From: Dyadobacter fermentans DSM 18053
GTDB lineage: Bacteria; Bacteroidota; Bacteroidia; Cytophagales; Spirosomataceae
Assembly (NCBI RefSeq): GCF_000023125.1
Contig: NC_013037.1
Coordinates: forward strand, 3,162,001-3,226,000
Length of the DNA stretch: 64,000 nt
Direction: 5' to 3'
The notes under the pieces were generated by a model that was not told the DNA's origin, did no database searches, and saw nothing but the letters and a program-made list of their open reading frames with translations. This document shows positions 1-64,000 of this stretch, piece after piece. Position 1 is the first letter of the stretch. Each line of letters opens with the position of its first letter. Position numbers and translations under genes: made by a program.

Positions 1-448
1 GCGTGCTGCGGATGCTCAGCTGGGTGCGCTCGATGTTCACTGCCGGCACTGCATCGCCTTTCACCAATGCTTCATAGCGTTTCAAATCGTTCTGATAACC
101 TTCCAAAGTCACCTGCAATGCTTCCACCTGGTAATGCAGCTGCTCGTCGTCGATTTTGGCAATCAGCTGACCTGCCGCCACATGCTGGCCTACTTCCACA
201 TTCAATTTCACGATCTCGCCGCTGGCCTGCGGACGGATTTCCGCCTTCCGGTTAGGATTAAACGACCCCAAAAAACCCGATTCCTGCGACAAATCACGCA
301 CCTCTGCCACGGCCACCTTCACCCCTACCTTGGGATCAGGATCGGGGATATACACTTTTTGCTCCGTTTTTTCCTTGTTGCTCAGCAACTTCGCCGCCGT
401 AAGCCCCAGCACGGCAATAATTCCCAGGAAGATGAGTAGGCGTTTCAT
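1..448 (-). CDS. Efflux RND transporter periplasmic adaptor subunit (3' part outside window)
   Basis: Partial gene of 149 codons read from an ATG at 448; it runs off the left edge. The protein begins with one hydrophobic segment (MKRLLIFLGIIAVLGLTAAK) that serves as signal or membrane anchor. A biotinyl-lipoyl-like first half follows (residues about 65-105, with ASGEIVKLNVEVGQHVAAGQ), then the start of the alpha-helical hairpin (LHYQVEALQVTLEGYQNDLK). This is the HlyD/MFP layout, which bridges an inner membrane RND pump and a TolC channel. It lies downstream of tolC and tetR on the same strand, so the three probably form an efflux operon, with the pump gene expected beyond the window. The exported substrate cannot be read from the sequence. 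Confidence 0.88.
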   Translation of the reverse strand, partial: MKRLLIFLGIIAVLGLTAAKLLSNKEKTEQKVYIPDPDPKVGVKVAVAEVRDLSQESGFLGSFNPNRKAEIRPQASGEIVKLNVEVGQHVAAGQLIAKIDDEQLHYQVEALQVTLEGYQNDLKRYEALVKGDAVPAVNIERTQLSIRST

Positions 449-455
449 TTGTTAA

Positions 456-637
456 TGATTGAATGATTGAATGACCGAATGATTGAATGATTGAATGATT
501 GAATGATTGAATGTGTGACCGGGTCGCCGGAGCGATGAGTGAATTTGGGATGCTCGAATGGTGATTTTTCTGACTGAATGAAAGAATGAACTGATCGACT
601 ATTCGGTCATTCAGTCATTCAATCATTCAATCATTAA
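456..637. repeat. Octanucleotide tandem repeat with facing inverted copies
   Basis: Seven adjacent copies of the 8-base unit TGATTGAA (one variant, TGACCGAA) fill 456-511. Copies of the reverse complement (TCATTCAA type) fill about 604-635. The two tracts can pair into a long hairpin in the 233-base gap between tolC and the adaptor gene. The perfect period suggests slippage-prone growth. It could affect expression of the adaptor relative to tolC, but nothing in the sequence proves this. Confidence 0.8.
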
Positions 638-681
638 TTTTTAGTTGTTGATGAATACGGCAAGATTGATGAAGTATAATG

Positions 682-1998
682 TTATTTCTGAACGAGTTGC
701 CCGGTGGCTTTTTTCCATTCGAGCTCGGCTTTCAGGAGTTGTACGAGTGATGTCAGGTAGTTGTTTTGCGCGTCGAGGAGGCTGTTTTCGGCCTGGATCA
801 CGTCCGTGAGCGACACCGTTCCTTCCTTGAATTGCAGCTGGATTTGCTTGTACACTTTTTCGGCAAGCGCTACCTGGTCTTTTTTGGCATTGATGTTCTT
901 TTGCTCCACGCCGAACTTGTTGCGTGCATTGTTTTCTTCCATTTGAATGACCTCGCTAACCTGCCGGAGCTGCACGTCGAGCTTCTGCTTGTCGATCATA
1001 TTCTGGCTGCGTTTCGCCCTTCGGGCCAGGCCATCGAACACATTCCAGTTGAGCTGCAAACCGGCCCAGTAGCCCGGTACATCCTGGAAGGTTGAGTTCT
1101 CGCCGCCTTGTGCGTAGAAGGCCATGTTTGCCACGCCGTAGGCATTTACGGTCGGGATCAGGCCAGAGCGTATATTCTTGTCCTGCAATTCGTTAAGGTC
1201 TTTTTGCTTTTGCAGCAATGCCACGTCAGTGCGTCTGGTTTTGTCCCAATCGGCATAGGTCGGCAACGCCACATCACGAACGCTTATCATTATACGCAAA
1301 GAATCGTTTTGAGGAATGCCTGCGTAGTATTTCAAAAGGTTAACAAGCTGGTTGTAATTGTCCCGAAGCGTTGCCTGCTGCGTTTGCGTGCTTGTTTTGT
1401 TGATCAAAATCCTGTCCACATCCACGCGCTGGCCTAACTTGTTCTGATATAGGAGGTCCGACACTTTATACAATCGATCGAGGGAAATGAGGTTGCTGTC
1501 CAGAAACGCCATTTGCTGCGACACGGTCACGAGGCTATAATAGGCGTCGGTTACGTTATAAGCCACATCTTCCTTCGTTTTCGTGGTGCTGAGCGAGGTC
1601 AGTTCGCGGTTTAGACTGGCGGCTTTCAATGCGTATTTAAGGGATGGATTATACAGAGCCTGAGTCACTTGCGCCGTGGTCGACAGGTTATACGGCAACC
1701 CGAATGCAAGCGTGGTAAACTGTCCCTCGGGCCCGCCGAACGCACTCGCCGGCACCACCTGGCCCGGGATTTTGAAGTATCGCTTGTAATCCCCCGACAC
1801 ATTGAGCGTAGGCAGCATGCCCGCTTTCACCTCGCTGATCTGCGCATTCACCTTTGCTTCATCCAACTGCGCCGTTTGCACGGTAAAGTCGTTTTTCATA
1901 GCCAGGTCGAGCAGTTGGTTCAGGTCGTATTCCTGCGCTTCCGTTCGTTGAAAAAGCATCAGGCATAGCATTCCTGTGACATGGAACAGGTGTTTCAT
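682..1998 (-). CDS. TolC family outer membrane efflux protein
   Basis: A 438-residue outer membrane channel component. An N-terminal signal peptide ends near residue 21 (QRTEAQ). Two repeats of the outer membrane efflux protein domain follow, rich in long amphipathic helices (for example residues 30-60 and 335-430), as in TolC and OprM. It would form the trimeric exit duct for the adaptor encoded downstream and an RND pump expected beyond the window edge. Length is normal for the family. The gene lies just after tetR (55 bases between tetR stop and tolC start), and a putative TetR operator sits in that gap. The substrate is unknown. Confidence 0.93.
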   Translation of the reverse strand: MKHLFHVTGMLCLMLFQRTEAQEYDLNQLLDLAMKNDFTVQTAQLDEAKVNAQISEVKAGMLPTLNVSGDYKRYFKIPGQVVPASAFGGPEGQFTTLAFGLPYNLSTTAQVTQALYNPSLKYALKAASLNRELTSLSTTKTKEDVAYNVTDAYYSLVTVSQQMAFLDSNLISLDRLYKVSDLLYQNKLGQRVDVDRILINKTSTQTQQATLRDNYNQLVNLLKYYAGIPQNDSLRIMISVRDVALPTYADWDKTRRTDVALLQKQKDLNELQDKNIRSGLIPTVNAYGVANMAFYAQGGENSTFQDVPGYWAGLQLNWNVFDGLARRAKRSQNMIDKQKLDVQLRQVSEVIQMEENNARNKFGVEQKNINAKKDQVALAEKVYKQIQLQFKEGTVSLTDVIQAENSLLDAQNNYLTSLVQLLKAELEWKKATGQLVQK

Positions 1999-2016
1999 GG
2001 CTTGAACAAATGTTTA

Positions 2017-2034
2017 TTTTAAATGTTTGTTTAA
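2017..2034 (+). promoter_or_regulatory. Candidate TetR operator, copy 1 (upstream of tolC)
   Basis: The 18-base motif TTTTAAATGTTTGTTTAA lies in the short gap between tetR and tolC. The same motif with one difference is found inverted at 2773-2790 upstream of tetR. The surrounding bases form an imperfect dyad (ACAAA and TTTGT outer arms). A sequence shared by the two intergenic regions around a TetR gene, and not noticed elsewhere in the window, is what an autoregulated operator would look like. Confidence 0.5.
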
Positions 2035-2053
2035 TGAAGCGGCAAAAAAAATC

Positions 2054-2665
2054 CTACTTCAACACGAGGTAGTTGCACACCATTGCCTTAATGTGCTCTT
2101 TCTGTTCCTGCGCATACTTTTCAAATTCCTGGTCGGTCATTTGAAACAGCTCCTTGTGAATTTCCCGGCCCATGAAAATGAATTCTACACCGCATTTGAT
2201 CAGCGGAAGAATGTGTTCCAGGTCCATGGCCCGCAACGTGCCGTTAGCCACTCCCTCTTCGATCTGCTTTTTCAGGTAACTTTCCCGCACCTGCCGGAAT
2301 ATCGACATATCCGGAAACAGTCGCTGAGGCGCCTTGTGCATTTCGTTCATGATGAAAATTACCAGGTCGGGCTCCTTTTTCATCATTTCGAAGTCGTTGT
2401 CGATCAGCTCCGAAATCTTATTTTTTATATCAGTCTCCTTGTTCAGGATCGCGAGCATCCGCTGGAAATAGTCTTCTAGCACATCTTTGAATATTTCCAG
2501 AAACAGCTTTTCCTTGCTCCTGAAATAGTAGTTGGTCAATGCAATGTTCATATCGGCCTCCTTCGCAATGTCACGCGAGGTGGTGCCGTCAAAACCCTTT
2601 TTCAGAAAAACACGCTTCGCCGCTTCCCTTATCCTGTCTTCACTTTTTTCTGTAACGCACTTCAC
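2054..2665 (-). CDS. TetR/AcrR family transcriptional regulator
   Basis: A 203-residue regulator. Residues about 8-55 form the TetR helix-turn-helix (IREAAKRVFLKKGFDGTTSR, then the recognition helix around NIALTNYYFRSKEKLF). The rest is a helical ligand-binding domain that could not be assigned to a ligand. The start appears to be GTG at 2665; no in-frame ATG gives a complete domain. It is first in a probable operon with tolC and the efflux adaptor, so it most likely represses the pump and itself. Candidate operators lie on both sides of the gene. Confidence 0.93.
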   Translation of the reverse strand: MKCVTEKSEDRIREAAKRVFLKKGFDGTTSRDIAKEADMNIALTNYYFRSKEKLFLEIFKDVLEDYFQRMLAILNKETDIKNKISELIDNDFEMMKKEPDLVIFIMNEMHKAPQRLFPDMSIFRQVRESYLKKQIEEGVANGTLRAMDLEHILPLIKCGVEFIFMGREIHKELFQMTDQEFEKYAQEQKEHIKAMVCNYLVLK

Positions 2666-2772
2666 GATTCCGGTGTGTTAGGTTTCTTGTTAATGATTGC
2701 AGCTGCTCATTGAATCAACAGTTCAAAATTGGGCAATTGAAACAACAATGCCAAACGATTTAAATAATAAAT

Positions 2773-2790
2773 TTAAACAAGCATTTAAAA
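2773..2790 (-). promoter_or_regulatory. Candidate TetR operator, copy 2 (upstream of tetR)
   Basis: Read on the minus strand this is TTTTAAATGCTTGTTTAA, matching the copy at 2017-2034 in 17 of 18 positions. It lies about 110 bases upstream of the tetR start, in an AT-rich promoter-like stretch between tetR and the DUF421 gene. Confidence 0.5.
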
Positions 2791-2824
2791 TATATATTTG
2801 AAACTAATATTTATCTGTTTTATC

Positions 2825-3319
2825 CTATTTGCTATTCTTCTTCACAAAGCTGATTTGTCCGTTGATTTCCATGTAGGCGCTTTCGATGGTTTCAAAGTCT
2901 TCGACATGCATACTACTTCGCAAACTCGCATAAAGATCTGATTCACTGACCAATGCACGCCGCATGTTCTCGTGTTCGAGCTTGCCGTCGCGGAACAGGA
3001 CGATCTTCGTGCCTTTGATGAGTGCGCCAAAACGCAGGTCCAGCGTCCCGAACCAGGCCCCCAGCCGGTGCAGCACGGCGATAACCGTCGCCGCAGTAAT
3101 AGTAGGCAAAAATTCGGACGCACCCACCACCGCGCGACTCAAAATGGCGCCGAGGAGGATCACGATGATGTTGTCAAACGGGGATTTCATGCCGAAAGAG
3201 CGCCTTCCGGCAATGCGCAGCAGCAGCAGCGTGATGACGAAAATCACCACCGCCCGGAGCGACATTTGGAGGACGGTCTGATTTTCACCTTCTCCGAAAA
3301 GTTGGGTAAGGGTTTCCAT
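2825..3319 (-). CDS. DUF421 (YetF-like) membrane protein
   Basis: A 164-residue protein with three hydrophobic segments in residues about 20-85, followed by a soluble C-terminal domain. The stretch from LRIAGRRSFGMKSPFDN to the conserved AGRRSFG-like loop, and the later FRDGKLEHENMRRALVSESD, are typical of the DUF421/YetF family. Members of the family are found in the cytoplasmic membrane and their biochemical role is not settled. The length fits the short form of the family. It is followed 64 bases downstream by an ApbE gene on the same strand, which may be co-transcribed. Confidence 0.85.
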   Translation of the reverse strand: METLTQLFGEGENQTVLQMSLRAVVIFVITLLLLRIAGRRSFGMKSPFDNIIVILLGAILSRAVVGASEFLPTITAATVIAVLHRLGAWFGTLDLRFGALIKGTKIVLFRDGKLEHENMRRALVSESDLYASLRSSMHVEDFETIESAYMEINGQISFVKKNSK

Positions 3320-3383
3320 GGTTGTCGGTCTTTTTTTGCTTTGTCAGCAAAAAACAAACCAGGGCTGACGCCGAGCCCGACGC

Positions 3384-4373
3384 CTAGTCGAGCATATTCC
3401 ATTCAGCCAGCCGGTCGCCCTGCTTCTCGACGAGCCAAACCTTGCTCCCTTTGAAACGTTTGAGATACCGTTTGCTCTTTTGAATACCCGCCACGCTAAA
3501 TGCCGTCGCAAGCGCGTCGGCAATGGTGCCATCGGGCGAGATGACGGTTGTACGTACGTGAAACAGCAGTCCGATACCCGTTTTAGGGTCGACAATATGC
3601 GAATAGCGCACGCCTTTGTATTCCATATACCGATAAGTGGGGCCGGAAGTAGCCAGCGCCACATTCGAGAGCTGCATGGCTGCCAGCGAATCGCTGCCGT
3701 TGGAGACATTGATGTTCCAACCCTTCGAGCCCGGCGGCGGGTTGGTCAGCACGATTTTTCCGCCTGCGTCCATCATCGCCGAAGTGATTCCCAGCTTTTG
3801 TAATTCCTTAATCGCCTCTTCCGCGGCGTAGCCCTTCCCAAGACCGCCAATGTCGAGCCTCATGCCCTTCTGGGTAAGCATAATGCTCCGTGTCCGGGCA
3901 TCCATTTTCATTTTGGTATAACCCGTGCGTGCCAATGCGTCGCGGATCTCGTCCTCCGGCGGGAAAATGCCTTTGCGCGTGGCACGCCGCCACATTTGCA
4001 CTACCGGCCCAAGGGTAGCATCGAAAACGCCGCCGGTTTTGGCGCTGATGTCCTGCGAAATGGCCAGGATATCGAAAAGGTCCTTGCTCACCGGCACCCA
4101 CTTGCCACTGCCCGAAGTCGCCGAAAGGCGATTGATCTCACTGCCGTCGCGGTAGTCGCTCATGATCTCGTTCAGCTCCTCCACCCTCCCAAACGCATTA
4201 TTGGCTGCGATACGGGCTATGGAATCGTTGGCTGCGTAAAACACCAGCTTGAACGGCGAGCCCATCAGGCCTTTTTCAAAAGTGTAGCGCAACTCCTGCG
4301 CCCATGAAGATGATGCGGAAACGGTGACAAAAAGAAGGAATAATAATCTGGAAAACCTTGAAAATAAAGCCAT
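3384..4373 (-). CDS. FAD:protein FMN transferase (ApbE family), first copy
   Basis: A 329-residue ApbE-type flavin transferase. It has a signal peptide ending at about residue 25 (ASSSWAQ), so it acts in the periplasm, where the family moves FMN from FAD onto a threonine of target proteins. Recognisable blocks are MSDYRDGSEINRLS near residue 70, GGVFDATLGPVVQMWR near 115, the glycine-rich LDIGGLGKGYAAEEAIK near 175, MDAGGKIV, and the metal-site region SHIVDPKTG near 258. No flavinylated partner is obvious nearby. A second, different ApbE gene lies at 53395 in the glycan locus. Confidence 0.9.
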   Translation of the reverse strand: MALFSRFSRLLFLLFVTVSASSSWAQELRYTFEKGLMGSPFKLVFYAANDSIARIAANNAFGRVEELNEIMSDYRDGSEINRLSATSGSGKWVPVSKDLFDILAISQDISAKTGGVFDATLGPVVQMWRRATRKGIFPPEDEIRDALARTGYTKMKMDARTRSIMLTQKGMRLDIGGLGKGYAAEEAIKELQKLGITSAMMDAGGKIVLTNPPPGSKGWNINVSNGSDSLAAMQLSNVALATSGPTYRYMEYKGVRYSHIVDPKTGIGLLFHVRTTVISPDGTIADALATAFSVAGIQKSKRYLKRFKGSKVWLVEKQGDRLAEWNMLD

Positions 4374-4469
4374 TACAACGAACTCGGATAAATCGACCCG
4401 AAAATTACGCCATTTTTAAGAATCGCAGGCAGCGTCCGCACGATAATCTGTGATAATACTTAAAACGAC

Positions 4470-4504
4470 GGAAGGGGCACGGACGTCCTGTCCGCACCCC
4501 TTCC
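4470..4504 (-). terminator. Hairpin downstream of the small membrane protein gene
   Basis: Arms GGAAGGGGCACGGAC and GTCCGCACCCCTTCC pair with two mismatches over 15 bases around a five-base loop. It begins 19 bases after the stop of the 4523-4717 gene on the minus strand. There is no strong T run, so it may be a stabilising hairpin rather than an efficient terminator. Confidence 0.5.
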
Positions 4505-4522
4505 GCTTCCGGTTGTTATATA

Positions 4523-4717
4523 TTAGTAATCGCTATACTCGTCTATCAGATCGCTTTCCTCAGCGTGATGATGTTGATGTGCATTAATTGCATCCTTGAT
4601 CATTCCTGCACCTATGAACGGCAGGGAAACAACAGTCGAAATAATCATTGCGAAAAACATAATAGTTGCAAAAAATAACTTCCCGGAATATCCAACTAGG
4701 TTCGATAAGAAGTTCAT
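4523..4717 (-). CDS. Small membrane protein with His-rich tail
   Basis: A 64-residue protein, family not recognised. Residues about 12-42 are strongly hydrophobic, enough for one membrane helix or a tight helical pair. The C-terminal tail carries a histidine cluster (NAHQHHHAEE) and ends acidic (SDLIDEYSDY). The cluster suggests metal binding, but this is only inference. The ORF is free-standing with AT-rich flanks and a hairpin just after it, which supports it being a real short gene. Confidence 0.55.
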   Translation of the reverse strand: MNFLSNLVGYSGKLFFATIMFFAMIISTVVSLPFIGAGMIKDAINAHQHHHAEESDLIDEYSDY

Positions 4718-4946
4718 ACTAATGCAATTATTTATTGGATAATCTTTCTTACCAAAGATAAAAAAATAACTGTGCCACTACAAGAAAATATGCTTATTTT
4801 GGGATATAATTTAATGATTTATAGAATTTCCACGACGACCCAAACTTAAAATAGTAGCACCGCTTCTACAAGCCCTAGAATCTATTTTCCCCACTTTGTA
4901 ACCGCGGTGAAATTAATTTTACAACAAACACTCCTCCTCTTTTTGC

Positions 4947-5093
4947 ATGAATAATTTTTTTACCGCCTTCCTGCGTATCGTGTTTGCCGGCATCCTCGGC
5001 ATTGCTACGGTACTTACGACGCTTATCATGTCTCCATTACTCCTGCTCATGTGGATCTGGAAGAAGCTGAACGGCACGCCGCCCCGCCGGTAA
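4947..5093 (+). CDS. Very small hydrophobic protein (48 aa)
   Basis: An ATG at 4947 opens a 48-residue reading frame that ends at TAA 5091-5093. The product starts MNNFFTAFLRIVFAGILGIA, stays hydrophobic through residue 37, and ends with a basic tail (WKKLNGTPPRR), a single-helix membrane peptide with an inside-positive end. It is convergent with the following minus-strand gene, with only 11 bases between stops. No family is recognised. The hydrophobic pattern and clean boundaries favour a real gene, but there is no other support. Confidence 0.45.
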   Translation: MNNFFTAFLRIVFAGILGIATVLTTLIMSPLLLLMWIWKKLNGTPPRR

Positions 5094-5104
5094 GAAGAGT
5101 GCGT

Positions 5105-6622
5105 TTAGGGCCTGCTGCCCATTGTTGCGCCGCGTCCGCCAAGTGCCGAGCCGTCGGCGTCTAACGGTCGGGCGAGGTAGAGCTCGTAAAATGATCCTTC
5201 CTGACCGACAAACTGATTGGCTTCCTGTTGTGAGTAAATAGCCTTGCCGAGCTGGTAGAAATCCTCGTACTGGTCGTACGGATAAGGGGTAAATTTCACT
5301 TTATCAGGGAAAAGCGTGTGGGTAACCACATTTTCGGTCAATGCGCGTTTGAGGTGCGATATAGGAACCACCAGGCCGAGTACCAGGAAAATGACGATCG
5401 GATACGCAACACGCATTTTGTACCAGCCGGGGTGTTCCTTGACCCATTCGGCAAACCGGTGCAGGATAAAAAGCGACAGCAATGTGAGCACGGGCGTGCT
5501 GCCGCGCAGGAACCAGTCGTTCCATTTGCCCATCCGGAAAAGTGAAATGGCGATCAGCAGGAGGAACAAACTGTGGATGACATTCGCGTACTGGCTTTTG
5601 TGCAGCCTGAGAATGAGGACGATCCCATACAGCACCGCGAGGTCGATCACCACCCCAAAAAAGTAGTGGAATGCGATTTCGTTCAGCGGGTTGAACTGCC
5701 AGATGAAACCGGACACGACCGAACTCCGGCCCTGTAAAAAGAAAAAGAATGTGGGTATAAACAGCAGCCCCGGCACGAAAAGGTCGAGCATGGGCCTGGG
5801 TTTGAGGAAATACTCCGGCTCTTTATAATACCGCAGGATAATCAGCATCCCAAAAATGATCACGAAAACGATCGATGGGAAAATCCCCCAGATGAAGATC
5901 GAAATGACGGCCAGAAAGCTTTTTTCGGGCTTTTTGACATACACATAATCGTTGAAAAGAATGCATGAAACGATAATGATCGGAATGAGCTGGTTGGGCG
6001 CCCATTGGGTTTGGTACAGCACCGGCCATATTTCCGTGAAAAACGGCGGCACGTGGTAATTAAGGCCGATCGCGCGCAGAAAGAGCACTTTACAGACATG
6101 GCCGACCCCTCCGAGCGAAAGGAAGAAAATCAGCGCGAGGTAGCTCCTTTGGGTAAAAATGAATATCCAGCAAATGCCGATGAAAAGGCCTATCGAAGCC
6201 CAGAGGTACAATGCAATGCCCGAGGGCTGCCCCAAACCCTTGGAAATAAGCGCAGGAACGAGGAAGAAACCGAAGTAATGGCATGCATAGCGGCCATTTT
6301 CCTTAAAAAGCACCGGCCACGACTGGTTGTAGAGCGTGTAATATTTTGAATTATGCGCCCAAAAGTCGAAAGCCTGGAAACATAAGCCGCCGATGCCCGA
6401 AAAAGCGATGATGGCGAGCGAAATAAAGGCGATCTCGACCATGTGCCGCGTGGCCAGGTCGGTTTTCAGTGTCTTTTCACGTTGGTAGCTGATCACGAAC
6501 ATAAACGCAAGCCCCACGGCCAGACACACAGAAATGGGCATTCTGAACCAGCTGATTGAAAAAATCAGGTTTGGCAGCAGCAGATATCCCAGACTCAAAT
6601 TGCGAAGTACAGTTGTTTTCAT
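5105..6622 (-). CDS. Multi-pass membrane protein, GT-C-like topology
   Basis: A 505-residue protein with roughly 11-12 membrane segments spread from residue 5 to about 425, then a soluble tail of about 75 residues. After the third segment the first large loop has the acidic motif QAFDFWAHNSKYYTLYNQ. This resembles the loop of GT-C type membrane glycosyltransferases, which hold a catalytic acidic residue there and use lipid-linked sugars. That assignment is inference from topology; no family-specific motif is clear. It stands alone, divergent from the exported protein gene at 6899. Confidence 0.6.
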   Translation of the reverse strand: MKTTVLRNLSLGYLLLPNLIFSISWFRMPISVCLAVGLAFMFVISYQREKTLKTDLATRHMVEIAFISLAIIAFSGIGGLCFQAFDFWAHNSKYYTLYNQSWPVLFKENGRYACHYFGFFLVPALISKGLGQPSGIALYLWASIGLFIGICWIFIFTQRSYLALIFFLSLGGVGHVCKVLFLRAIGLNYHVPPFFTEIWPVLYQTQWAPNQLIPIIIVSCILFNDYVYVKKPEKSFLAVISIFIWGIFPSIVFVIIFGMLIILRYYKEPEYFLKPRPMLDLFVPGLLFIPTFFFFLQGRSSVVSGFIWQFNPLNEIAFHYFFGVVIDLAVLYGIVLILRLHKSQYANVIHSLFLLLIAISLFRMGKWNDWFLRGSTPVLTLLSLFILHRFAEWVKEHPGWYKMRVAYPIVIFLVLGLVVPISHLKRALTENVVTHTLFPDKVKFTPYPYDQYEDFYQLGKAIYSQQEANQFVGQEGSFYELYLARPLDADGSALGGRGATMGSRP

Positions 6623-6898
6623 TCAGTAACCGGCATTCAGTTGGTCATTCCAAAATATATTATTCAAAAAAATCCGACAAAAATAATCGAAATAGCTTGT
6701 CTTCTAATAGTGACAACTGCGTTGTTGTAACCGTTGCAACCCTAATGTCATTTTAATATTAAATATAACTAAAACCGCGCATTGCCCGATCATGTAATTC
6801 GTAAGCGGACCGACATTTATCGATATACATCCCAGTTAGTTTCAAGTAACACAGCACGTTTTGTTTCTTTTCCAGGCTAAATACCTAACCCAACCTTC

Positions 6899-8605
6899 AT
6901 GGACAGAAGACAATTCGTGAAAAACAGTGCGCTTACCTTGTGTGCATTACCCGTAATCCCGGCGGCGGGCATTGTTCCGAGCCGGGCGGACCAGATGCCG
7001 GAATGGCTCCGGGCACTGGTGAAGCAGGCCGACAAAGCCATCGAATCCCTGCAAAACTTGCAGGTGAAAGATTCCAAAAGCCCCGACCTGGGCGGCGTGC
7101 GCGACGGTTTCGACCTGCTGAACCCGCACAGCACTTCGGCATTGATCCAATGGGGCGCAAGCGGCCTGTTTTCCCCTTCTTCCAAATTCCACCAATCGAG
7201 GGAACTGCTCGCCGACATGGACCTGGCGGCTTCTTACCTTATAAAAACGCAGCATCAGGACGGCACGATAGACCTGCTTTCGACCAATTTCCATTCTACG
7301 CCCGATACGGGATTTTTGGTCAAACGCCTTACCATGGCCTATGTCCTGATCGAAAAATCGGGAACGGAAGGCGCTCCGAAAATGCTTGCTAACCTGAAAA
7401 CCTTCCTTCTGCGGGCAGGCGATGCGCTGAGCGTCGGCGGCATTCATACGCCCAACCACCGCTGGGTAGTGTCGGCCGCGCTTATGAAACTGAACGAGCT
7501 CTGGCCAAACCCCAAATACGTGGCGCGGGCGGAACAATGGCTCGCCGAGCATATCGACATCGACCGGGACGGGCAGTACAATGAGAAAAGTACGTTCATT
7601 TACTCCTCCCTCACCGACCGCCTGCTCATTACAATCGGCAAGAGGCTCAATAAGCCGGAACTCTTCGACGCAGTCCGCAAAAACCTCGATATGACCATGT
7701 ATTACCTACATCCCAACGGCGAAATCGTGACCGACGCTTCGGGCAGGCAGGATAAGGCCATTGTGGGCACGTTGGAAAACTACTATTATCCTTACCGCTT
7801 TTTCGCGCTACGGGACGGAAACGGGCAATATGCAGCCATGTGCAGACTGATTGAGAAAACAGCGGGGCTCAAAACAGCAGGATTTCTGGATTACCTGCTC
7901 ACGGACCCGTCGCTCTGGAAGGAGCTGCCGGCGGATAAACCGCTACCCGTGAATTATGTCAAAACCTTCCCGAACTCCGGCCTCGTCCGCATTCGCCGCG
8001 ACAGCTGGGACAGCACCCTGATCGCCAACAACCCGGTTTGGTTTACGTTCATGAAAGGCAATGCGGTGCTGCAAGGCGTGCGGTTTGCGTCGTCATTTTT
8101 TGGAAAAGGACAGTTTCAATCGGAGAAGATTGCTGAAAATGGCAAGGAATGGGTGCTCACACAAAAGCTCGACGGGCCGTATTTTCAACCCTACCCCAAA
8201 GAATCCATTGCTCCTGACGGCGACTGGGAGAAGATGCCTCGGAATTTCAGGCCGCAGAGCGAGGTGCAGATTCTGGAAACCAAAGTCATGATCCGTGAAA
8301 CCTCCGGCGGGATGGAAATAGAGGTGGTAACGAATGGTACCGAGCGGGTGCCGGCTGCATTGGAACTGATTTTCAGGCCGGGCGGAACGCTCAAAGGTGT
8401 TTCCAAAATTGAAAACACCAAAGATGCATGGTTACTGAAAGAGGCAACCGGCTCTTATGAAATGGGCGGAGATACGATCACTTTCGGTCCGGGACTGGCA
8501 TTGCACAAGAACATCGCATTGCGGGGAGCCCTGCCGGCGATGGAAGCGCCTACTGTTTTTCTCACCGGGTTTACGCCTTTCAAGCATGTAATCCGCTTTT
8601 CGTGA
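6899..8605 (+). CDS. Tat-exported protein resembling (alpha/alpha) polysaccharide lyases
   Basis: A 568-residue protein. It begins MDRRQFVKNSALTLCALPVI, a twin-arginine (RRxF) signal with a hydrophobic core, so it is probably exported folded. Residues about 60-330 are helix-rich with repeated aromatic pairs, including TPDTGFLVKRLTMAY, GGIHTPNHRWVVSAAL and LENYYYPYRFFALRDG. The NHRW block recalls the catalytic asparagine/histidine region of heparinase-like lyases. Residues about 345-568 look like an all-beta domain. This resembles the toroid plus beta-sandwich plan of several lyases, but the family is not identified and activity is unproven. It is a single gene, not next to other glycan genes. 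Confidence 0.6.
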   Translation: MDRRQFVKNSALTLCALPVIPAAGIVPSRADQMPEWLRALVKQADKAIESLQNLQVKDSKSPDLGGVRDGFDLLNPHSTSALIQWGASGLFSPSSKFHQSRELLADMDLAASYLIKTQHQDGTIDLLSTNFHSTPDTGFLVKRLTMAYVLIEKSGTEGAPKMLANLKTFLLRAGDALSVGGIHTPNHRWVVSAALMKLNELWPNPKYVARAEQWLAEHIDIDRDGQYNEKSTFIYSSLTDRLLITIGKRLNKPELFDAVRKNLDMTMYYLHPNGEIVTDASGRQDKAIVGTLENYYYPYRFFALRDGNGQYAAMCRLIEKTAGLKTAGFLDYLLTDPSLWKELPADKPLPVNYVKTFPNSGLVRIRRDSWDSTLIANNPVWFTFMKGNAVLQGVRFASSFFGKGQFQSEKIAENGKEWVLTQKLDGPYFQPYPKESIAPDGDWEKMPRNFRPQSEVQILETKVMIRETSGGMEIEVVTNGTERVPAALELIFRPGGTLKGVSKIENTKDAWLLKEATGSYEMGGDTITFGPGLALHKNIALRGALPAMEAPTVFLTGFTPFKHVIRFS

Positions 8606-8665
8606 CGTATATTCTGGAACCATTTTCCACCTCAACGGCGGCCGCTGCGCCGGGTGGAAGCGGTT

Positions 8666-9451
8666 TCAGTGTTTGCTGATCCAGTCGAGGATGTAATCGG
8701 CATCCTCTTTCCACGTGGGTTGGCCTAACACGTAGTGGTTGCGGCCGGGGAATTCTTTGTAATCTGTCACAGAGCCGTTTTGTTTGTAGGCTTTGAAGTT
8801 GCGGAGGTTCAGCGACGCGGGAATAATGTTGTCGAACTCGCCTGACGTGATCAGCAATGGCGCGTGCGCTTTTTTAAAATCCACCCGGGCTGCGGAAGTA
8901 ATACCGCCGCGCGCTACCGTTTTGGATTCAGGGATCACGTTTTCTTCCCAGGTTTGCATTTGCTCTTCCAGCGTCATGCCGTTGGTGAAGGCATATTGCC
9001 AGTCGGCGAGCGACATCAGATATGTTTTTTTCAATGAGGTAAACAATCCGAACACTTTATAACCCGCTTTCAGGAACGAGAATTCGTAGGGGATCACACC
9101 TTGCGGCGGAACGGGGTGGATGGCGATACCGGCAACGCCCAGGTCGCGGTTGATCAGGATCTGGGTGATCAGCCCGCCGAGCGAGTGCCCGATGATAATC
9201 GGTTTTTCGGGTAATGCTTTGATGAAATTGGCATAATGGTCGACCAGCTCTTTAAATGTGAGACCGGCCAGCGCGGTATCATTCGGTTGTCTGTCTCTCA
9301 GCTCGGCAGCGGGGGCATCTTTGTGGGGCCAGGCAGGCGCATAGGTGGTGTATCCCTGGTTTTCAAAATAGGCTTTCCATTGGTCCCAGCCATTGTGGCT
9401 TACAAATGCACCTGTTACAAAAACGACGGTTTTGGTGTTATTGGCTTTCAT
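8666..9451 (-). CDS. Alpha/beta hydrolase
   Basis: A 261-residue alpha/beta hydrolase fold protein without a signal peptide. The oxyanion region starts VVFVTGAFVSHNGWDQW near residue 9. The nucleophile elbow is GHSLGG near residue 93, with serine as nucleophile. The acid and histidine probably come from GEFDNIIP (near 212) and GRNHYVLG (near 241). The substrate is not predictable; the closest general class is esterase/lipase-like hydrolases. The gene is downstream of a Crp-type regulator on the same strand, with a small palindrome between them, so it may be controlled by that regulator. Confidence 0.88.
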   Translation of the reverse strand: MKANNTKTVVFVTGAFVSHNGWDQWKAYFENQGYTTYAPAWPHKDAPAAELRDRQPNDTALAGLTFKELVDHYANFIKALPEKPIIIGHSLGGLITQILINRDLGVAGIAIHPVPPQGVIPYEFSFLKAGYKVFGLFTSLKKTYLMSLADWQYAFTNGMTLEEQMQTWEENVIPESKTVARGGITSAARVDFKKAHAPLLITSGEFDNIIPASLNLRNFKAYKQNGSVTDYKEFPGRNHYVLGQPTWKEDADYILDWISKH

Positions 9452-9532
9452 GATTTCTATCGGTTAAAAGTTGATTTTTCGTCTCGTTCAATCTTTGAAC
9501 ATGACAAAATTCAGCACGTTAGCCGACTATAT

Positions 9533-9550
9533 TCTTAACCGAAGTTAAGA
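9533..9550. promoter_or_regulatory. Palindrome between regulator and hydrolase genes
   Basis: Perfect 7-base arms TCTTAAC and GTTAAGA flank a CGAA centre. It lies 4 bases after the Crp-family gene stop and about 80 bases upstream of the hydrolase start. It could be a regulator site or a weak stem-loop at the end of the regulator gene; the sequence alone does not decide. Confidence 0.35.
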
Positions 9551-9553
9551 TCG

Positions 9554-10141
9554 TCATTTGCCCACCATTCTTTTCCTTATCCGGCTCAGCGAAGGAGCCT
9601 GAATGCCTAAGTATGAGGCGATATGGTACAAGGGAACATTGCTAAAAATATCGGGATGGTTACGGATCAGTTCGAGATAGCGCTGCTCGGGCGTGCGGAA
9701 CATGAACTCCTCGGCGCGGTTCATGGCCAGGTTAAATGCGGTTTCCGCGACCAGCCGCCCGAACCGCTCCCAATGGTGCGACTTGGCATAAAGCTCGTTC
9801 AGGTGGTTGACGTGAATGTAAAGCACCGTCGCGCCCGTCATCGACTCGGTGTAATAGCTGCACGGCGTTTGCGTCACGAAGCTTTTATACGCCACCACGA
9901 CCTGGTTTTTTGAAAAGAAAAATACATTCTTCTCCTCTGCCGATTCTTCATCGATGTAATAGGTGCGGAACACGCCGTCAAGAATGAAGCCCAGGTACTT
10001 GCAAACGTTTTTATACTCGTTGTAAAACTCCCCTTTGCCGTAGGTCTTCCGCTGCCAGTACGGCGCCGATAGTTCGAACGCCTCCGCGTCGATGCCTGCA
10101 AACTGATTGAGCGCGTAATTCAGGACTTGTGTTTCGGTCAT
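9554..10141 (-). CDS. Crp/Fnr family transcriptional regulator
   Basis: A 195-residue regulator when started at ATG 10141; the frame stays open to 10237 but the extra residues do not fit the family. Residues about 25-115 form the cyclic-nucleotide-binding-like beta roll (YGKGEFYNEYKNVCKYLGFI, then FRTYYIDEESAEEKNVFFF). Residues about 140-195 hold the winged helix-turn-helix (TPEQRYLELIRNHPDIFSNV then HIASYLGIQAPSLSRIRKRM). No iron-sulfur cysteines are present. It belongs to the common Bacteroidota single-domain effectors of unknown ligand. The alpha/beta hydrolase gene follows on the same strand. Confidence 0.88.
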   Translation of the reverse strand: MTETQVLNYALNQFAGIDAEAFELSAPYWQRKTYGKGEFYNEYKNVCKYLGFILDGVFRTYYIDEESAEEKNVFFFSKNQVVVAYKSFVTQTPCSYYTESMTGATVLYIHVNHLNELYAKSHHWERFGRLVAETAFNLAMNRAEEFMFRTPEQRYLELIRNHPDIFSNVPLYHIASYLGIQAPSLSRIRKRMVGK

Positions 10142-10336
10142 GACTAAGTTGAATAAACGTATATTCCAAAAATAGCCAGCAAATGAATGATTTCCGAGCG
10201 GAAATGCCAGCCGGGCCTTGAAAAGCCTGCGGGCCATACAAAAACCTCATTTTCAGCTACCTAAAATGATGATTATTCGTTAAATTTGATACACCTCCCC
10301 TGACGATGCAGCTTCGGACTTCAAACATTTCTGGCT

Positions 10337-11590
10337 ATGCTGAGAAAGATTCTACCGCTCGTGTTGGTTTTCCTGTCGCAAATCTGCCTCGCAAACCAGA
10401 TCCTCATCCCGATGGATAATGCCCAAACGAACCATTTGAAAGCCTACGGACTGGCCTACATTCTGCTGAAAGGGGATGTGGAAGTGGAATGGCTGCTCAA
10501 TTACCGCGGCGGCAGTTTTAAGGTGCAGTACTCCAAATCCATTGAAAATGAATGCAAACTGAGGGCGGTTGCCTACGAAGTTCTGTCCGAGGCCGCGAGC
10601 GCGCAGATCGTGAGCGAGATCAGCAATCCCAATGTAAACATGGATGTGGTAAAGCTGTTTAAAGCGGCAAAAATTGCGGTGTATTCTCCGATCAAGATCA
10701 GTCCGGCCGAGTTCGAGAATACCGACGCCGTACTGCTCGTGCTCAAATACGCCGAAATCCCTTTCGAAGTGATCTACGACGAGGAAATCCTGCGCGGCGA
10801 CCTGCCCAAATACGACTGGCTGCATTTGCACCACGAAGATTTCACAGGGCAATTCGGCAAAAACCTTCGCCGCACGAGCGAGGCCGACATCAAAGCGCAG
10901 GAAGCCATCGCCAACCGGTACGGGTATTCCAAAGTTCCTAAAATGAAACTCGCCGTCGCGAAGGCCATTAAAGAGTTTTGCGCGGGCGGCGGATTTCTGT
11001 TCGCGATGTGCTCCGGAGCGGAAACGTTCGACATTGCGCTGGCAGCCGAAGGTATCGACATTGTGGACAACCTCGACGGCGACGGCATCGACCCCGACGC
11101 CCAGTCCAGGCTAGATTTCGACAAAACCTTCGCGTTTTACAACTTCAAACTGCAACTCGACGAATATGACGGGATGAACTTTTCGGACATCAACTCGGCA
11201 GCGGGCCGATACCGCGGCTGGGGCGAAAACGATGCATACTTCTCCCTTTTCGACTTTTCGGCCAAATGGGACGTCATTCCGGCCATGCTGGTGCAAAACC
11301 ACGAGCATCTGATCCGCGAATTTTTCGGGCAAACCACCGCATTCTCAAAATACACCGTCAAACCGAGCTCGCTCGTGATGGGTACCAGCAGCACTTCCGA
11401 CCGTTACATTTACGGCGAACTCGGCCGTGGTCAATGGACCTTCTACGGCGGCCACGATCCCGAAGGCCGCGGCGGAGGCGGCCGCCGCATGCCCACCGAC
11501 CTCAACCTCTACCCCAATTCCCCCGGTTACCGGCTGATATTGAACAACGTGCTGTTTCCTTCGGCCAGGAAGAAGAAACGGAAGACTTGA
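10337..11590 (+). CDS. Exported class I amidotransferase-like protein (often labelled asparagine synthetase B)
   Basis: A 417-residue protein with a signal peptide (MLRKILPLVLVFLSQICLAN). Conserved blocks include ILIPMDNAQTNHLKAYGLAY right after cleavage, LLNYRGGSF, and FCAGGGFLFAMCSGAETFD near residue 215. The last block looks like the cysteine nucleophile elbow of class I glutamine amidotransferase-like folds. My recollection is that homologues in Cytophagales are commonly labelled asparagine synthetase B, but I see no ATP-pyrophosphatase domain, and the protein is exported, so that name is doubtful. The C-terminal GHDPEGRGGGGRRMPTDL block also looks conserved. Function unknown. Confidence 0.7.
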   Translation: MLRKILPLVLVFLSQICLANQILIPMDNAQTNHLKAYGLAYILLKGDVEVEWLLNYRGGSFKVQYSKSIENECKLRAVAYEVLSEAASAQIVSEISNPNVNMDVVKLFKAAKIAVYSPIKISPAEFENTDAVLLVLKYAEIPFEVIYDEEILRGDLPKYDWLHLHHEDFTGQFGKNLRRTSEADIKAQEAIANRYGYSKVPKMKLAVAKAIKEFCAGGGFLFAMCSGAETFDIALAAEGIDIVDNLDGDGIDPDAQSRLDFDKTFAFYNFKLQLDEYDGMNFSDINSAAGRYRGWGENDAYFSLFDFSAKWDVIPAMLVQNHEHLIREFFGQTTAFSKYTVKPSSLVMGTSSTSDRYIYGELGRGQWTFYGGHDPEGRGGGGRRMPTDLNLYPNSPGYRLILNNVLFPSARKKKRKT

Positions 11591-11690
11591 TAATTAACAG
11601 CTGCCGGTTGCTCATTGAGTATTGTACATCGGACATTTGCCGTTGACTTACAGGCGTACTGGACTAGATTTGCGACAAATAACGCCACGT

Positions 11691-12281
11691 ATGCAAGCTC
11701 CCATAACACACATTAGCCAGCTGGATCTAAATGGAACCTACACATACGCGGATTAATACCAATGGGAATTTCATGAACGCGTGGAGCTAATCCATGGTAG
11801 GATTTACAAGATGGTATCTTCGCCTGGCACGCTACATCAGTGCATCTTAGGCAGATTCTGTTTGAGATTATTTGAATATTTCAAAAGTCGACAATTAATC
11901 CTTCTATCCGCTCCATTTGACGTACGCCTGCCGGGGAAAGATCAAAGCACGGCAGATGAAGACGTCCTCTCCGTCGTGCAACCAGACATCTGTGTTTGTG
12001 AAGAATCAAAACTTGACGAACGTGGATGCATAGGAGCGCCGGAATTGGTTATCGAAATTCTTCTCCCGGACTATTCGAAGACTGAACTACACAATAAGTT
12101 CGATTTATACCAGGAAAGTGGTGTCAGAGAATATTGGATTGTCCAACCCGCCTATCAAAACGTATTGCTATTCACGCTCAGCACTAACGGTAAATACATT
12201 GATTCCAAACCTGCAACTGAGGTCCTCCATTCCGTCACATTCCCCGACCTCACAATCGATTTAAAAGAAATTTTCAGTTAG
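11691..12281 (+). pseudogene. Uma2 family (DUF820) gene with an early nonsense codon
   Basis: An ATG at 11691 begins a frame that encodes the normal Uma2 N-terminus, interrupted by TAA at codon 22 (11754-11756). The frame continues without change after it: TYTYAD, stop, YQWEFHERVELIHGRIYKM. A tyrosine codon changed to TAA would explain it. Translation could restart at GTG 11781, giving 166 residues that keep the PD-(D/E)XK-like core (PDICVCEE, GAPELVIEI, HNKFDLYQESGVREYWIV) but lack the first 30 residues. Uma2 proteins are very common, poorly understood nuclease-fold proteins. The 3' end overlaps the convergent MarR-GNAT gene by four bases. Confidence 0.72.
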
Positions 12282-13222
12282 CTTAACACCAGCTCCATTT
12301 TAATATCCGCCCGCTTAAAGTTATGCCCGATAAGAGGCACTTCTGCAAAACCGAGCTTTTTGTAAAGATTAATCCCTGCCGCCGAGCCTTTGCGGTTCGA
12401 GTACAGAATTACCTTGGCAGCACCCAGCTCCCGCGCTTTGTCGATCACCGCATTACCCAGCAGATCGCCGATCTTCTTGCCCCGCATGCTTTTTGAAACC
12501 GTCATTTTGCTCATTTCCACTACATCTCCATTGCGTTTTAATGCACAGGTACCGACGGGCTCGTCGCCGTACAATGCGATCAGGATGGCTCCGCCGTCTT
12601 TCAAATAGTAGGTTTCGGGATCTGAAAGCGTCTTTTCATCTTCCGGTTCCACTTCATAGGTTTCCGAAATCCAGGCGTAATTGAGGTCGTAAAATGCCTT
12701 TGCATACTCCGGTTGGTAATCCACAATGCGGATTGCGGCATTGGTTTCCTCATTTTCCATCCGTTTGTAGCGCTCAAAAAACCCTTCTTTTTTCAATTGG
12801 TACTCTGTTTCGTCCATGGCTTGTAACAGGTGATTGGCATTATCGATAATTTGTTCGGCTGTTTTGCGGATTTTCTCCCAAACGGGCTGCATTTGCGCCA
12901 CGAGCTTGTTGGCCTTCTTTGTGAGCCGGACCATTCGCTTCCTCGTGTCGCGCGCGTCCCTGAACGATTCCACCAGCCCTTCCTTTTCCAGTTCCTTTAA
13001 AAGCGTAATCGTGGAAGGATGTGCATACCCGATTTCCTCTGAAAGCTCCATGATCCCCAGCGCCCCTTTCGCATGCAGTGCATAAACAATCGGAAACCAT
13101 TTCGGCTCGAAACTGATACCGTTATGCTGATAAATGAGCACGCCGTCCTTGCGAAACTGGTCGCTCAGGCGTTGCAGTCGGGTAGAGATAGCCAGGGCTC
13201 CTACTTCATTGAAGATGTTCAT
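12278..13222 (-). CDS. MarR-type regulator fused to GNAT acetyltransferase
   Basis: A 314-residue two-domain protein. Residues about 1-145 form a MarR winged helix domain (IMELSEEIGYAHPSTITLLK as recognition region, then RDTRKRMVRLTKKA as the wing). Residues about 165-314 form a GNAT acetyltransferase (TCALKRNGDVVEMSKMTVSK, then the acetyl-CoA loop RGKKIGDLLGNAVIDKARE and a C-terminal LYKKLGFAEVPL). Such fusions form a recognised family in which the regulator may sense or modify a small molecule. A perfect palindrome 31 bases upstream of the start suggests autoregulation. Confidence 0.9.
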   Translation of the reverse strand: MNIFNEVGALAISTRLQRLSDQFRKDGVLIYQHNGISFEPKWFPIVYALHAKGALGIMELSEEIGYAHPSTITLLKELEKEGLVESFRDARDTRKRMVRLTKKANKLVAQMQPVWEKIRKTAEQIIDNANHLLQAMDETEYQLKKEGFFERYKRMENEETNAAIRIVDYQPEYAKAFYDLNYAWISETYEVEPEDEKTLSDPETYYLKDGGAILIALYGDEPVGTCALKRNGDVVEMSKMTVSKSMRGKKIGDLLGNAVIDKARELGAAKVILYSNRKGSAAGINLYKKLGFAEVPLIGHNFKRADIKMELVLS

Positions 13223-13252
13223 TTCCTACGACGTTAAAATTCGAGTTCAAAT

Positions 13253-13272
13253 ATACGTAGGAGCCTACGTAT
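13253..13272. promoter_or_regulatory. Candidate operator for the MarR-GNAT gene
   Basis: Nine-base perfect arms ATACGTAGG and CCTACGTAT are separated by two bases (AG). The site is 31 bases upstream of the MarR-GNAT ATG, the usual position and size for a MarR dimer site. Confidence 0.6.
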
Positions 13273-13340
13273 TATCCAACGGTTAGGGCATTTTGGAGTG
13301 ATTTTTCTTTTGGTTAAATTTGGTAAAAACTGAAAAACTT

Positions 13341-13562
13341 ATGAGCTCAGCAATGATAATGGCAGCTTTTATGTCACTTCCGGAGGATTTGCAGGAAAAG
13401 GCATAAGAGTATATTATTTCGTTAAAAAACGAGGCACGTCAGCGACTTTTGGACCAACATGGAGGAAAGCTGCCGCCTCGACAGTTCGGGCTTCATAAGG
13501 GAAAGTATATCATGGCACCTGACTTCGACGAACCGCTGGAAGATTTTGAAGACTATATGTAA
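13341..13562 (+). pseudogene. DUF2281-type antitoxin, interrupted by a stop codon
   Basis: A 74-codon frame from ATG 13341 to TAA 13560-13562 is broken by TAA at codon 22 (13404-13406). Around the break it reads LPEDLQEKA, stop, EYIISLKNEARQ. The C-terminus GKYIMAPDFDEPLEDFEDYM is the usual ending of DUF2281 antitoxins paired with PIN toxins. A glutamate, glutamine or similar codon changed to TAA would account for it. The broken partner toxin follows with no gap. It lies between the MarR-GNAT gene and lpxB. Confidence 0.7.
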
Positions 13563-13646
13563 ATGAGATACTTATTGGACACACACACTCTAATCTGTTT
13601 AATCGAGGCAACCCACTCCTCGAAGAGTCAGAAACGACTTTGGTAA
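13563..13646 (+). pseudogene. PIN-domain toxin remnant, frameshifted and truncated
   Basis: The 27-residue frame starting MRYLLDTHTLICLIEATHSS begins on the base after the DUF2281 stop. MRYLLDTHTLIxxxE is the N-terminus of PIN (VapC-like) toxins, with the first catalytic aspartate in LLDTH. After LIE the family usually reads GNPLL; here that reading appears in the next frame (GAG, GC missing one base, AAC CCA CTC CTC), so one base seems lost near 13612. Only the first part of the domain remains before lpxB begins. No toxin activity is expected. Confidence 0.65.
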
Positions 13647-13647
13647 G

Positions 13648-14754
13648 TTATCGGAGATATTTAACGATCAATCCCCCCGTCCGCTCGGAAGCTCCCGGGC
13701 CGCCAACCAGCTTCGCAAGCTGCTGGTAATCCTGCATTTGCTTCTCGTGCTGCTCACCGCCGGGAAGAATGCGCTGCAATTCCAAGACAAGGTTCCTCTC
13801 ATTCAACTCATCCTGGATCAGCTCCCTAACCGCCTCTTTTTCCAAAATCAAATTCACCAGCGAAATGAACGGAATGCGGATCAGCCGCTTGGCCAATGCG
13901 TAGGAAATGGCGCTGGTGCGGTAGCAAACAACTTCCGGCACTTTGAGCAATGCAGTTTCCAAAGTGGCGGTACCCGAGGTTACAAGTGCCGCGTCTGCTA
14001 CGGAAAGGAGGTCGTAAGTGCTTTCATAAACGATGGTCGCCTTGCCGCTGGATAAGTAGTGATCGTACAATTCCGAAGGCAGGTTTTTAACACCCGCGAT
14101 TACATATTGATACCCCGGAAAATGCTTCTGCGTGGTAAGCATCGTGTTGAGCATGCCGGTGATTTCCTGCCTGCGGCTGCCGGGGAGCAGGGCGATAATG
14201 GGCCGGTCGTCGAGACCGTGCTTCGTCCGAAATGCGGGGTCGGGCGTGAATGCCGCGATGGCGTCCATGAGCGGGTTGCCCACGTAGTCGACGTCATAGT
14301 CGTATTCTTTGTAAAAATCTATTTCAAACGGGAAGATGACGAACATATGGTCCACGTTCGCCTTGATTTTCCAGGCGCGCTTCTGGTTCCACGCCCATAC
14401 TTTGGGGGAAATGTAGTAAAACACTTTCAGTCCCCGCGACTTGGCGAATGAAGCAATGCGCAGGTTGAAGCCCGGATAATCAATCAGGATCAATGCATCG
14501 GGCTGATAATCGAGGATGTCCGCCTTGCATTTTTTGAGGAAGCCGGTGATCGTCCGGAGGTTCATCACCACTTCCAGGAACCCCATGAACGCCGTGTCTT
14601 TGTAATGCGTGACGAGCTGCATACCCTCGGCCACCATCATATCGCCGCCCCAACCCCTAAACTCGGCATCGGGATCGTTGGCCCTGATGCCCTTGATCAG
14701 GTTGGAGCCGTGAAGGTCGCCCGAGCGTTCGCCGGCGATCAGGTAATATTTCAT
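13648..14754 (-). CDS. lpxB: Lipid-A-disaccharide synthase
   Basis: A 368-residue glycosyltransferase of family GT19 from ATG 14754 (a TTG two codons upstream is less likely). It joins UDP-2,3-diacylglucosamine and lipid X to form lipid A disaccharide at the inner face of the cytoplasmic membrane. The signature start MKYYLIAGERSGDLHGSNLI, the ALILIDYPGFNLRIASFAK block, YYISPKVWAWNQKR and the nucleotide-site ALLPGSRRQEI are all present. Length is normal. It follows queD on the same strand with a 36-base gap. Its 3' end abuts the dead PIN gene. Confidence 0.95.
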   Translation of the reverse strand: MKYYLIAGERSGDLHGSNLIKGIRANDPDAEFRGWGGDMMVAEGMQLVTHYKDTAFMGFLEVVMNLRTITGFLKKCKADILDYQPDALILIDYPGFNLRIASFAKSRGLKVFYYISPKVWAWNQKRAWKIKANVDHMFVIFPFEIDFYKEYDYDVDYVGNPLMDAIAAFTPDPAFRTKHGLDDRPIIALLPGSRRQEITGMLNTMLTTQKHFPGYQYVIAGVKNLPSELYDHYLSSGKATIVYESTYDLLSVADAALVTSGTATLETALLKVPEVVCYRTSAISYALAKRLIRIPFISLVNLILEKEAVRELIQDELNERNLVLELQRILPGGEQHEKQMQDYQQLAKLVGGPGASERTGGLIVKYLR

Positions 14755-14790
14755 AGGCAATCGGCTATGGGTCGGCGGCTGGCGCTGCGG

Positions 14791-15210
14791 CTACTCGCCG
14801 TAGTACTCCACGAAGTTCTTCGGTGTTTCTATGAGCTTGATATAGTGCAGTTTCGCATTAGGAGCGGCCTGTTCGATGGCCGGCGCCAGGATGTTCCATA
14901 TTTCCATCACGAATATCTCGCAGGAGGCCATTTTGCCTTGCATGAAGTCCACATCGAGGTTCAGGTTCTTATGGTCCACCTTGTCCACGATCTGCCGTTT
15001 CATGATATCGCCCAGCACTTTCAGGTCGATCACGAAACCGGTTTCAGGGTCAGGCTTGCCTTTTACCGTAACAATCAACTCAAAATTATGCCCATGCCAG
15101 TTGTTGTTGGCACAGGGGCCGAACACTTCCTGGTTTTTCTCTTCACTCCACGCCGGGTTATAAAGCCTGTGCGCCGCATTGAAATGCTCTTTTCTTGTTA
15201 CGTAAATCAT
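14791..15210 (-). CDS. queD: 6-carboxytetrahydropterin synthase (QueD/PTPS family)
   Basis: A 139-residue enzyme when started at ATG 15210 (MIYVTRKEHFNAAHRLYN); an earlier ATG at 15243 adds 11 residues not usual in the family. QueD converts dihydroneopterin triphosphate to 6-carboxytetrahydropterin on the way to queuosine. The zinc ligands are the histidine in FNAAH and the pair in NNNWHGHNFEL; the catalytic cysteine region is FGPCANNN. The later DHKNLNLDVDF block is also typical. PTPS used for other pterins is possible, but the cysteine-containing form fits QueD. It is upstream of lpxB on the same strand. Confidence 0.85.
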   Translation of the reverse strand: MIYVTRKEHFNAAHRLYNPAWSEEKNQEVFGPCANNNWHGHNFELIVTVKGKPDPETGFVIDLKVLGDIMKRQIVDKVDHKNLNLDVDFMQGKMASCEIFVMEIWNILAPAIEQAAPNAKLHYIKLIETPKNFVEYYGE

Positions 15211-15387
15211 AAAACTTCCTGCCACTTGATAATTCTGGTGCAAAATTACAGCTTGTATCCGTAGTTTTGTTTCTTAACAAGCGGATAACTAAAAAAAATC
15301 CTATTTCGCACTTAATATTTAAGAGTAGATCGGCGCGTTCCATTGCTCTTATCTGGCATTCTTTTTACAGTTAAACATATAATCTCG

Positions 15388-16353
15388 ATGATTATCGTAA
15401 CAGGAGCAGCCGGCTTTATTGGCAGCGGGCTTATCAGCCGCCTCAATCAGGACGGCTTTCAAAACATTATTGCAGTGGATGATTTTTCCAAAATCGAGAA
15501 GGCTGAAAACCTCGAAGGAAAGACCATCAAGGAAAAAGTAGAAAGGAATGCACTTTTCGAATGGCTGGATGCGAATAACCGCGACGTGGAATTCATTTTC
15601 CACATCGGTGCCCGCACCGACACCACGGAGTTCGACAAAGGAATTTTTGATGAACTGAATGTAAATTATTCCAAAGGCATCTGGGAAAAGTGTGTAGCTT
15701 ACCAGATTCCCCTCGTGTACGCATCGTCTGCGGCCACTTATGGCCTCGGCGAGCACGGCTACGACGACAACGAGGCGACCCTCGGCCAGTTGAAGCCCCT
15801 CAATCCTTACGGAGATTCTAAAAACGAGTTTGACAAATGGGCACTGGCACAGGAGAAGAAGCCGTTTTTCTGGGCAGGCCTCAAATTCTTCAACGTTTAC
15901 GGTCCGAACGAATACCATAAGGGACGCATGGCCTCGGTGATTTTCCATGCTTTTAACCAAATCAAAGCCACCGAAAAAATGAAGCTTTTCCGCTCGCACA
16001 ACCCGGATTTCAAAGATGGCGAGCAAATGCGCGACTTCATTTACGTAAAGGACCTGATCGACGTTTGCATTTTCTTCATGCACCACCGCAAAAACTCCGG
16101 CATTTATAACCTCGGAAGCGGCAAGGCACGGACTTTCAAGGACCTGGTTACGAACACATTCCACGCCATGGGCAAAACGCCGGACATTTCGTTTATCGAC
16201 ACCCCGGCCGACATCCGTGACAAGTATCAGTACTTTACGCAGGCCAATATGAGCAAGTTGCGCTCGATCGGATATACCCGCCCGTTCAGCACGCTCGAAG
16301 AAGGCATTGATGATTATGTGAAGAATTACCTTTCGTCCAGCGCATATCTTTAA
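15388..16353 (+). CDS. hldD: ADP-L-glycero-D-manno-heptose 6-epimerase
   Basis: A 321-residue extended SDR. The start at ATG 15388 places the NADP-binding GAAGFIGSG at the extreme N-terminus, as expected; an upstream ATG at 15343 adds 15 residues without homology. The enzyme epimerises ADP-D-glycero-manno-heptose for LPS inner core. Typical blocks are IFHIGARTDTTEFD, VYASSAATYGLGEHGYDD and the catalytic YGDSK, then FFNVYGPNEYHKGRMASVIF. These match RfaD/HldD rather than generic epimerases. It is divergent from queD and is followed by a strong terminator. Confidence 0.93.
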   Translation: MIIVTGAAGFIGSGLISRLNQDGFQNIIAVDDFSKIEKAENLEGKTIKEKVERNALFEWLDANNRDVEFIFHIGARTDTTEFDKGIFDELNVNYSKGIWEKCVAYQIPLVYASSAATYGLGEHGYDDNEATLGQLKPLNPYGDSKNEFDKWALAQEKKPFFWAGLKFFNVYGPNEYHKGRMASVIFHAFNQIKATEKMKLFRSHNPDFKDGEQMRDFIYVKDLIDVCIFFMHHRKNSGIYNLGSGKARTFKDLVTNTFHAMGKTPDISFIDTPADIRDKYQYFTQANMSKLRSIGYTRPFSTLEEGIDDYVKNYLSSSAYL

Positions 16354-16378
16354 GCTGCCGCTACGACCAAAAAATGTG

Positions 16379-16412
16379 AAAAGACCTGCCGCCGCGGGTC
16401 TTTTCTGTTTTT
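16379..16412 (+). terminator. Rho-independent terminator after hldD
   Basis: Eleven-base arms AAAAGACCTGC and GCGGGTCTTTT (one G-T pair) surround a CGCC loop and are followed by CTGTTTTT. It begins 26 bases after the hldD stop. Confidence 0.85.
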
Positions 16413-16547
16413 AGCAGCCCGTAACCTATTTCCTCCGCCAGCTGCCGGAATCTCCACAATTTTGCGTATTTTTGACCCTCTGATTAAACTCAATCCCACT
16501 TCTCTGTGTTAGGATATTAGCAAACACAGTGTGACTTTATTACGACT

Positions 16548-17993
16548 ATGAGCAAAGAAGAAGAATTGTTGGAGGAAATCACCAGTTCGGAATACAAGTA
16601 TGGCTTTGTAACTGATATTGAGGCAGATGAGGCCCCTGCGGGCCTTAGCGACGATATTGTCAGGTTCATCTCGGCCAAAAAGAACGAGCCGGAGTGGATG
16701 CTGCAATGGCGTTTGAAAGCGTACCATTTGTGGCTCACTATGGACGAGCCGAAGTGGCCTAATGTGCACTATCCCCCCATCGAATTCCAGGCTATCAAAT
16801 ATTACTCGGCACCGAAGAAAAAGAAGGCTGTCGAGAGCATCGACGATATTGATCCGGAACTGCGCAATACATTCGAGCGCCTTGGGATTTCGTTGAACGA
16901 GCAAAAAAGGATCTCCGGCATCGCGGTCGACGCGGTAATGGACTCCGAGTCGGTTTTCACGACATTCAAGGATACGCTGAAAGAAAAAGGCATTATTTTT
17001 TGCTCAATCAGCGAGGCGATCCGTGAGCATCCGGAGCTGGTGAAGAAATACCTGGGCTCGGTTGTTCCGCCGAAGGATAATTACTACGCGGCGCTTAACT
17101 CGGCCGTGTTCTCCGACGGATCATTCGTTTACATTCCCAAAGGCGTTCGCTGCCCAATGGAGCTTTCGACCTACTTCCGTATCAATGCAGCGGGAACAGG
17201 CCAGTTCGAAAGAACGCTGATCATCGGCGACGAAGACAGCCACGTGAGCTACCTTGAAGGATGTACAGCGCCAATGCGTGACGAGAACCAATTGCATGCT
17301 GCGGTGGTGGAAATTTTCGCACACGACAATGCGAACGTCAAATATTCGACCGTACAAAACTGGTATCCAGGCGATAAGGACGGAAAAGGCGGTATTTATA
17401 ACTTCGTAACGAAGCGCGGCCTTTGCGATGGTCCGAACTCTAAAATTTCCTGGACGCAAGTGGAAACAGGCTCGGCGATTACCTGGAAATATCCTTCGGT
17501 AATCCTGAAAGGCGACAACTCGATCGGTGAATTTTATTCGGTAGCTGTGACCAACAACATGCAGCAAGCCGATACCGGCACCAAAATGATCCACATTGGC
17601 AAAAACACCAAAAGCCGGATTGTTTCCAAAGGTATTTCAGCCGGAAAGAGCCAGAACTCCTACCGCGGATTGGTGCAGGTGTTCAAGAAGGCGGAAAAAG
17701 CGCGTAACTTCTCGCAATGCGACTCCCTGTTGCTCGGCGACAAATGTGGCGCGCACACGTTCCCTTACATTGAGGTGAACAACCCGTCGGCCACCGTAGA
17801 ACACGAAGCGACCACTTCGAAAATCGGCGAGGACATTCTGTTCTATTGCAACCAGCGCGGTATTCCTACCGAGCAGGCGGTTGCGTTGATCGTGAATGGA
17901 TATGCTAAAGAAGTATTAAACCAACTCCCGATGGAATTTGCCGTAGAAGCTCAAAAACTACTGGAAATCAGCCTCGAAGGAAGTGTAGGTTAA
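16548..17993 (+). CDS. sufB: Fe-S cluster assembly protein SufB
   Basis: A 481-residue scaffold protein of the SUF iron-sulfur assembly system. The conserved middle region ([44 protein letters not shown]) and the C-terminal [20 protein letters not shown] with later [20 protein letters not shown] are diagnostic. SufB works in a SufBC2D complex with the ATPase SufC. No sufC, sufD or sufS lies between it and the next gene, and a terminator follows, so in this window sufB stands alone. A TAttTTTG element lies about 75 bases upstream of the start, without a clear -33 partner. Confidence 0.97.
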
Positions 17994-18014
17994 ACCATCA
18001 GATAAGATAATACG

Positions 18015-18052
18015 CAAAAAGCCTTTGATTCGTCGAAGGCTTTTTGTATTTT
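18015..18052 (+). terminator. Rho-independent terminator after sufB
   Basis: Arms CAAAAAGCCTT and AAGGCTTTTTG pair perfectly around a ten-base loop and are followed by TATTTTATT. It starts 22 bases after the sufB stop. Confidence 0.85.
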
Positions 18053-18093
18053 ATTGATCTTAAGTAAAGTTTTCCATCAACGATTTTCCCTTC

Positions 18094-20367
18094 ATGACCC
18101 ACGTTCCGCAACTAATCATTGACCTGTCGCTCATTTTGACGATGGCCGGTATCATTACCGTAATCTTCAAGAAATTGAAGCAGCCTATCGTGTTGGGTTA
18201 CATTCTGGCCGGATTACTTGTTGGTCCTAACTTCCATTTGTTTCCCACCATTACCGACATCAAAACCATCGAGATCTGGGCCGAGATCGGCGTGATATTC
18301 CTGCTCTTCAACCTCGGTCTGGAATTCAGTTTCAAAAAACTGGTCAAAGTCGGGAATACGGCTGCTATTACAGGTTTGTTTGAAGTGTCCATGATGCTCG
18401 TCACGGGTTTTGTAACCGGGCAACTGCTCGGTTGGAGCAAAACCGACAGCCTTTTCCTAGGTGGCATTATCGCCATTTCCTCCACCACCATCATTTTCCG
18501 CGCATTCGATGAGCTGGGGCTGAAAACACAGAAATTCACCCGCGTCGTGATGGGCATACTGGTGATAGAGGATTTGACGGCGGTATTGCTTATGGTCTTG
18601 CTTTCGACGCTCTCGCTTAGCCAGCAGTTTGCCGGTTTTGAACTCATCCAATCCAGCCTCAAACTGTTCTTTTTTCTGACGATCTGGTTCCTGGGCGGCA
18701 TTTTCGTGTTCCCTACCCTGCTTCGGCGCTACCGGCATCTGATGAACGACGAAAGCGTGCTGATCACTTCGGTGGCATTGTGCTTCGGAATGGTTTTTCT
18801 GGTTACCAAAGCGGGCTTTTCGGCTGCGTTAGGCGCATTCATCATGGGTTCTATCCTCGCCGAAACGACGCACGCCGAGAAGATAGAGCATTTGCTTAAA
18901 CCCGTAAAAGACCTTTTCGGGGCCGTTTTCTTCATTTCCGTGGGGATGCTGATCAACCCCGGCCTTTTGCTGGAATACGCAGTTCCGACGGCAATTCTGG
19001 TGCTCGTAGTGATACTTGGCAAAACGATGTTCGTCACATTGGGTGCGGTTATCTCCGGTCAGCCATTGAAAAAATCGCTGCAATCCGGCATGAGTTTATC
19101 CCAAATCGGCGAGTTTTCTTTCATTATTGCCAATCTGGGCCTTTCCCTGAAAGTAACGAGCGGGTTCCTCTACCCGATCGCCGTCGGGGTTTCGGTGATC
19201 ACTACGTTTGCTACGCCTTACATGATGAAGGCGTCCGAGCCCCTGTACGAATGGCTCGACCGGCGCCTGCCCGAAAAATGGCGGCATTATCTCAACCGGT
19301 ACAGCACCAGCACCGAAACCATCACGCAAACTACTCAATGGAATGAAATCCTGAAATCCTACGCCCAGACAGTGATTTTGAACTCCGTCGTCGTGGTGGG
19401 CATTATCCTGGCGTCGTCGCGCCAGCTGGCCGAGCAGCTACACACGCGCGTGCCTGAGACGTTTATCACCAATTCGGTACTTTTTGGCATTACATTCCTG
19501 CTTATTTCGCCGTTTTTGTGGGCTTTGGTATTTAAAAGAGGCAACAGGAAAGCCTATTCGGCCATCTGGCTCAGCCGGAAATACAGCCGCGGGCCGCTGC
19601 TCCTGCTTGAACTTTCCCGGGTATTCATCGCCATTCTCCTGATGGCCTTCCTGCTCAACTCGTTTTTCTCGACCAAAACCGCCTTCATGGTGGCGGGCGG
19701 CATCATGATATTGGGCTTTGCCATTTTTTACCAGCGGCTACAACAGTTTTATCACAAAATCGAAGACCGGTTCCTGCAAAACCTCAATGCACGCCAACTC
19801 GAAGGAAGCGGCAAATCCAAGCGCATTCTCCTGCCCTGGGATGCTCATTTTGCTTTCCTGGAAGTGAGCGCCGACTCGAACCTGATCGGCAAGAGCTTGC
19901 AAGAGCTCAAAATCCGGGAGAATTTCGGGATTAATGTAGTGCTAATCGAGCGGGGCAGCAAAACGATCCATCTGCCGCGGCCCACGGAAGTACTTTACCC
20001 ATGCGACCGCATCGAAGTCATCGGCACGGACGATCAGCTCGATATATTCCGGAGCCATATCGAGGTGAATACCAATGGCGACGTGTACATGGCGCACGAG
20101 GACAATGTGGTGCTGGAACGCGTGGAGGTGAAAACGCACCATAATATCCGCGGCAAAACCATCCGCGACAGCCAGATCCGCGAAATGACACACGGCATGA
20201 TCGTCGGGCTGGAACGCAATGGCGAGCGCATTCTCAACCCCGATTCTTCGATGGTGATCGAAAACCAGGATGTGCTCTGGATCGCGGGCGACCGGGAGCT
20301 GATCAAGGAGTTTATGGCCAACAAGCCGGCCAACAGTGAGGAAGAAATGGTAGCCGTTACGCGCTGA
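18094..20367 (+). CDS. Kef-type cation:proton antiporter with TrkA-C domains
   Basis: A 757-residue CPA2 family antiporter. Residues about 5-385 form the Na+/H+ exchanger core of 12-13 membrane segments (GYILAGLLVGPNFHLFPTIT, ISSTTIIFRAFDELGLK, AALGAFIMGSILAETTHAEK). A second hydrophobic block of about four segments spans residues 425-560, which is more than the simplest KefB plan. Residues about 595-740 hold two TrkA-C like domains, usually regulatory and ligand-binding. No TrkA-N (RCK nucleotide) domain is evident. It probably moves K+ or Na+ against protons in the cytoplasmic membrane. Its 3' end overlaps the convergent desulfhydrase gene by 11 bases. Confidence 0.9.
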   Translation: MTHVPQLIIDLSLILTMAGIITVIFKKLKQPIVLGYILAGLLVGPNFHLFPTITDIKTIEIWAEIGVIFLLFNLGLEFSFKKLVKVGNTAAITGLFEVSMMLVTGFVTGQLLGWSKTDSLFLGGIIAISSTTIIFRAFDELGLKTQKFTRVVMGILVIEDLTAVLLMVLLSTLSLSQQFAGFELIQSSLKLFFFLTIWFLGGIFVFPTLLRRYRHLMNDESVLITSVALCFGMVFLVTKAGFSAALGAFIMGSILAETTHAEKIEHLLKPVKDLFGAVFFISVGMLINPGLLLEYAVPTAILVLVVILGKTMFVTLGAVISGQPLKKSLQSGMSLSQIGEFSFIIANLGLSLKVTSGFLYPIAVGVSVITTFATPYMMKASEPLYEWLDRRLPEKWRHYLNRYSTSTETITQTTQWNEILKSYAQTVILNSVVVVGIILASSRQLAEQLHTRVPETFITNSVLFGITFLLISPFLWALVFKRGNRKAYSAIWLSRKYSRGPLLLLELSRVFIAILLMAFLLNSFFSTKTAFMVAGGIMILGFAIFYQRLQQFYHKIEDRFLQNLNARQLEGSGKSKRILLPWDAHFAFLEVSADSNLIGKSLQELKIRENFGINVVLIERGSKTIHLPRPTEVLYPCDRIEVIGTDDQLDIFRSHIEVNTNGDVYMAHEDNVVLERVEVKTHHNIRGKTIRDSQIREMTHGMIVGLERNGERILNPDSSMVIENQDVLWIAGDRELIKEFMANKPANSEEEMVAVTR

Positions 20368-21253
20368 GCGCTCCCTGTAACCCGCCGGTATGCACGGCCA
20401 CGATGGTCGTGCCCCGCTGAAAACACCCGCTTTTGATCAGATCAAACAGGCCATAGAACATTTTGGCCGTGTAAACCTGCTCCAACCGGACGTCGAATTC
20501 GGCTGCGAAGTCGTGCATGAAATCGAGCAGTTCCTCATTCCATTTGGCATAACCGCCGAAATGGTAGTCGGTCAGCAACGAAAGCGTTCCTGATTGCGTG
20601 TAACCATCCAGCTGCTGACGAATGTCGTCAGCCAGAAAATCGCCGCCTTTTAATGCAGAAAAAGCGAGAACATCGGCTCCGGCGGAGAGGATACCCGCCG
20701 CGGTGCCGCCCGTTCCGGCAGCGGTGGCTATGAAATCCGGCATTGCACCGAGCTGCTCTTTGATTTCGGATACCATTTCGGCTACGCCCTGCAAGGCAAG
20801 GCGCGTCGTGCCGCCCTCGGGAACAATGTAGGGCGCGCCGAATCTTTCCGAAAGCTGTGCGAGGTAATCAACCGAATCCTTTTGCCGGTACTCGGCCCTG
20901 GATACGAAATGCAGCTCCATGCCCTGCTCCCGGCAAAACCGGAGCGTGGGGTTTTCCTTGGCTTCTAGTTCCAGCCCTCTTACAATGCCAATGGTGGCCA
21001 GGCCGAGCGCGCGGCCTGCCGCTGCGGTTGCGTACAAATGGTTGGAATACGCACCGCCGAAAGTCAGCACCGCCCGCTCGCCGCGTGCTTGTGCGTCGAG
21101 CAGATTGTATTTCAGTTTCCGCCATTTGTTGCCCGAAACCGCCGGATGAATGAGGTCATCTCGCTTTACATAAAGCTGTACGCTAGCATTTTCAGTGTCG
21201 GCATTCGATAGCCGCTGCAAGGGAGTGGGTGCTGCCGGACTTAGTAAATCCAC
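20357..21253 (-). CDS. D-cysteine desulfhydrase / ACC deaminase family PLP enzyme
   Basis: A 298-residue tryptophan-synthase-beta fold PLP enzyme. The PLP lysine is in VSGNKWRKLKYNLLDA near residue 41. Also present are the GGAYSNHLYATAAAG block and the glycine-rich phosphate loop ATAAGTGGTAAGIL near residue 177. Enzymes of this family deaminate 1-aminocyclopropane-1-carboxylate or release H2S from D-cysteine; the two cannot be told apart here, although genuine ACC deaminases are usually longer. The start is probably GTG at 21253, matching the usual N-terminus. It diverges from the pseudouridine synthase gene. Confidence 0.86.
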   Translation of the reverse strand: MDLLSPAAPTPLQRLSNADTENASVQLYVKRDDLIHPAVSGNKWRKLKYNLLDAQARGERAVLTFGGAYSNHLYATAAAGRALGLATIGIVRGLELEAKENPTLRFCREQGMELHFVSRAEYRQKDSVDYLAQLSERFGAPYIVPEGGTTRLALQGVAEMVSEIKEQLGAMPDFIATAAGTGGTAAGILSAGADVLAFSALKGGDFLADDIRQQLDGYTQSGTLSLLTDYHFGGYAKWNEELLDFMHDFAAEFDVRLEQVYTAKMFYGLFDLIKSGCFQRGTTIVAVHTGGLQGALSA

Positions 21254-21291
21254 TTATTTTAATAATTTTGTTGATAGCAAATCAAAACAGA

Positions 21292-22323
21292 ATGTCCGAA
21301 GATCCAGTTGAAATTACCTCCGACGAGGACGATTTATTTGAACATTACCGCATTGTCGCCGACAAAGGCCAGAGCCTGATGCGGCTCGATAAATACCTGA
21401 ATCTTCATGTAGCCAACGCTTCCAGGACAAAAATACAAAACGGCATCGAAGCAGAAGCGGTGCGTGTGAATGGCCAGCCGACCAAAGCCAGCTACAAGGT
21501 GAAGCCGTTCGATGTAGTTACGCTCTCATTGCCCCAGCCGCCGCGCGATACCGAGATCATCCCCGAGAACCTTCCGTTGGACATCATTTATGAGGACGAT
21601 GTACTGCTGATCGTCAACAAAGCCGCTGGAATGGTTGTACACCCGGCTTTTGGCAACTGGACGGGCACGCTGATCAATGGCCTCGTTTACCATTTCCAGC
21701 AACTGCCTACCGGGCGCAATGGCGAAGGCCGCCCCGGTCTCGTGCACCGGATCGACAAAGATACTTCCGGCCTGCTCGTGATCGCGAAAACAGAATTTGC
21801 GATGACATTCCTCGCCAGCCAGTTTGCCGATCACTCAATAGAACGCACCTACCACGCATTGATCTGGGGCGAACCCAAAGCCGAAAAAGGCACCATTACC
21901 GGCCATGTCGGACGCAGCGCGCGCGACAGGCGTGTGATGGATGTGTATGTCGACGGAAGCCAGGGAAAGCACGCTGTAACGCATTATGAGGTGATCAAAC
22001 CGCTTCGGTACGTATCGCTGATCAAATGTAACCTGGAAACCGGGCGCACGCACCAGATACGCGCGCACATGAAGCACATCGGCCACCCGATCTTCAACGA
22101 CCCAATGTATGGCGGTGACAAGATCCTGCGCGGCGGTTCAAGCGGCAGTTTCAAAGCGATGGTCGAAAATGCATTCGGCCTTATCTCCGGCCAGGCGCTT
22201 CATGCCAAATCATTGGGATTTATACATCCTACTACACGAAAATGGATACAGTTCGACACCGAACTACCCGAAGGATTTCGAGCTATCCTCGAAAAGTGGG
22301 AAAACTACGTAAACTCTCAGTAG
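21292..22323 (+). CDS. RluD/RluA family pseudouridine synthase
   Basis: A 343-residue rRNA pseudouridine synthase from ATG 21292; the frame is open upstream to 21229 but those residues are not part of the family. An S4 RNA-binding domain spans residues about 30-90 (MRLDKYLNLHVANASRTKIQ). The catalytic domain follows, with the active aspartate in VHRIDKDTSGLLV near residue 164 and the TGRTHQIRAHMKHIGHPIFN block near 255. The domain order fits RluD, which modifies helix 69 of 23S rRNA, but RluC-like specificity is possible. Confidence 0.93.
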   Translation: MSEDPVEITSDEDDLFEHYRIVADKGQSLMRLDKYLNLHVANASRTKIQNGIEAEAVRVNGQPTKASYKVKPFDVVTLSLPQPPRDTEIIPENLPLDIIYEDDVLLIVNKAAGMVVHPAFGNWTGTLINGLVYHFQQLPTGRNGEGRPGLVHRIDKDTSGLLVIAKTEFAMTFLASQFADHSIERTYHALIWGEPKAEKGTITGHVGRSARDRRVMDVYVDGSQGKHAVTHYEVIKPLRYVSLIKCNLETGRTHQIRAHMKHIGHPIFNDPMYGGDKILRGGSSGSFKAMVENAFGLISGQALHAKSLGFIHPTTRKWIQFDTELPEGFRAILEKWENYVNSQ

Positions 22324-22374
22324 GAAGTAGTATATTCTCGTTTCTTAACCTTTCTAATCAATAAACCGCTTACC

Positions 22375-22818
22375 ATGAATATTTCGACCAGGCAAGGGAC
22401 AGCAGAGGATATACCCGCAATTTTTGAATTGGTGAAGGAGCTTGCGATCTACGAAAGAGCATTGAACCAGGTCACCAATAATGTTGATAAATTAACCCGC
22501 GACTACAACGAAAAACTGTTCGATTTTTTCGTTGCCGAAGTGGACTCAAAGATCATCGGGCTCTGCTTGTATTATTATCGATACTCCACCTGGAAAGGCA
22601 AGCGGCTTTATATGGAGGATATTATCGTCACCGAATCAATGCGTGGCAACGGAATAGGAAAGATTCTGTTCGATGCGACGGTGGTAGCCGCTAAAAATGT
22701 AGGCTGCACCGGGATGATGTGGCAGGTACTCGACTGGAACACGTCGGCGGTCAACTTCTACCGCAAGTACGGCACAAGCTTCGATAATGAATGGATCAAT
22801 TGTAACCTGGACTTTTAA
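22375..22818 (+). CDS. GNAT family N-acetyltransferase (SSAT-like)
   Basis: A 147-residue single-domain GNAT enzyme. The acetyl-CoA loop is RGNGIGKILFDATVVAAKNV near residue 85, and the conserved aromatic stretch is YYYRYSTWKGKRLYMEDIIV. The C-terminal WNTSAVNFYRKYGTSFDNEW matches spermidine/diamine acetyltransferase-like proteins. The natural substrate could be a polyamine or another small amine. It is 51 bases downstream of the pseudouridine synthase gene and probably co-transcribed, ending at a shared convergent terminator. Confidence 0.88.
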   Translation: MNISTRQGTAEDIPAIFELVKELAIYERALNQVTNNVDKLTRDYNEKLFDFFVAEVDSKIIGLCLYYYRYSTWKGKRLYMEDIIVTESMRGNGIGKILFDATVVAAKNVGCTGMMWQVLDWNTSAVNFYRKYGTSFDNEWINCNLDF

Positions 22819-22845
22819 GGTCACAGGCTAGTGAAGTGATATAAA

Positions 22846-22884
22846 AAGGCCGGACCCGGTTGCTATTGCAACAGGTCCGGCCTT
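22846..22884. terminator. Bidirectional terminator overlapping the 3' end of trmD
   Basis: Perfect 11-base arms AAGGCCGGACC and GGTCCGGCCTT enclose a 17-base loop. An A run precedes it and a TCTCTTT stretch follows. It serves the plus-strand GNAT gene. Its right arm lies inside the last codons of trmD, so on the minus strand the stem begins before the trmD stop. Confidence 0.85.
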
Positions 22885-23540
22885 CTCTCTTTCGTTCTTT
22901 TGAGCGATTGCTCATAACGCCACTCCTCGATCTTCGCTTCATGCCCCGACATCAGTATTTCGGGCACTTTATGGCCTTCGAAATCAGCCGGGCGGGAATA
23001 TACAGGCGGAGCCAGGAGGTTATCCTGGAATGAGTCCGTCAATGCGGAAGTTTCGTCATTCAGCACCCCCGGAATGAGTCGGATAATGGAGTCGGCCAGC
23101 ACCGCGGCAGCCAGTTCGCCTCCTGAAAGCACGTAGTCTCCAATGCTGATTTCCTTTGTTACAAACAGATCGCGCACGCGCTGGTCGACGCCCTTGTAAT
23201 GCCCGCAGAGCATCATCAGGTTGCCTTTCAGCGAAAGCTGGTTCACCATGCGCTGCTGCATTTGCTCGCCGTCCGGTGTGAGGTAAATGATCTCGTCGTA
23301 CGTACGCTCCGCCTGCAATGCACGGATGCAGCGCGCGATCGGCTCGATTTGCAACACCATGCCCGCACCGCCGCCGAATGCATAGTCGTCGATCGTGCGG
23401 TGCTTGTTGGTGGAATAATCGCGGATGTCGTGGATAACGACTTCCACATGATTCGCCTGCTGTGCCCTTTTCAGGATAGAATGCGCAAAAAAGCTGTCGA
23501 GCAAGCTCGGTACGCAGCTCAATATATCAATCCGCATCAT
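22863..23540 (-). CDS. trmD: tRNA (guanine37-N1)-methyltransferase
   Basis: A 225-residue SPOUT methyltransferase that adds a methyl group to N1 of G37 in tRNAs using S-adenosylmethionine, preventing frameshifting. The start [20 protein letters not shown], the knot region [18 protein letters not shown], and [20 protein letters not shown] are diagnostic. The C-terminal domain ([20 protein letters not shown]) is complete. Its start overlaps the end of rimM by 14 bases, so the two are translationally coupled. It is the last gene of the rpsP-rimM-trmD operon; rplS, often fourth, is absent here. Confidence 0.97.
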
Positions 23541-24087
23541 CGGGAATGCTATCAGATGAGTTATCGAGATACACTTCCAGGAGACCTTCCGGCAGGTTTA
23601 CAAGCAGCGATTTGGCATCCTTATCCGCTTTGATCACAATGTCATTTGCAGTAGGGATCAGCACTTCCGAGCCCTGGAAGTCCATCGCGATCAGGTCCTG
23701 GCCATTCAGCGAATAGACTTCCCGAACGATGCCGAGATCGCCTTTCGTTTGATCTACTACTTTAAAACCTTTGATTTCGTGATAGTAGAATTCGTCTTCG
23801 CCCAGCTCGGCCAAGTCTTCCAGCGGCATGTAAAGTGAGCTTCCTACCAGCTTTTGCGCCTTTTCAATGGTGTCGATATCCTCAAAAGTGACGATCGCAT
23901 TGCTTTGCTTCTGCAAATTGATCTCATCCACAAAGTAAGGGACCAGTTCGCCTTTAATCTCGACGTAAACCGTTTCCAGGTCTCCGTAATCTTCCGGATA
24001 ATCCACATCCAGATAAATCACCACATTGCCGGCAGTCCCGTGGGTCCGCACGATATAGCCCAATAAATAACAGTTATCCTGTGTCAT
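23527..24087 (-). CDS. rimM: Ribosome maturation factor RimM
   Basis: A 186-residue 16S rRNA processing factor that helps fold the 30S head and binds uS19. The N-terminal RimM domain begins [20 protein letters not shown], with conserved GxxG surroundings. The C-terminal PRC-barrel domain includes [20 protein letters not shown] and [20 protein letters not shown]. Length is typical. Order with rpsP upstream and trmD downstream is the conserved operon arrangement. There are 90 bases between rpsP and rimM. Confidence 0.95.
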
Positions 24088-24177
24088 TTGCGGGAATTCT
24101 TAGTTTGGTTCTGTATAAAACAATATGAGTCTGTGCGGAAAACCGACAGACCCATAGCGCAATGTATGTACATTAAA

Positions 24178-24771
24178 TTATTCTGCTGACTCTTCCGCAG
24201 TAGCATCGGCTTGTGGAGCTTCGGCTGCGTCGGTAGTTTCTGCTGCGTCGGTAGTTTCTGCTGCGTCGGCAGCTTCGTCAGCCACTTCCTCAGTTGCAAC
24301 TTCTTCCGCAGGAGGAGTGTTTTTCTTAGCGATAGCCTCAGCACGAGCCTCGTTAACTTTACGTTCAGCGTCCAGTTTCGCTTTTTTGTCAGCGTCTTTC
24401 TTCTGTGCCAAGGTATCGGCAGCAGTAGTTTTACGATCTGTTTTCGAACCTTTCCACTCTTCAAAACGTGAATCGGCAACGTCCTGCGAGATTGCACCTT
24501 TCAATACACCTACTTGCAAGTGTTTGCGGAGCAATACGCCTTCGTGTTGCAAAATCGAACGCGCGGTGTCAGTCGGCTGAGCACCTTTCAAAAGCCAGTC
24601 AACCGCCTTGTCTGATTGCAGAACTACGGTAGCAGGCTGTGTTCCCGGGTTGTAAATACCCAATTTTTCGATGAAGCGACCATCACGTGGTGCTCTGGCA
24701 TCTGCGACTACGATATCATAGATCGCTTTCTTTTTGCGTCCCCGACGCGCTAATCTGATTTTAACTGCCAT
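24178..24771 (-). CDS. rpsP: 30S ribosomal protein bS16 with long acidic C-terminal tail
   Basis: A 197-residue protein whose first 85 or so residues are the bS16 core ([20 protein letters not shown], then [20 protein letters not shown]). Typical bS16 is 75-95 residues; the rest here is an Ala/Glu/Lys-rich extension ending in tandem DAAETT units coded by an 18-base DNA repeat. Extended forms are known in Bacteroidota, but this end is repetitive and probably disordered. It binds 16S rRNA in the 30S body. It is first in the rpsP-rimM-trmD operon. Confidence 0.97.
24225..24275. repeat. 18-base tandem repeat inside rpsP
   Basis: Nearly three copies of TGCGTCGGTAGTTTCTGC encode repeated DAAETT on the minus strand. 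The third copy has diverged slightly. Confidence 0.75.
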
Positions 24772-24865
24772 TTGTGAATTTGTTATGGTTGGGAGCTCGT
24801 CCCGTAATTAAACAGGGTGCAAAGGTACGCAAAACTTTCCTGCTTTTGAACATTGGACAATAAAA

Positions 24866-24891
24866 AAGGGAGACAATTTCTTGTCTCCCTT
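24866..24891 (-). terminator. Rho-independent terminator after the OmpA-family gene
   Basis: Perfect 11-base arms AAGGGAGACAA and TTGTCTCCCTT flank a four-base loop, followed on the minus strand by TTTTATTG. It begins about 20 bases after the OmpA-family stop and separates that gene from rpsP. Confidence 0.85.
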
Positions 24892-24911
24892 CAAAGTGTT
24901 TCCCATAACTA

Positions 24912-26420
24912 CTAGCGGCGGAAACCAGCCGGGTAAGTAGAGCGGATTGTATTGTTAGGCAGGATCTTGATCTCAACGCGACGGTTAGATTGAAGACCTT
25001 CCACAGTTGTGTTTTCTGCGATCGGGCGATATTCACCGTAGTACTCAGCGATGATACGGCTAGGATCTGTAAGTCCGGCGCGAACCAGGAAGCGTTTCGC
25101 TGCATCCACACGGCGACGTGACAGGCTTACGTTATAAGCGTCGGAAGCACGGGCATCGGTGTGACCTACGAGTACGATGCGGCAGTTGGTACGCATGTTC
25201 AACAGTTCAACCACTTTGCTGAGTGTTTCTTTCGAAGCATTGCGGATGATCGCTTTGTCAGTATCAAATTCGATGTTGCTGAACAACGCTTCGCATTCGT
25301 CTTTCGGCAGGTTGTTTTTGATCGCGTCGCGGATGATTTTGTCGATATCCAATGCAACACCACCACCTGATACGATGCTACCTGCTGGCGTGTTCGCTTC
25401 TTTGTCGAACAGGTCGGCTACGCCGTCACCATCGGAGTCAGTGTAAAGACGTGGGTCAACCGGCTTAGGCATGTTTGCTTTTGCGATTGAATCCGCATCG
25501 TTCATGGTCGGGTTGTAAGGAACCGGGATCAGCTGTTGCGGGTTAGCCCAACGCAGGTGGTAACGACCAGCAGCTGCATCGTATTTGCCGTCTTTTGCTC
25601 TCACTGCATTTTTACCCAGTTTGTAGGTCAATGCGAGTGAAACCATTCCGTAAGCATCGTTTCTTGAATCACCTTTGTTGAAGGTCCAGATTCCTTGCTG
25701 CGTAACGTAGTCGCTAAGGTCGCCTACTGTTGCATCCAGTTTTTCGGTGTTTACGAAGTTATGCGTGTAGTCGATACCGATGTCAAACCGCGAAGAAAGT
25801 TCGTAATGCAATGCAAAACCTGCTGGAACTACCCATTCACGTGTGTAAGTAGAACCGTCGCGTTCCCATTTACCGGCTGTTTTCGAGCTGGCGTCGGTGT
25901 TGGTGGAGAAGCTTCCGTCGATACCTTTCGTAACGTTGGTATAGTCGATGTCGGTGTGGTAGTAAATGATACCCCCTCCCAAATGCGCATCCAGTTTCCA
26001 GCGGCGGAACTTGTTATACCCGAACAGCAAACGGTTGACATTCAACGTTCCATCCAATGTCAACTGAACAAACGAAGGGCTGTTGAAGGTAGCGCTGTAA
26101 GTGTCACCGGTAAGTGAGCTGTAATGATTGTCTTTGGCACCTTGCAAGCGGCCGTTAAAGCCGGTCAGCTGGATACCAAAAAGCGGCGTAAGTTGCTTGT
26201 TTACTGAAAGCCCCCACGCGCCTGTTAATTCTTCCCGGTCTCCACGCTTGAAGCCATTGTACTGGGTCAAATCTCCGAAGAATTTTGTAATACCTCCGTA
26301 ACCTGTAATTGACCACGTATTCATTTTGTTTGGTCCTTCATACGTACGGTTTTGAGCGTGCGTATTGTAACTCAGGAGGGTAGAACAAAGTAAAGCAACG
26401 TAAAGATTCTTTTTCTTCAT
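24912..26420 (-). CDS. OmpA family outer membrane protein
   Basis: A 502-residue protein started at ATG 26420 (MKKKNLYVALLCSTLLSYNT); a GTG three codons upstream is less likely. A signal peptide ends near residue 23. Residues about 30-280 look like an outer membrane beta barrel with many alternating aromatic strands. A calcium-binding thrombospondin-type linker (TDSDGDGVADLFDKE) lies near 330. The OmpA peptidoglycan-binding domain spans about 380-495 (VLVGHTDARASDAYNVSLSR). It anchors the outer membrane to the cell wall. A TATATTTG element lies 28 bases upstream of the ATG. Confidence 0.93.
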   Translation of the reverse strand: MKKKNLYVALLCSTLLSYNTHAQNRTYEGPNKMNTWSITGYGGITKFFGDLTQYNGFKRGDREELTGAWGLSVNKQLTPLFGIQLTGFNGRLQGAKDNHYSSLTGDTYSATFNSPSFVQLTLDGTLNVNRLLFGYNKFRRWKLDAHLGGGIIYYHTDIDYTNVTKGIDGSFSTNTDASSKTAGKWERDGSTYTREWVVPAGFALHYELSSRFDIGIDYTHNFVNTEKLDATVGDLSDYVTQQGIWTFNKGDSRNDAYGMVSLALTYKLGKNAVRAKDGKYDAAAGRYHLRWANPQQLIPVPYNPTMNDADSIAKANMPKPVDPRLYTDSDGDGVADLFDKEANTPAGSIVSGGGVALDIDKIIRDAIKNNLPKDECEALFSNIEFDTDKAIIRNASKETLSKVVELLNMRTNCRIVLVGHTDARASDAYNVSLSRRRVDAAKRFLVRAGLTDPSRIIAEYYGEYRPIAENTTVEGLQSNRRVEIKILPNNTIRSTYPAGFRR

Positions 26421-26447
26421 GGGAAACACGCGTTATGTGATTCAATT

Positions 26448-26474
26448 CAAATATAGCATTGTAAATAAATTCAA
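26448..26474 (-). promoter_or_regulatory. Bacteroidota-type promoter for the OmpA-family gene
   Basis: On the minus strand TTG (26474-26472), 16 bases, then TATATTTG (26455-26448), matching the TAnnTTTG -7 element. Spacing is a little short for the class. It ends 28 bases before the ATG at 26420. Confidence 0.55.
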
Positions 26475-26487
26475 AAATCAGAAAAAA

Positions 26488-26897
26488 AGCCAAGCCTGTA
26501 AGCCGGGTTCTGTCACGTAAACCAGGGAAATCCCCGATCTCCGCTCCTGCCATTTATCCAGGATTCCGGTCGCCCGGAACCTCTAACGATCTACCCGTGC
26601 CAGCGCCCCGAAGAGCAGGGACGAGCAGCCCCATAAACCGGCACCTATTTGATCTTTCAGCCCGTAAGGTTTACCATGCATTCCCTGTCGCCAGGAAACC
26701 GGTGGGCTCTTACTCCACCTTTTCACCCTTACCGTGGCGTACAAAAAATATGCCAGGGCGGTATTTTTTCTGTTGCACTTGCTGTCAACGAACCGTCGCC
26801 AATCCGTTGCCTTCCCGTTAGGAAGTACGGCGCTCTGTGCTGCCCGGACTTTCCTCCCCGGTTAAAAAACCGCAGCGGCAGGACAGCTTAGACCTTT
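26488..26897 (-). ncRNA. rnpB: RNase P RNA
   Basis: Read on the minus strand this holds the universal rnpB blocks: GAGGAAAGTCCGGGC near the 5' end (about 26853), AGGGTGAAAAGGTGGAGTAAG in the middle (first 18 bases most conserved), and ACAGAACCCGGCTTACAGGC at the 3' end (26515-26496). The outer P1 helix appears to be CTAAGC with GCTTGG. Length of about 410 bases suits bacterial type A RNA. It is the catalytic part of RNase P, which trims tRNA 5' ends. A T run just past the 3' end suggests termination there. The exact ends are estimates. Confidence 0.95.
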
Positions 26898-27002
26898 CCT
26901 CTGACCACAAAGCTAAGAAATACTTTCTTTCGATCAGCAGTCAATATACCATAAAAAGTAAAAAAAAATGGCACTTACACTGATTATTGTACAAATTTCT
27001 AA

Positions 27003-28463
27003 TCAGATTCCTTTCAATCCGTCGACTTTCAAATTCACTTTTCCAGTCGCAAATACAACAGAATAAAGATGTTTCGGAGTGAGGTAAACCTTATCGGGTA
27101 CAATATCGGAAAGTATTCCTTTTACAACTACACCTTCGGTGACTTTATAATTAGCCAGCGTTTTCTGGATCGTGCTCTTGGCATCGGCGATCTGGCCGCC
27201 CACAGGGAATATCATTTTCTTCTCCATCATCCGGCTGAACTGCCCCTGCAATAGCCAACCCGCCGTTCGCACGATCGTATTTCTTGTGTCCAGGTCATAA
27301 TCAAGCCCTTTCAGCGACAATTGCTGCGTCGCGGGATCATAATAAGGGATTCCCTTTAAGTAAATATCCCCGCTGATGCTCCCTTTCAGTCCGGCCTTGA
27401 TCACCAGCCGGTCGTTCTGCCCGTACATGTCGATCGACGTCACTTCTACATGATACTGTCCGCCCAGAAAAGAGAATTTTTCCCCGGCAAACTGCCTTGT
27501 GGCCAGCCGTGCGGCATCTTCGTACGAGACCAGGCTGATGAGCCCGATTTTGAAATCGTCCTGAACTTTCTCAACAATCCGCAGATCCGGCAGCTTTTGA
27601 GCAGGCGCGACCGCCGGTTTCATGGCCGAAGTCACTGTTTGAGTATAACCTTTAATCCCGATCACCGACCGCAAAATGTTATTTTTCGCCAATAACGGGG
27701 TCATTTCCACGCCCGTAGGCACAATCACGAGCCAGGTGTCGTACTCCTGCGCCAGCATTACCGGCTGCCGCGCCAGGTTCCAGGCCACTTCGGCATTCTT
27801 TTTCAATTCAAGGTTCGATGACACCTGCTGGTCGATGGCGTCGGTGATTTTGTCAAAATTCTTACTCAGCATCCGGCTTACCATCCCTTTAATGGGGATA
27901 TTGATGCCCGCCACGCGGATACTCGGCTCGCTGATCCAGTCGTAACTGTCCACATACGTGTCCGATTTGATCTGCCACGACGGCGTAATGCCTATTTTGG
28001 AAATCAGCCGGATGCGGATGGAAAACTCTGTATCCTTGTATCCCGACATCGTCATGCCCAGCGGACTGACCTTGTAACCCGCACTGACCCAGATTTTCAG
28101 GGGTACTTCAAAAAGAAAAGAGGAATCGATCGCCACGACTTTGATCGGGCTGATTTTCCAGACTTTCGCTTTCAGGTTGTCGTTATTATCGTCTTCGTAA
28201 CTGTTGTCGTCGTAGATCAACCCTTTGATCTGGTTGTTGATCTGCTTCTCGATCTCAGCAACCGGGACCTCGACGGGCACATTCAGTACCGATAAATGCT
28301 TCTCGTTTTGGATCTCCTTATCCGAATATTTGTATTCTTCCATAGGGGCCTTAGGGGAGGTTTTCTTAGAACCGCAGCTCCAAAAAACAGCGGTTGTCAG
28401 AACGATTATCCAAAAATAACCGCGCCTGACGCCTGCATTACTTGATTTTGACGAGCGTTGCAC
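27003..28463 (-). CDS. DUF4403 family lipoprotein
   Basis: A 486-residue protein. After a short basic start there is a hydrophobic segment ending in a lipobox-like FWSCGSKK near residue 30, so it is probably a lipoprotein. Conserved DUF4403 blocks include VPVEVPVAEIEKQINNQIKG, the regular beta-rich repeats with VAWNLARQPVML, and the late LDYDLDTRNTIVRTAGWLLQ. The domain recalls lipid-binding (BPI/SMP-like) folds; function is unknown. The start is probably GTG 28463, overlapping the upstream DUF2027-Smr gene by 26 bases, so the two are likely coupled. Confidence 0.85.
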   Translation of the reverse strand: MQRSSKSSNAGVRRGYFWIIVLTTAVFWSCGSKKTSPKAPMEEYKYSDKEIQNEKHLSVLNVPVEVPVAEIEKQINNQIKGLIYDDNSYEDDNNDNLKAKVWKISPIKVVAIDSSFLFEVPLKIWVSAGYKVSPLGMTMSGYKDTEFSIRIRLISKIGITPSWQIKSDTYVDSYDWISEPSIRVAGINIPIKGMVSRMLSKNFDKITDAIDQQVSSNLELKKNAEVAWNLARQPVMLAQEYDTWLVIVPTGVEMTPLLAKNNILRSVIGIKGYTQTVTSAMKPAVAPAQKLPDLRIVEKVQDDFKIGLISLVSYEDAARLATRQFAGEKFSFLGGQYHVEVTSIDMYGQNDRLVIKAGLKGSISGDIYLKGIPYYDPATQQLSLKGLDYDLDTRNTIVRTAGWLLQGQFSRMMEKKMIFPVGGQIADAKSTIQKTLANYKVTEGVVVKGILSDIVPDKVYLTPKHLYSVVFATGKVNLKVDGLKGI

Positions 28464-29421
28464 CGTATCCGAATTTCTCTTTTAATGCATCTTTGAAAAA
28501 CTGCACATGCTGATTTTTGCCCAGCCTGCGGTGCAGCTCGTTCTTCAACGCGCCGCTGCCTGCGCCATGTATAAACGTGATCTCGTCCATTCCATTGGCA
28601 ATGGCCGATTCGAGGCTGCTTTCGAATACATCGAGCTGCTTTTTCAGGATCGTGTCGTTCGACAGCCTTTTGGCATTGTTCACCAGTTTTTCGATGTGCA
28701 GGTCAACCACCTGCTCGGGTTTGGGAATGCTCTTCTGCTCGGGAGCGGGCTGGCCGAGCATGCTTGCCTTGATTTCCCCTGCCACGTCGTCGGAAATGCC
28801 CGGCGTTTCGCGTTTCAGGTTTTCTTCATCCAGCTGATACACAAAGCCGTCCTTCGCCAACACAGGCACTTTGCCCTTATTTTTGTAGAACGACTGAGCC
28901 CGGCAGCGAATGCGCTTGTTCAACGCGACGGGCAACTGGTGGTTTCCCTCCCTGAAATACAGGACTTTCATGTCAAACACCGGCCAGGTTTCGAAATCTT
29001 TCATCAAAACCTCCGTCAGTTTTTGGCATGTGCGCGGTTGCAGCACGCCCGCAGCCAGTCCGGTCGTCACCGATTCGGAAGCCGCCGTGGCTGTAAATGG
29101 CAATATCCAGTCGGTGTTGTTGATCACGTGCACGGTCAAAGCGCGATCGTTGATGGAAATAAATGCCAGGTAAATGCCTTTTTCGGCAAATGGCGCATTG
29201 CGCGGCACGATCACATCGGCACGGGCTGCTGCGGGCTTTGGCTCTTCCGGCTTCACCATCCGCTGCGATTCCACAGGTGAAATCGTAACGACTTCGTTCT
29301 TCATGACAGGAATGCGAAATCCGTCTTCAATCTCTATTTCAACCACATTACCAGGAAGAAACGCATAAACGACGCCTTCTTCCCTCCCGTGGACCAATCG
29401 TACTCTATCTCCGATATTCAT
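28438..29421 (-). CDS. DUF2027 domain protein with C-terminal Smr domain
   Basis: A 327-residue protein from ATG 29421. Residues about 1-60 form a small beta-barrel-like start (MNIGDRVRLVHGREEGVVYA). DUF2027 follows (residues about 80-220). The C-terminal 85 residues are a Smr domain with VVDLHIEKLV and the ITFIHGAGSGALKNELHRRL motif, found in MutS2-related nickases. This architecture is characteristic of Bacteroidota. The Smr part suggests nucleic-acid nicking, but the role of the fusion is not established. It overlaps the DUF4403 gene downstream. Confidence 0.88.
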   Translation of the reverse strand: MNIGDRVRLVHGREEGVVYAFLPGNVVEIEIEDGFRIPVMKNEVVTISPVESQRMVKPEEPKPAAARADVIVPRNAPFAEKGIYLAFISINDRALTVHVINNTDWILPFTATAASESVTTGLAAGVLQPRTCQKLTEVLMKDFETWPVFDMKVLYFREGNHQLPVALNKRIRCRAQSFYKNKGKVPVLAKDGFVYQLDEENLKRETPGISDDVAGEIKASMLGQPAPEQKSIPKPEQVVDLHIEKLVNNAKRLSNDTILKKQLDVFESSLESAIANGMDEITFIHGAGSGALKNELHRRLGKNQHVQFFKDALKEKFGYGATLVKIK

Positions 29422-29468
29422 AGTCAATATTGCTTTCCAACCGCCCGAACATATTGTTCAAGAGGTGT

Positions 29469-30392
29469 TTAAAAATAAAATGGTTTAAAATCGACGCCGT
29501 TTTTGGTGATCTGCAACGCCGGTGCGGGGATCTTGACCGAATTCAAGAGGAAACCCAGCGTTTTAACAAACTTGCTCCTCGTTTTGATCTTCGTCAGATC
29601 GATATCCATGGATAAATAATACTGCCGGTAAGGCCGGTAACCCATTTCAATGCTTTTGTCCGGTTCAGCCGACACCATATCCTGAATCCCGTAACCTACT
29701 GAAAAACATAGCCAGGCAGGCCATCGCGAACCTTTAAAAAATGATTTCGGACTCGCCGAAAACCAGTAAGTCTGCCCATTGTAATCTTTCAGCCACCGCT
29801 CCGACCACGTGCTTCCGAGCAACTCCGGCCGTACCCGCGCCAGGGAAGTATAATGGAATGAGAACTTGGGTTGTATACGAACCTCGTCCCACAGCGCCAC
29901 CTGCCCCAGGTAGAGCGCCGAACCGCTGATGTTCGCGATCATATCGCCCGGCGAAAAGCCGTAGTCGGGCGAGAAGCCATCGAGTATCTCGATCGGCGTT
30001 TGGAAGATTACACCTGAAATGGCGCCGTAAACAAGCATTTGCCGTTTCGAAATCCCTGTTTTTTTGTACAGCGCGGCGGTGTGGCGGGCAATTTGGTACG
30101 ATGTGTAAAGGTGCCCCATTTTGTCCATTTGTAACCACTCGTGGGAGTCGTCCTCAATGGTGAAGCGAGTCAGCTTGTTCTTATACCACGATTTGCTTAG
30201 GCCGTACAGTGTGCCCAGGTAAACCGCCGACTGCGCCGCGAAAATCCCGCGCAGCATTTTGTAATTAGGCCTTACGGCGGCGGTAGAGTCGCTGGCGAGG
30301 GTATCGCCCGGCATAATGGCCCCCTGCGCATTTGCATGCGAAAGGCTGCCGGTGAGTACAGAAATCAGTAAACAATGAAGAATAAAACGCAT
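29469..30392 (-). CDS. DUF2279 (YfiM-like) exported protein
   Basis: A 307-residue protein from ATG 30392 (MRFILHCLLISVLTGSLSHA, a clear signal peptide). Starting upstream at 30467 would place the signal inside and overlap the neighbouring gene. The DUF2279 region includes DDSHEWLQMDKMGHLYTSYQ near residue 90, YGAISGVIFQTPIEILDGFS, and SPDYGFSPGDMIANISGSAL. Family members are predicted membrane-associated proteins of unknown function. It follows the VWA protein gene by 22 bases on the same strand, so it may be co-transcribed. Confidence 0.82.
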   Translation of the reverse strand: MRFILHCLLISVLTGSLSHANAQGAIMPGDTLASDSTAAVRPNYKMLRGIFAAQSAVYLGTLYGLSKSWYKNKLTRFTIEDDSHEWLQMDKMGHLYTSYQIARHTAALYKKTGISKRQMLVYGAISGVIFQTPIEILDGFSPDYGFSPGDMIANISGSALYLGQVALWDEVRIQPKFSFHYTSLARVRPELLGSTWSERWLKDYNGQTYWFSASPKSFFKGSRWPAWLCFSVGYGIQDMVSAEPDKSIEMGYRPYRQYYLSMDIDLTKIKTRSKFVKTLGFLLNSVKIPAPALQITKNGVDFKPFYF

Positions 30393-30414
30393 TCGATTAT
30401 CGCGGGACCAGAGC

Positions 30415-32487
30415 TTAATAACCGCCATGGTACTTTCTGAGGCCCCATTCCGCACCCAGCAACACAACGAGCAGGAAGAACAGCCATTTCAAATGGATCA
30501 GTTCCACCATGTCTTCGGTACTGTCGAGCCTGTCGGCCGGGCGGTCATTTTTTAGTTTTTGAATAAATTCTTGCAGCGATGCAGGCGTGATGAAAGCACC
30601 TCCCGACCGCCTCGCCAGATCTCGGAGCATTCCGAAATCTGCCGTGGTATTATTAAGTTCAAGATCGGCATTACGGATCACAAACTGCCCTGAAACACTT
30701 TCCTGCTTTCCCTTCAACGTCGTGGATGCGGCGTAGCGGTACACGCCGTCGGCCAGCCCGCTCACGTTGAACCGGGGCGTTTCTTTGGAATGGGTGTAAG
30801 AAAACTGTTTCCTTTTACCTTTTTCGTCCACCACTTCCAGCTTCACTTCCTGACCGAAAACCGGCTCGTAAATATCATTATACACCTCCGTCTGAAACGA
30901 AACCTGCTCGCCGGCTTCGAATTCGTTGCTGATCGGATACACGCGGAATTTCCGGCGGTCTTCTTTCACTGAAAGTACCTGGATCAGCTTCTGGAAAAGG
31001 TTATCCACCACTTCCTGCTTGTTGGTTTGCGCAAATTCCTCCTGCCGCCATTGCCACAGTCCTTCTCCGGCGAGAACAGCCGTCTTATGGTCGCCGTTGG
31101 TGTTCAATACCAGCAGCGGCTTGTTGGTATTCAGTGTTCCTACCTTTTGATAAAGGATCGTTTCCGTTCCCGAAGCAAGGTTGTACTCGCCGAAAGGCAC
31201 GGAAAGCGGCGGAAGGCGTTCCAGCAATTTAAGGCTCTCCGCATCGAGGTTTAGCTGTGAAAACGAAGGGTTAAAACGCGCCGTCACTCTGTCGACCTGG
31301 TTATTCGCCGATGCATTGATAAACAGCGACCGGTTCAGCGAGCTCGCCAGCGGTACCGCCGACTGGTTACCCAAAATGAAGAACAGCGGCGTTTTCGCAT
31401 CGAGGAACTTCCTCACCTGCGCATTGCCCAGTCCGAGCACATTCGGGATCTGATGCAGGATGACGAGGTCATAAGGCTTGGCGCTTGCAGGCGGGTTATT
31501 CGCGATGGACAGAATGTTGATGTCCAGCTCGTAATTATCATTCGCTTCGATCAAACTGCGAATGCCCTTGATATCCGGGTGCGGTGCGAGGGCCATAAGC
31601 AGGATCTTTTGCCGACCGTCGATAATGTCGATATAAACCTCTTTCCGGTTGTTTCTGCCCGAAGTTTCGCCCGAAACCGCCCCCAGCTCGATGGTATAAT
31701 GCTGGACGCCTTTTTGTGCGGAAGAGGTTTTGAAATCAAATGCCTTGAAATAATCCGCGCGGTCGATCACCACCGGCTGGCTCTGGATCACGCGCCCGTT
31801 TTGCTTCAAAGTCACGGTCGTGCTTTTTCCCTGCAAGCCGTTTGCCGCAATTTCGGCCCGGATCGGAAACTCATTTCCCAGGTAGGCAATGCGGTTGCTC
31901 ACCACATCTTTGACCCGGATATCTAGCTTCGGAACCGAGTCGCCCACTGCCAATGCATTCACCCGGAACGGATAACGGTTGTAGGCCGGCGATACGCCCT
32001 GGTTTACAATCCCGTCCGAAAGCAGCACCACGTCGGTCAGATTTCTGCCTTCGAAATTGCCCCGCACATTTTGCAGCAGCGCGGCCAGGTTGGTTTTGTT
32101 TTGGTTAAATCGAAGGGAATCGGTATTCTTTTCGGTGCCTTCGAGCGTTTCTACACTCACCTCAAAACCCGCATCGTTCAGATCGCGGGTGGCAGCCCTC
32201 ACCTGCTCCATTGCGGCCTGGCCGTATTTCCCTACCGATTCGGAATTATCGATCGCGAAAACGATCTTGGCCTTATCGACCGAACTTTGCGTGCGCCGCA
32301 CAAGCGGGCTCAGCAGGAGAAAGCAAATCAATGCCACCACAATTCCCCGCACAGCTGCCAGTCCGTAGTTCAGTTTCTTCCCCCAGGCCGGTTGCGGCTG
32401 ATACAGCAGCCAGGCATAAGCCAGGCCCGCAAGCACGCAGAATATGATGAACCAGTAAGGGGTTTGGAATATGAGTTCTGACCGCAT
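30415..32487 (-). CDS. VWA-domain membrane protein
   Basis: A 690-residue protein. Two membrane helices lie at residues about 10-28 and 42-62. A von Willebrand A-like domain follows, with the metal-site motif DNSES in IVFAIDNSESVGKYG near residue 80 and the second-site DVVLLSDGIVNQG near 150. A long extracytoplasmic region follows, and a final helix lies near 668-684. This resembles BatA/BatB-like and other amino-terminal-TM VWA proteins of Bacteroidota. The function is unknown; metal-dependent protein contacts at the envelope are likely. The DUF2279 gene follows. Confidence 0.8.
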   Translation of the reverse strand: MRSELIFQTPYWFIIFCVLAGLAYAWLLYQPQPAWGKKLNYGLAAVRGIVVALICFLLLSPLVRRTQSSVDKAKIVFAIDNSESVGKYGQAAMEQVRAATRDLNDAGFEVSVETLEGTEKNTDSLRFNQNKTNLAALLQNVRGNFEGRNLTDVVLLSDGIVNQGVSPAYNRYPFRVNALAVGDSVPKLDIRVKDVVSNRIAYLGNEFPIRAEIAANGLQGKSTTVTLKQNGRVIQSQPVVIDRADYFKAFDFKTSSAQKGVQHYTIELGAVSGETSGRNNRKEVYIDIIDGRQKILLMALAPHPDIKGIRSLIEANDNYELDINILSIANNPPASAKPYDLVILHQIPNVLGLGNAQVRKFLDAKTPLFFILGNQSAVPLASSLNRSLFINASANNQVDRVTARFNPSFSQLNLDAESLKLLERLPPLSVPFGEYNLASGTETILYQKVGTLNTNKPLLVLNTNGDHKTAVLAGEGLWQWRQEEFAQTNKQEVVDNLFQKLIQVLSVKEDRRKFRVYPISNEFEAGEQVSFQTEVYNDIYEPVFGQEVKLEVVDEKGKRKQFSYTHSKETPRFNVSGLADGVYRYAASTTLKGKQESVSGQFVIRNADLELNNTTADFGMLRDLARRSGGAFITPASLQEFIQKLKNDRPADRLDSTEDMVELIHLKWLFFLLVVLLGAEWGLRKYHGGY

Positions 32488-32559
32488 GTGTTGGGATTCA
32501 ATAGCTGGCGACGTTACAATATAACGAAACCGCCAGCTATTTACTAACGTAGAAAGACG

Positions 32560-33306
32560 CTATGTTAACATACCACCGTCAACCTGGATTACCTGGCCGG
32601 TGATATAGCGCGACATATCCGATGCGAGGAACACGCAGGCGTCCGCCACTTCTTCGGGCTGGCCTCCGCGTTTCATCGGGATAGATTGTTTCCAGTCGTC
32701 CACCGCTTTGGCATCTACCGCGTCGGTCATTTCAGTTTCGATAAAACCCGGCGCAACGGCATTCGAGCGGATATTTCTGGAACCCAATTCCAATGCAATC
32801 GACTTGGTGAAGCCGATGATACCGGCCTTGGAAGCAGCGTAGTTAGACTGCCCGGCGTTGCCGCGTATACCAACCACCGATGTGATATTGATAATCGAAC
32901 CGCTTTTGGCGCGGATCATAGATTTCGTAGCGGCCTTGGTAAGGTTAAAAACCGATTTCAGGTTGATGTTGATCACGGTGTCCCATTGCTCTTCGCTCAT
33001 GCGCATCAGGAGCCCGTCGCGGGTAACACCTGCATTGTTGATGAGCACGTCCAGTTTCCCGAAATCGGCGATCACGTCGGTAATGAGCTGGTCAGCCGCC
33101 TGGAAATCCGATGCATCGGAGCGGTAGCCTTTCGCCTTCACGCCGAATGCTTCCAGTTCGCGGGCAAGGGCCTCGCCTTTCTCGACGCTGGACAGATATG
33201 TAAATGCGACATCAGCACCTTCCTGAGCCAGGCGCAGCGCGATCGAACGTCCGATACCCCGCGAAGCCCCTGTTACCAATGCAACTTTATTTGCTACTAA
33301 CTTCAT
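32560..33306 (-). CDS. fabG: 3-oxoacyl-ACP reductase
   Basis: A 248-residue short-chain dehydrogenase that reduces 3-oxoacyl-ACP with NADPH in fatty acid synthesis. It has the TGASRGIGR cofactor loop at residues 14-22, NNAGVTRDGLLMRMSEEQWD, the catalytic SNYAASKAGIIGFTKS (Tyr and Lys), and the VAPGFIETEMTDA segment typical of FabG. Length is exact for the family. A TTG-N20-TATTTTTG promoter is placed 38 bases upstream of the start. It is divergent from the YiaA-like gene. Confidence 0.94.
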   Translation of the reverse strand: MKLVANKVALVTGASRGIGRSIALRLAQEGADVAFTYLSSVEKGEALARELEAFGVKAKGYRSDASDFQAADQLITDVIADFGKLDVLINNAGVTRDGLLMRMSEEQWDTVININLKSVFNLTKAATKSMIRAKSGSIINITSVVGIRGNAGQSNYAASKAGIIGFTKSIALELGSRNIRSNAVAPGFIETEMTDAVDAKAVDDWKQSIPMKRGGQPEEVADACVFLASDMSRYITGQVIQVDGGMLT

Positions 33307-33343
33307 AAATACGATTAGAATCTGTCAAAATGTATACTGCCGG

Positions 33344-33374
33344 CAAAAATAGGATATTGGGCAGAGACCGGCAA
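33344..33374 (-). promoter_or_regulatory. Bacteroidota-type promoter of fabG
   Basis: On the minus strand TTG (33374-33372), 20 bases, TATTTTTG (33351-33344). This matches the TTG/TAnnTTTG consensus with ideal spacing, 38 bases before the fabG ATG. Confidence 0.65.
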
Positions 33375-33456
33375 ATAAACGGAGTATGGTACTTTATTAC
33401 AAAATGATGTAATATTCAGGCAAAAAACCTTCTCCAACAATTTAACTTACACGGTC

Positions 33457-33891
33457 ATGAACACTACAAATGCCCAGAAAACCTCGGGAGCCTTCATTGC
33501 CGCGTCCTGGATCGCATTGGGCGTAGGGATGGCAGGCTTCATCATCGGCCTGTGGCGGTCGGAAATGCTGCTGAGTGAAAAGGGTTATTATTTTACGGTA
33601 TTAATGTATGGACTATTCGCAGCGGTATCCGTGCAGAAAAGCGTCCGCGACCGCCTGGAAGGTATCCCGGTAACGGCCATTTACTACGGAATCAGCTGGT
33701 TTTCGACCATCCTCGCCATCGTGCTCCTCGTAGTAGGGCTCTGGAATGCCACCTTGTTTCCGAGCGAGAAGGGTTTTTATGCATTTGCCTATCTGCTAGG
33801 TATTTTCGGGGCTATTGCGGTGCAGAAAAACACCCGCGATATGCAGATTTTCGAAACCGGCAGCTCATTTTCCAAACCTTCTGATCAATGA
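33457..33891 (+). CDS. YiaA/YiaB family inner membrane protein
   Basis: A 144-residue protein with two repeats of a two-helix membrane unit. Each repeat carries the pattern SEKG(Y/F)Y near its middle and ends in VQK(S/N)xRD, at residues about 20-75 and 85-135. This duplicated layout is the YiaA/YiaB domain. The family is found in inner membranes and has no assigned function. It stands between fabG (divergent) and an SDR gene (same strand, 47 bases on). Confidence 0.82.
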   Translation: MNTTNAQKTSGAFIAASWIALGVGMAGFIIGLWRSEMLLSEKGYYFTVLMYGLFAAVSVQKSVRDRLEGIPVTAIYYGISWFSTILAIVLLVVGLWNATLFPSEKGFYAFAYLLGIFGAIAVQKNTRDMQIFETGSSFSKPSDQ

Positions 33892-33938
33892 TACTGTTAA
33901 GCCGTTACGTGTAAATTTTTGAAATAAAAACTCAGGTA

Positions 33939-34649
33939 ATGGCAGAAACAATCAAAACAGCCCTGATCACAGGAGGCTCCAAAGGCATAGGTTACGGCAT
34001 CGCCGAAGTGTTGATCCGCGACGGTATCCGCGTAGCGATCACCAGCCGCTCGAAAGCGAATGCAGAAGAAGCGGCCAAGGCCCTGAACAAAATCCGCGAC
34101 GGCTACGCGCTGGGCATCGAGTCGGACGTGCGCGACCTTTCTTCGCAGGAAAATGCGGTGCAAACCGTGCTATCGCAATGGGGACGCCTCGATTACTTCA
34201 TCGCCAACGCAGGCGTGGGCCATTTCGCCCCCATCCAGGAACTAAGCGCCGAGCATTGGCAGGAAACGATCGACATTAACCTGACCGGCGTTTTTTACAG
34301 TGCAAAAGCATCCTTGCCGGCATTAACCGAGTCGAAAGGCTATTTTATCAACATCGCGAGCCTGGCCGGTACCAACTTCTTTGCGAACGGAACTGCCTAT
34401 AATGCCAGCAAATTCGGCCTAGTAGGCTTCTCGCAGGCGATGATGCTCGACGTGCGCAATGCGGGCATAAAAGTAACGACTATCATGCCGGGCTCCGTGG
34501 CAACGGAGTTCAACAACCACCAGCCATCGGACAAAGACGCCTGGAAAATTCAGCCGGAAGACATCGGACAAATCGTATCAGACCTGATCAAAATGCCGGC
34601 ACGGACGCTGCCTAGCAAAATTGAGGTCCGCCCGACAACACCGAAATAA
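33939..34649 (+). CDS. SDR family oxidoreductase
   Basis: A 236-residue classical short-chain dehydrogenase, NAD(P)-dependent and cytoplasmic. It has GGSKGIGYGIAEVLI at residues 10-24, NAGVGHFAPIQEL near 88, the catalytic AYNASKFGLVGFSQAM, and IMPGSVATEF. The substrate is not predictable; an acetoacyl-CoA or sugar alcohol substrate would fit this subfamily. It is convergent with the ABC exporter genes, sharing a stem-loop terminator. Confidence 0.88.
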   Translation: MAETIKTALITGGSKGIGYGIAEVLIRDGIRVAITSRSKANAEEAAKALNKIRDGYALGIESDVRDLSSQENAVQTVLSQWGRLDYFIANAGVGHFAPIQELSAEHWQETIDINLTGVFYSAKASLPALTESKGYFINIASLAGTNFFANGTAYNASKFGLVGFSQAMMLDVRNAGIKVTTIMPGSVATEFNNHQPSDKDAWKIQPEDIGQIVSDLIKMPARTLPSKIEVRPTTPK

Positions 34650-34658
34650 TGACTTTGT

Positions 34659-34681
34659 AAAGCCGGACACGTTCCGGCTTT
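34659..34681. terminator. Bidirectional terminator between SDR and ABC permease genes
   Basis: Nine-base perfect arms AAAGCCGGA and TCCGGCTTT enclose five bases. It starts nine bases after the SDR stop and touches the stop codon of the convergent membrane protein gene. Confidence 0.65.
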
Positions 34682-35750
34682 ATACTTTACACCACTTTGG
34701 AAATGCGTAAAGAGAGAACAGCATCCCGCACGCCGCGAGCAGGAGCAGCGGTATTTTGTATAATATGATTAGGGTAAGCCCCACAAATCCGAACAGAATG
34801 ACCTGCAAGGCATTCTCCGGCAACCCTGCCTTTTTATATAAATAAAGGTGCAAAACGATCAGGATCGACAGACCTAGCAGGTACAATTGGGCCACTTCCG
34901 CAAACCCCAGAGCGCCATTTCGGAGCATTACCACCGTTTCGGGAACGATCAGCACGATATGGGCGGCCACTACCCTGCCCCAACGCTTCCAAACCGGCAC
35001 CGGCAGCGCCCTTCCCCACAGCCATATTTCCGCCTCCCATTGATATAATTCCAGCGAAAGTCCCAGGTTGAGCAGGTAGGCCAGCGACATGCCCACGGCG
35101 GGCATCCGGATGTCGTACTCGCCGGTGCTGTAATACAGCATTGTACCCGCCGCCACCAGCATTGCACCCAGTTTTCCAACCAATAATGTAATCCCACGCT
35201 CTCTCACCAGCCATTCCACCGACCAGTACAGCCACGATTTCGGGCGTGGAAACGGCCATCGGATGATGCTCTTGCGCCTGGTAGCCACGTATAAGACCGG
35301 CCTTCGGATACGCCATTCCGCAGCAAGCGCTAGCAGCAGCATTAATACAATGTAAAAAGGAATGACCGGCCAAAGTTGTCCCAGCAGCTTGTCTTGAATG
35401 GCAATGATGAGCAAATACACGCCGTAATACAGGATCGGTTGAAGAAAACCTGCCGCCTGCACTGCAAACCGCCGGGCGCGCACCGGCGTGGGCCACGTGC
35501 GTGCATGAAAAATGAATGTGTATTCGGGCAATTTCCAGGTGTTGATCAGGAATTGGGCGCAAAGCAGGGTGTAAAGCAGCCAGATCGCGAAAAGGGCGAG
35601 CATTCCATAAGAGCCGGTCAGGAAAAACAGGGCGAAGGCATGGTGCTCATTCGCGCTCAAAAATCCGAACAGCACGCCCAGCAGCACGAGGAACGTACCG
35701 GCTCGCTGCCTGAAAAACGCCGAAACAGTGGAAAGCAGTAACATTTTCAT
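34680..35750 (-). CDS. ABC transporter membrane subunit
   Basis: A 356-residue protein from ATG 35750 (MKMLLLSTVSAFFRQRAGTF). The frame stays open far upstream, but that part is out-of-frame sequence of the ATPase gene. About ten hydrophobic segments span most of its length with basic loops between them. Its start overlaps the stop of the ATP-binding subunit gene by four bases (ATGA), the classic coupling of an ABC pair. It is the likely permease, function unknown. No conserved permease family is recognised, so the role is inferred from topology and neighbour. Confidence 0.8.
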   Translation of the reverse strand: MKMLLLSTVSAFFRQRAGTFLVLLGVLFGFLSANEHHAFALFFLTGSYGMLALFAIWLLYTLLCAQFLINTWKLPEYTFIFHARTWPTPVRARRFAVQAAGFLQPILYYGVYLLIIAIQDKLLGQLWPVIPFYIVLMLLLALAAEWRIRRPVLYVATRRKSIIRWPFPRPKSWLYWSVEWLVRERGITLLVGKLGAMLVAAGTMLYYSTGEYDIRMPAVGMSLAYLLNLGLSLELYQWEAEIWLWGRALPVPVWKRWGRVVAAHIVLIVPETVVMLRNGALGFAEVAQLYLLGLSILIVLHLYLYKKAGLPENALQVILFGFVGLTLIILYKIPLLLLAACGMLFSLYAFPKWCKV

Positions 35751-36385
35751 AGCAGGTCGGTCGCTATGAGTGTTTTGTCCTTTAATCGGAAACTTTGTGA
35801 AACGTGCAACCCTTCCTGCTCGAAAAGCTGGTGCGACGAAAGCAAAAACGTGACGCCGTTGCGATGGTGTTCTTTGATAAGCCCGAAAAGCACTTCTCGC
35901 GCCTCGCGGTCGATGGTAATGAGCGGCTCGTCGAGGATAATGATCGAAGGGTTTCCCAGGAATGCCAACAGCAGCGACACTTTCTTGACCATCCCGCTCG
36001 AACAACTGCCGAAAGGATTTTGCAGGTAATTGATCCCGAATGCTTCTATGAGGGTATCGCATTGCTCGCGCGTAGCCCTTTGCGCTTCGGCCACAAACCC
36101 GATCAGGTCCGCCGGCGTCAGGAACGACGGGTAAAGCGGCTCAGCCTCGCCCAGGTTCAGGCGGAGGCGGTATTCGACGGGGTCCTTTTTCAGATCATAC
36201 TGATTGTCAATCCGAACTGATCCTTCAAACGGCAGCATTCCTGCCAGCGTCCGGAAAAGCGTCGATTTACCCGCTCCATTTTCCCCCTGTACCCAGTAGA
36301 TGCCTTTTTCGATTGCGAAAGACGGAATGGAAAGGATCTCCCGCTCGCCATACCGCTGTGTCAGCTCGTTGATTTCCAATACCAT
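35747..36385 (-). CDS. ABC transporter ATP-binding protein
   Basis: A 212-residue ATPase. It has Walker A GENGAGKST at residues 35-43, the signature region FGSCSSGMVKKVSLLLAFLG near 123 (the usual LSGGQ is degenerate), Walker B SIIILDEPLITID near 147, and the switch histidine in LLSSHQLFEQE near 188. It is short and lacks extra domains, which fits small exporters with a separate membrane subunit. It drives the membrane protein encoded next, with which it overlaps by four bases. The transported compound is unknown. Confidence 0.9.
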   Translation of the reverse strand: MVLEINELTQRYGEREILSIPSFAIEKGIYWVQGENGAGKSTLFRTLAGMLPFEGSVRIDNQYDLKKDPVEYRLRLNLGEAEPLYPSFLTPADLIGFVAEAQRATREQCDTLIEAFGINYLQNPFGSCSSGMVKKVSLLLAFLGNPSIIILDEPLITIDREAREVLFGLIKEHHRNGVTFLLSSHQLFEQEGLHVSQSFRLKDKTLIATDLL

Positions 36386-36408
36386 ATCTCGGAGTGGCAG
36401 AGGTTACA

Positions 36409-37299
36409 TCAGGGAATGATATTGAACTCGTCTTTCAGCACCTGCAAGGCCACCGATTCTTCATATTTGTACAGATCCTTATTGAACATGGCATTGTGGC
36501 CGGCATTCTGCAAGCTGATCCAGCTGTGCGTCGCATAAGGATCGTAATCGAAATGCTTAAAACTGTGGCCCATATTGTTCATATCCGCGAACCATTTCAC
36601 GCCCACATCGAGGCGGTCGTATGCACCGAATGCGGCGCCTTTGCCGAGCGGCATGGTGTCTTTACGGGTCTTTTCAAGGTCGATCATCGCCACATATTCA
36701 TTCAGCCGGCACTCTGGCAAAGGCCACGGTGCCGCACGGTCCACCACGCGGGCATATTCACCTGTCCGCGCCTGCGGATGCGCTGCCGCGAGCTGCATTA
36801 CTTCTTCGTAGGCGGGCTTGTATTCCGTGTATTTCTCGGGGCCGCAAAGGCCGGCCTCCATTGCAGGGCACACCCAGCATTGCCCGATCCGCCCGATACC
36901 CGACGCGCCGCCGATGCCATTGATATACTCTCCCACAAGGTCGCCTTTGAAATACACATCGTTATGGATCACAAGCAGGTATTTCTGGTCCGATTTCTCC
37001 CACGCATACTGGTACCGCACTGCGTGCCGGTATCGCTTGAAATTCAGCAGGAAATCAAACTTTACATTATTGGTCCAAAGCCATACATTCGGCTTGTAGT
37101 AGGCGATCTTGTCGCCGAAATGATCGAAAATGAATTGGAAATTCGGCGGCTCCGGCTGTTTCGCTTCTTCCACAAAGTAGATCTTGTTAATCCATTGCTG
37201 CGAATGCTTCATCAGTGTGAGCAGCGTGATCGCCGTCTGGTACGGCTTGCCATAGGCATTGATCGCCACATCTACACATGCCTTTGGAGAGTTCGTCAT
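36409..37299 (-). CDS. Glycosyltransferase-like (GT-A type) protein
   Basis: A 296-residue protein from ATG 37299 (MTNSPKACVDVAINAYGKPY); the frame is open 16 codons further up but the extra residues look non-native. The start VDVAINAYGKPYQTAITLLT resembles the first strand of GT-A transferases. Near residue 122 there is LLVIHNDVYFKGDL, where ND-x-YF may stand for the usual DxD metal site. Residues about 195-250 contain NEYVAMIDLEKTRKDTM. No signal or membrane helix is seen. Sugar donor and acceptor are unknown. Confidence 0.6.
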   Translation of the reverse strand: MTNSPKACVDVAINAYGKPYQTAITLLTLMKHSQQWINKIYFVEEAKQPEPPNFQFIFDHFGDKIAYYKPNVWLWTNNVKFDFLLNFKRYRHAVRYQYAWEKSDQKYLLVIHNDVYFKGDLVGEYINGIGGASGIGRIGQCWVCPAMEAGLCGPEKYTEYKPAYEEVMQLAAAHPQARTGEYARVVDRAAPWPLPECRLNEYVAMIDLEKTRKDTMPLGKGAAFGAYDRLDVGVKWFADMNNMGHSFKHFDYDPYATHSWISLQNAGHNAMFNKDLYKYEESVALQVLKDEFNIIP

Positions 37300-37471
37300 C
37301 GTGTATGTCGTTCGTTTTTCTGAAACTGGTAGCCCAAAGGTTGCCATTTAATCAGAAATCACCCGTTGTTAGGTTGAAAAAATTAGTAAGTGACCGCATG
37401 CCGCAATGCGCCCCGGCCGGGCATTATTTCCGTACAAACATTTCAAAATAAGAATCTTGCCCCAACGGATC

Positions 37472-37487
37472 ATATGAAATTTCATAT
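37472..37487. promoter_or_regulatory. Perfect palindrome upstream of the glycosylasparaginase/fucosidase operon
   Basis: ATATGAAATTTCATAT is a perfect 16-base palindrome. It sits immediately upstream of the predicted -33 element, at the right distance for an activator or repressor site. It may also be a chance AT-rich symmetry. Confidence 0.4.
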
Positions 37488-37492
37488 TTTCA

Positions 37493-37523
37493 TTGATCAC
37501 AAATTTCGCACGATGTATATTTG
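37493..37523 (+). promoter_or_regulatory. Bacteroidota-type promoter of the glycosylasparaginase/fucosidase operon
   Basis: TTG at 37493-37495, a 20-base spacer, then TATATTTG at 37516-37523, a full match to TAnnTTTG. It ends 85 bases before the ATG of the first gene. Confidence 0.65.
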
Positions 37524-37608
37524 AAAAAATTTTAATTAAGTAGCGGAAATATTTTCAAAATTTTACAAAACCGCTTCTATCCATTCGCGAACCCATATTC
37601 CGGACACC

Positions 37609-38637
37609 ATGAACACCAATCGTCGCTCCTTTCTCCGCTTGTCGGCCATCGCTTTGCCGTTCACGCGCGTGAACCAGTTATTTGCCAAAGCACCTGTGGC
37701 CAGCGGCCCGGTGGTGATCTCCACCTGGGACAGCGGACAAATTTCAAATGCGGCGGCCTGGCCCGTGCTGGAAAAAGGAGGCCGCGCCCTCGACGCCGTG
37801 GAGCAGGCGGCCATCGCGATCGAAAACGATATCAACTGCTGCGTAGGCCTCGGCGGTAACCCCGACCGCGACGGCCACGTGACGCTCGACGCCTGCATCA
37901 TGGACGAAAAGTCGAACTGCGGCGCGGTAGCATTCCTCGAAAGGATCAAACACCCGGTGTCCGTAGCGCGCAAGCTGATGGAAACCACGCCCCACGTGTT
38001 CCTAGTAGGCGCTGGCGCGCAGCAATTTGCATTGGCAAACGGTTTCAAGCTGGAATCGGGTAAACTTTCGCCCGATGCGGATAAAGAGTATAAAAAATGG
38101 CTAAAAAAGGCTGAATACAAGCCTGTTATCAATATCGAACACCGGCAGTCGAAAGGCCACGGACCATTTGCACCAGCCCGCCTGGACGACGGCTCGTTCA
38201 ACCACGACACCATGGGCACACTCGCGCTGGACGCGAAGGGCGACCTCTCGGGCATGTGTACCACAAGCGGAATGGGCTTTAAAATGCGCGGCCGCGTAGG
38301 CGACTCCCCGATCATCGGAGCAGGCTTGTTCGTCGATAATGAAGTGGGCGCCGCTACCTCGTCCGGCCAGGGCGAAGAAGTGATCCGCGTTGCGGGGACG
38401 CACTTGGTGGTCGAATTCATGCGCAATGGCTCCTCACCGGAAGAAGCCTGTAAAAAAGCGGTCGAAAGGATCGTAAACCGCGACCCTGCGCGCGCCAAAA
38501 CGTTCCAGGTAGGCTTCCTGGCAATCAATAAGCAGGGTGAAGTAGGTGCTTACTCGGTGCAGCCGGGATTTGCCTACACCATCACCACCGGCGACGGAAA
38601 AGGCAAAGTGGTGGCCTCGAAAAGTCATTTCGCGTAA
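37609..38637 (+). CDS. N4-(beta-N-acetylglucosaminyl)-L-asparaginase family enzyme
   Basis: A 342-residue Ntn hydrolase of the T2 family (glycosylasparaginase/isoaspartyl peptidase). The N-terminus carries a twin-arginine-like signal (MNTNRRSFLRLSAIALPFTR), so it is exported. The autoprocessing site and nucleophile are in NHDTMGTLAL: the chain should cut before Thr201. MCTTSGMGFKMRGRVGDSPI and GAGLFVDNEVGAATSSGQGE complete the active site. The enzyme cleaves the GlcNAc-Asn bond of N-glycan remnants. Two fucosidase genes follow on the same strand. Confidence 0.9.
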   Translation: MNTNRRSFLRLSAIALPFTRVNQLFAKAPVASGPVVISTWDSGQISNAAAWPVLEKGGRALDAVEQAAIAIENDINCCVGLGGNPDRDGHVTLDACIMDEKSNCGAVAFLERIKHPVSVARKLMETTPHVFLVGAGAQQFALANGFKLESGKLSPDADKEYKKWLKKAEYKPVINIEHRQSKGHGPFAPARLDDGSFNHDTMGTLALDAKGDLSGMCTTSGMGFKMRGRVGDSPIIGAGLFVDNEVGAATSSGQGEEVIRVAGTHLVVEFMRNGSSPEEACKKAVERIVNRDPARAKTFQVGFLAINKQGEVGAYSVQPGFAYTITTGDGKGKVVASKSHFA

Positions 38638-38677
38638 ACCCTCATATTGAAGTATTTATCAAACACTTAACCATCCA

Positions 38678-40099
38678 ATGAATTTCAGATCAACAGCAGC
38701 CCTGCTTGCCGGGCTGTTCTTTGCGTCCGCGTCGTATGCGCAGCAGCATTCGGAGCAGAACCACTCCAAATATGTAGCGCCCACCGACCCGCTTGTGCAG
38801 CAAAAACTCTCCAAATGGCAGGACGTCAAATTCGGCTTGCTCATGCATTGGGGCACATACAGCCAGTGGGGGATCGTGGAATCCTGGTCGCTATGCCCCG
38901 AAGATGAAGGCTGGTGCGAACGCCGCGGCCCGCATTCACACGATTGGTACGAGTACAAAAAGGCTTACGAGGATATTGCCAAGACATTCAATCCAGTAAA
39001 ATTCAACCCTGAACGCTGGGCGAAAGCCGCAAAAGGTGCGGGTATGAAATACTTGGTTTTCACGACGAAGCACCACGACGGCTTTTCGATGTTCGATTCG
39101 AAATACACCGATTATAAAATCACCAACACGCCGTTCAAGAGCAATCCGAAGGCGAACGTCACCAAGGAAGTACTCGCCGCATTCCGCAACGAAGGCTTCA
39201 TGACGGGCACCTACTTCTCGAAACCCGACTGGCATACCGACTCCTACTGGTGGCCTTACTTCCCGCCGAAGGACCGCAACGTATCCTACGACCCGAAAAA
39301 GCGCCCGGATCTTTGGAACAAATTCAAAGACTTTACTTACAACCAGATCGAAGAACTGATGTCGGATTACGGCTCGGTAGACATCCTCTGGCTCGACGGC
39401 GGCTGGGTCCGCCCGAAAAGCAGCATCGACACGACCATCAGCTGGCAGAAAACCATCCCCTACGATCAGGACATCGACATGGCGCGCATTGCCAAAATGG
39501 CCCGCTCGCATCAGCCCGGCCTGCTGGTGGTGGACCGCACTGTTTCCGGCGAATTCGAAAACTACGTAACACCGGAGCAATCGATCCCGGATCATTATAT
39601 GTCGATCCCCTGGGAATCGTGCATGACAATGGGCGACTCCTGGTCTTACATTCCGAAAGAAAACTTCAAGTCGACCCAGAAACTGGTGCACACGCTGGTG
39701 GACATCGTTGCGAAAGGCGGCAACCTGCTCCTGAACGTCGCCCCGGGGCCCGATGGCGAATGGCACGAAGAAGCTTACACGCGCCTGGAAGAAATGGGTA
39801 AATGGATGAATGTGAATGGTGTAGGTATTTATGAAACCAAGCCGCTCGCGCCCTACCGGGCCGGCAAATGGGCTTATACCAAAAAAGGCAACACCACCTA
39901 CGCCTTCTACCTGGCCGAAGCCGGCGAAAAACTCCCGGCAAGCCTAAAACCGGAAGGCCTGGAAATCCCCGCAAAAGCAAAAATCACATTCGCAGGCAAC
40001 AAAAAAGCCCTGAAAGTGAAAAACGGCGCCATCGAACTCCCCGCCCGGACAATCACAGAAATAGGCACGCAGCCGGCTTATTTGTTTGTGATTAATTAA
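38678..40099 (+). CDS. Alpha-L-fucosidase, GH29 (first copy)
   Basis: A 473-residue GH29 enzyme with a signal peptide ending near residue 21 (SASYAQ). Conserved blocks are KFGLLMHWGTYSQWG, YLVFTTKHHDGFSMFDSKYT, and VDILWLDGGW with the nucleophile Asp240. It would release alpha-fucose from glycans in the periplasm or outside. A short C-terminal domain of about 75 residues follows the barrel. It lies 40 bases after the asparaginase gene in the same operon. Linkage preference is not predictable. Confidence 0.93.
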   Translation: MNFRSTAALLAGLFFASASYAQQHSEQNHSKYVAPTDPLVQQKLSKWQDVKFGLLMHWGTYSQWGIVESWSLCPEDEGWCERRGPHSHDWYEYKKAYEDIAKTFNPVKFNPERWAKAAKGAGMKYLVFTTKHHDGFSMFDSKYTDYKITNTPFKSNPKANVTKEVLAAFRNEGFMTGTYFSKPDWHTDSYWWPYFPPKDRNVSYDPKKRPDLWNKFKDFTYNQIEELMSDYGSVDILWLDGGWVRPKSSIDTTISWQKTIPYDQDIDMARIAKMARSHQPGLLVVDRTVSGEFENYVTPEQSIPDHYMSIPWESCMTMGDSWSYIPKENFKSTQKLVHTLVDIVAKGGNLLLNVAPGPDGEWHEEAYTRLEEMGKWMNVNGVGIYETKPLAPYRAGKWAYTKKGNTTYAFYLAEAGEKLPASLKPEGLEIPAKAKITFAGNKKALKVKNGAIELPARTITEIGTQPAYLFVIN

Positions 40100-40218
40100 G
40101 AGCCAATAGGAAAACATCGATAGATTTGGTGAACTCGATTAAAAAAAACGATCTTCACTTTCCATTTGCTTTCCGTCGTAACAACCCCTATCTGTATCAT
40201 CAGAAACACCTTTTCAAA

Positions 40219-41682
40219 ATGATCAAACAAATAACCGGTCTCCTCTGCCTGACAGCGTCGATCGCCTTTGCCCAAACACCCCCGAAACCTTACGGTGCCC
40301 TGCCGGCGCCGCGCCAGCTCGCGTGGCACGAGACCGAAGTGTACGGTATCATGCACTTCACGCCAACCACTTTCGAAAACAAGGAGTGGGGCTACGGCGA
40401 TGCAGATCCCAAGACTTTCAACCCCACCGATTTCAACGCCGACCAGATCGTCTCGGCCGCCAAAGCCGGTGGCCTGCGCGGGATCGTGCTTGTGGCGAAA
40501 CATCACGATGGTTTCTGCCTCTGGCCAACCAAAACGACCGACTATAACATTACCAAAAGCCCTTTCCGCGGCGGTAAGGGGGATTTGGTGCGCGAAGTGG
40601 CCGATGCGGCGCGCAAGCAAGGACTGAAATTCGGAGTATATTGCTCGCCCTGGGACCGTAACAATGCGAAATACGGCACGCCGGAATACATCAAAATTTA
40701 CCGTGAGCAGCTGCGTGAGCTGTATACGAATTACGGTGACCTGTTTATGTCGTGGCACGACGGAGCCAATGGCGGCGACGGCTACTATGGCGGCGCAAGA
40801 GAGAAACGCTCGATCGACAACACAACCTATTACCAATGGGATTCGACGTGGACCAACTACACCCGCAAACTCCAACCGAATGCGAGCATTTTCAGCGATA
40901 TCGGCTGGGACGTGCGCTGGGCAGGCAATGAAGACGGCAGCGTGAACCCGACTTCATGGGCTACGCTCACTCCCAAGCCATCGGAAGGACAGAATGTGGC
41001 CGTTCCCGGCCAGGCCAACGCAACGGAAAACCCCGGCGGTACACGCGGAGGCAAGTTCTGGATTCCGGCGGAATGCGACGTACCATTGCGTAAAGGATGG
41101 TTTTACCACGAAAACGAAAAGCCGAAAACACCTGAAAAGCTTTTTGATCTGTACCTCAAAAGCGTAGGACGCGGCGCCGCGCTCGATCTGGGACTGGCAC
41201 CCGACACCCGCGGACAACTGCATAACGACGACGTGGCCGTGCTGAAAACCTTCGGGGACCGCGTGAAGAACACCTTCGCCACCAACCTGATCGCCCGCGG
41301 TTCATCGAAAGCCGTGAACGTTCGCGGTTACAATTCGATTTACAGCGCCAAAAACCTGCTCGACGGCAAGCCGGACACTTACTGGGCTACCGACGACGAT
41401 TTCAAAACACCCGAAGTGGTGATCGAATTATCGCAGCCGATCGTTTTCGATGTGATAAGCTTGCAGGAATACATCAAACTCGGCCAGCGCATTGAAGAAT
41501 TCGCCGTGGACGCCTGGATCGGTAATGAATGGAAGGAGATTTACAAAGGCACCAGCGTAGGTGCCAAGCGCATTGCGCGGCTGGACGTCCCCATTACTTC
41601 CAACAAACTGCGCCTCCGCGTTACCAAATCTCCGGTAAGCATTGCCATCAGCGAGTTTGGTGTTTACAAGGATGCAGAATAA
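40219..41682 (+). CDS. Alpha-L-fucosidase, GH29, with F5/8-type C-terminal domain
   Basis: A 487-residue protein from ATG 40219 (MIKQITGLLCLTASIAFAQT, a signal peptide); the frame opens at 40126 but that part has no signal character. The GH29 barrel contains WHETEVYGIMHFTPTTFENK, LVAKHHDGFCLWPTKTTDYN, and DLFMSWHDGANG with likely nucleophile Asp181. Residues about 350-487 form a discoidin (F5/8 C) carbohydrate-binding domain. It differs clearly from the neighbouring fucosidase, so the two may have different linkage specificities. A strong terminator follows. Confidence 0.93.
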   Translation: MIKQITGLLCLTASIAFAQTPPKPYGALPAPRQLAWHETEVYGIMHFTPTTFENKEWGYGDADPKTFNPTDFNADQIVSAAKAGGLRGIVLVAKHHDGFCLWPTKTTDYNITKSPFRGGKGDLVREVADAARKQGLKFGVYCSPWDRNNAKYGTPEYIKIYREQLRELYTNYGDLFMSWHDGANGGDGYYGGAREKRSIDNTTYYQWDSTWTNYTRKLQPNASIFSDIGWDVRWAGNEDGSVNPTSWATLTPKPSEGQNVAVPGQANATENPGGTRGGKFWIPAECDVPLRKGWFYHENEKPKTPEKLFDLYLKSVGRGAALDLGLAPDTRGQLHNDDVAVLKTFGDRVKNTFATNLIARGSSKAVNVRGYNSIYSAKNLLDGKPDTYWATDDDFKTPEVVIELSQPIVFDVISLQEYIKLGQRIEEFAVDAWIGNEWKEIYKGTSVGAKRIARLDVPITSNKLRLRVTKSPVSIAISEFGVYKDAE

Positions 41683-41697
41683 TCCGAAATAACTTAC

Positions 41698-41733
41698 AAA
41701 AACGGCCAAAGCAATCAAGCTTTGGCCGTTTTT
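41698..41733. terminator. Bidirectional terminator between fucosidase and GH76-like genes
   Basis: Fifteen-base perfect arms AAAAACGGCCAAAGC and GCTTTGGCCGTTTTT surround a six-base loop. The A run on one side and T run on the other let it work for both convergent genes. Confidence 0.92.
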
Positions 41734-41746
41734 CTTCCTGTCAAAT

Positions 41747-42823
41747 CTATTTCACTGAAAGCCGCTCCAACCGCGCGTACATTTCGAGCATCGCGCCCTG
41801 GTCGATCAGCGTCTTCACGGGCTTGCGGCCCAGCAGGCCCTTTTCGTCCCTTTCTTCTTTCCAGATCCGCTCGGCATCGCTGATGAATATGCCGAAATCG
41901 CCGGCTTTCGGGTCTATTTTGTGCAGCTCCTCAAAGCCTCTCAGTAGCACCACATTGAACCAATAGTTGTCCGGCAGCTTATTGTTTTTGTAAAAATGCT
42001 TTTTTGAACCTTCTGCCAGCGCTTTGGCCTCTTCCAGGTATTCGCCTTTACCCGTAATAGTATGCAGCAGCACGGCCGATTGCAGCATGGTGCCGGTGTT
42101 GTACGTGTATTTGGCAGAATCTATCTTTAAGGACGGTATTTTAATGGCGTCATAGTATGTGCCATCGGCAGCGCGCAGGTTCTTTTTGGTCCAGTCGTAA
42201 AGGCTCACGGCGGTTTTCAGCAATTCCGGGTCCTTTTTGAGCTGGTATAGTTGCAGTGCTACCAGAATCCCGGGACCATTGGAGCAGGTGTTTTTCGTAT
42301 TCTTCTCGTCCTCTTTCCAGTAAAAGCCGCCACCCGCCTTCTCGTCGAAGCCGGTCATCATAAAACGGTAGATTTCCTCTGCGACGGTCAGATAATCCTT
42401 CTCGCCCGTGCGCTTGTACGCGTCCAGGCACGCGATGGCGATCCATTGGTTGTCATCGTAAAACCGCGAGTCCTTTTGCTCACTCGTTACGTACGCCTGG
42501 TAACCCGGCGCGGGTGCATCGGTGGTATAATATTGCCGGATCGCCCCGAGTACGGGCTTCATGTACTGTTTGCCGGGGCTCACCGCTTCCGCCTCCGTGG
42601 CTGCTTGGAGCAGCGCGCACAATGGCCAGAGGTACGAATGCGGCTTCTCATTCTTGCCATTGGTTTCGATAAAAAGGCCCGTCGACGATTCGTAAAACAC
42701 GCCTTCAATGTTGTGGAGAATCTGTCCGCGGCGCGATTTGTAGTCGGGCGCGGTTTGAGATACGGCGGGGTCGATGCGGGCCATGCCGAGCAGGACCAAC
42801 GCCGTTGTGAACATACTTTTCAT
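41747..42823 (-). CDS. GH76-like exported alpha-mannanase family protein
   Basis: A 358-residue protein with a signal peptide ending near residue 23 (RIDPAVSQ). It has the (alpha/alpha)6 character of GH76, with the paired catalytic aspartates in RFYDDNQWIAIACLDAYKRT near residue 124. Other family-like blocks are YLWPLCALLQAATEAEA, KNTCSNGPGILVALQLYQLK and YTYNTGTMLQSAVLLHTITG. GH76 enzymes hydrolyse alpha-1,6-mannan; the exact linkage here is untested. It is convergent with the fucosidase operon and divergent from the sugar isomerase gene. Confidence 0.82.
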   Translation of the reverse strand: MKSMFTTALVLLGMARIDPAVSQTAPDYKSRRGQILHNIEGVFYESSTGLFIETNGKNEKPHSYLWPLCALLQAATEAEAVSPGKQYMKPVLGAIRQYYTTDAPAPGYQAYVTSEQKDSRFYDDNQWIAIACLDAYKRTGEKDYLTVAEEIYRFMMTGFDEKAGGGFYWKEDEKNTKNTCSNGPGILVALQLYQLKKDPELLKTAVSLYDWTKKNLRAADGTYYDAIKIPSLKIDSAKYTYNTGTMLQSAVLLHTITGKGEYLEEAKALAEGSKKHFYKNNKLPDNYWFNVVLLRGFEELHKIDPKAGDFGIFISDAERIWKEERDEKGLLGRKPVKTLIDQGAMLEMYARLERLSVK

Positions 42824-42973
42824 ACAAGAGTTTCGATTTTTTTGAATAGAAGCATCCGCCGCAATATTCTCTACTTAATGCGCGCTGCCCCCATTTAGCT
42901 TGGAAATGAACTCTTTTTACCAAAATCTATAAAAGTGACAAATTTTTAATATTATTATCCAAAATTTAATCCC

Positions 42974-43924
42974 ATGCAACACCACGACCAGGACACTTCT
43001 CGCCGCGACTGGCTAAAAACCGTCGCATTAGGCGGCGCGGCCACGCTTGCGGCCCCGATTGTACAGGCAGCACCGGCACAACCGGCCCCGGCAGCGCGGA
43101 GGATACCCATTGCCATCTCGACGTATTCCTACTGGCATTTTCAGGAAAAGAAGTATCCGATCGACAAAGTGATCGAGGACGCGGCGCGCCAGGGCTTCGA
43201 CGGCGTAGAGATTCTGCACCGGCAAATGGAGAATGAAACCCTGCCCTACATGAACAAGCTCAAGAGGCTTGCATTCGACAATGGATTGGCACTTCCGTTA
43301 CTTTCTATCCATCAGAGCTTTGTACAGCCGAAGCCGGAAGATCGCAAAAAGGACATTGAACATACTTTAAAATGTATTAATCTTGCGACCCAGATGGGCA
43401 TTCCGGCGATCCGGATGAACACCGGAAGCTGGCGGACCGTGAAGCGCGACGCCAACTATTACAAGGACGGCAAAGAGCCGCCGATCCAGGGTTATACGGA
43501 TCAGGATGCGATCAAATGGTGCATCGAGTCAATGCAGGAATGCCTGGTAGCTGCGGAGAAAGCGGGCGTCGTGCTAGCGATCGAAAACCACTGGGGCCTG
43601 TCGTCGAACATCGACTACCTGCTTGAAATTTACAAGCCGCTGGCATCGTCGCCGGCCATGGGCATGAATGTCGACACGGGTAACTTTGTAGGTGATCCAT
43701 ACCCCCAGTTCGAACGCCTGGCACCTCACGCGACGATCGTTCAGGCGAAGACCTATTACGGCGGCGGCCATTATTACGACCTCGATCTGGATTATAAACG
43801 GATCGCAGGCATTTTAAGGAAAGTGAATTTCAACGGCTACGTATCGCTGGAAATGGAAGGGAAAGAAGACCCTGCCACAGCGGTACCCAAAAGCCTTCAG
43901 ATATTAAGGGAAGCACTAAGCTAA
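42974..43924 (+). CDS. Exported sugar phosphate isomerase/epimerase-like TIM barrel
   Basis: A 316-residue xylose-isomerase-like TIM barrel. It opens with a twin-arginine signal ([20 protein letters not shown]), so it should work outside the cytoplasm. Metal-site and barrel strands include [65 protein letters not shown] and [12 protein letters not shown]. The Glu/Asp/His pattern fits a divalent-metal isomerase or epimerase. Substrate unknown. It stands alone between a divergent GH76-like gene and the toxin-antitoxin pair. Confidence 0.82.
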
Positions 43925-44011
43925 CCCGGAGCCCCAGGCTTCAAAGAGTTTCATAATTATATTCTGTAGTTAATAAAGTGCAGCTTCTCTGGGGCGGCAC
44001 TTTTTGTTTTA

Positions 44012-44266
44012 CTAGTAATGATACTTGCACTGGGCGATGATAATGCACCCATCCGCCACCTTGTACACCAGCCGGTGCTCATCGGTGATCCGGCGGGACC
44101 AGAAACCGGAATAGTCCGAGCGCAGCAATTCCGGTTTACCCTTTCCTTCGAACGGGGTTCGCAAACATTCCTTGATCAATCCGTTGATTCGTTTCGCAAT
44201 GTTTTTATCGACCCGTTGCCATTCGACATAATCCTCCCACGCATGAGGATGCCAGGAGAGCATCAC
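44012..44266 (-). CDS. YoeB family toxin (ribosome-dependent mRNA endonuclease)
   Basis: An 84-residue toxin of normal length. MMLSWHPHAWEDYVEWQRVD, the FEGKGKPELLRSDYSGFWSR core, and the terminal CIIIAQCKYHY match YoeB, whose catalytic residues include the last His and Tyr. YoeB cuts mRNA in the ribosomal A site. Its start overlaps the antitoxin gene by four bases, the usual antitoxin-first order. All family key residues appear present, so it is probably active. Confidence 0.92.
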   Translation of the reverse strand: MMLSWHPHAWEDYVEWQRVDKNIAKRINGLIKECLRTPFEGKGKPELLRSDYSGFWSRRITDEHRLVYKVADGCIIIAQCKYHY

Positions 44267-44472
44267 AGGTCGGTAAGGTCGCGGGAGAAGATGTGATTGC
44301 CGGATTCAATGTCTTTCATTGCTTTCAGCAAACGGGCTTTGTTTGCCGGGCTTTTCATGAGGTAGTCCGTCGCATCCATTTCTTGCCCAGCCTTCCGGAT
44401 TTTCCGCCGGTTCAGGATTTTAAAGAGATTGTAGATGGATTGCTGCTTTTTCACAGGGAGAGCGAGTTTCAT
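44263..44472 (-). CDS. Antitoxin partner of YoeB
   Basis: A 69-residue protein encoded just before the toxin with ATGA overlap. It is shorter than classical YefM and its N-terminus (MKLALPVKKQQSIYNLFKIL) does not match YefM well. The C-terminus (LLKAMKDIESGNHIFSRDLT) resembles the toxin-neutralising tail of YefM-like antitoxins. Assignment rests mainly on position. Confidence 0.75.
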   Translation of the reverse strand: MKLALPVKKQQSIYNLFKILNRRKIRKAGQEMDATDYLMKSPANKARLLKAMKDIESGNHIFSRDLTDL

Positions 44473-44556
44473 ATCTATCCTTTTAAGTGTGTTGATTTAA
44501 GCTGATTAAAATTAAGGGTTTAACGATTGCTATGCAAACTATTGAGGCAGTCAAAA

Positions 44557-45723
44557 TTACCTGCACCGCTGCGACGACCCGCGTACGACCAGCTCTGTAC
44601 TCAGAACCCGCTTTTCGTTCACGATCGCCTCTTCGGCATCGACGAGCTGCAAGATCCATTCGGCGGTGGTGCGGCCGATTTGCATGGTTGGCTGGCGAAC
44701 GGTGGTGAGGCCCGGGCCGATGTACGCCGATTCTGCATTGTCGCTGAAACCGACCACCCCGAGTTCGTCGGGAATGGATATACCCTTTTCCCGGGCCATA
44801 AGCATGATTTCGATGGCCGACGAGTCGTTTACGGCAAAGATCGCGTCGGGGCGGTTGGCAAGGTCGAGGAGGTATTGGCCGTAAATGCGCGCTTTCTGCT
44901 GCGTGAGCATGCCCTGGATGATCATGTGATCGTCGATCGGCTTGCCGTATTTCTCCATCGCCGCACGGTATCCGCGGAGGCGCTCCTGACTTACCTGTAA
45001 AGTGAGCGGACCGCCCAAATGCGCAATGCGTTCGTAGCCATTCAGAATGAGGTGTTCTACCGCCCGGAACGACGCTTCGAAATCATTCACGACCACTTTC
45101 GGCACGTCGATCTGATCGCATACACGGTTGAACTGGATCAGTGGAATGCCGCGCTTGGCGAACACGCTCAGGTGGTCGAAGTTGTTGGTTTCCTGTGTAA
45201 GCGAAATCAGCAGGCCGTCGATGCGGTTGGCGAGCATGGCCTTTGTGTTCGATATCTCGACCTGGTATGACTCATTACTCTGCATGATCGTGAGGTTATA
45301 CCCGGCCTCCGTCAGCACCTCGTGCGCTCCGATGATCACATTGGGAAAGAACTGGTTCTGGAATTCCGGAACGATCATTCCAATAGTGTTGGTCTTGCTC
45401 TTAACCAGGCTGTAAGCGAGCTGGTTAGGCTGGTAATCCAGCTGAGCGGCTTTATCGAGCACCGCCTGGCGGGTTTCGGGACTGATGTCCGCATGGCCGT
45501 GCAATGCCCGCGAAACGGTCGAGTTGGATACGCCCAGCGACTTCGCAATATCGATAATGGTCGTCTGATGCCGCTTCCGCTTCACGAGCGATTCAATGGA
45601 GTCGTCCTTTTCGGCATGGGTGAAATAATAGTTACACCATTTGCACAGGTAGCGCTGCTTGCCTCTCACATAACCCGCTTTCATAATGCCGTCCACCTGC
45701 GCACACTTCACGCACTCGATCAT
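44557..45723 (-). CDS. LacI family regulator with an N-terminal zinc ribbon
   Basis: A 388-residue regulator. Residues 4-30 hold Cys4-x2-Cys7-x19-Cys27-x2-Cys30, a zinc ribbon of the kind found in IS1-type transposase InsA (GYVRGKQRYLCKWCNYYF). The LacI helix-turn-helix follows at about 52-100 (TIIDIAKSLGVSNSTVSRAL, hinge DYQPNQLAYSLVKSKTN). A periplasmic-binding-like sugar domain fills 105-388. It reads away from the susC operon, and a 32-base palindrome sits between them. It most likely controls that locus in response to a sugar. The extra ribbon is unusual for LacI. Confidence 0.9.
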   Translation of the reverse strand: MIECVKCAQVDGIMKAGYVRGKQRYLCKWCNYYFTHAEKDDSIESLVKRKRHQTTIIDIAKSLGVSNSTVSRALHGHADISPETRQAVLDKAAQLDYQPNQLAYSLVKSKTNTIGMIVPEFQNQFFPNVIIGAHEVLTEAGYNLTIMQSNESYQVEISNTKAMLANRIDGLLISLTQETNNFDHLSVFAKRGIPLIQFNRVCDQIDVPKVVVNDFEASFRAVEHLILNGYERIAHLGGPLTLQVSQERLRGYRAAMEKYGKPIDDHMIIQGMLTQQKARIYGQYLLDLANRPDAIFAVNDSSAIEIMLMAREKGISIPDELGVVGFSDNAESAYIGPGLTTVRQPTMQIGRTTAEWILQLVDAEEAIVNEKRVLSTELVVRGSSQRCR

Positions 45724-45834
45724 ACCCTGTTGTACTTTTTAAATAAATATGCATTTAAACCCATTCGCTACCACACTTCCCGGTAGACATCGCAAAAATA
45801 TAAAAATCTCCTATTAATCATCAGCAAAACCATA

Positions 45835-45866
45835 TATCGGTATCGTTTCCGCAAACGTTACCGATA
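45835..45866. promoter_or_regulatory. Candidate LacI-family operator of the glycan locus
   Basis: A 32-base near-perfect palindrome. Outer arms TATCGGTA and TACCGATA match perfectly; inner arms CGTTT and AAACG surround a CG centre. Only four of 32 positions break symmetry. The CGTTTNCGNAAACG core is close to known LacI-family operators. It lies 112 bases before lacI and 200 before susC in the only large divergent gap of the locus. Confidence 0.7.
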
Positions 45867-46066
45867 GTTTTTGTTCGATTTCCGGATTTTTCTGCTTTAA
45901 TCCGGCATTCGCATCGCCTCGAATCTCACCTATATTTAAGTTAAAAGCGCATTCAGGCTGGCTAATGCACTGCCAGGAAAGTTTATCAACAGCGCTACAT
46001 CTGCTGTAAACAATTGCACTATTTCAATATTTAAGAGTTCACATCAAACCCTAATTTTTTACTTAC

Positions 46067-49000
46067 ATGAAGAAAAAGATACGTGACTTGTTCCTGCTCG
46101 GCTTCCTGTGCCTGGGCGTCATGCAGTCGCTGCTTGCGCAGACGAGCACCGTGAAAGGCAAGATAACCGACGACAAAGGCGAATCGATCCCCGGCGCGAG
46201 CATTACCGTGAAAGGCACCCAGCAAGGCACATTGGCCGACGCCGACGGTGTGTATTCCATCGACGTGGCGGGCAATGCAACCCTGGTGTTTTCTTTCCTC
46301 GGATATTTAAAAGAAGAAGTGAACGTCGCCAACCGCTCCACCGTGGATGTTTCATTGAAAACCGACACCAAAGCACTTGAAGAAGTGGTGGTGGTAGGGT
46401 ACGGAACCCAGCGGAAGATCGAAACGACTGGCTCCATTGCCTCCGTGAAAGCGGCCGATCTGGTGCAGACGCCCGTTGCCAACGTGGCGCAGGGCCTTCA
46501 ATCGCGAATCGCCGGTGTGCAAATCAACCAGAACACCGGTTCTCCGGGCGGGAACGTGAGCGTGCGTATACGAGGTACAAACTCTATAAACGGCTCATCC
46601 GAACCGCTTTACGTGGTGGATGGAATCCAGATCTCGAATGGCGGCGGCATCAACGACGTGAGCCCGCTTTCGACGATCAACCCGAATGATATCGAATCGG
46701 TGGAAGTATTGAAAGATGCCTCTGCATCAGCCATTTACGGCGCCCGCGCTGCCAACGGTGTGATCCTCATCACCACCAAACGTGGTAAAAGCGGCGCTAC
46801 CCGTGTCACCTATGACGGCTATTACGGCACCCAGAAAGTAAACAAAACGCTGAAAGTGCTCGATGCGGCCCAGTTTGCACAAGTTGAAAATGAGGTATTT
46901 AAAAACAATTACTACCCTGATCCCGCTTCCTTGGGCAAAGGTGTCGACTGGCAGGATGTAATTTTCCGCCGTGCACCGATCCAAAACCATCAATTGTCGA
47001 TCAATGGCGGTAACGAAAAAACGCAACTCGCGCTATCGCTCAACTATTTCGACCAGGAAGGCACGCTCCGCGGATCGGCTTTCACGCGCTATTCTTTCCG
47101 GCTCAATCTCGACCATCAGATCAGCAAGAGCATTAAAGTGGGAACAAGTATTCTGAGCAGCCATTCGATAGCGGACGGCATCCAGACCGGCAGCACCGAT
47201 ATCGGTAATGCAGGTGCCGTAACGCAAACCGTGCTCGGCGCAGCCATTGGCGCGCCCCCTACCCTGCAACCCTACCGTCCCGACGGCTCCATTTTCCCCT
47301 TCGGCGAGCAGGCGGGCGGGCAATACCGTGAGGTGGTAAACCCGCTCAATTTTACCGAAGTACTGAACAAAAGGGCGATCAAACGCATCCTGGCAAATGT
47401 TTACGCCGATTTCAGCCTGTTCAAGGGCCTGACTTACCGAGCCTCGTTCAACATTGACCAGAAAGGCGAGCTGTACGATTTCTATTCGCCCCGCTCGATC
47501 GTCAACAAAAGCGACCTGACCGACAATTCCGGAACGGGTGAAAAGGAGAATGTCAACGGGCTTGCACTGTTGCACGAAAGCATCCTTACTTACAGCACCA
47601 CATTCGCCAAAATCCATTCCTTCAAAGCCACTGCGGTATTCGGCACCCAGCTCGATCAGAACAACTGGAACAAAATGAATGCTACCGGCTTCCCTAACGA
47701 CGCCACACAAAATGAAGCCATGCAGCTGGCATTAACCCGCAATGTAAGCAGCTTTCGAAGCAGTCAACGCCTGGATTCTTACATGGCCCGTGTGAATTAC
47801 GGCTTCAAAGACAAGTTCTTCCTGGATCTCACGGCACGCGTGGACGGATCGAGCAAGTTTGGTGCAAACCACAAATACGGCGTTTTCCCGGCGGTTTCGG
47901 CTGCCTACCGCCTCATCGAGGAGCCGTTTATGAAGGACATTACCTGGCTTTCGGACCTGAAACTCCGGGGAAGCTACGGTATCACCGGTAATGCCGGCGG
48001 TATCGACCCTTACCAGTCCCTGGCCACCGTGGCGGCAAACGGCAGCAACTACATGATCAACCACGGCTACGTGACAGGCATTGACCCTACCCGCATCGCC
48101 AACCCCGATCTTCGCTGGGAGCGTTCGCAGCAGACCAACTTCGGGGTAGACGTGAGTTTGCTCAACAACCGGATCAGCGTCATTGCGGATGTTTATCATA
48201 AAAAAACCAATGACCTGTTGTATGTCAAAACGCTGCCGCTGAGCTCCGGCTACGGTACCATCACGGGTAACTATGCCGGCTTGCAGAACAAAGGGCTGGA
48301 ACTTGCCGTGAATGCACGCGTGCTCGACGGCGCATTGAAATGGGACGTATCGGCCAACACCACCATTAACCGCAACAAAGTACTCGGCCTCGACGGCGGC
48401 GTGACCAGCGAACGCTTCATCACCACTTACACGCTGTTGAAAGTCGGTGAGCCGCTGGGTGTTTTCAAAACTTATGTGTTCGACGGCATTAACCAAACGG
48501 GCGAAACCATTCTGCCAGGCTACGACGGCCGCGTAGGTGGCCACAAGGTGAAGGATGTCAACGGCGACGGCCAGATCACTTCAGCCGACCAGATGATTAC
48601 CGGCAATCCAAACCCGAAATTCATTTACGGCTTCTCGACCAATCTTTCGTACAAAGGATTTGACCTCGCCGCATTCCTGTCGGGCTCGCAGGGCAATGAC
48701 ATTTACAATGCCAGCCGCCTTTCATTCGAAAATCCCCTGGGACAGCGCAACCTGCTCGCGGGCGTGGCGGACCGTTGGTCGCCGACCAACCCCAGCAACC
48801 AGTATGTGAGCGGATTCCAGGGTGGCCGCCTGCCTATTACCAACTATGTAGTGGAAGATGGCTCTTATTTGCGCTGTAAAAACATCACGTTGGGTTACAC
48901 CATTCCGCGCTTCAAAGGCGTGCAGGGCATCCGCGTGTACGTGAGCGCAAACAACCTGTTCACCATCACGAATTACAGCGGTTTTGACCCCGAAGTGAAC

Positions 49001-49093
49001 ACCTATGCCGGCTCTAACACAGCCATCGGCATCGACAACTTCGTGTATCCGCAGGCGAAATCGTTCCTGGGCGGTATCCAGGTTTCATTTTAA
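46067..49093 (+). CDS. SusC/RagA family TonB-linked outer membrane transporter
   Basis: A 1008-residue protein with a signal peptide ending near residue 25 (SLLAQ). Order: a carboxypeptidase-regulatory-like domain (STVKGKITDDKGESIPGASI), a TonB box/plug (EEVVVVGYGTQRKIETTGSI, then RIAGVQINQNTGSPGGNVSV and VEVLKDASASAIYGARAANG), and a 22-strand barrel ending SFLGGIQVSF. It imports glycan fragments through the outer membrane, using TonB energy and a SusD lid. It is the first gene of the long forward operon and probably responds to the nearby LacI regulator. Confidence 0.97.
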   Translation: MKKKIRDLFLLGFLCLGVMQSLLAQTSTVKGKITDDKGESIPGASITVKGTQQGTLADADGVYSIDVAGNATLVFSFLGYLKEEVNVANRSTVDVSLKTDTKALEEVVVVGYGTQRKIETTGSIASVKAADLVQTPVANVAQGLQSRIAGVQINQNTGSPGGNVSVRIRGTNSINGSSEPLYVVDGIQISNGGGINDVSPLSTINPNDIESVEVLKDASASAIYGARAANGVILITTKRGKSGATRVTYDGYYGTQKVNKTLKVLDAAQFAQVENEVFKNNYYPDPASLGKGVDWQDVIFRRAPIQNHQLSINGGNEKTQLALSLNYFDQEGTLRGSAFTRYSFRLNLDHQISKSIKVGTSILSSHSIADGIQTGSTDIGNAGAVTQTVLGAAIGAPPTLQPYRPDGSIFPFGEQAGGQYREVVNPLNFTEVLNKRAIKRILANVYADFSLFKGLTYRASFNIDQKGELYDFYSPRSIVNKSDLTDNSGTGEKENVNGLALLHESILTYSTTFAKIHSFKATAVFGTQLDQNNWNKMNATGFPNDATQNEAMQLALTRNVSSFRSSQRLDSYMARVNYGFKDKFFLDLTARVDGSSKFGANHKYGVFPAVSAAYRLIEEPFMKDITWLSDLKLRGSYGITGNAGGIDPYQSLATVAANGSNYMINHGYVTGIDPTRIANPDLRWERSQQTNFGVDVSLLNNRISVIADVYHKKTNDLLYVKTLPLSSGYGTITGNYAGLQNKGLELAVNARVLDGALKWDVSANTTINRNKVLGLDGGVTSERFITTYTLLKVGEPLGVFKTYVFDGINQTGETILPGYDGRVGGHKVKDVNGDGQITSADQMITGNPNPKFIYGFSTNLSYKGFDLAAFLSGSQGNDIYNASRLSFENPLGQRNLLAGVADRWSPTNPSNQYVSGFQGGRLPITNYVVEDGSYLRCKNITLGYTIPRFKGVQGIRVYVSANNLFTITNYSGFDPEVNTYAGSNTAIGIDNFVYPQAKSFLGGIQVSF

Positions 49094-49134
49094 ACATTCC
49101 TGAATCCTCTTGCCTGTTACAGGGCCAAATTGAT

Positions 49135-50628
49135 ATGAAAAAGCTACTGAAATTAACCACATACCTGGGCATGGCCGGCACCGCGCTGATCGCCCCCTCG
49201 TGCCAGCTGGATGAAACGATTTATTCGTCTATCTACACGGAAGCATTCTATAAAACCGCCGCGGATGCGGAAAAAGGGCTGATCTCCGTTTACGGCGCAT
49301 TGGGCAGCCTGGGCGGCGGTCCCGCGTTGACGCTCGTCGGCGATTTCAGCGACGACCAGACCTACCCGCGCGCCGTGGTGGGCCGCAACACGCTCACGCA
49401 GTTTACCTACGACGTGAACTACACCACCCAGAAAAGTAATTCCCGCCTCAACGAATCGCCGCAGCAGATTTGGCAATCGTGCTACAACGGCATCGAAAAA
49501 GCGAACTGGGTGATTGCCAAGGTGCCGGATGCCAACATGGACGAGACGCGCAAGAAGCAGATCATTGGTGAAGCGTACTTCCTGCGGGCGTTTTACCATT
49601 GGTTTTTGAGTAAAAATTTCGGGGACATCCCGGTTAAAATCACCCCAAGCTACACCGAAGCCGAAGCGTCGACAGCCAAAAGCCCCAAAGCGGACGTGTA
49701 CAAACAAATTTACGCCGACCTCGATCAGGCTTTGAATGCCGGGCTCGTGTCGTACCCCAATGTGGAGAAAGGCCGCGTTGCTAAGGAAGTGGTGAATGCA
49801 TTGTATGCCAAAGCTGCCCTGTATAATGAAGACTGGGCCAAAGCGCTGGAACAAGCCAAGGTGGTCATCAACTCAGGCAAATATGTGCTCATGACTGATG
49901 TGCGCGACGTTTACAAATATGACCAGGAAGATGTTGCACGCATTGAAAACATGTGGGCATACGAGGCAGACCCTGTGTCGCCGGGCCTCGGCCACCAGCT
50001 GACGGGCCTCTGCGGTCCTTCGGGAAGTGCCGGCGCGGAATATGCCCGTACCTCGTATGGCTCGATGTTCGCCTACCAGGCATTCTTCGATTCGTTCGAC
50101 CCGGCCGACAAACGCCGGACTTTGCTGGACACCACCTACATCGACAAAGCCGGCAAAGTGGTTCCGCAGCGAAGCATCACGCCCATCACGACAAAGGGTG
50201 TGCTCATTAAAAAGTATCAGGACCCTGTTTCGACTGTGGGACTGATCCCGAACATCCCGATCTTCCGCCTGCCCGACATGTACCTCATCGCCGCCGAAGC
50301 GGAAGCCCGCCTGAACGGCGCCACGTCGGCCGCGTACGGTTTCGTGAATCCAGTGCGGAAGCGTGCAGGCCTTCCGGAACTAAAAACCGGCCTCACCAAG
50401 GACGCATTCATCGAGGCAGTATTGCAAGAGCGCGCCTGGGAGTTTTTCGCAGAAGGCGACCGCTGGTATGACCTTACCCGCACCGGCAAATTCCTGACCG
50501 TGATCCCGAAAGCGGTAAACGACGTGTACCCGACCCGCAACGTTACCGCCAAAAACAGGTATTTCCCCATCCCGCTGGATGAAATCATCGCCAATACGAA
50601 GCTGGAACAGAATCCTGACTGGAAATAA
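49135..50628 (+). CDS. SusD/RagB family surface glycan-binding lipoprotein
   Basis: A 497-residue surface lipoprotein. The signal ends in a lipobox near residue 23 (LIAPSCQLDE). The SusD helical (TPR-like) plan is seen in IWQSCYNGIEKANWVIAKVP, GEAYFLRAFYHWFLSKNFGD, VVNALYAKAALYNEDWAKAL, and the C-terminal RLPDMYLIAAEAEARLNGAT with AVLQERAWEFFAEGDRWYDL. It forms the lid of the SusC transporter. It lies 41 bases after susC. Confidence 0.97.
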   Translation: MKKLLKLTTYLGMAGTALIAPSCQLDETIYSSIYTEAFYKTAADAEKGLISVYGALGSLGGGPALTLVGDFSDDQTYPRAVVGRNTLTQFTYDVNYTTQKSNSRLNESPQQIWQSCYNGIEKANWVIAKVPDANMDETRKKQIIGEAYFLRAFYHWFLSKNFGDIPVKITPSYTEAEASTAKSPKADVYKQIYADLDQALNAGLVSYPNVEKGRVAKEVVNALYAKAALYNEDWAKALEQAKVVINSGKYVLMTDVRDVYKYDQEDVARIENMWAYEADPVSPGLGHQLTGLCGPSGSAGAEYARTSYGSMFAYQAFFDSFDPADKRRTLLDTTYIDKAGKVVPQRSITPITTKGVLIKKYQDPVSTVGLIPNIPIFRLPDMYLIAAEAEARLNGATSAAYGFVNPVRKRAGLPELKTGLTKDAFIEAVLQERAWEFFAEGDRWYDLTRTGKFLTVIPKAVNDVYPTRNVTAKNRYFPIPLDEIIANTKLEQNPDWK

Positions 50629-50642
50629 AGTTATCGAAATCA

Positions 50643-51584
50643 ATGCTGATCGCCCAAGCGCTTTTATTCCTGGCAACACTCCTATCCGCCCCTTTTCCCG
50701 ACAGGCAAAAGGGGCGGGTCAGGGAGTTCACGGTCACGGAAAACGACACATTGACCTACACCTTGAAACTCGCGCTCGACGACAAGGGACAGCCGCAGTA
50801 TTTTTTCAGGAACATTTTCACACCGGTTTGCTACACCAATGAATGCAAACCGGTGTATATCAATTTTTACTGGGATTTACTCGGCAACTATCAGCGTTTC
50901 GACCTGCCTGAGGGCAAAGTACTTACGAAAGTCGATCACGACGAATTTAAAGAAGAAGACTACCAGAAGTTGCAGGATATCCTGACCCAAAACAATTCCA
51001 TTTTCGCAGACCTCAAAATGGAAGACCTGATTACCAAGGGAACGGACAACCTCACCGATTCGGTAGACGCCAAAGCGGGTGCGACATTAAAAACCATCAA
51101 AAACCAGGTTATCGACGGCGCCGTTTACACCTGCTATACATTGTGGCACATCGCCTATGGCAGAGCCGTGCCCGAAATGCGGAAAATCATCGAAGCATAT
51201 TCGAATGATGTCCTGCTGCACCGGTTTCTGGAAAGCAAAAACCACCATTATCAGTACTGGGCGATGGCCAAAGTAGTGAATGCGAACGGCCAGGTGAGCA
51301 AGCCGTTCGAGAAGGATATCGAGGGGATTATTGCCGGGAAGAACGGCTTTATTGCCAAATATGCCTTGCAGCAGGTGGGAAGCGATTTTTTCAAAGGCGC
51401 CGACCGGCAAAACTGGCTTTGGGATACTTACCTCAAAACCGGCTACGCAATGCAGGTGGCGATTCTCAAAAAAATGACGGAACTGCAACTCGCCAAACCG
51501 GTTACTGCCCGGCTGAAAGAGAGCCTGGCCAATGCCAATGAAGAACAAACCAAATTGATCAACAGCATTTTAACAAAACAATAA
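50643..51584 (+). CDS. Secreted protein with an FMN-binding-like AGAT motif, candidate flavinylated carrier
   Basis: A 313-residue protein with a signal peptide (MLIAQALLFLATLLSAPFPD). Residues about 40-160 include CYTNECKPVYINFYWDLLGN, then VDAKAGATLKTIKNQVIDGA. D142-x-x-A-G-A-T148-L-K-T matches the D-x-x-(S/T)-G-A-T-x-x-(S/T) pattern at which ApbE attaches FMN, except that Ala replaces the first Ser/Thr. Thr148 would be the modified residue. ATYTYTLWH-like sequence follows (VYTCYTLWHIAYGRAVPEMR). Helical C-terminal half. Sits between susD and a secreted FAD oxidoreductase with apbE two genes on, which supports the flavin idea. Carrier role is inference. Confidence 0.6.
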   Translation: MLIAQALLFLATLLSAPFPDRQKGRVREFTVTENDTLTYTLKLALDDKGQPQYFFRNIFTPVCYTNECKPVYINFYWDLLGNYQRFDLPEGKVLTKVDHDEFKEEDYQKLQDILTQNNSIFADLKMEDLITKGTDNLTDSVDAKAGATLKTIKNQVIDGAVYTCYTLWHIAYGRAVPEMRKIIEAYSNDVLLHRFLESKNHHYQYWAMAKVVNANGQVSKPFEKDIEGIIAGKNGFIAKYALQQVGSDFFKGADRQNWLWDTYLKTGYAMQVAILKKMTELQLAKPVTARLKESLANANEEQTKLINSILTKQ

Positions 51585-51585
51585 A

Positions 51586-53388
51586 ATGAAGAAAACGCTC
51601 CTGGCAGTATGCATGATCCTGTCGCTGTTGCCCGCGATGGCGCAAAACCATGTGTTTGTGGAAACCGAATCCTTCGAAGACAAAGGCGGCTGGGTGATTG
51701 ACCAGCAGTCGTTTGTCGTGATGCACTCCTCCTACCTGATGGCCCACGGAATGGGCCGGCCGGTGAAAGACGCGACTACCACGGTAAAACTGCCTAAAAC
51801 CGGAAAGTATCGCATGTGGGTGCGTACCAAAGACTGGGCACCATTCCCGAAAGGCCCCGGCAAGTTCCAGGTCGTGATCGACGGCAAATCCACCGGACAG
51901 ACGTTCGGTGAAAGTGGCTCGGATGCCTGGAAATGGTACGACGGCGGCGTGATCGAAACGAAAAGTGCGGATATGAAACTGGCATTAAAAGACCTCACGG
52001 GCTTCAATGGCCGCTGCGACGCACTGCTATTCACCGACGACCTGAAATTTACCCCTCCCAATGAGCTGGAACCGCTCACCGCATTTCGCAGAAAGCTCCT
52101 CAACCTGACCGACAAGCCACAAGACGCAGGCCGCTACGACCTCGTGGTGGTAGGCGGCGGCATTGCCGGGACCTGCGCGGCCATTTCGGCAGCGCGCATG
52201 GGCCTCACCGTAGCCCTGATCCAGGACCGCCCCGTGCTCGGTGGAAATAACAGTTCCGAAGTGCGCGTGCATTTGATGGGCGACGTCGACAAAAACCATT
52301 ACCCCAAACTCGGACGCATTGTGCGCGAAATGGACAACGGCGATCCCGGCAATGGTAACCCCGATGCCAAAGAATACGGCGATGCGCGCAAAATCGCGAT
52401 TGTTAAAGCCGAAAAGAACATTTCGCTATTCCTGAACACCCACGTTTTTAAAGTAGAAAAAGAGAACGACATTATCACCGCGGTGGTCGGCCGGGACATT
52501 GCTACCAACCAGGAGCGCCGCTTTTCCGGCTCGTTCTTCTCAGACTGCACGGGCGACGGCACGGTGGGCTTCCTCTCCGGCGCCGAATTCCGCATGGGCC
52601 GCGAAAGCAAGGCTGAAACGGGCGAGTCGCTGGCGGCGGAAAAGTCCGACGATTTCACATTGGGAACTTCCAATTTGTGGGCTTCGCTCGATCGCGACAC
52701 TGTTTCGTCCTTCCCTGAAACGCCCTGGGCCATGCAGTTCTCCGACGAATACCACATCGACGAGCCCAAATCCGACTGGCAATGGGAAACCGGTTTTGGG
52801 AATTTCAACACCATTACCCAGGCCGAACAGATCCGCGACCATAACCTGCGCGCCATTTACGGTAACTGGTCTTATCTGAAGAAAAACAAAGCGGCCAAAT
52901 ACGGCAAAAAGGAACTCGCCTGGGTGGCTTACATCGGCGGCAAGCGCGAGTCGCGCCGCATTATCGGGGATTATGTTCTGAACCAAATGGATATCCAGGA
53001 AGGCAAGTTTTACCCCGACGGCTCGGTGACCGCCACCTGGACCATCGACCTGCATTTCCCGGATGCCAAAAACAGCAAGTATTTCGAAGGGCAGGAGTTT
53101 TTCGCGGGCACCAAGCACATCAAAGTAGCGCCCTACACGATCCCCTACCGTTGTTTGTATTCCAAAAACATCCAAAACCTGTTTATGGCCGGCCGAAACA
53201 TCAGCACTACGCACGTGGCATTCGGAAGCACGCGGGTGATGCGGACTTGCGGGATGATGGGCGAGGTGGTAGGCTTTGCGTCCTACATCGCTAACAAATA
53301 CAAAACCAGCCCGCGCGGCGTGTACAAAGACCATTTGCCCGAACTCACCGGAATTTTGAAAGGCGAAACCCTCGCTCCGCAGCCCTGA
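51586..53388 (+). CDS. Secreted FAD-dependent oxidoreductase with N-terminal beta domain
   Basis: A 600-residue protein with a signal peptide ending near residue 20 (LLPAMAQ). Residues about 22-155 form a jelly-roll-like domain resembling carbohydrate-binding modules. The Rossmann FAD loop VVVGGGIAGTCAAISAARMG follows near residue 186, then ALIQDRPVLGGNNSSEVRVH. The C-terminal part carries RCLYSKNIQNLFMAGRNIST and THVAFGSTRVMRTCGMMGEV, as in the FAD_oxidored (PF12831-like) family. The substrate is unknown, perhaps a sugar. Starts two bases after the candidate flavin carrier gene. A cytoplasmic paralogue is at 61301. Confidence 0.85.
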   Translation: MKKTLLAVCMILSLLPAMAQNHVFVETESFEDKGGWVIDQQSFVVMHSSYLMAHGMGRPVKDATTTVKLPKTGKYRMWVRTKDWAPFPKGPGKFQVVIDGKSTGQTFGESGSDAWKWYDGGVIETKSADMKLALKDLTGFNGRCDALLFTDDLKFTPPNELEPLTAFRRKLLNLTDKPQDAGRYDLVVVGGGIAGTCAAISAARMGLTVALIQDRPVLGGNNSSEVRVHLMGDVDKNHYPKLGRIVREMDNGDPGNGNPDAKEYGDARKIAIVKAEKNISLFLNTHVFKVEKENDIITAVVGRDIATNQERRFSGSFFSDCTGDGTVGFLSGAEFRMGRESKAETGESLAAEKSDDFTLGTSNLWASLDRDTVSSFPETPWAMQFSDEYHIDEPKSDWQWETGFGNFNTITQAEQIRDHNLRAIYGNWSYLKKNKAAKYGKKELAWVAYIGGKRESRRIIGDYVLNQMDIQEGKFYPDGSVTATWTIDLHFPDAKNSKYFEGQEFFAGTKHIKVAPYTIPYRCLYSKNIQNLFMAGRNISTTHVAFGSTRVMRTCGMMGEVVGFASYIANKYKTSPRGVYKDHLPELTGILKGETLAPQP

Positions 53389-53394
53389 TGGATT

Positions 53395-54435
53395 TTGAAT
53401 AGCATTACATTACATATTGCCGGAGTAATATCCACTTTCCTTACCGTGCTGCCATTGGCGACAATGGCGGCCACGGCTGTGGATTCCATGGTTTCGATTG
53501 ATGGCGAAGCGCAGGGCACTACGTATCATATCCGCTATTTCGATCCCAAAAACAGGAATTTCAAGCATTCGATCGACTCGATATTAACTGAATTTGACAA
53601 ATGCCTGTCGCTCTACCGGCCTGATTCAGAACTATCTGCATTCAACACCAATGGGCAGCATCGCTTCCGTTCGCAATGGTTTTATGAGGTTTTGAGTAAA
53701 TCAAAAGAAATCCATGAAGCAACGGGCGGCGCATTTGATCCTACGATCATGCCGCTTTCGGAGGCTTATGGTTTTGGAAATAAAAAGAATACCGATCCTG
53801 AAAATGCGAACATCGATTCACTGCTGTCTCTGATTGGTTTTAAACAAATTGAATTCAATGAAAAGGAAGTTCAGGCACGGCCGGGCGTGAAACTGGATTT
53901 CAACGGCATTGCACAGGGCTATTCCGTGGATATCCTCGGCGCATTCCTGAAAAGCCTTGGTATCGACCGGTTTATGGTCGAAATCGGTGGAGAAGTGCTT
54001 TGCTCGGGCTTCAAAACTGGCGGAAAGCCTTGGGTAACCGGCATCGAAAATCCGCTTAAAACCAATGCCCTCGCCGCGACGGTCCGGCTCACCGACCGCG
54101 CCATGACCACCGCCGGCAACTACCATAACCACATTATCCGCAACGGCATCACCTACAACCACATCATCGACCCTCGGACCGGCGGCCCGCGACCCGGCGG
54201 CCGGCGATCCGGAGCGCCGGAACAGCCCCTGCTGCTGAGCGTGACGGTGTTTGCCCAGGATGCCATTACCGCCGACGGCTACGACACGGCATTTTTCGTG
54301 ATGGGCCTGGAAGCTACCAAAACCTTTCTGAAAAACCGGAAAGATATGGACGTGTACATGCTTTACACCAATGAGGAAGGGCAATTAATGTCCTTCGCAA
54401 CAGACGGTATCAAAGATTTTATTGAGGAAAAATGA
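53395..54435 (+). CDS. FAD:protein FMN transferase (ApbE family), glycan-locus copy
   Basis: A 346-residue ApbE protein. It seems to start at TTG 53395, seven bases after the upstream stop; this retains the signal peptide (HIAGVISTFLTVLPLATMAA). ApbE blocks are GEAQGTTYHIRYF, FDKCLSLYRPDSELSAFNTN, GGAFDPTIMPLSEAYGFGNK, KLDFNGIAQGYSVDILGAFL, VEIGGEVLCSG and the metal-site NHIIDPRTGG, then VTVFAQDAITADGYDTAFFV. It would add FMN to a Thr of an exported protein. Its stop overlaps the next gene by four bases, so it is firmly in the operon. Confidence 0.92.
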   Translation: MNSITLHIAGVISTFLTVLPLATMAATAVDSMVSIDGEAQGTTYHIRYFDPKNRNFKHSIDSILTEFDKCLSLYRPDSELSAFNTNGQHRFRSQWFYEVLSKSKEIHEATGGAFDPTIMPLSEAYGFGNKKNTDPENANIDSLLSLIGFKQIEFNEKEVQARPGVKLDFNGIAQGYSVDILGAFLKSLGIDRFMVEIGGEVLCSGFKTGGKPWVTGIENPLKTNALAATVRLTDRAMTTAGNYHNHIIRNGITYNHIIDPRTGGPRPGGRRSGAPEQPLLLSVTVFAQDAITADGYDTAFFVMGLEATKTFLKNRKDMDVYMLYTNEEGQLMSFATDGIKDFIEEK

Positions 54436-57026
54436 AAAGAATAACCCTGCTAATACCCGTTTTACTGAACATTCTGACCGTTCTTCCGGCCCCGGCCCAA
54501 CAGGGTGCGCAACGGACGTCCGTGAAAGCGCTGGCCAATAATTCCGTACGCGTGCAATGGCGCGAAACGGACGGTGCCATGAAAATCGAAGAGGTATCGG
54601 TGAACAAAAAAGGCCAATGGAGTAAGCTCGCGGCACCGTCCGGCGAGTACACGCTGCTTTATTCAGAAACCAAACCTTCGACCGAATCAGCCGAAACATT
54701 TGAAAAAATCACCGGTGGAAAATTCCCGGAAGACGCCTACCATTACCAGCAGGTGCAATGGAAAGAAAGCACCACCGGCGTGGCATTGAACACCGCCGGC
54801 AAGGCCATCCACTTTTTCCCGAAAACCGGCGAAGCGAAAGACAATGGCCTGGAATTCAAATCCGAAACCGACGTCGCGAACGTCACCGCGCATTGGAAAC
54901 TCGACCCGCGCTTCCCGAACGACGTGCTGGTAACCCTTACGTTGCAGGCTAAAAAGCAGGGTTTCTTCTCGCTGGCGACGCCTACTTTGGCCGCACTGCC
55001 CGTGGAGCAGATGAGCTGGGTGTCGGTGCCGGGCTATTTTCAGGGGAATTTTATGCAAAAGAACTTTGCATTGGCCTATGCTTACGGCCACGGCGTGCCC
55101 GACCGCCCGGCGGTGTACCGCGAACGTTGTGCGTCTACATTAAGTCCGCTTGTCAGCAACAAGGACGGCATTACCTGGTCGGTGGTGCCGGAGCCCGGTC
55201 TCGCGCGTGACCCGTGGGCGAAGGACCAGATCACGCAGATAGACTGGCACCTGGGGCTCTCGCATATGAACCGCAAGGCGCAGCTCTCGCCTACCTTATA
55301 TTACCCCGTGCTGGGAGAAGACAAGTCCGAAATGCAGGCCGGGCAGTCGGTTTCCTACACCTTTAGGTACAGCATGATCGCCGGCGACTGGTTCGAGGCG
55401 ACCAAGCACGCGGCCATTGACATATACAAATTCCGCGAAACACTCGCACTCCGCCAGAGCAAACAGGCGCTCACCGACCGCATCGAGAAAATGCACCATT
55501 ACCTCACCGACCCTAAAACGTCGCTGTGGAACATCGAGGAATTCAAAGGCAAGCAAATCGGCGCCCAATCGTACCTCGGCGGTGTGGTAGGCTCGAACAA
55601 GGATGCCATGAAAAACTCGGATTACGGCGCGATGTGGATGCTTGCCAATGCCACCAATGATCCGGAACTGACCGAAAAAGTGCTTCCTCCCGCCGAGAAC
55701 TTCAAACTTGTGCAGCAGCAAACCGACGAAGGTTTTTTCAAAGGTGCCGTGGAAGGCCAGTATTATTTAGCCAAAAAGAAAACATTCGTAGAAGAATGGG
55801 GTGAGGTGGTGGAACCCATCGCGCTGACCTACTATGTGATGCTCGATGTGGGCAATATGCTGCTTTTCGAGCCGGATAATGCCGAATTGAAGGAACGCCT
55901 CAAACTAGGCGCCGAGAAACTGCTCAGCTGGCAGCGCCAGGACGGCAGCTTTGCCGTTGCGTACGACCGCAAAACCGAGCAGGAAATTTTCAAGGACATT
56001 CAGGATGTGCGGCCTACATTTTACGGGTTAATCGTCGCACACCGGATTCTCAAAGACGAGAAATACCTCAAAGCCGCCGAAAAAGGAGCCGACTGGTTCC
56101 TGAAAAACGCCGTGCAAACCGGTGCCTTCCTGGGCGTGTGCGGAGACGCGCGCTACGCCCCCGATTTTGCCACAGGCCAGTCGGCACAGGCATTGCTGGA
56201 TTTGTTTGATTTAACCCAAAACAAAAAATACCAGGAAGCGGCCGTGACCTGCGCGAAAATTTACACCTCATCCATTTACACGCACCCCATAGCCGATCGC
56301 CAGCCCAAAACGGTGAACGGAACGGCGCGGGAGGATTGGGAGATCAGCCAAACAGGCCTCAGCTTCGAGCATGGCGGCATTTTCGGTTCGGCAACGCGGC
56401 ACGGACCTATCCAGCTTGCGAGTCACGCCGGACTGTTCATCCGCATTTACCAGCTCACCGGCGAGCAGCTTTTTGCCGATATGGCCCGCGCTGCCGCCAT
56501 TGGCCGCGATGCGTTTGTGGATAGCAAAACTTCCGTGGCATCCTACTATTGGAACGCCATGAACCGCGGCGCCGGCCCCTACCCGCACCACGCGTGGTGG
56601 CAGGTGGGCTGGATCACCGATTACCTGCTTTCGGAAGCGGCATTGCGTTCGAATGGCAAAGTTTCGTTCCCGCGCGGCTTCGTAACACCGAAAGTGGGCC
56701 CGCACCAAACGTACGGTTTCGCGCCGGGCGAGGTGTTCGGCGACAAAGCGAACCTGATAATCCGGGAAGGCTTTGCAGTAGCCGACAGCCCGTCCATCGA
56801 CCCGATCATTTCAAAATCGACCACCAAAAACATTTACTACATCACGCTGCTCAACAACAGCCCGCAGCCGACGGCCTTCAACCTCAAAATCGACCACAAC
56901 AAAATATCCGAAAATAACCCGCCCGTAACCATAAAATGGGCCGAAACGAACCAGAAAGCGGCCATTACCAATATCAAACTGCCGGCATTCGGTAGCAGAA
57001 CGTTGGTTTTAAGCTATAAGCTTTAG
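54432..57026 (+). CDS. Large exported putative glycosidase with (alpha/alpha)6-like domain
   Basis: An 864-residue protein with a signal peptide ending near residue 22 (LPAPAQQ). Residues about 25-310 are beta-rich. Residues about 340-740 look like a helical six-hairpin glycosidase domain: LGVVGSNKDAMKNSDYGAMW, EKLLSWQRQDGSFAVAYDRK, FLGVCGDARYAPDFATGQSA, QTGLSFEHGGIFGSATRHGP. A final beta domain of about 100 residues closes the protein. The GH family is not recognised. Similar proteins are sometimes called glycerophosphodiesterases, which the domain plan does not support. Starts within the apbE stop (ATGA). Confidence 0.65.
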   Translation: MKRITLLIPVLLNILTVLPAPAQQGAQRTSVKALANNSVRVQWRETDGAMKIEEVSVNKKGQWSKLAAPSGEYTLLYSETKPSTESAETFEKITGGKFPEDAYHYQQVQWKESTTGVALNTAGKAIHFFPKTGEAKDNGLEFKSETDVANVTAHWKLDPRFPNDVLVTLTLQAKKQGFFSLATPTLAALPVEQMSWVSVPGYFQGNFMQKNFALAYAYGHGVPDRPAVYRERCASTLSPLVSNKDGITWSVVPEPGLARDPWAKDQITQIDWHLGLSHMNRKAQLSPTLYYPVLGEDKSEMQAGQSVSYTFRYSMIAGDWFEATKHAAIDIYKFRETLALRQSKQALTDRIEKMHHYLTDPKTSLWNIEEFKGKQIGAQSYLGGVVGSNKDAMKNSDYGAMWMLANATNDPELTEKVLPPAENFKLVQQQTDEGFFKGAVEGQYYLAKKKTFVEEWGEVVEPIALTYYVMLDVGNMLLFEPDNAELKERLKLGAEKLLSWQRQDGSFAVAYDRKTEQEIFKDIQDVRPTFYGLIVAHRILKDEKYLKAAEKGADWFLKNAVQTGAFLGVCGDARYAPDFATGQSAQALLDLFDLTQNKKYQEAAVTCAKIYTSSIYTHPIADRQPKTVNGTAREDWEISQTGLSFEHGGIFGSATRHGPIQLASHAGLFIRIYQLTGEQLFADMARAAAIGRDAFVDSKTSVASYYWNAMNRGAGPYPHHAWWQVGWITDYLLSEAALRSNGKVSFPRGFVTPKVGPHQTYGFAPGEVFGDKANLIIREGFAVADSPSIDPIISKSTTKNIYYITLLNNSPQPTAFNLKIDHNKISENNPPVTIKWAETNQKAAITNIKLPAFGSRTLVLSYKL

Positions 57027-57111
57027 GCTTTAAGCTATAAGCTTATAGCAACCATATACAACAACCAAAAGCATAAAGCTTACAGCTTATAGCTTATAGC
57101 TTAAAGCCTAA
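57023..57111. repeat. Long inverted repeat between putative glycosidase and symporter genes
   Basis: Perfect 21-base arms occupy 57023-57043 (TTAGGCTTTAAGCTATAAGC plus T) and 57091-57111, with a 47-base loop. Shorter AAGCTATAAGC-type copies fill the surrounding 110 bases. The left arm starts at the stop codon of the 54432 gene. A stem this long inside a probable operon could attenuate expression of the symporter and later genes. Confidence 0.85.
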
Positions 57112-57137
57112 GGCTCACAGCAGCATACAGAAATTCT

Positions 57138-58850
57138 ATGAACAATACCACCGATACCATTGTCATTCTCGTTTTCTCCGCATTCGTGATGGGCATTGGG
57201 ATGCTTTTTGCCCGGACGGGGCGCAATTTGAAATCATTCTTCGCCGGCGGTGAGGCCGTGCCATGGTTCATTGGCGGGCTCTCGCTTTTTATGAGCTTCT
57301 TCTCGGCGGGCACCTTCGTGGCGTGGGGTTCCATTGCCTACAAGCACGGCTGGGTGGCCATCACCATTCAATGGACAATGTGCATCGGCGCGCTCATTAC
57401 CGCCCTTTACCTTGCGCCGCGCTGGAAACGCACCGGCGCATTAACCGCCGCAGAGTTCATTCGCGAGCGGCTCGGACTGTCGGTGCAGAAGACCTATATC
57501 TTCATTTTTACACTTGTTTCAGTGTTTATCAAAGGTTCGGTGCTGTACCCGGTTGCCAAGCTGGTGAGCGCTTCGCTGGACTTGCCGCTTGTGCCTTGTA
57601 CCATTGGTTTGGGGCTTTTTATGATTGCCTACACCGCTGTGGGCGGACTGTGGGCGGTGATGGTGACGGACATTCTGCAATTTGTGGTGCTGTCGGCGGC
57701 GGTGTTCATCCTGCTGCCACTGTCGTTCAACAAAGTGGGCGGCTGGGAAGGCTTCACCAACAACATCCCCGATGACTTTTTCAACCTGCTCAATGGCGAA
57801 TACACCCTGGGCTTCGTGGCCGCATTTGTGATTTACCACATTTGCTACATCGGCGGCAACTGGACGATGGTGCAGCGCTACACGAGTGTGGATAGTGAAA
57901 AATCCGCCAAAAAAGTGGCGTTCCTTTTCGCTGGCCTGTACCTGATCAGTCCGGTGATCTGGATGTTCCCGCCGATGATCTACAAGGCCATTAACCCCGC
58001 ACTCACCGGCCTGGACACCGAAAACGCCTACCTCATGATCTGCAAGCTCGTGCTCCCTCCCGGCTTGCTCGGGCTGATGCTCACGGGCATGTACTTCTCC
58101 ACCTCCGCCAGCGCCAACACGGCATTGAACGTCGTATCCGCGGTTTTCACGAATGACATTTATAAAGGGATGGTCAACCCCGCCGCCTCCGACCGCCAGC
58201 TCATCCGTGTAGCGCGGGGCTCGTCGTGGTTTTTCGGGCTGGGCATGATCGGCATCGCATTGCTGGTACCGGCCGCGGGCGGCATTGTGGAAGTAGTGCT
58301 CAGCATATCGGCCATCTCGGGCGGGCCGCTGCTAGCGCCGCCGCTTTGGGCCTTGTTTTCCAAACGCCTCAACGGCCGAATCACGCTATGGATCACGGGA
58401 ATCGGGCTTTGCGTGAATTTGTTTTTCAAAACCCTCGCCCCGCTCCTGCTGGATTTCAAACTGTCGCGCGGGATGGAAACGATTGTGGGCGTAGGGCTGC
58501 CGCTGCTGCTTTTGCTCGCCTACGAACTTTGGGCACGCTCTAAAAACAAGGTGGCTGATGAATTCACCAGCTACATGCATTCCAAAGACCAGCGCAAACA
58601 GGAAGCCACCGCTGTGGATGCCGAAGAAGCATTTGAGATCAAAAAGCAAAACCGCTTCGGCTTGCAGGTAATCGCCGGCGCATTGCTATTCACAGCAGTG
58701 ATGTTATTTATCCTGAGCGTGTTGACAACCGACGGAAAGATGGTAACGGCAGGTGTGGCAACGGTGGTGCTGATTTCCGCAGCGATACCGTTTTCCGCGG
58801 CGCGGAAGGTGGTGCTGGTGCGGGAAGACGAGACGCGGGTTGCCGCGTAG
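57138..58850 (+). CDS. Sodium:solute symporter (SSS family)
   Basis: A 570-residue cytoplasmic membrane transporter with about 13-14 membrane segments. SSS blocks include LKSFFAGGEAVPWFIGGLSL, FMSFFSAGTFVAWGSIAYKH, PVAKLVSASLDLPLVPCTIG, TAVGGLWAVMVTDILQFVVL, and LLGLMLTGMYFSTSASANTA. It couples Na+ entry to uptake of a small solute, probably the sugar released by the locus. A cytoplasmic linker with charged residues (residues 470-505) precedes the last helices. It is separated from the preceding gene by the inverted repeat. Confidence 0.94.
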   Translation: MNNTTDTIVILVFSAFVMGIGMLFARTGRNLKSFFAGGEAVPWFIGGLSLFMSFFSAGTFVAWGSIAYKHGWVAITIQWTMCIGALITALYLAPRWKRTGALTAAEFIRERLGLSVQKTYIFIFTLVSVFIKGSVLYPVAKLVSASLDLPLVPCTIGLGLFMIAYTAVGGLWAVMVTDILQFVVLSAAVFILLPLSFNKVGGWEGFTNNIPDDFFNLLNGEYTLGFVAAFVIYHICYIGGNWTMVQRYTSVDSEKSAKKVAFLFAGLYLISPVIWMFPPMIYKAINPALTGLDTENAYLMICKLVLPPGLLGLMLTGMYFSTSASANTALNVVSAVFTNDIYKGMVNPAASDRQLIRVARGSSWFFGLGMIGIALLVPAAGGIVEVVLSISAISGGPLLAPPLWALFSKRLNGRITLWITGIGLCVNLFFKTLAPLLLDFKLSRGMETIVGVGLPLLLLLAYELWARSKNKVADEFTSYMHSKDQRKQEATAVDAEEAFEIKKQNRFGLQVIAGALLFTAVMLFILSVLTTDGKMVTAGVATVVLISAAIPFSAARKVVLVREDETRVAA

Positions 58851-58873
58851 GTTTCTCGCTGGCGGTATTGTTA

Positions 58874-59060
58874 CATGCCTTACGGCATTTTTTGAACAGC
58901 AATTAGCCCATTTGATCCTACCAATATTACATCCCTGACGGGATTTTACTTGGAAAGTCCAATACGCCTTCGGCTCACATTAACGGCGGCGAGTCCCGTA
59001 AGGGACGCAACATTGGTAGCAATATGAAGTGTGGATATGGTAAAAATGCCGTCAGACATG
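58874..59060. repeat. MITE-like nested inverted repeat element
   Basis: Outer arms 58874-58893 (CATGCCTTACGGCATTTTTT) and 59041-59060 pair with few mismatches. Inner 27-base arms at 58918-58944 (CTACCAATATTACATCCCTG) and 58993-59019 (ending GGGACGCAACATTGGTAG) also pair. No ORF is inside. The arms contain CCCTGACGGGAT-type sub-palindromes, as in REP/MITE families. It lies in the 297-base gap between symporter and GH2 genes. Whether it is repeated elsewhere in the genome cannot be seen here. Confidence 0.75.
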
Positions 59061-59147
59061 CAACAGCAATACGAACGGGATGACGCGGGAATTAAATTAA
59101 AAATCAACCTCTCAAAAAACATAATCACAACCGAAAGACATCACATA

Positions 59148-61253
59148 ATGAAACGCTTAACTCTTTTAGCCTCTTCCCTCCTGCTCACATTAACATGCAC
59201 GCAACTTGCAGCCCAGCCGGGTGCGGCCCAGCCGAATGCGGCCCAGCCGAATGCGGCCCAGCCGGGTGCAGCCCAGCAGAACGCGCCCCGTTACCACATT
59301 CGGCAGCATGATGCCATTCCGCTGCATGGCGAATGGTGGTTCCTGCTCGATCCGGCCGGGTTGGGGATGGCCAATGAATGGTACAAGGGCATTAATGCGC
59401 AGGAGAGCCGGCAGGATAAGGTGACGGTGCCGCATTGCTTTTCGACCGACCGCCGCTACGAGTTTTACTCGGGAATGGCCTGGTACCGCAAGAATTTTGC
59501 CTGGAAGAAAACGACCGGCAAACGCGTAATCCTGCATTTTGACGGAGCTTATTACCAAACCAATGTGTGGGTGAACGGCCAGAAAGTGGGCGAGCATGAG
59601 GGCGGCTACACGCCGTTCAGCTTCGATGTGACGGAGCAGCTGAAAGATGGCGATAACCTGCTCGTGGTGGCGGTGGATAATGATACCTGGAAAACGAACA
59701 CGATCCCGGGCATTAAGGACACCGGCAATGTGAATGATGGATTTATTGGCTGGGTGAACTACGGCGGCATCATCCGCCCGGTTTACCTGACGATCGAACC
59801 GGAGGTGTATGCCGAAAACGTGAAGATCGAACCAATTCCCGATCTGGCGAAGGGTACGGCGGTGGTGAAAGCTAAAATCCGCGTGCGCAATGCCTCTGGC
59901 GCTGCGGCTACCCCGAAAATGGCGTTCGTCGTTTCGCAGGAGACCAAGCCTCTGCCTTTAAAATGGAAGACCAATGCAGCGAGCATTCCGGCAGGCCGGA
60001 CTGCGATTCTGGAAGCGGAAGCGACGTTGACAGCCGCTCAGACGAAGCTTTGGGACCTCGATCAGCCCAATTTGTATGAATTAAAAACGATCGTGGGCAC
60101 GGATACGCTCGCTTCGAATTTCGGCATCCGGGAAGTGAAAGTGAGTGGCACGCAGATCCTTTTGAATGGCAAACCCATTAAAGTCGGCGGCGGAAACCGG
60201 GTGATCGATTACCCCGGCCTGGGGTCGGTGGAGCCGGACTGGCTGATCGAAAAAGATTTCAAATTGATGAAAGAGGCCGGTATGGAATTTCAACGCCTCA
60301 CGCATTACACACCTTCGGAATACTTCTACGACCTCGCCGACCGCTATGGGATGCTCATCATCACCGAGGCCGGTAACTGGCAGCTCACACCGAAGCAAAT
60401 GGATAACGATTCGATGCGTACGAAGTTCCGATCGCAATTCCGCGAAATGGCCGAGCGCGACTGGAACCACCCGAGCGTGATCGCATACAGCGTCGGCAAC
60501 GAATATCAGTCGACGACTGCTTCGGGCCAGCGCTGGACGAAGGACATGATCGCCTACGCCCGCGAGCTCGATCCCACACGCCTGTACACCTTCGCAACCA
60601 TGCTGCTGAATCGGTTGCCCGCCAAACCGGAGGATGAGGCGAGCCAGTATGTCGATTTTGTATCAACCAATACCTACGGCGGCCATGCCAAATCCCTGGA
60701 CCACATCAATAAGCTCTATCCCAACAAGCCGGTGTTCATCAGCGAATGGGGCACGCGGTCGGACGGCAAAGGCGGCGAAGCGGGACAAGCGCAGCATTTG
60801 AGTGATGTAATGGTGGAAATCCGTAAGCGACCGTTTGTGGTCGGCGCTTCCTGGTGGACTTATAACGATTACCGCAGCAAGCTGTTCGGCACGAATGTAA
60901 ATGGCTTCCGGCCGTGGGGCATCGTGGGGCCTGAGCGTCAGGAGCGGCTTGCCTACCCCGTACACCAGAAGGAGTTTTCCCATGTGATTGTGGAAAAAGC
61001 CAGCTTCAAAACAGGCGACCAGGGAGTGCATCAACTGGTGCTGAAAGTGACTTCGCGGGGCGACTTCCCGGCGCGGCCTATCAAAAACTATACTATGAAT
61101 GTGGGCGAAACCAGCATTGCATTACCCGAAATCAACCCCGGTGAAAGCAAGGAAATTACCGTTCCGATCCGCGGGTTCGACAAGCAAATCCACATCACCG
61201 TGAGCAAACCGACCGGTTTCATTACCACCCAAACTGACATTGACCTCAACTGA
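59148..61253 (+). CDS. Glycoside hydrolase family 2 (beta-glucuronidase/galactosidase type)
   Basis: A 701-residue enzyme from ATG 59148 (MKRLTLLASSLLLTLTCTQL, signal peptide). Five AQPxA units follow the cleavage site. The sugar-binding domain includes YRKNFAWKK and YYQTNVWVNGQKVGEHEGGY. A beta-sandwich follows, then the barrel with the acid/base Glu452 in YSVGNEYQS and nucleophile Glu533 in FISEWGTRSD. These match GH2 enzymes such as beta-glucuronidase, -galactosidase or -mannosidase. The exact substrate is not certain. It follows the MITE-like element and precedes the second FAD oxidoreductase by 47 bases. Confidence 0.93.
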   Translation: MKRLTLLASSLLLTLTCTQLAAQPGAAQPNAAQPNAAQPGAAQQNAPRYHIRQHDAIPLHGEWWFLLDPAGLGMANEWYKGINAQESRQDKVTVPHCFSTDRRYEFYSGMAWYRKNFAWKKTTGKRVILHFDGAYYQTNVWVNGQKVGEHEGGYTPFSFDVTEQLKDGDNLLVVAVDNDTWKTNTIPGIKDTGNVNDGFIGWVNYGGIIRPVYLTIEPEVYAENVKIEPIPDLAKGTAVVKAKIRVRNASGAAATPKMAFVVSQETKPLPLKWKTNAASIPAGRTAILEAEATLTAAQTKLWDLDQPNLYELKTIVGTDTLASNFGIREVKVSGTQILLNGKPIKVGGGNRVIDYPGLGSVEPDWLIEKDFKLMKEAGMEFQRLTHYTPSEYFYDLADRYGMLIITEAGNWQLTPKQMDNDSMRTKFRSQFREMAERDWNHPSVIAYSVGNEYQSTTASGQRWTKDMIAYARELDPTRLYTFATMLLNRLPAKPEDEASQYVDFVSTNTYGGHAKSLDHINKLYPNKPVFISEWGTRSDGKGGEAGQAQHLSDVMVEIRKRPFVVGASWWTYNDYRSKLFGTNVNGFRPWGIVGPERQERLAYPVHQKEFSHVIVEKASFKTGDQGVHQLVLKVTSRGDFPARPIKNYTMNVGETSIALPEINPGESKEITVPIRGFDKQIHITVSKPTGFITTQTDIDLN
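59211..59285 (+). repeat. 15-base minisatellite at the GH2 mature N-terminus
   Basis: Five tandem 15-base units based on GCCCAGCCGGGTGCG encode AQPGA/AQPNA repeats right after the signal peptidase site. The fifth has diverged (GCCCAGCAGAACGCG). Copy number could change without breaking the frame. Confidence 0.9.
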
Positions 61254-61300
61254 CAAGGCCGGAAGAGGCTGCAAACTCGACATATTAAGACCTGAGAAAA

Positions 61301-63574
61301 ATGATAATCGGAGAATCGACACACAAAAGAGAACCTAAAACCATTGCGCTTGCGGCGGACCTGGTAATTGTAGGAGGCGGACTGACAGGCACCTGCGCGG
61401 CCGTTACCGCAGCCCGTGCGGGGCTGAAAGTGCTGCTTGTGCAGGACCGGCCCGTGCTGGGCGGGAACTGTTCGAGCGAAGTGCGGCTATGGATACTGGG
61501 CGCGACCTCGCATATGGGCAACAATAACCGCTGGGCGCGCGAAGGCGGCGTGATCGACGAGATCATGCTCGAAAACGCATACCGCAACCCGGACGGCAAC
61601 CCGCTCATTTTCGACACGGTGCTGCTTGAAAAAGTGACGCAGGAAGCAAACATCACGCTGCTGCTGAACACGGCGGTTTACGATTTGGACAAGGCACAAA
61701 ACGGCGACAAGATCGAGGCCGTACACGCATTTTGCAGCCAGAACAGCACCAAATACACGCTGACGGCACCGCTGTTTTGCGACGCTTCGGGCGATGGTAT
61801 CGTCGGGTTTCTCGCAGGAGCTGCGTTCCGAATGGGCGCGGAGTCGGCGGAAGAATTTGGAGAGAAATTCGCGCCGGACAAGGCCTATGGCGAGCTGCTG
61901 GGGCATTCTATGTATTTCTATTCCAAAGATATAGGCAGGCCGGTAAAGTTTGTACCGCCTGCATTCGCTTTGAAGGACATCACGCATATTCCCCGCTATA
62001 AAACGTTCAATCCTAAAGACTTCGGCTGCCGGCTCTGGTGGCTGGAATACGGTGGCAGGCTGGACACGGTGCACGACACTGAAAAGATCAAATGGGAACT
62101 TTGGAAGGTCGTTTACGGCGCCTGGAACTACATTAAGAATTCGGGCGAATTTCCCGAGGCCGAGAACATGACGCTCGAATGGGTGGGAACCATTCCCGGC
62201 AAGCGCGAAAGTCGCCGGTTTGAAGGCGATTATCTGCTCAGACAGCAGGATGTGGTGGAGCAAACCGTATTCCCCGACACCGTTGCATTCGGTGGTTGGA
62301 GCCTCGACCTCCACCCTGCCGACGGCGTTTACAGTGATCAGGCAGGTTGCAACCAGTGGCATAGCAAAGGCGTTTATAGCATTCCATACCGCTGTTTTTA
62401 CAGCAAAAACATTGAAAACCTCTTTATCGCGGGCCGCATTATCAGCGCCACGCACGTCGCATTTGCCTCCACGCGCGTGATGGCCACGAGCGCGACGGGC
62501 GGCCAGGCGGTCGCGATGGCAGCGGCAGTAGCGCACAAGCATGGCTGCACCCCGAGGGAAGTGGGCGAAAAGCATTTGGAAGAATTGCAGCTGGAACTCT
62601 GGCGTTCCGGCCAGTATCTGCCACAAACTGCCGTTTCCGACCCGGATAACCTCGTTAACAATGCGCAAATACAGGCTTCGTCCACATTAGAATTGAAAGA
62701 ACTTACCGGCTCCGACCAATGGAAGCCGATCCAGCATTCGGTGGCACAAATGCTGCCGGTGCGGGGCAATATGCCTTCGGTGACCGTTTGGGTAGAAGCG
62801 GCGCAGGATACCGAGCTGGTGGTGGAGTTGCGTAAAAGCAGCAAGCCGTTCAACCATACGCCGGATGTGATTTTGGAAACTAAAAGCTACCGTCTGATCA
62901 CTGGAAAGCACGAACTCGTGCTGGATTGGGACAGCCATTTTGCCGAAGAATGCTATACCTTCGTGAGCTTTCTCAAAAACGCAGACGTTAAAATCCAGTA
63001 CAGCGAGCAGCGCGTTACCGGTTTGGTAACGGTTTTCAATGCGACGAATCCTGCCGTTTCCAACTACGGAAAGCAGGAACCGACGGAAGATCTGGGCGTG
63101 GACACGTTCGAATTCTGGTGCCCGCAGCGCCGTCCGGCCGGTTTGAACCTGGCATTCACATTAAGCGAGCCCATCCGTCTTTTTGGAACAGAAAACCTCC
63201 AAAACGGCTGGCACCGGCCCATCGCCTCGCCAAATGCCTGGGTAGCGGCGCCGGACGACCGTCATCCCGAGATCGACATTCAATGGAATGAAAATCAACT
63301 CGTTTCGAAAATCGAGCTGGTGTTCGATACGGATTTCGACCATCCGATGGAGAATGTGATTTACGTACATCCCGAAACCGTGATGCCGTTTTGTGCGCAG
63401 AATGTGGAGGTGATCGATGACGCCGGGAAGGTAATCGGCACAATTGCGGACAATCACCTTACCAAAAGAACCATCACGCTGGCTGCGCCGGTAAGCACAC
63501 GTTCGCTGAAAATCAGGCTGCAAAACAGCCATGCACACGTGCCGGTGTCGCTTATGGAAGTCCGCGCGTATTAA
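61301..63574 (+). CDS. Cytoplasmic FAD-dependent oxidoreductase with C-terminal beta domain
   Basis: A 757-residue protein without a signal peptide. The FAD loop LVIVGGGLTGTCAAVTAARA lies at residues about 22-41, followed by LLVQDRPVLGGNCSSEVRLW. Later blocks (PYRCFYSKNIENLFIAGRII and THVAFASTRVMATSATGGQA) match the secreted paralogue at 51586. Residues about 470-757 form an extra beta-rich region ending in a discoidin-like stretch. Substrate unknown, perhaps the imported sugar. It is the last complete gene of the locus and is followed by a strong hairpin. Confidence 0.85.
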   Translation: MIIGESTHKREPKTIALAADLVIVGGGLTGTCAAVTAARAGLKVLLVQDRPVLGGNCSSEVRLWILGATSHMGNNNRWAREGGVIDEIMLENAYRNPDGNPLIFDTVLLEKVTQEANITLLLNTAVYDLDKAQNGDKIEAVHAFCSQNSTKYTLTAPLFCDASGDGIVGFLAGAAFRMGAESAEEFGEKFAPDKAYGELLGHSMYFYSKDIGRPVKFVPPAFALKDITHIPRYKTFNPKDFGCRLWWLEYGGRLDTVHDTEKIKWELWKVVYGAWNYIKNSGEFPEAENMTLEWVGTIPGKRESRRFEGDYLLRQQDVVEQTVFPDTVAFGGWSLDLHPADGVYSDQAGCNQWHSKGVYSIPYRCFYSKNIENLFIAGRIISATHVAFASTRVMATSATGGQAVAMAAAVAHKHGCTPREVGEKHLEELQLELWRSGQYLPQTAVSDPDNLVNNAQIQASSTLELKELTGSDQWKPIQHSVAQMLPVRGNMPSVTVWVEAAQDTELVVELRKSSKPFNHTPDVILETKSYRLITGKHELVLDWDSHFAEECYTFVSFLKNADVKIQYSEQRVTGLVTVFNATNPAVSNYGKQEPTEDLGVDTFEFWCPQRRPAGLNLAFTLSEPIRLFGTENLQNGWHRPIASPNAWVAAPDDRHPEIDIQWNENQLVSKIELVFDTDFDHPMENVIYVHPETVMPFCAQNVEVIDDAGKVIGTIADNHLTKRTITLAAPVSTRSLKIRLQNSHAHVPVSLMEVRAY

Positions 63575-63632
63575 TGCGGCTTCCTTTTTATTCTTTGAAA
63601 ACTAATAAATTGATCTTAAATTTGCCGTCCTG

Positions 63633-63658
63633 AAATAGCAAACATTAGTTTGCTATTT
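63633..63658 (+). terminator. Terminator-like hairpin at the end of the glycan locus
   Basis: Perfect 11-base arms AAATAGCAAAC and GTTTGCTATTT with an ATTA loop, followed by TCTTG. It lies 59 bases after the FAD oxidoreductase stop. Confidence 0.7.
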
Positions 63659-63700
63659 TCTTGAAAGTTTACTCTATAATTATAGTATACTACATAGACT

Positions 63701-64000
63701 TTGAAGGAAGCGGCGGATTTTACACCCTCAACTGAAAACAACGAAAAGACCTGGGAATCGCTACAAGTGGCTTATATCGCAAGTGGTGATCCTGAGGAAG
63801 ATCGGCGTTTGGCTGCGCTCGCGCGGGAGCAGGGAAAGGCTGTTTTTTTGCGCGACCTGCCTGAGGAATCGGATGCCATTTTTCAGAATGCGCCCCCGGT
63901 ACCCGAAAACGGGCAGCCAATCGTTCGCGCTTCCAGAAATAATCCAAAAACGCCGCTCACCTGGGAGACCATCCAGCAGAAACTCTGGGCGGCCACCATC
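63701..64000 (+). CDS. Partial ORF at window end, weakly like siroheme synthase N-domain
   Basis: An open frame runs from TTG 63701 (a stop lies three bases earlier) to the right edge, 100 codons. The product starts LKEAADFTPSTENNEKTWES and contains DPEEDRRLAALAREQGKAVF followed by LRDLPEESDAIFQNA. The latter faintly recalls the second half of the Met8/CysG precorrin-2 dehydrogenase domain, but the glycine-rich NAD loop is missing. The start is uncertain because no ATG is available. It could be a fragment or an unrelated protein. Confidence 0.35.
   Translation, partial: MKEAADFTPSTENNEKTWESLQVAYIASGDPEEDRRLAALAREQGKAVFLRDLPEESDAIFQNAPPVPENGQPIVRASRNNPKTPLTWETIQQKLWAATI

What the first reader, a model, noticed from the sequence alone, without database searches (positions are those of the whole stretch)
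50643..54435. Possible extracytoplasmic flavin redox module built into a SusC/SusD glycan locus
Within one operon, susD is followed by a secreted protein with a flavinylation-like AGAT motif, a secreted FAD oxidoreductase and an exported ApbE. ApbE is known to attach FMN to Thr in motifs of exported proteins. The order suggests that ApbE flavinylates its operon neighbour, which then exchanges electrons with the secreted FAD enzyme during glycan oxidation or reduction. Flavinylated carriers of this kind are established for RnfG/NqrC; such a carrier inside a polysaccharide locus is uncommon in my knowledge.
Basis: partly seen in the sequence, partly recalled or inferred. Interest (0 to 1): 0.88.

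Follow-up and report, generated by a model that had tools for sequence, protein, structure and literature searches.

The report
Probable flavin carrier in glycan locus
A glycan-uptake operon of a Dyadobacter-like bacterium encodes a small exported protein that very probably carries a covalently fixed flavin and exchanges electrons with the secreted enzyme made by the next gene; the protein belongs to a family without a name in the databases searched that recurs beside such enzymes in Bacteroidota.

Summary
An operon reads susC, susD, a 313-aa exported protein (X313), a secreted PF12831 FAD oxidoreductase, apbE and further glycan genes. X313 has no Pfam or NCBIfam family but belongs to a large Bacteroidota family in which Asp142 and Thr148 (the predicted FMN acceptor) are identical in 240 of 240 aligned homologues; the Gly of 'GAT' is not. 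The N-terminal half is predicted to resemble NqrC/RnfG (FMN_bind fold, moderate scores); the rest is HEAT-like. The strictest partner is the PF12831 enzyme: same strand, under 1 kb away, in 79 of 80 loci; SusC is held in 69 and apbE in 32. Genomes examined for it always had an ApbE somewhere. Many loci also hold a sodium:solute symporter and a leaderless PF12831 twin. Best reading: a flavinylated electron carrier, an undescribed class of ApbE substrate, accepts electrons from a secreted sugar or glycan dehydrogenase. Flavinylation, substrate, electron direction and membrane partner are inferred, not shown. I found no description in the papers I could search. New variant of a known kind.

The parts
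44557..45723 (-). LacI-family regulator, divergent from the operon
   Evidence: PF00532/PF00356; LacI relative in 44 of 80 related loci
46067..49093 (+). SusC/RagA TonB-dependent outer-membrane transporter
   Evidence: TIGR04056 E 1.1e-264
49135..50628 (+). SusD-like glycan-binding protein
   Evidence: PF07980 E 1.1e-32, PF14322 E 2.4e-20
50643..51584 (+). X313: exported protein; N-terminal FMN_bind-like domain (res. ~25-172) plus C-terminal HEAT/armadillo-like helices (res. ~175-312); predicted ApbE substrate
   Evidence: signal-like N-terminus read by eye; AF2 model pLDDT 91, pTM 0.83; N-domain matches RnfG/NqrC; 240/240 homologues keep Asp142 and Thr148
51066..51086 (+). predicted flavinylation motif DAKAGAT, Thr148 = FMN acceptor (codon 51084-51086)
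   Evidence: sequence; conservation; motif definition from PMC12052999. Model confidence here is low: mean pLDDT 64 for residues 141-150
51586..53388 (+). secreted FAD oxidoreductase, PF12831 at residues 185-580; predicted redox partner of X313
   Evidence: PF12831 E 1.4e-74; a PF12831-type relative lies within 1 kb of X in 79 of 80 loci
53395..54435 (+). ApbE, FAD:protein FMN transferase, signal-like N-terminus
   Evidence: PF02424 E 1.7e-73
54432..57026 (+). large protein with signal-like N-terminus, weakly GH127-like, overlaps apbE by 4 nt
   Evidence: PF07944 E 4.3e-05, just under cut-off
57138..58850 (+). sodium:solute symporter (SSF)
   Evidence: PF00474 E 2.8e-36; SSF relative in 57 of 80 loci
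59031..61253 (+). GH2-type glycoside hydrolase
   Evidence: PF02836/PF02837
61301..63574 (+). second PF12831 oxidoreductase, no signal peptide by eye: probable cytosolic twin
   Evidence: PF12831 E 1.3e-100; N-terminus MIIGESTHKREPK; similar twins listed

Best explanation
X313 is an exported electron carrier. ApbE, made by the same operon, attaches FMN to Thr148 outside the cytoplasm. The neighbouring secreted PF12831 flavoenzyme oxidises a sugar or glycan-derived substrate captured by SusC/SusD and hands the electrons from its FAD to the FMN of X313, which takes the place that a cytochrome or FMN_bind protein takes in other extracytoplasmic redox enzymes. The HEAT-like C-terminal half probably docks the enzyme. 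The product enters the cytosol, perhaps through the SSF symporter, where a leaderless PF12831 twin acts on it. X313 passes its electrons to a respiratory component encoded elsewhere. SHOWN BY COMPUTATION: gene order, family conservation, invariant Asp/Thr, FMN_bind-like predicted fold, near-obligate pairing with PF12831-type enzymes, ApbE in the genomes examined. INFERRED: covalent FMN, electron transfer between the two proteins, oxidation rather than reduction, glycan substrate, membrane partner, import of the product.
Confidence: 0.62

Rival explanations
1. X313 is flavinylated but works in the other direction: it delivers electrons to the FAD enzyme, which reduces a substrate, as in flavinylated fumarate and urocanate reductases.
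For: PMC8238504 section 16 describes flavinylated domains feeding electrons to extracytosolic fumarate-reductase-like enzymes; the FAD enzyme has weak hits to flavocytochrome c and urocanate reductase chains.
Against: Those hits cover only the FAD-binding motif (residues ~176-223) and are mixed with many other flavoproteins. The loci are glycan-uptake loci of bacteria that I recall as mostly aerobic, where oxidation is more natural. Not tested.
Confidence: 0.2
2. X313 is a non-redox partner (scaffold or chaperone) of the PF12831 enzyme. The Asp/Thr motif is a relic or structural feature and ApbE is a hitch-hiker.
For: The C-terminal half is HEAT/armadillo-like; Gly of the motif is lost in a subfamily; apbE is absent locally in 48 of 80 loci.
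Against: Asp and Thr stay identical in 240/240. In 31 of the 32 loci with cis-apbE the ORF map shows it directly after the enzyme (L123 only by distance). FMN_bind-like fold.
Confidence: 0.11
3. The operon's ApbE flavinylates some other protein and only happens to sit here.
For: ApbE also occurs in the 7 same-genus genomes without X.
Against: None of 10 other proteins of the locus has D..[ASTG][GS][AS][TS]. The genome has no FMN_bind and no DUF3570; its one DUF2271 protein sits beside another ApbE.
Confidence: 0.07

Closest known systems
NqrC / RnfG (FMN_bind, PF04205)
   Same: exported flavin carrier with Thr acceptor in D-x-x-[ST]-G-A-T; predicted fold of the N-domain
   Different: no Pfam FMN_bind match; AGAT in the window; invariant VC-x4-C and K-x2-H-x2-F; extra HEAT-like half; partner is a soluble PF12831 enzyme, not a membrane redox pump
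Flavinylated fumarate / urocanate reductases (PF00890 plus FMN_bind)
   Same: extracytoplasmic FAD enzyme working with a covalent FMN module (PMC8238504 section 16)
   Different: there the FMN domain is often fused to a PF00890 enzyme that works reductively; here separate genes, PF12831, glycan locus
DUF2271 / DUF3570 ApbE substrates
   Same: ApbE substrates recognised by gene neighbourhood and then confirmed by co-expression (PMC8238504 section 7)
   Different: other sequence families; X313 matches neither in Pfam; the X-family is not confirmed by experiment
Periplasmic sugar dehydrogenases with cytochrome subunits (glucoside 3-dehydrogenase, gluconate 2-dehydrogenase; recalled, from no call)
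   Same: secreted FAD enzyme with dedicated electron-accepting subunit
   Different: GMC-type enzymes and haem carriers there (recalled); PF12831 and a flavin carrier here

Membership tests
FMN_bind (PF04205) | match to the Pfam model over its cut-off | tested here: not met
   no match for X313; 5 of 84 family members match, best E 0.075
FMN_bind (PF04205) | FMN_bind fold | tested here: met
ApbE substrate | motif D-x-x-[S/T]-G-A-[S/T] | tested here: inconclusive
   window has DAKAGAT (Ala at position 4); strict motif in 64/120 and 74/120 homologues of two searches; Asp and Thr 240/240
ApbE substrate | exported to the same side as ApbE | tested here: inconclusive
   signal-like N-termini read by eye in X313, FAD enzyme and ApbE; no signal-peptide predictor available
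ApbE substrate | ApbE present in the genome | tested here: met
   4 in this genome; 9 of 9 X-positive genomes of the phylum sample
ApbE substrate | covalent FMN on Thr/Ser | not testable with these tools
   needs protein
PF12831 FAD_oxidored | Pfam match over cut-off across the domain | tested here: met
   252 bits, model 1-408 of 416
SusC/SusD glycan locus | susC-susD pair with carbohydrate-active enzymes and regulator | tested here: met
   TIGR04056, PF07980, PF14322, GH2, LacI, SSF

The most novel reading that the evidence does not exclude
Bacteroidota possess a general, undescribed mode of oxidative glycan use: dedicated secreted PF12831 dehydrogenases, each paired with its own FMN-tethered FMN_bind-HEAT carrier in place of a cytochrome, wired into SusC/SusD loci and coupled by a symporter to a cytosolic PF12831 twin. 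The invariant VC-x4-C pair may add a second redox centre beside the flavin. A Gfo/Idh/MocA enzyme with a built-in ApbE-like site in the same genome would be a second, independent use of the same solution.
Probability: 0.4. Interest if true: 0.82.

Novelty: new variant of a known kind. Interest (0 to 1): 0.7.

Why it matters
[quoted passage not shown] A family found in many Bacteroidota, including a genome with four apbE genes and no FMN_bind protein, would fill part of that gap. It would also tie flavin-based electron transfer to polysaccharide breakdown and give secreted PF12831 enzymes of glycan loci an electron acceptor. That makes their substrates assayable: the flavin of the partner would report turnover.

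Tried and rejected

Literature: flavinylation + ApbE + SusC: 4 papers, unrelated by title and abstract; 10 papers, listing; ApbE + polysaccharide utilization + flavin: 0; 0; PF12831: 1, a Brucella flavoproteome; ApbE + SusD: 0; 0; 15, listing; 6, listing. PMC8238504: outline, sections 7, 11, 16, 19, 23 and a term search read (polysaccharide, Bacteroid-, glycan, carbohydrate: 0 occurrences each); PMC11334425: outline, section 5 and a term search; PMC12052999 and PMC10628242: passages only. Supplements could not be read, so the gene-cluster tables of PMC8238504 may contain these loci. Preprints and most subscription papers are not held.

Full report
THE LOCUS. The window lies in a 6.97-Mb genome whose closest named relatives are Dyadobacter. 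The order is susC, susD, X313, FAD oxidoreductase, apbE, a weakly GH127-like protein, an SSF symporter, GH2, then a second PF12831 protein, with a divergent lacI upstream. Genes from susD to the GH127-like gene are 14, 1, 6 and -4 nt apart, which fits one transcript.

THE FAMILY. A search of 5.8 billion proteins gave 313 homologues of X313 at E <= 0.001, of which 120 are listed. A distant same-genus member as query gave 139, 120 listed. None of these 240 listed proteins has a precomputed Pfam domain. In alignments of each listed set with X313, Asp142 and Thr148 are identical in 240 of 240, as are Lys96, His99 and Trp168; Cys63 and Cys68 in 238 (two gaps). Position 146 is Gly in 120/120 of the first set, but Gly 76, Ala 33, Ser 9, Arg 2 in the second; position 147 is Ala except for one Val. 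In an alignment of 84 chosen diverse members the invariant positions are C63, C68, H99, F102, D142, A147, T148, Y162, L167, W168. So the residue that receives FMN in known substrates is among those this family preserves most.

NEIGHBOURS. One conserved peptide pattern found 195 relatives in GTDB genome contigs; the best 80 were kept, so they are not independent and lean to close relatives. Their titles name Dyadobacter, Larkinella, Spirosoma, Rudanella, Runella, Chitinophaga, Parapedobacter, Olivibacter, Cyclobacterium, Flexithrix, Flavilitoribacter, Maribellus, Draconibacterium and others. A PF12831-type relative (tblastn with five window or same-genus enzymes) lies within 1 kb on the same strand in 79 of 80, downstream in 70 and upstream in 9; SusC is held in 69, SusD in 59, apbE in 32. 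The exception, L142, has its X beside a DPP-IV peptidase and genes that look like an efflux set (by eye). In 20 same-genus ortholog loci (L025-L044) X and the enzyme are adjacent in 20 of 20, with apbE labelled in 17. In 20 further same-genus loci, mostly paralogues (L045-L064), they are adjacent in 18 by the script, plus L055 whose X the script missed; L049 has two genes between. Eight loci from seven further genomes of a 296-genome phylum sample all have a PF12831-type gene beside X or separated only by apbE (Pfam-checked for six). This genome has 24 PF12831 matches, 7 of them long; both of its X genes sit beside one. Partner enzymes of 600, 632, 454 and 1054 aa are all PF12831; several have twin-arginine-like N-termini (RRDF, RRK, read by eye), which would fit export of a folded flavoprotein.

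APBE. This genome has 4 ApbE, no FMN_bind, no DUF3570 and one DUF2271; the last lies in a cluster with another ApbE and a PepSY protein, the arrangement described in PMC8238504 section 11. All 9 X-positive genomes in the sample have ApbE, against 192 of 296 overall; one of the nine, G345, is a doubtful 23-bit X hit. All 36 other same-genus genomes have ApbE, 29 of them with X. In 31 of the 32 loci with cis-apbE the ORF map puts it directly after the enzyme; L123 was miscalled and shows it by distance only. In the phylum-sample locus L184 it lies between enzyme and X. In two Dyadobacter loci without apbE (L073, L084) the gap after the enzyme holds apbE-like scraps at chance-level E-values (0.47 and 0.15); they may or may not be remnants.

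MECHANISM. Known flavinylated domains link membrane redox components to exported enzymes. The invariant acceptor, the fold and the pairing with an exported FAD enzyme that occurs on either side of X support a two-protein FAD-FMN relay. Fifty-seven of 80 loci also hold an SSF relative, and 39 of 79 hold more than one PF12831-type gene when tblastn intervals are merged. Of 32 enzymes of the second type listed, all but one (L068, a miscalled ORF) begin without a signal peptide by eye; several are cut by the end of the locus. This suggests a pathway split across the membrane: a step outside, import, a related step inside. The substrate is unknown. GH2, fucosidase and GH76 genes nearby and a sulfatase in one Cyclobacterium locus (L107) point to plant or algal glycans but differ among loci.

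AGAINST. Flavinylation is not measured. The window's AGAT departs from the published motif at one position, and a subfamily lacks the Gly. ApbE is often not local. No membrane acceptor is in the operon. Fold scores are moderate, and the motif itself is modelled with low confidence. NOVELTY. No paper found in the searches named under Tried and rejected describes it; the supplementary tables of the main survey could not be read. I rate it a new variant of a known kind: flavinylated extracytosolic electron transfer, with an undescribed substrate family and a new enzyme partner.

Noticed in passing
L182:10445-11656 (G000:C1:1641947-1643155): A Tat-like Gfo/Idh/MocA oxidoreductase beside another apbE and a SusC/SusD pair carries DGVTGAT. 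All 14 close orthologues (this one included, 82-100% identity) keep DGV[TS]GAT, 11 of 14 with apbE adjacent in the short flanks held; the Gfo/Idh reading frames of the 16 distant relatives fetched with them showed no such motif. Possibly an enzyme that carries its own FMN site.
   Followed up: partly
window 3384-4373 (-): A further apbE in the same window, about 41 kb from this operon.
   Followed up: no
window 61301-63574: Leaderless PF12831 twin downstream of GH2; similar twins in related loci, often after an SSF symporter.
   Followed up: partly
window 51072-51074 and loci L065-L144: Third residue of the flavinylation motif is basic (K/R/H) in all 32 loci with cis-apbE, in 10 of 48 without; may mark ApbE-substrate co-adaptation or only phylogeny.
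   Followed up: partly
window 50829-50846 (X313 residues 63-68): Invariant VC-x4-C pair between two predicted strands; disulfide or redox pair unknown.
   Followed up: no
L104:15313-16599: A PepSY_TM protein, a family linked to flavinylation gene clusters, lies a few genes from an X-PF12831 pair; may belong to the next operon.
   Followed up: no
window 44557-45723 (-): The LacI regulator has an N-terminal extension resembling IS1/IS1595 transposase zinc-binding domains (NCBIfam NF050000, 26.6 bits, just under its cut-off of 28).
   Followed up: no
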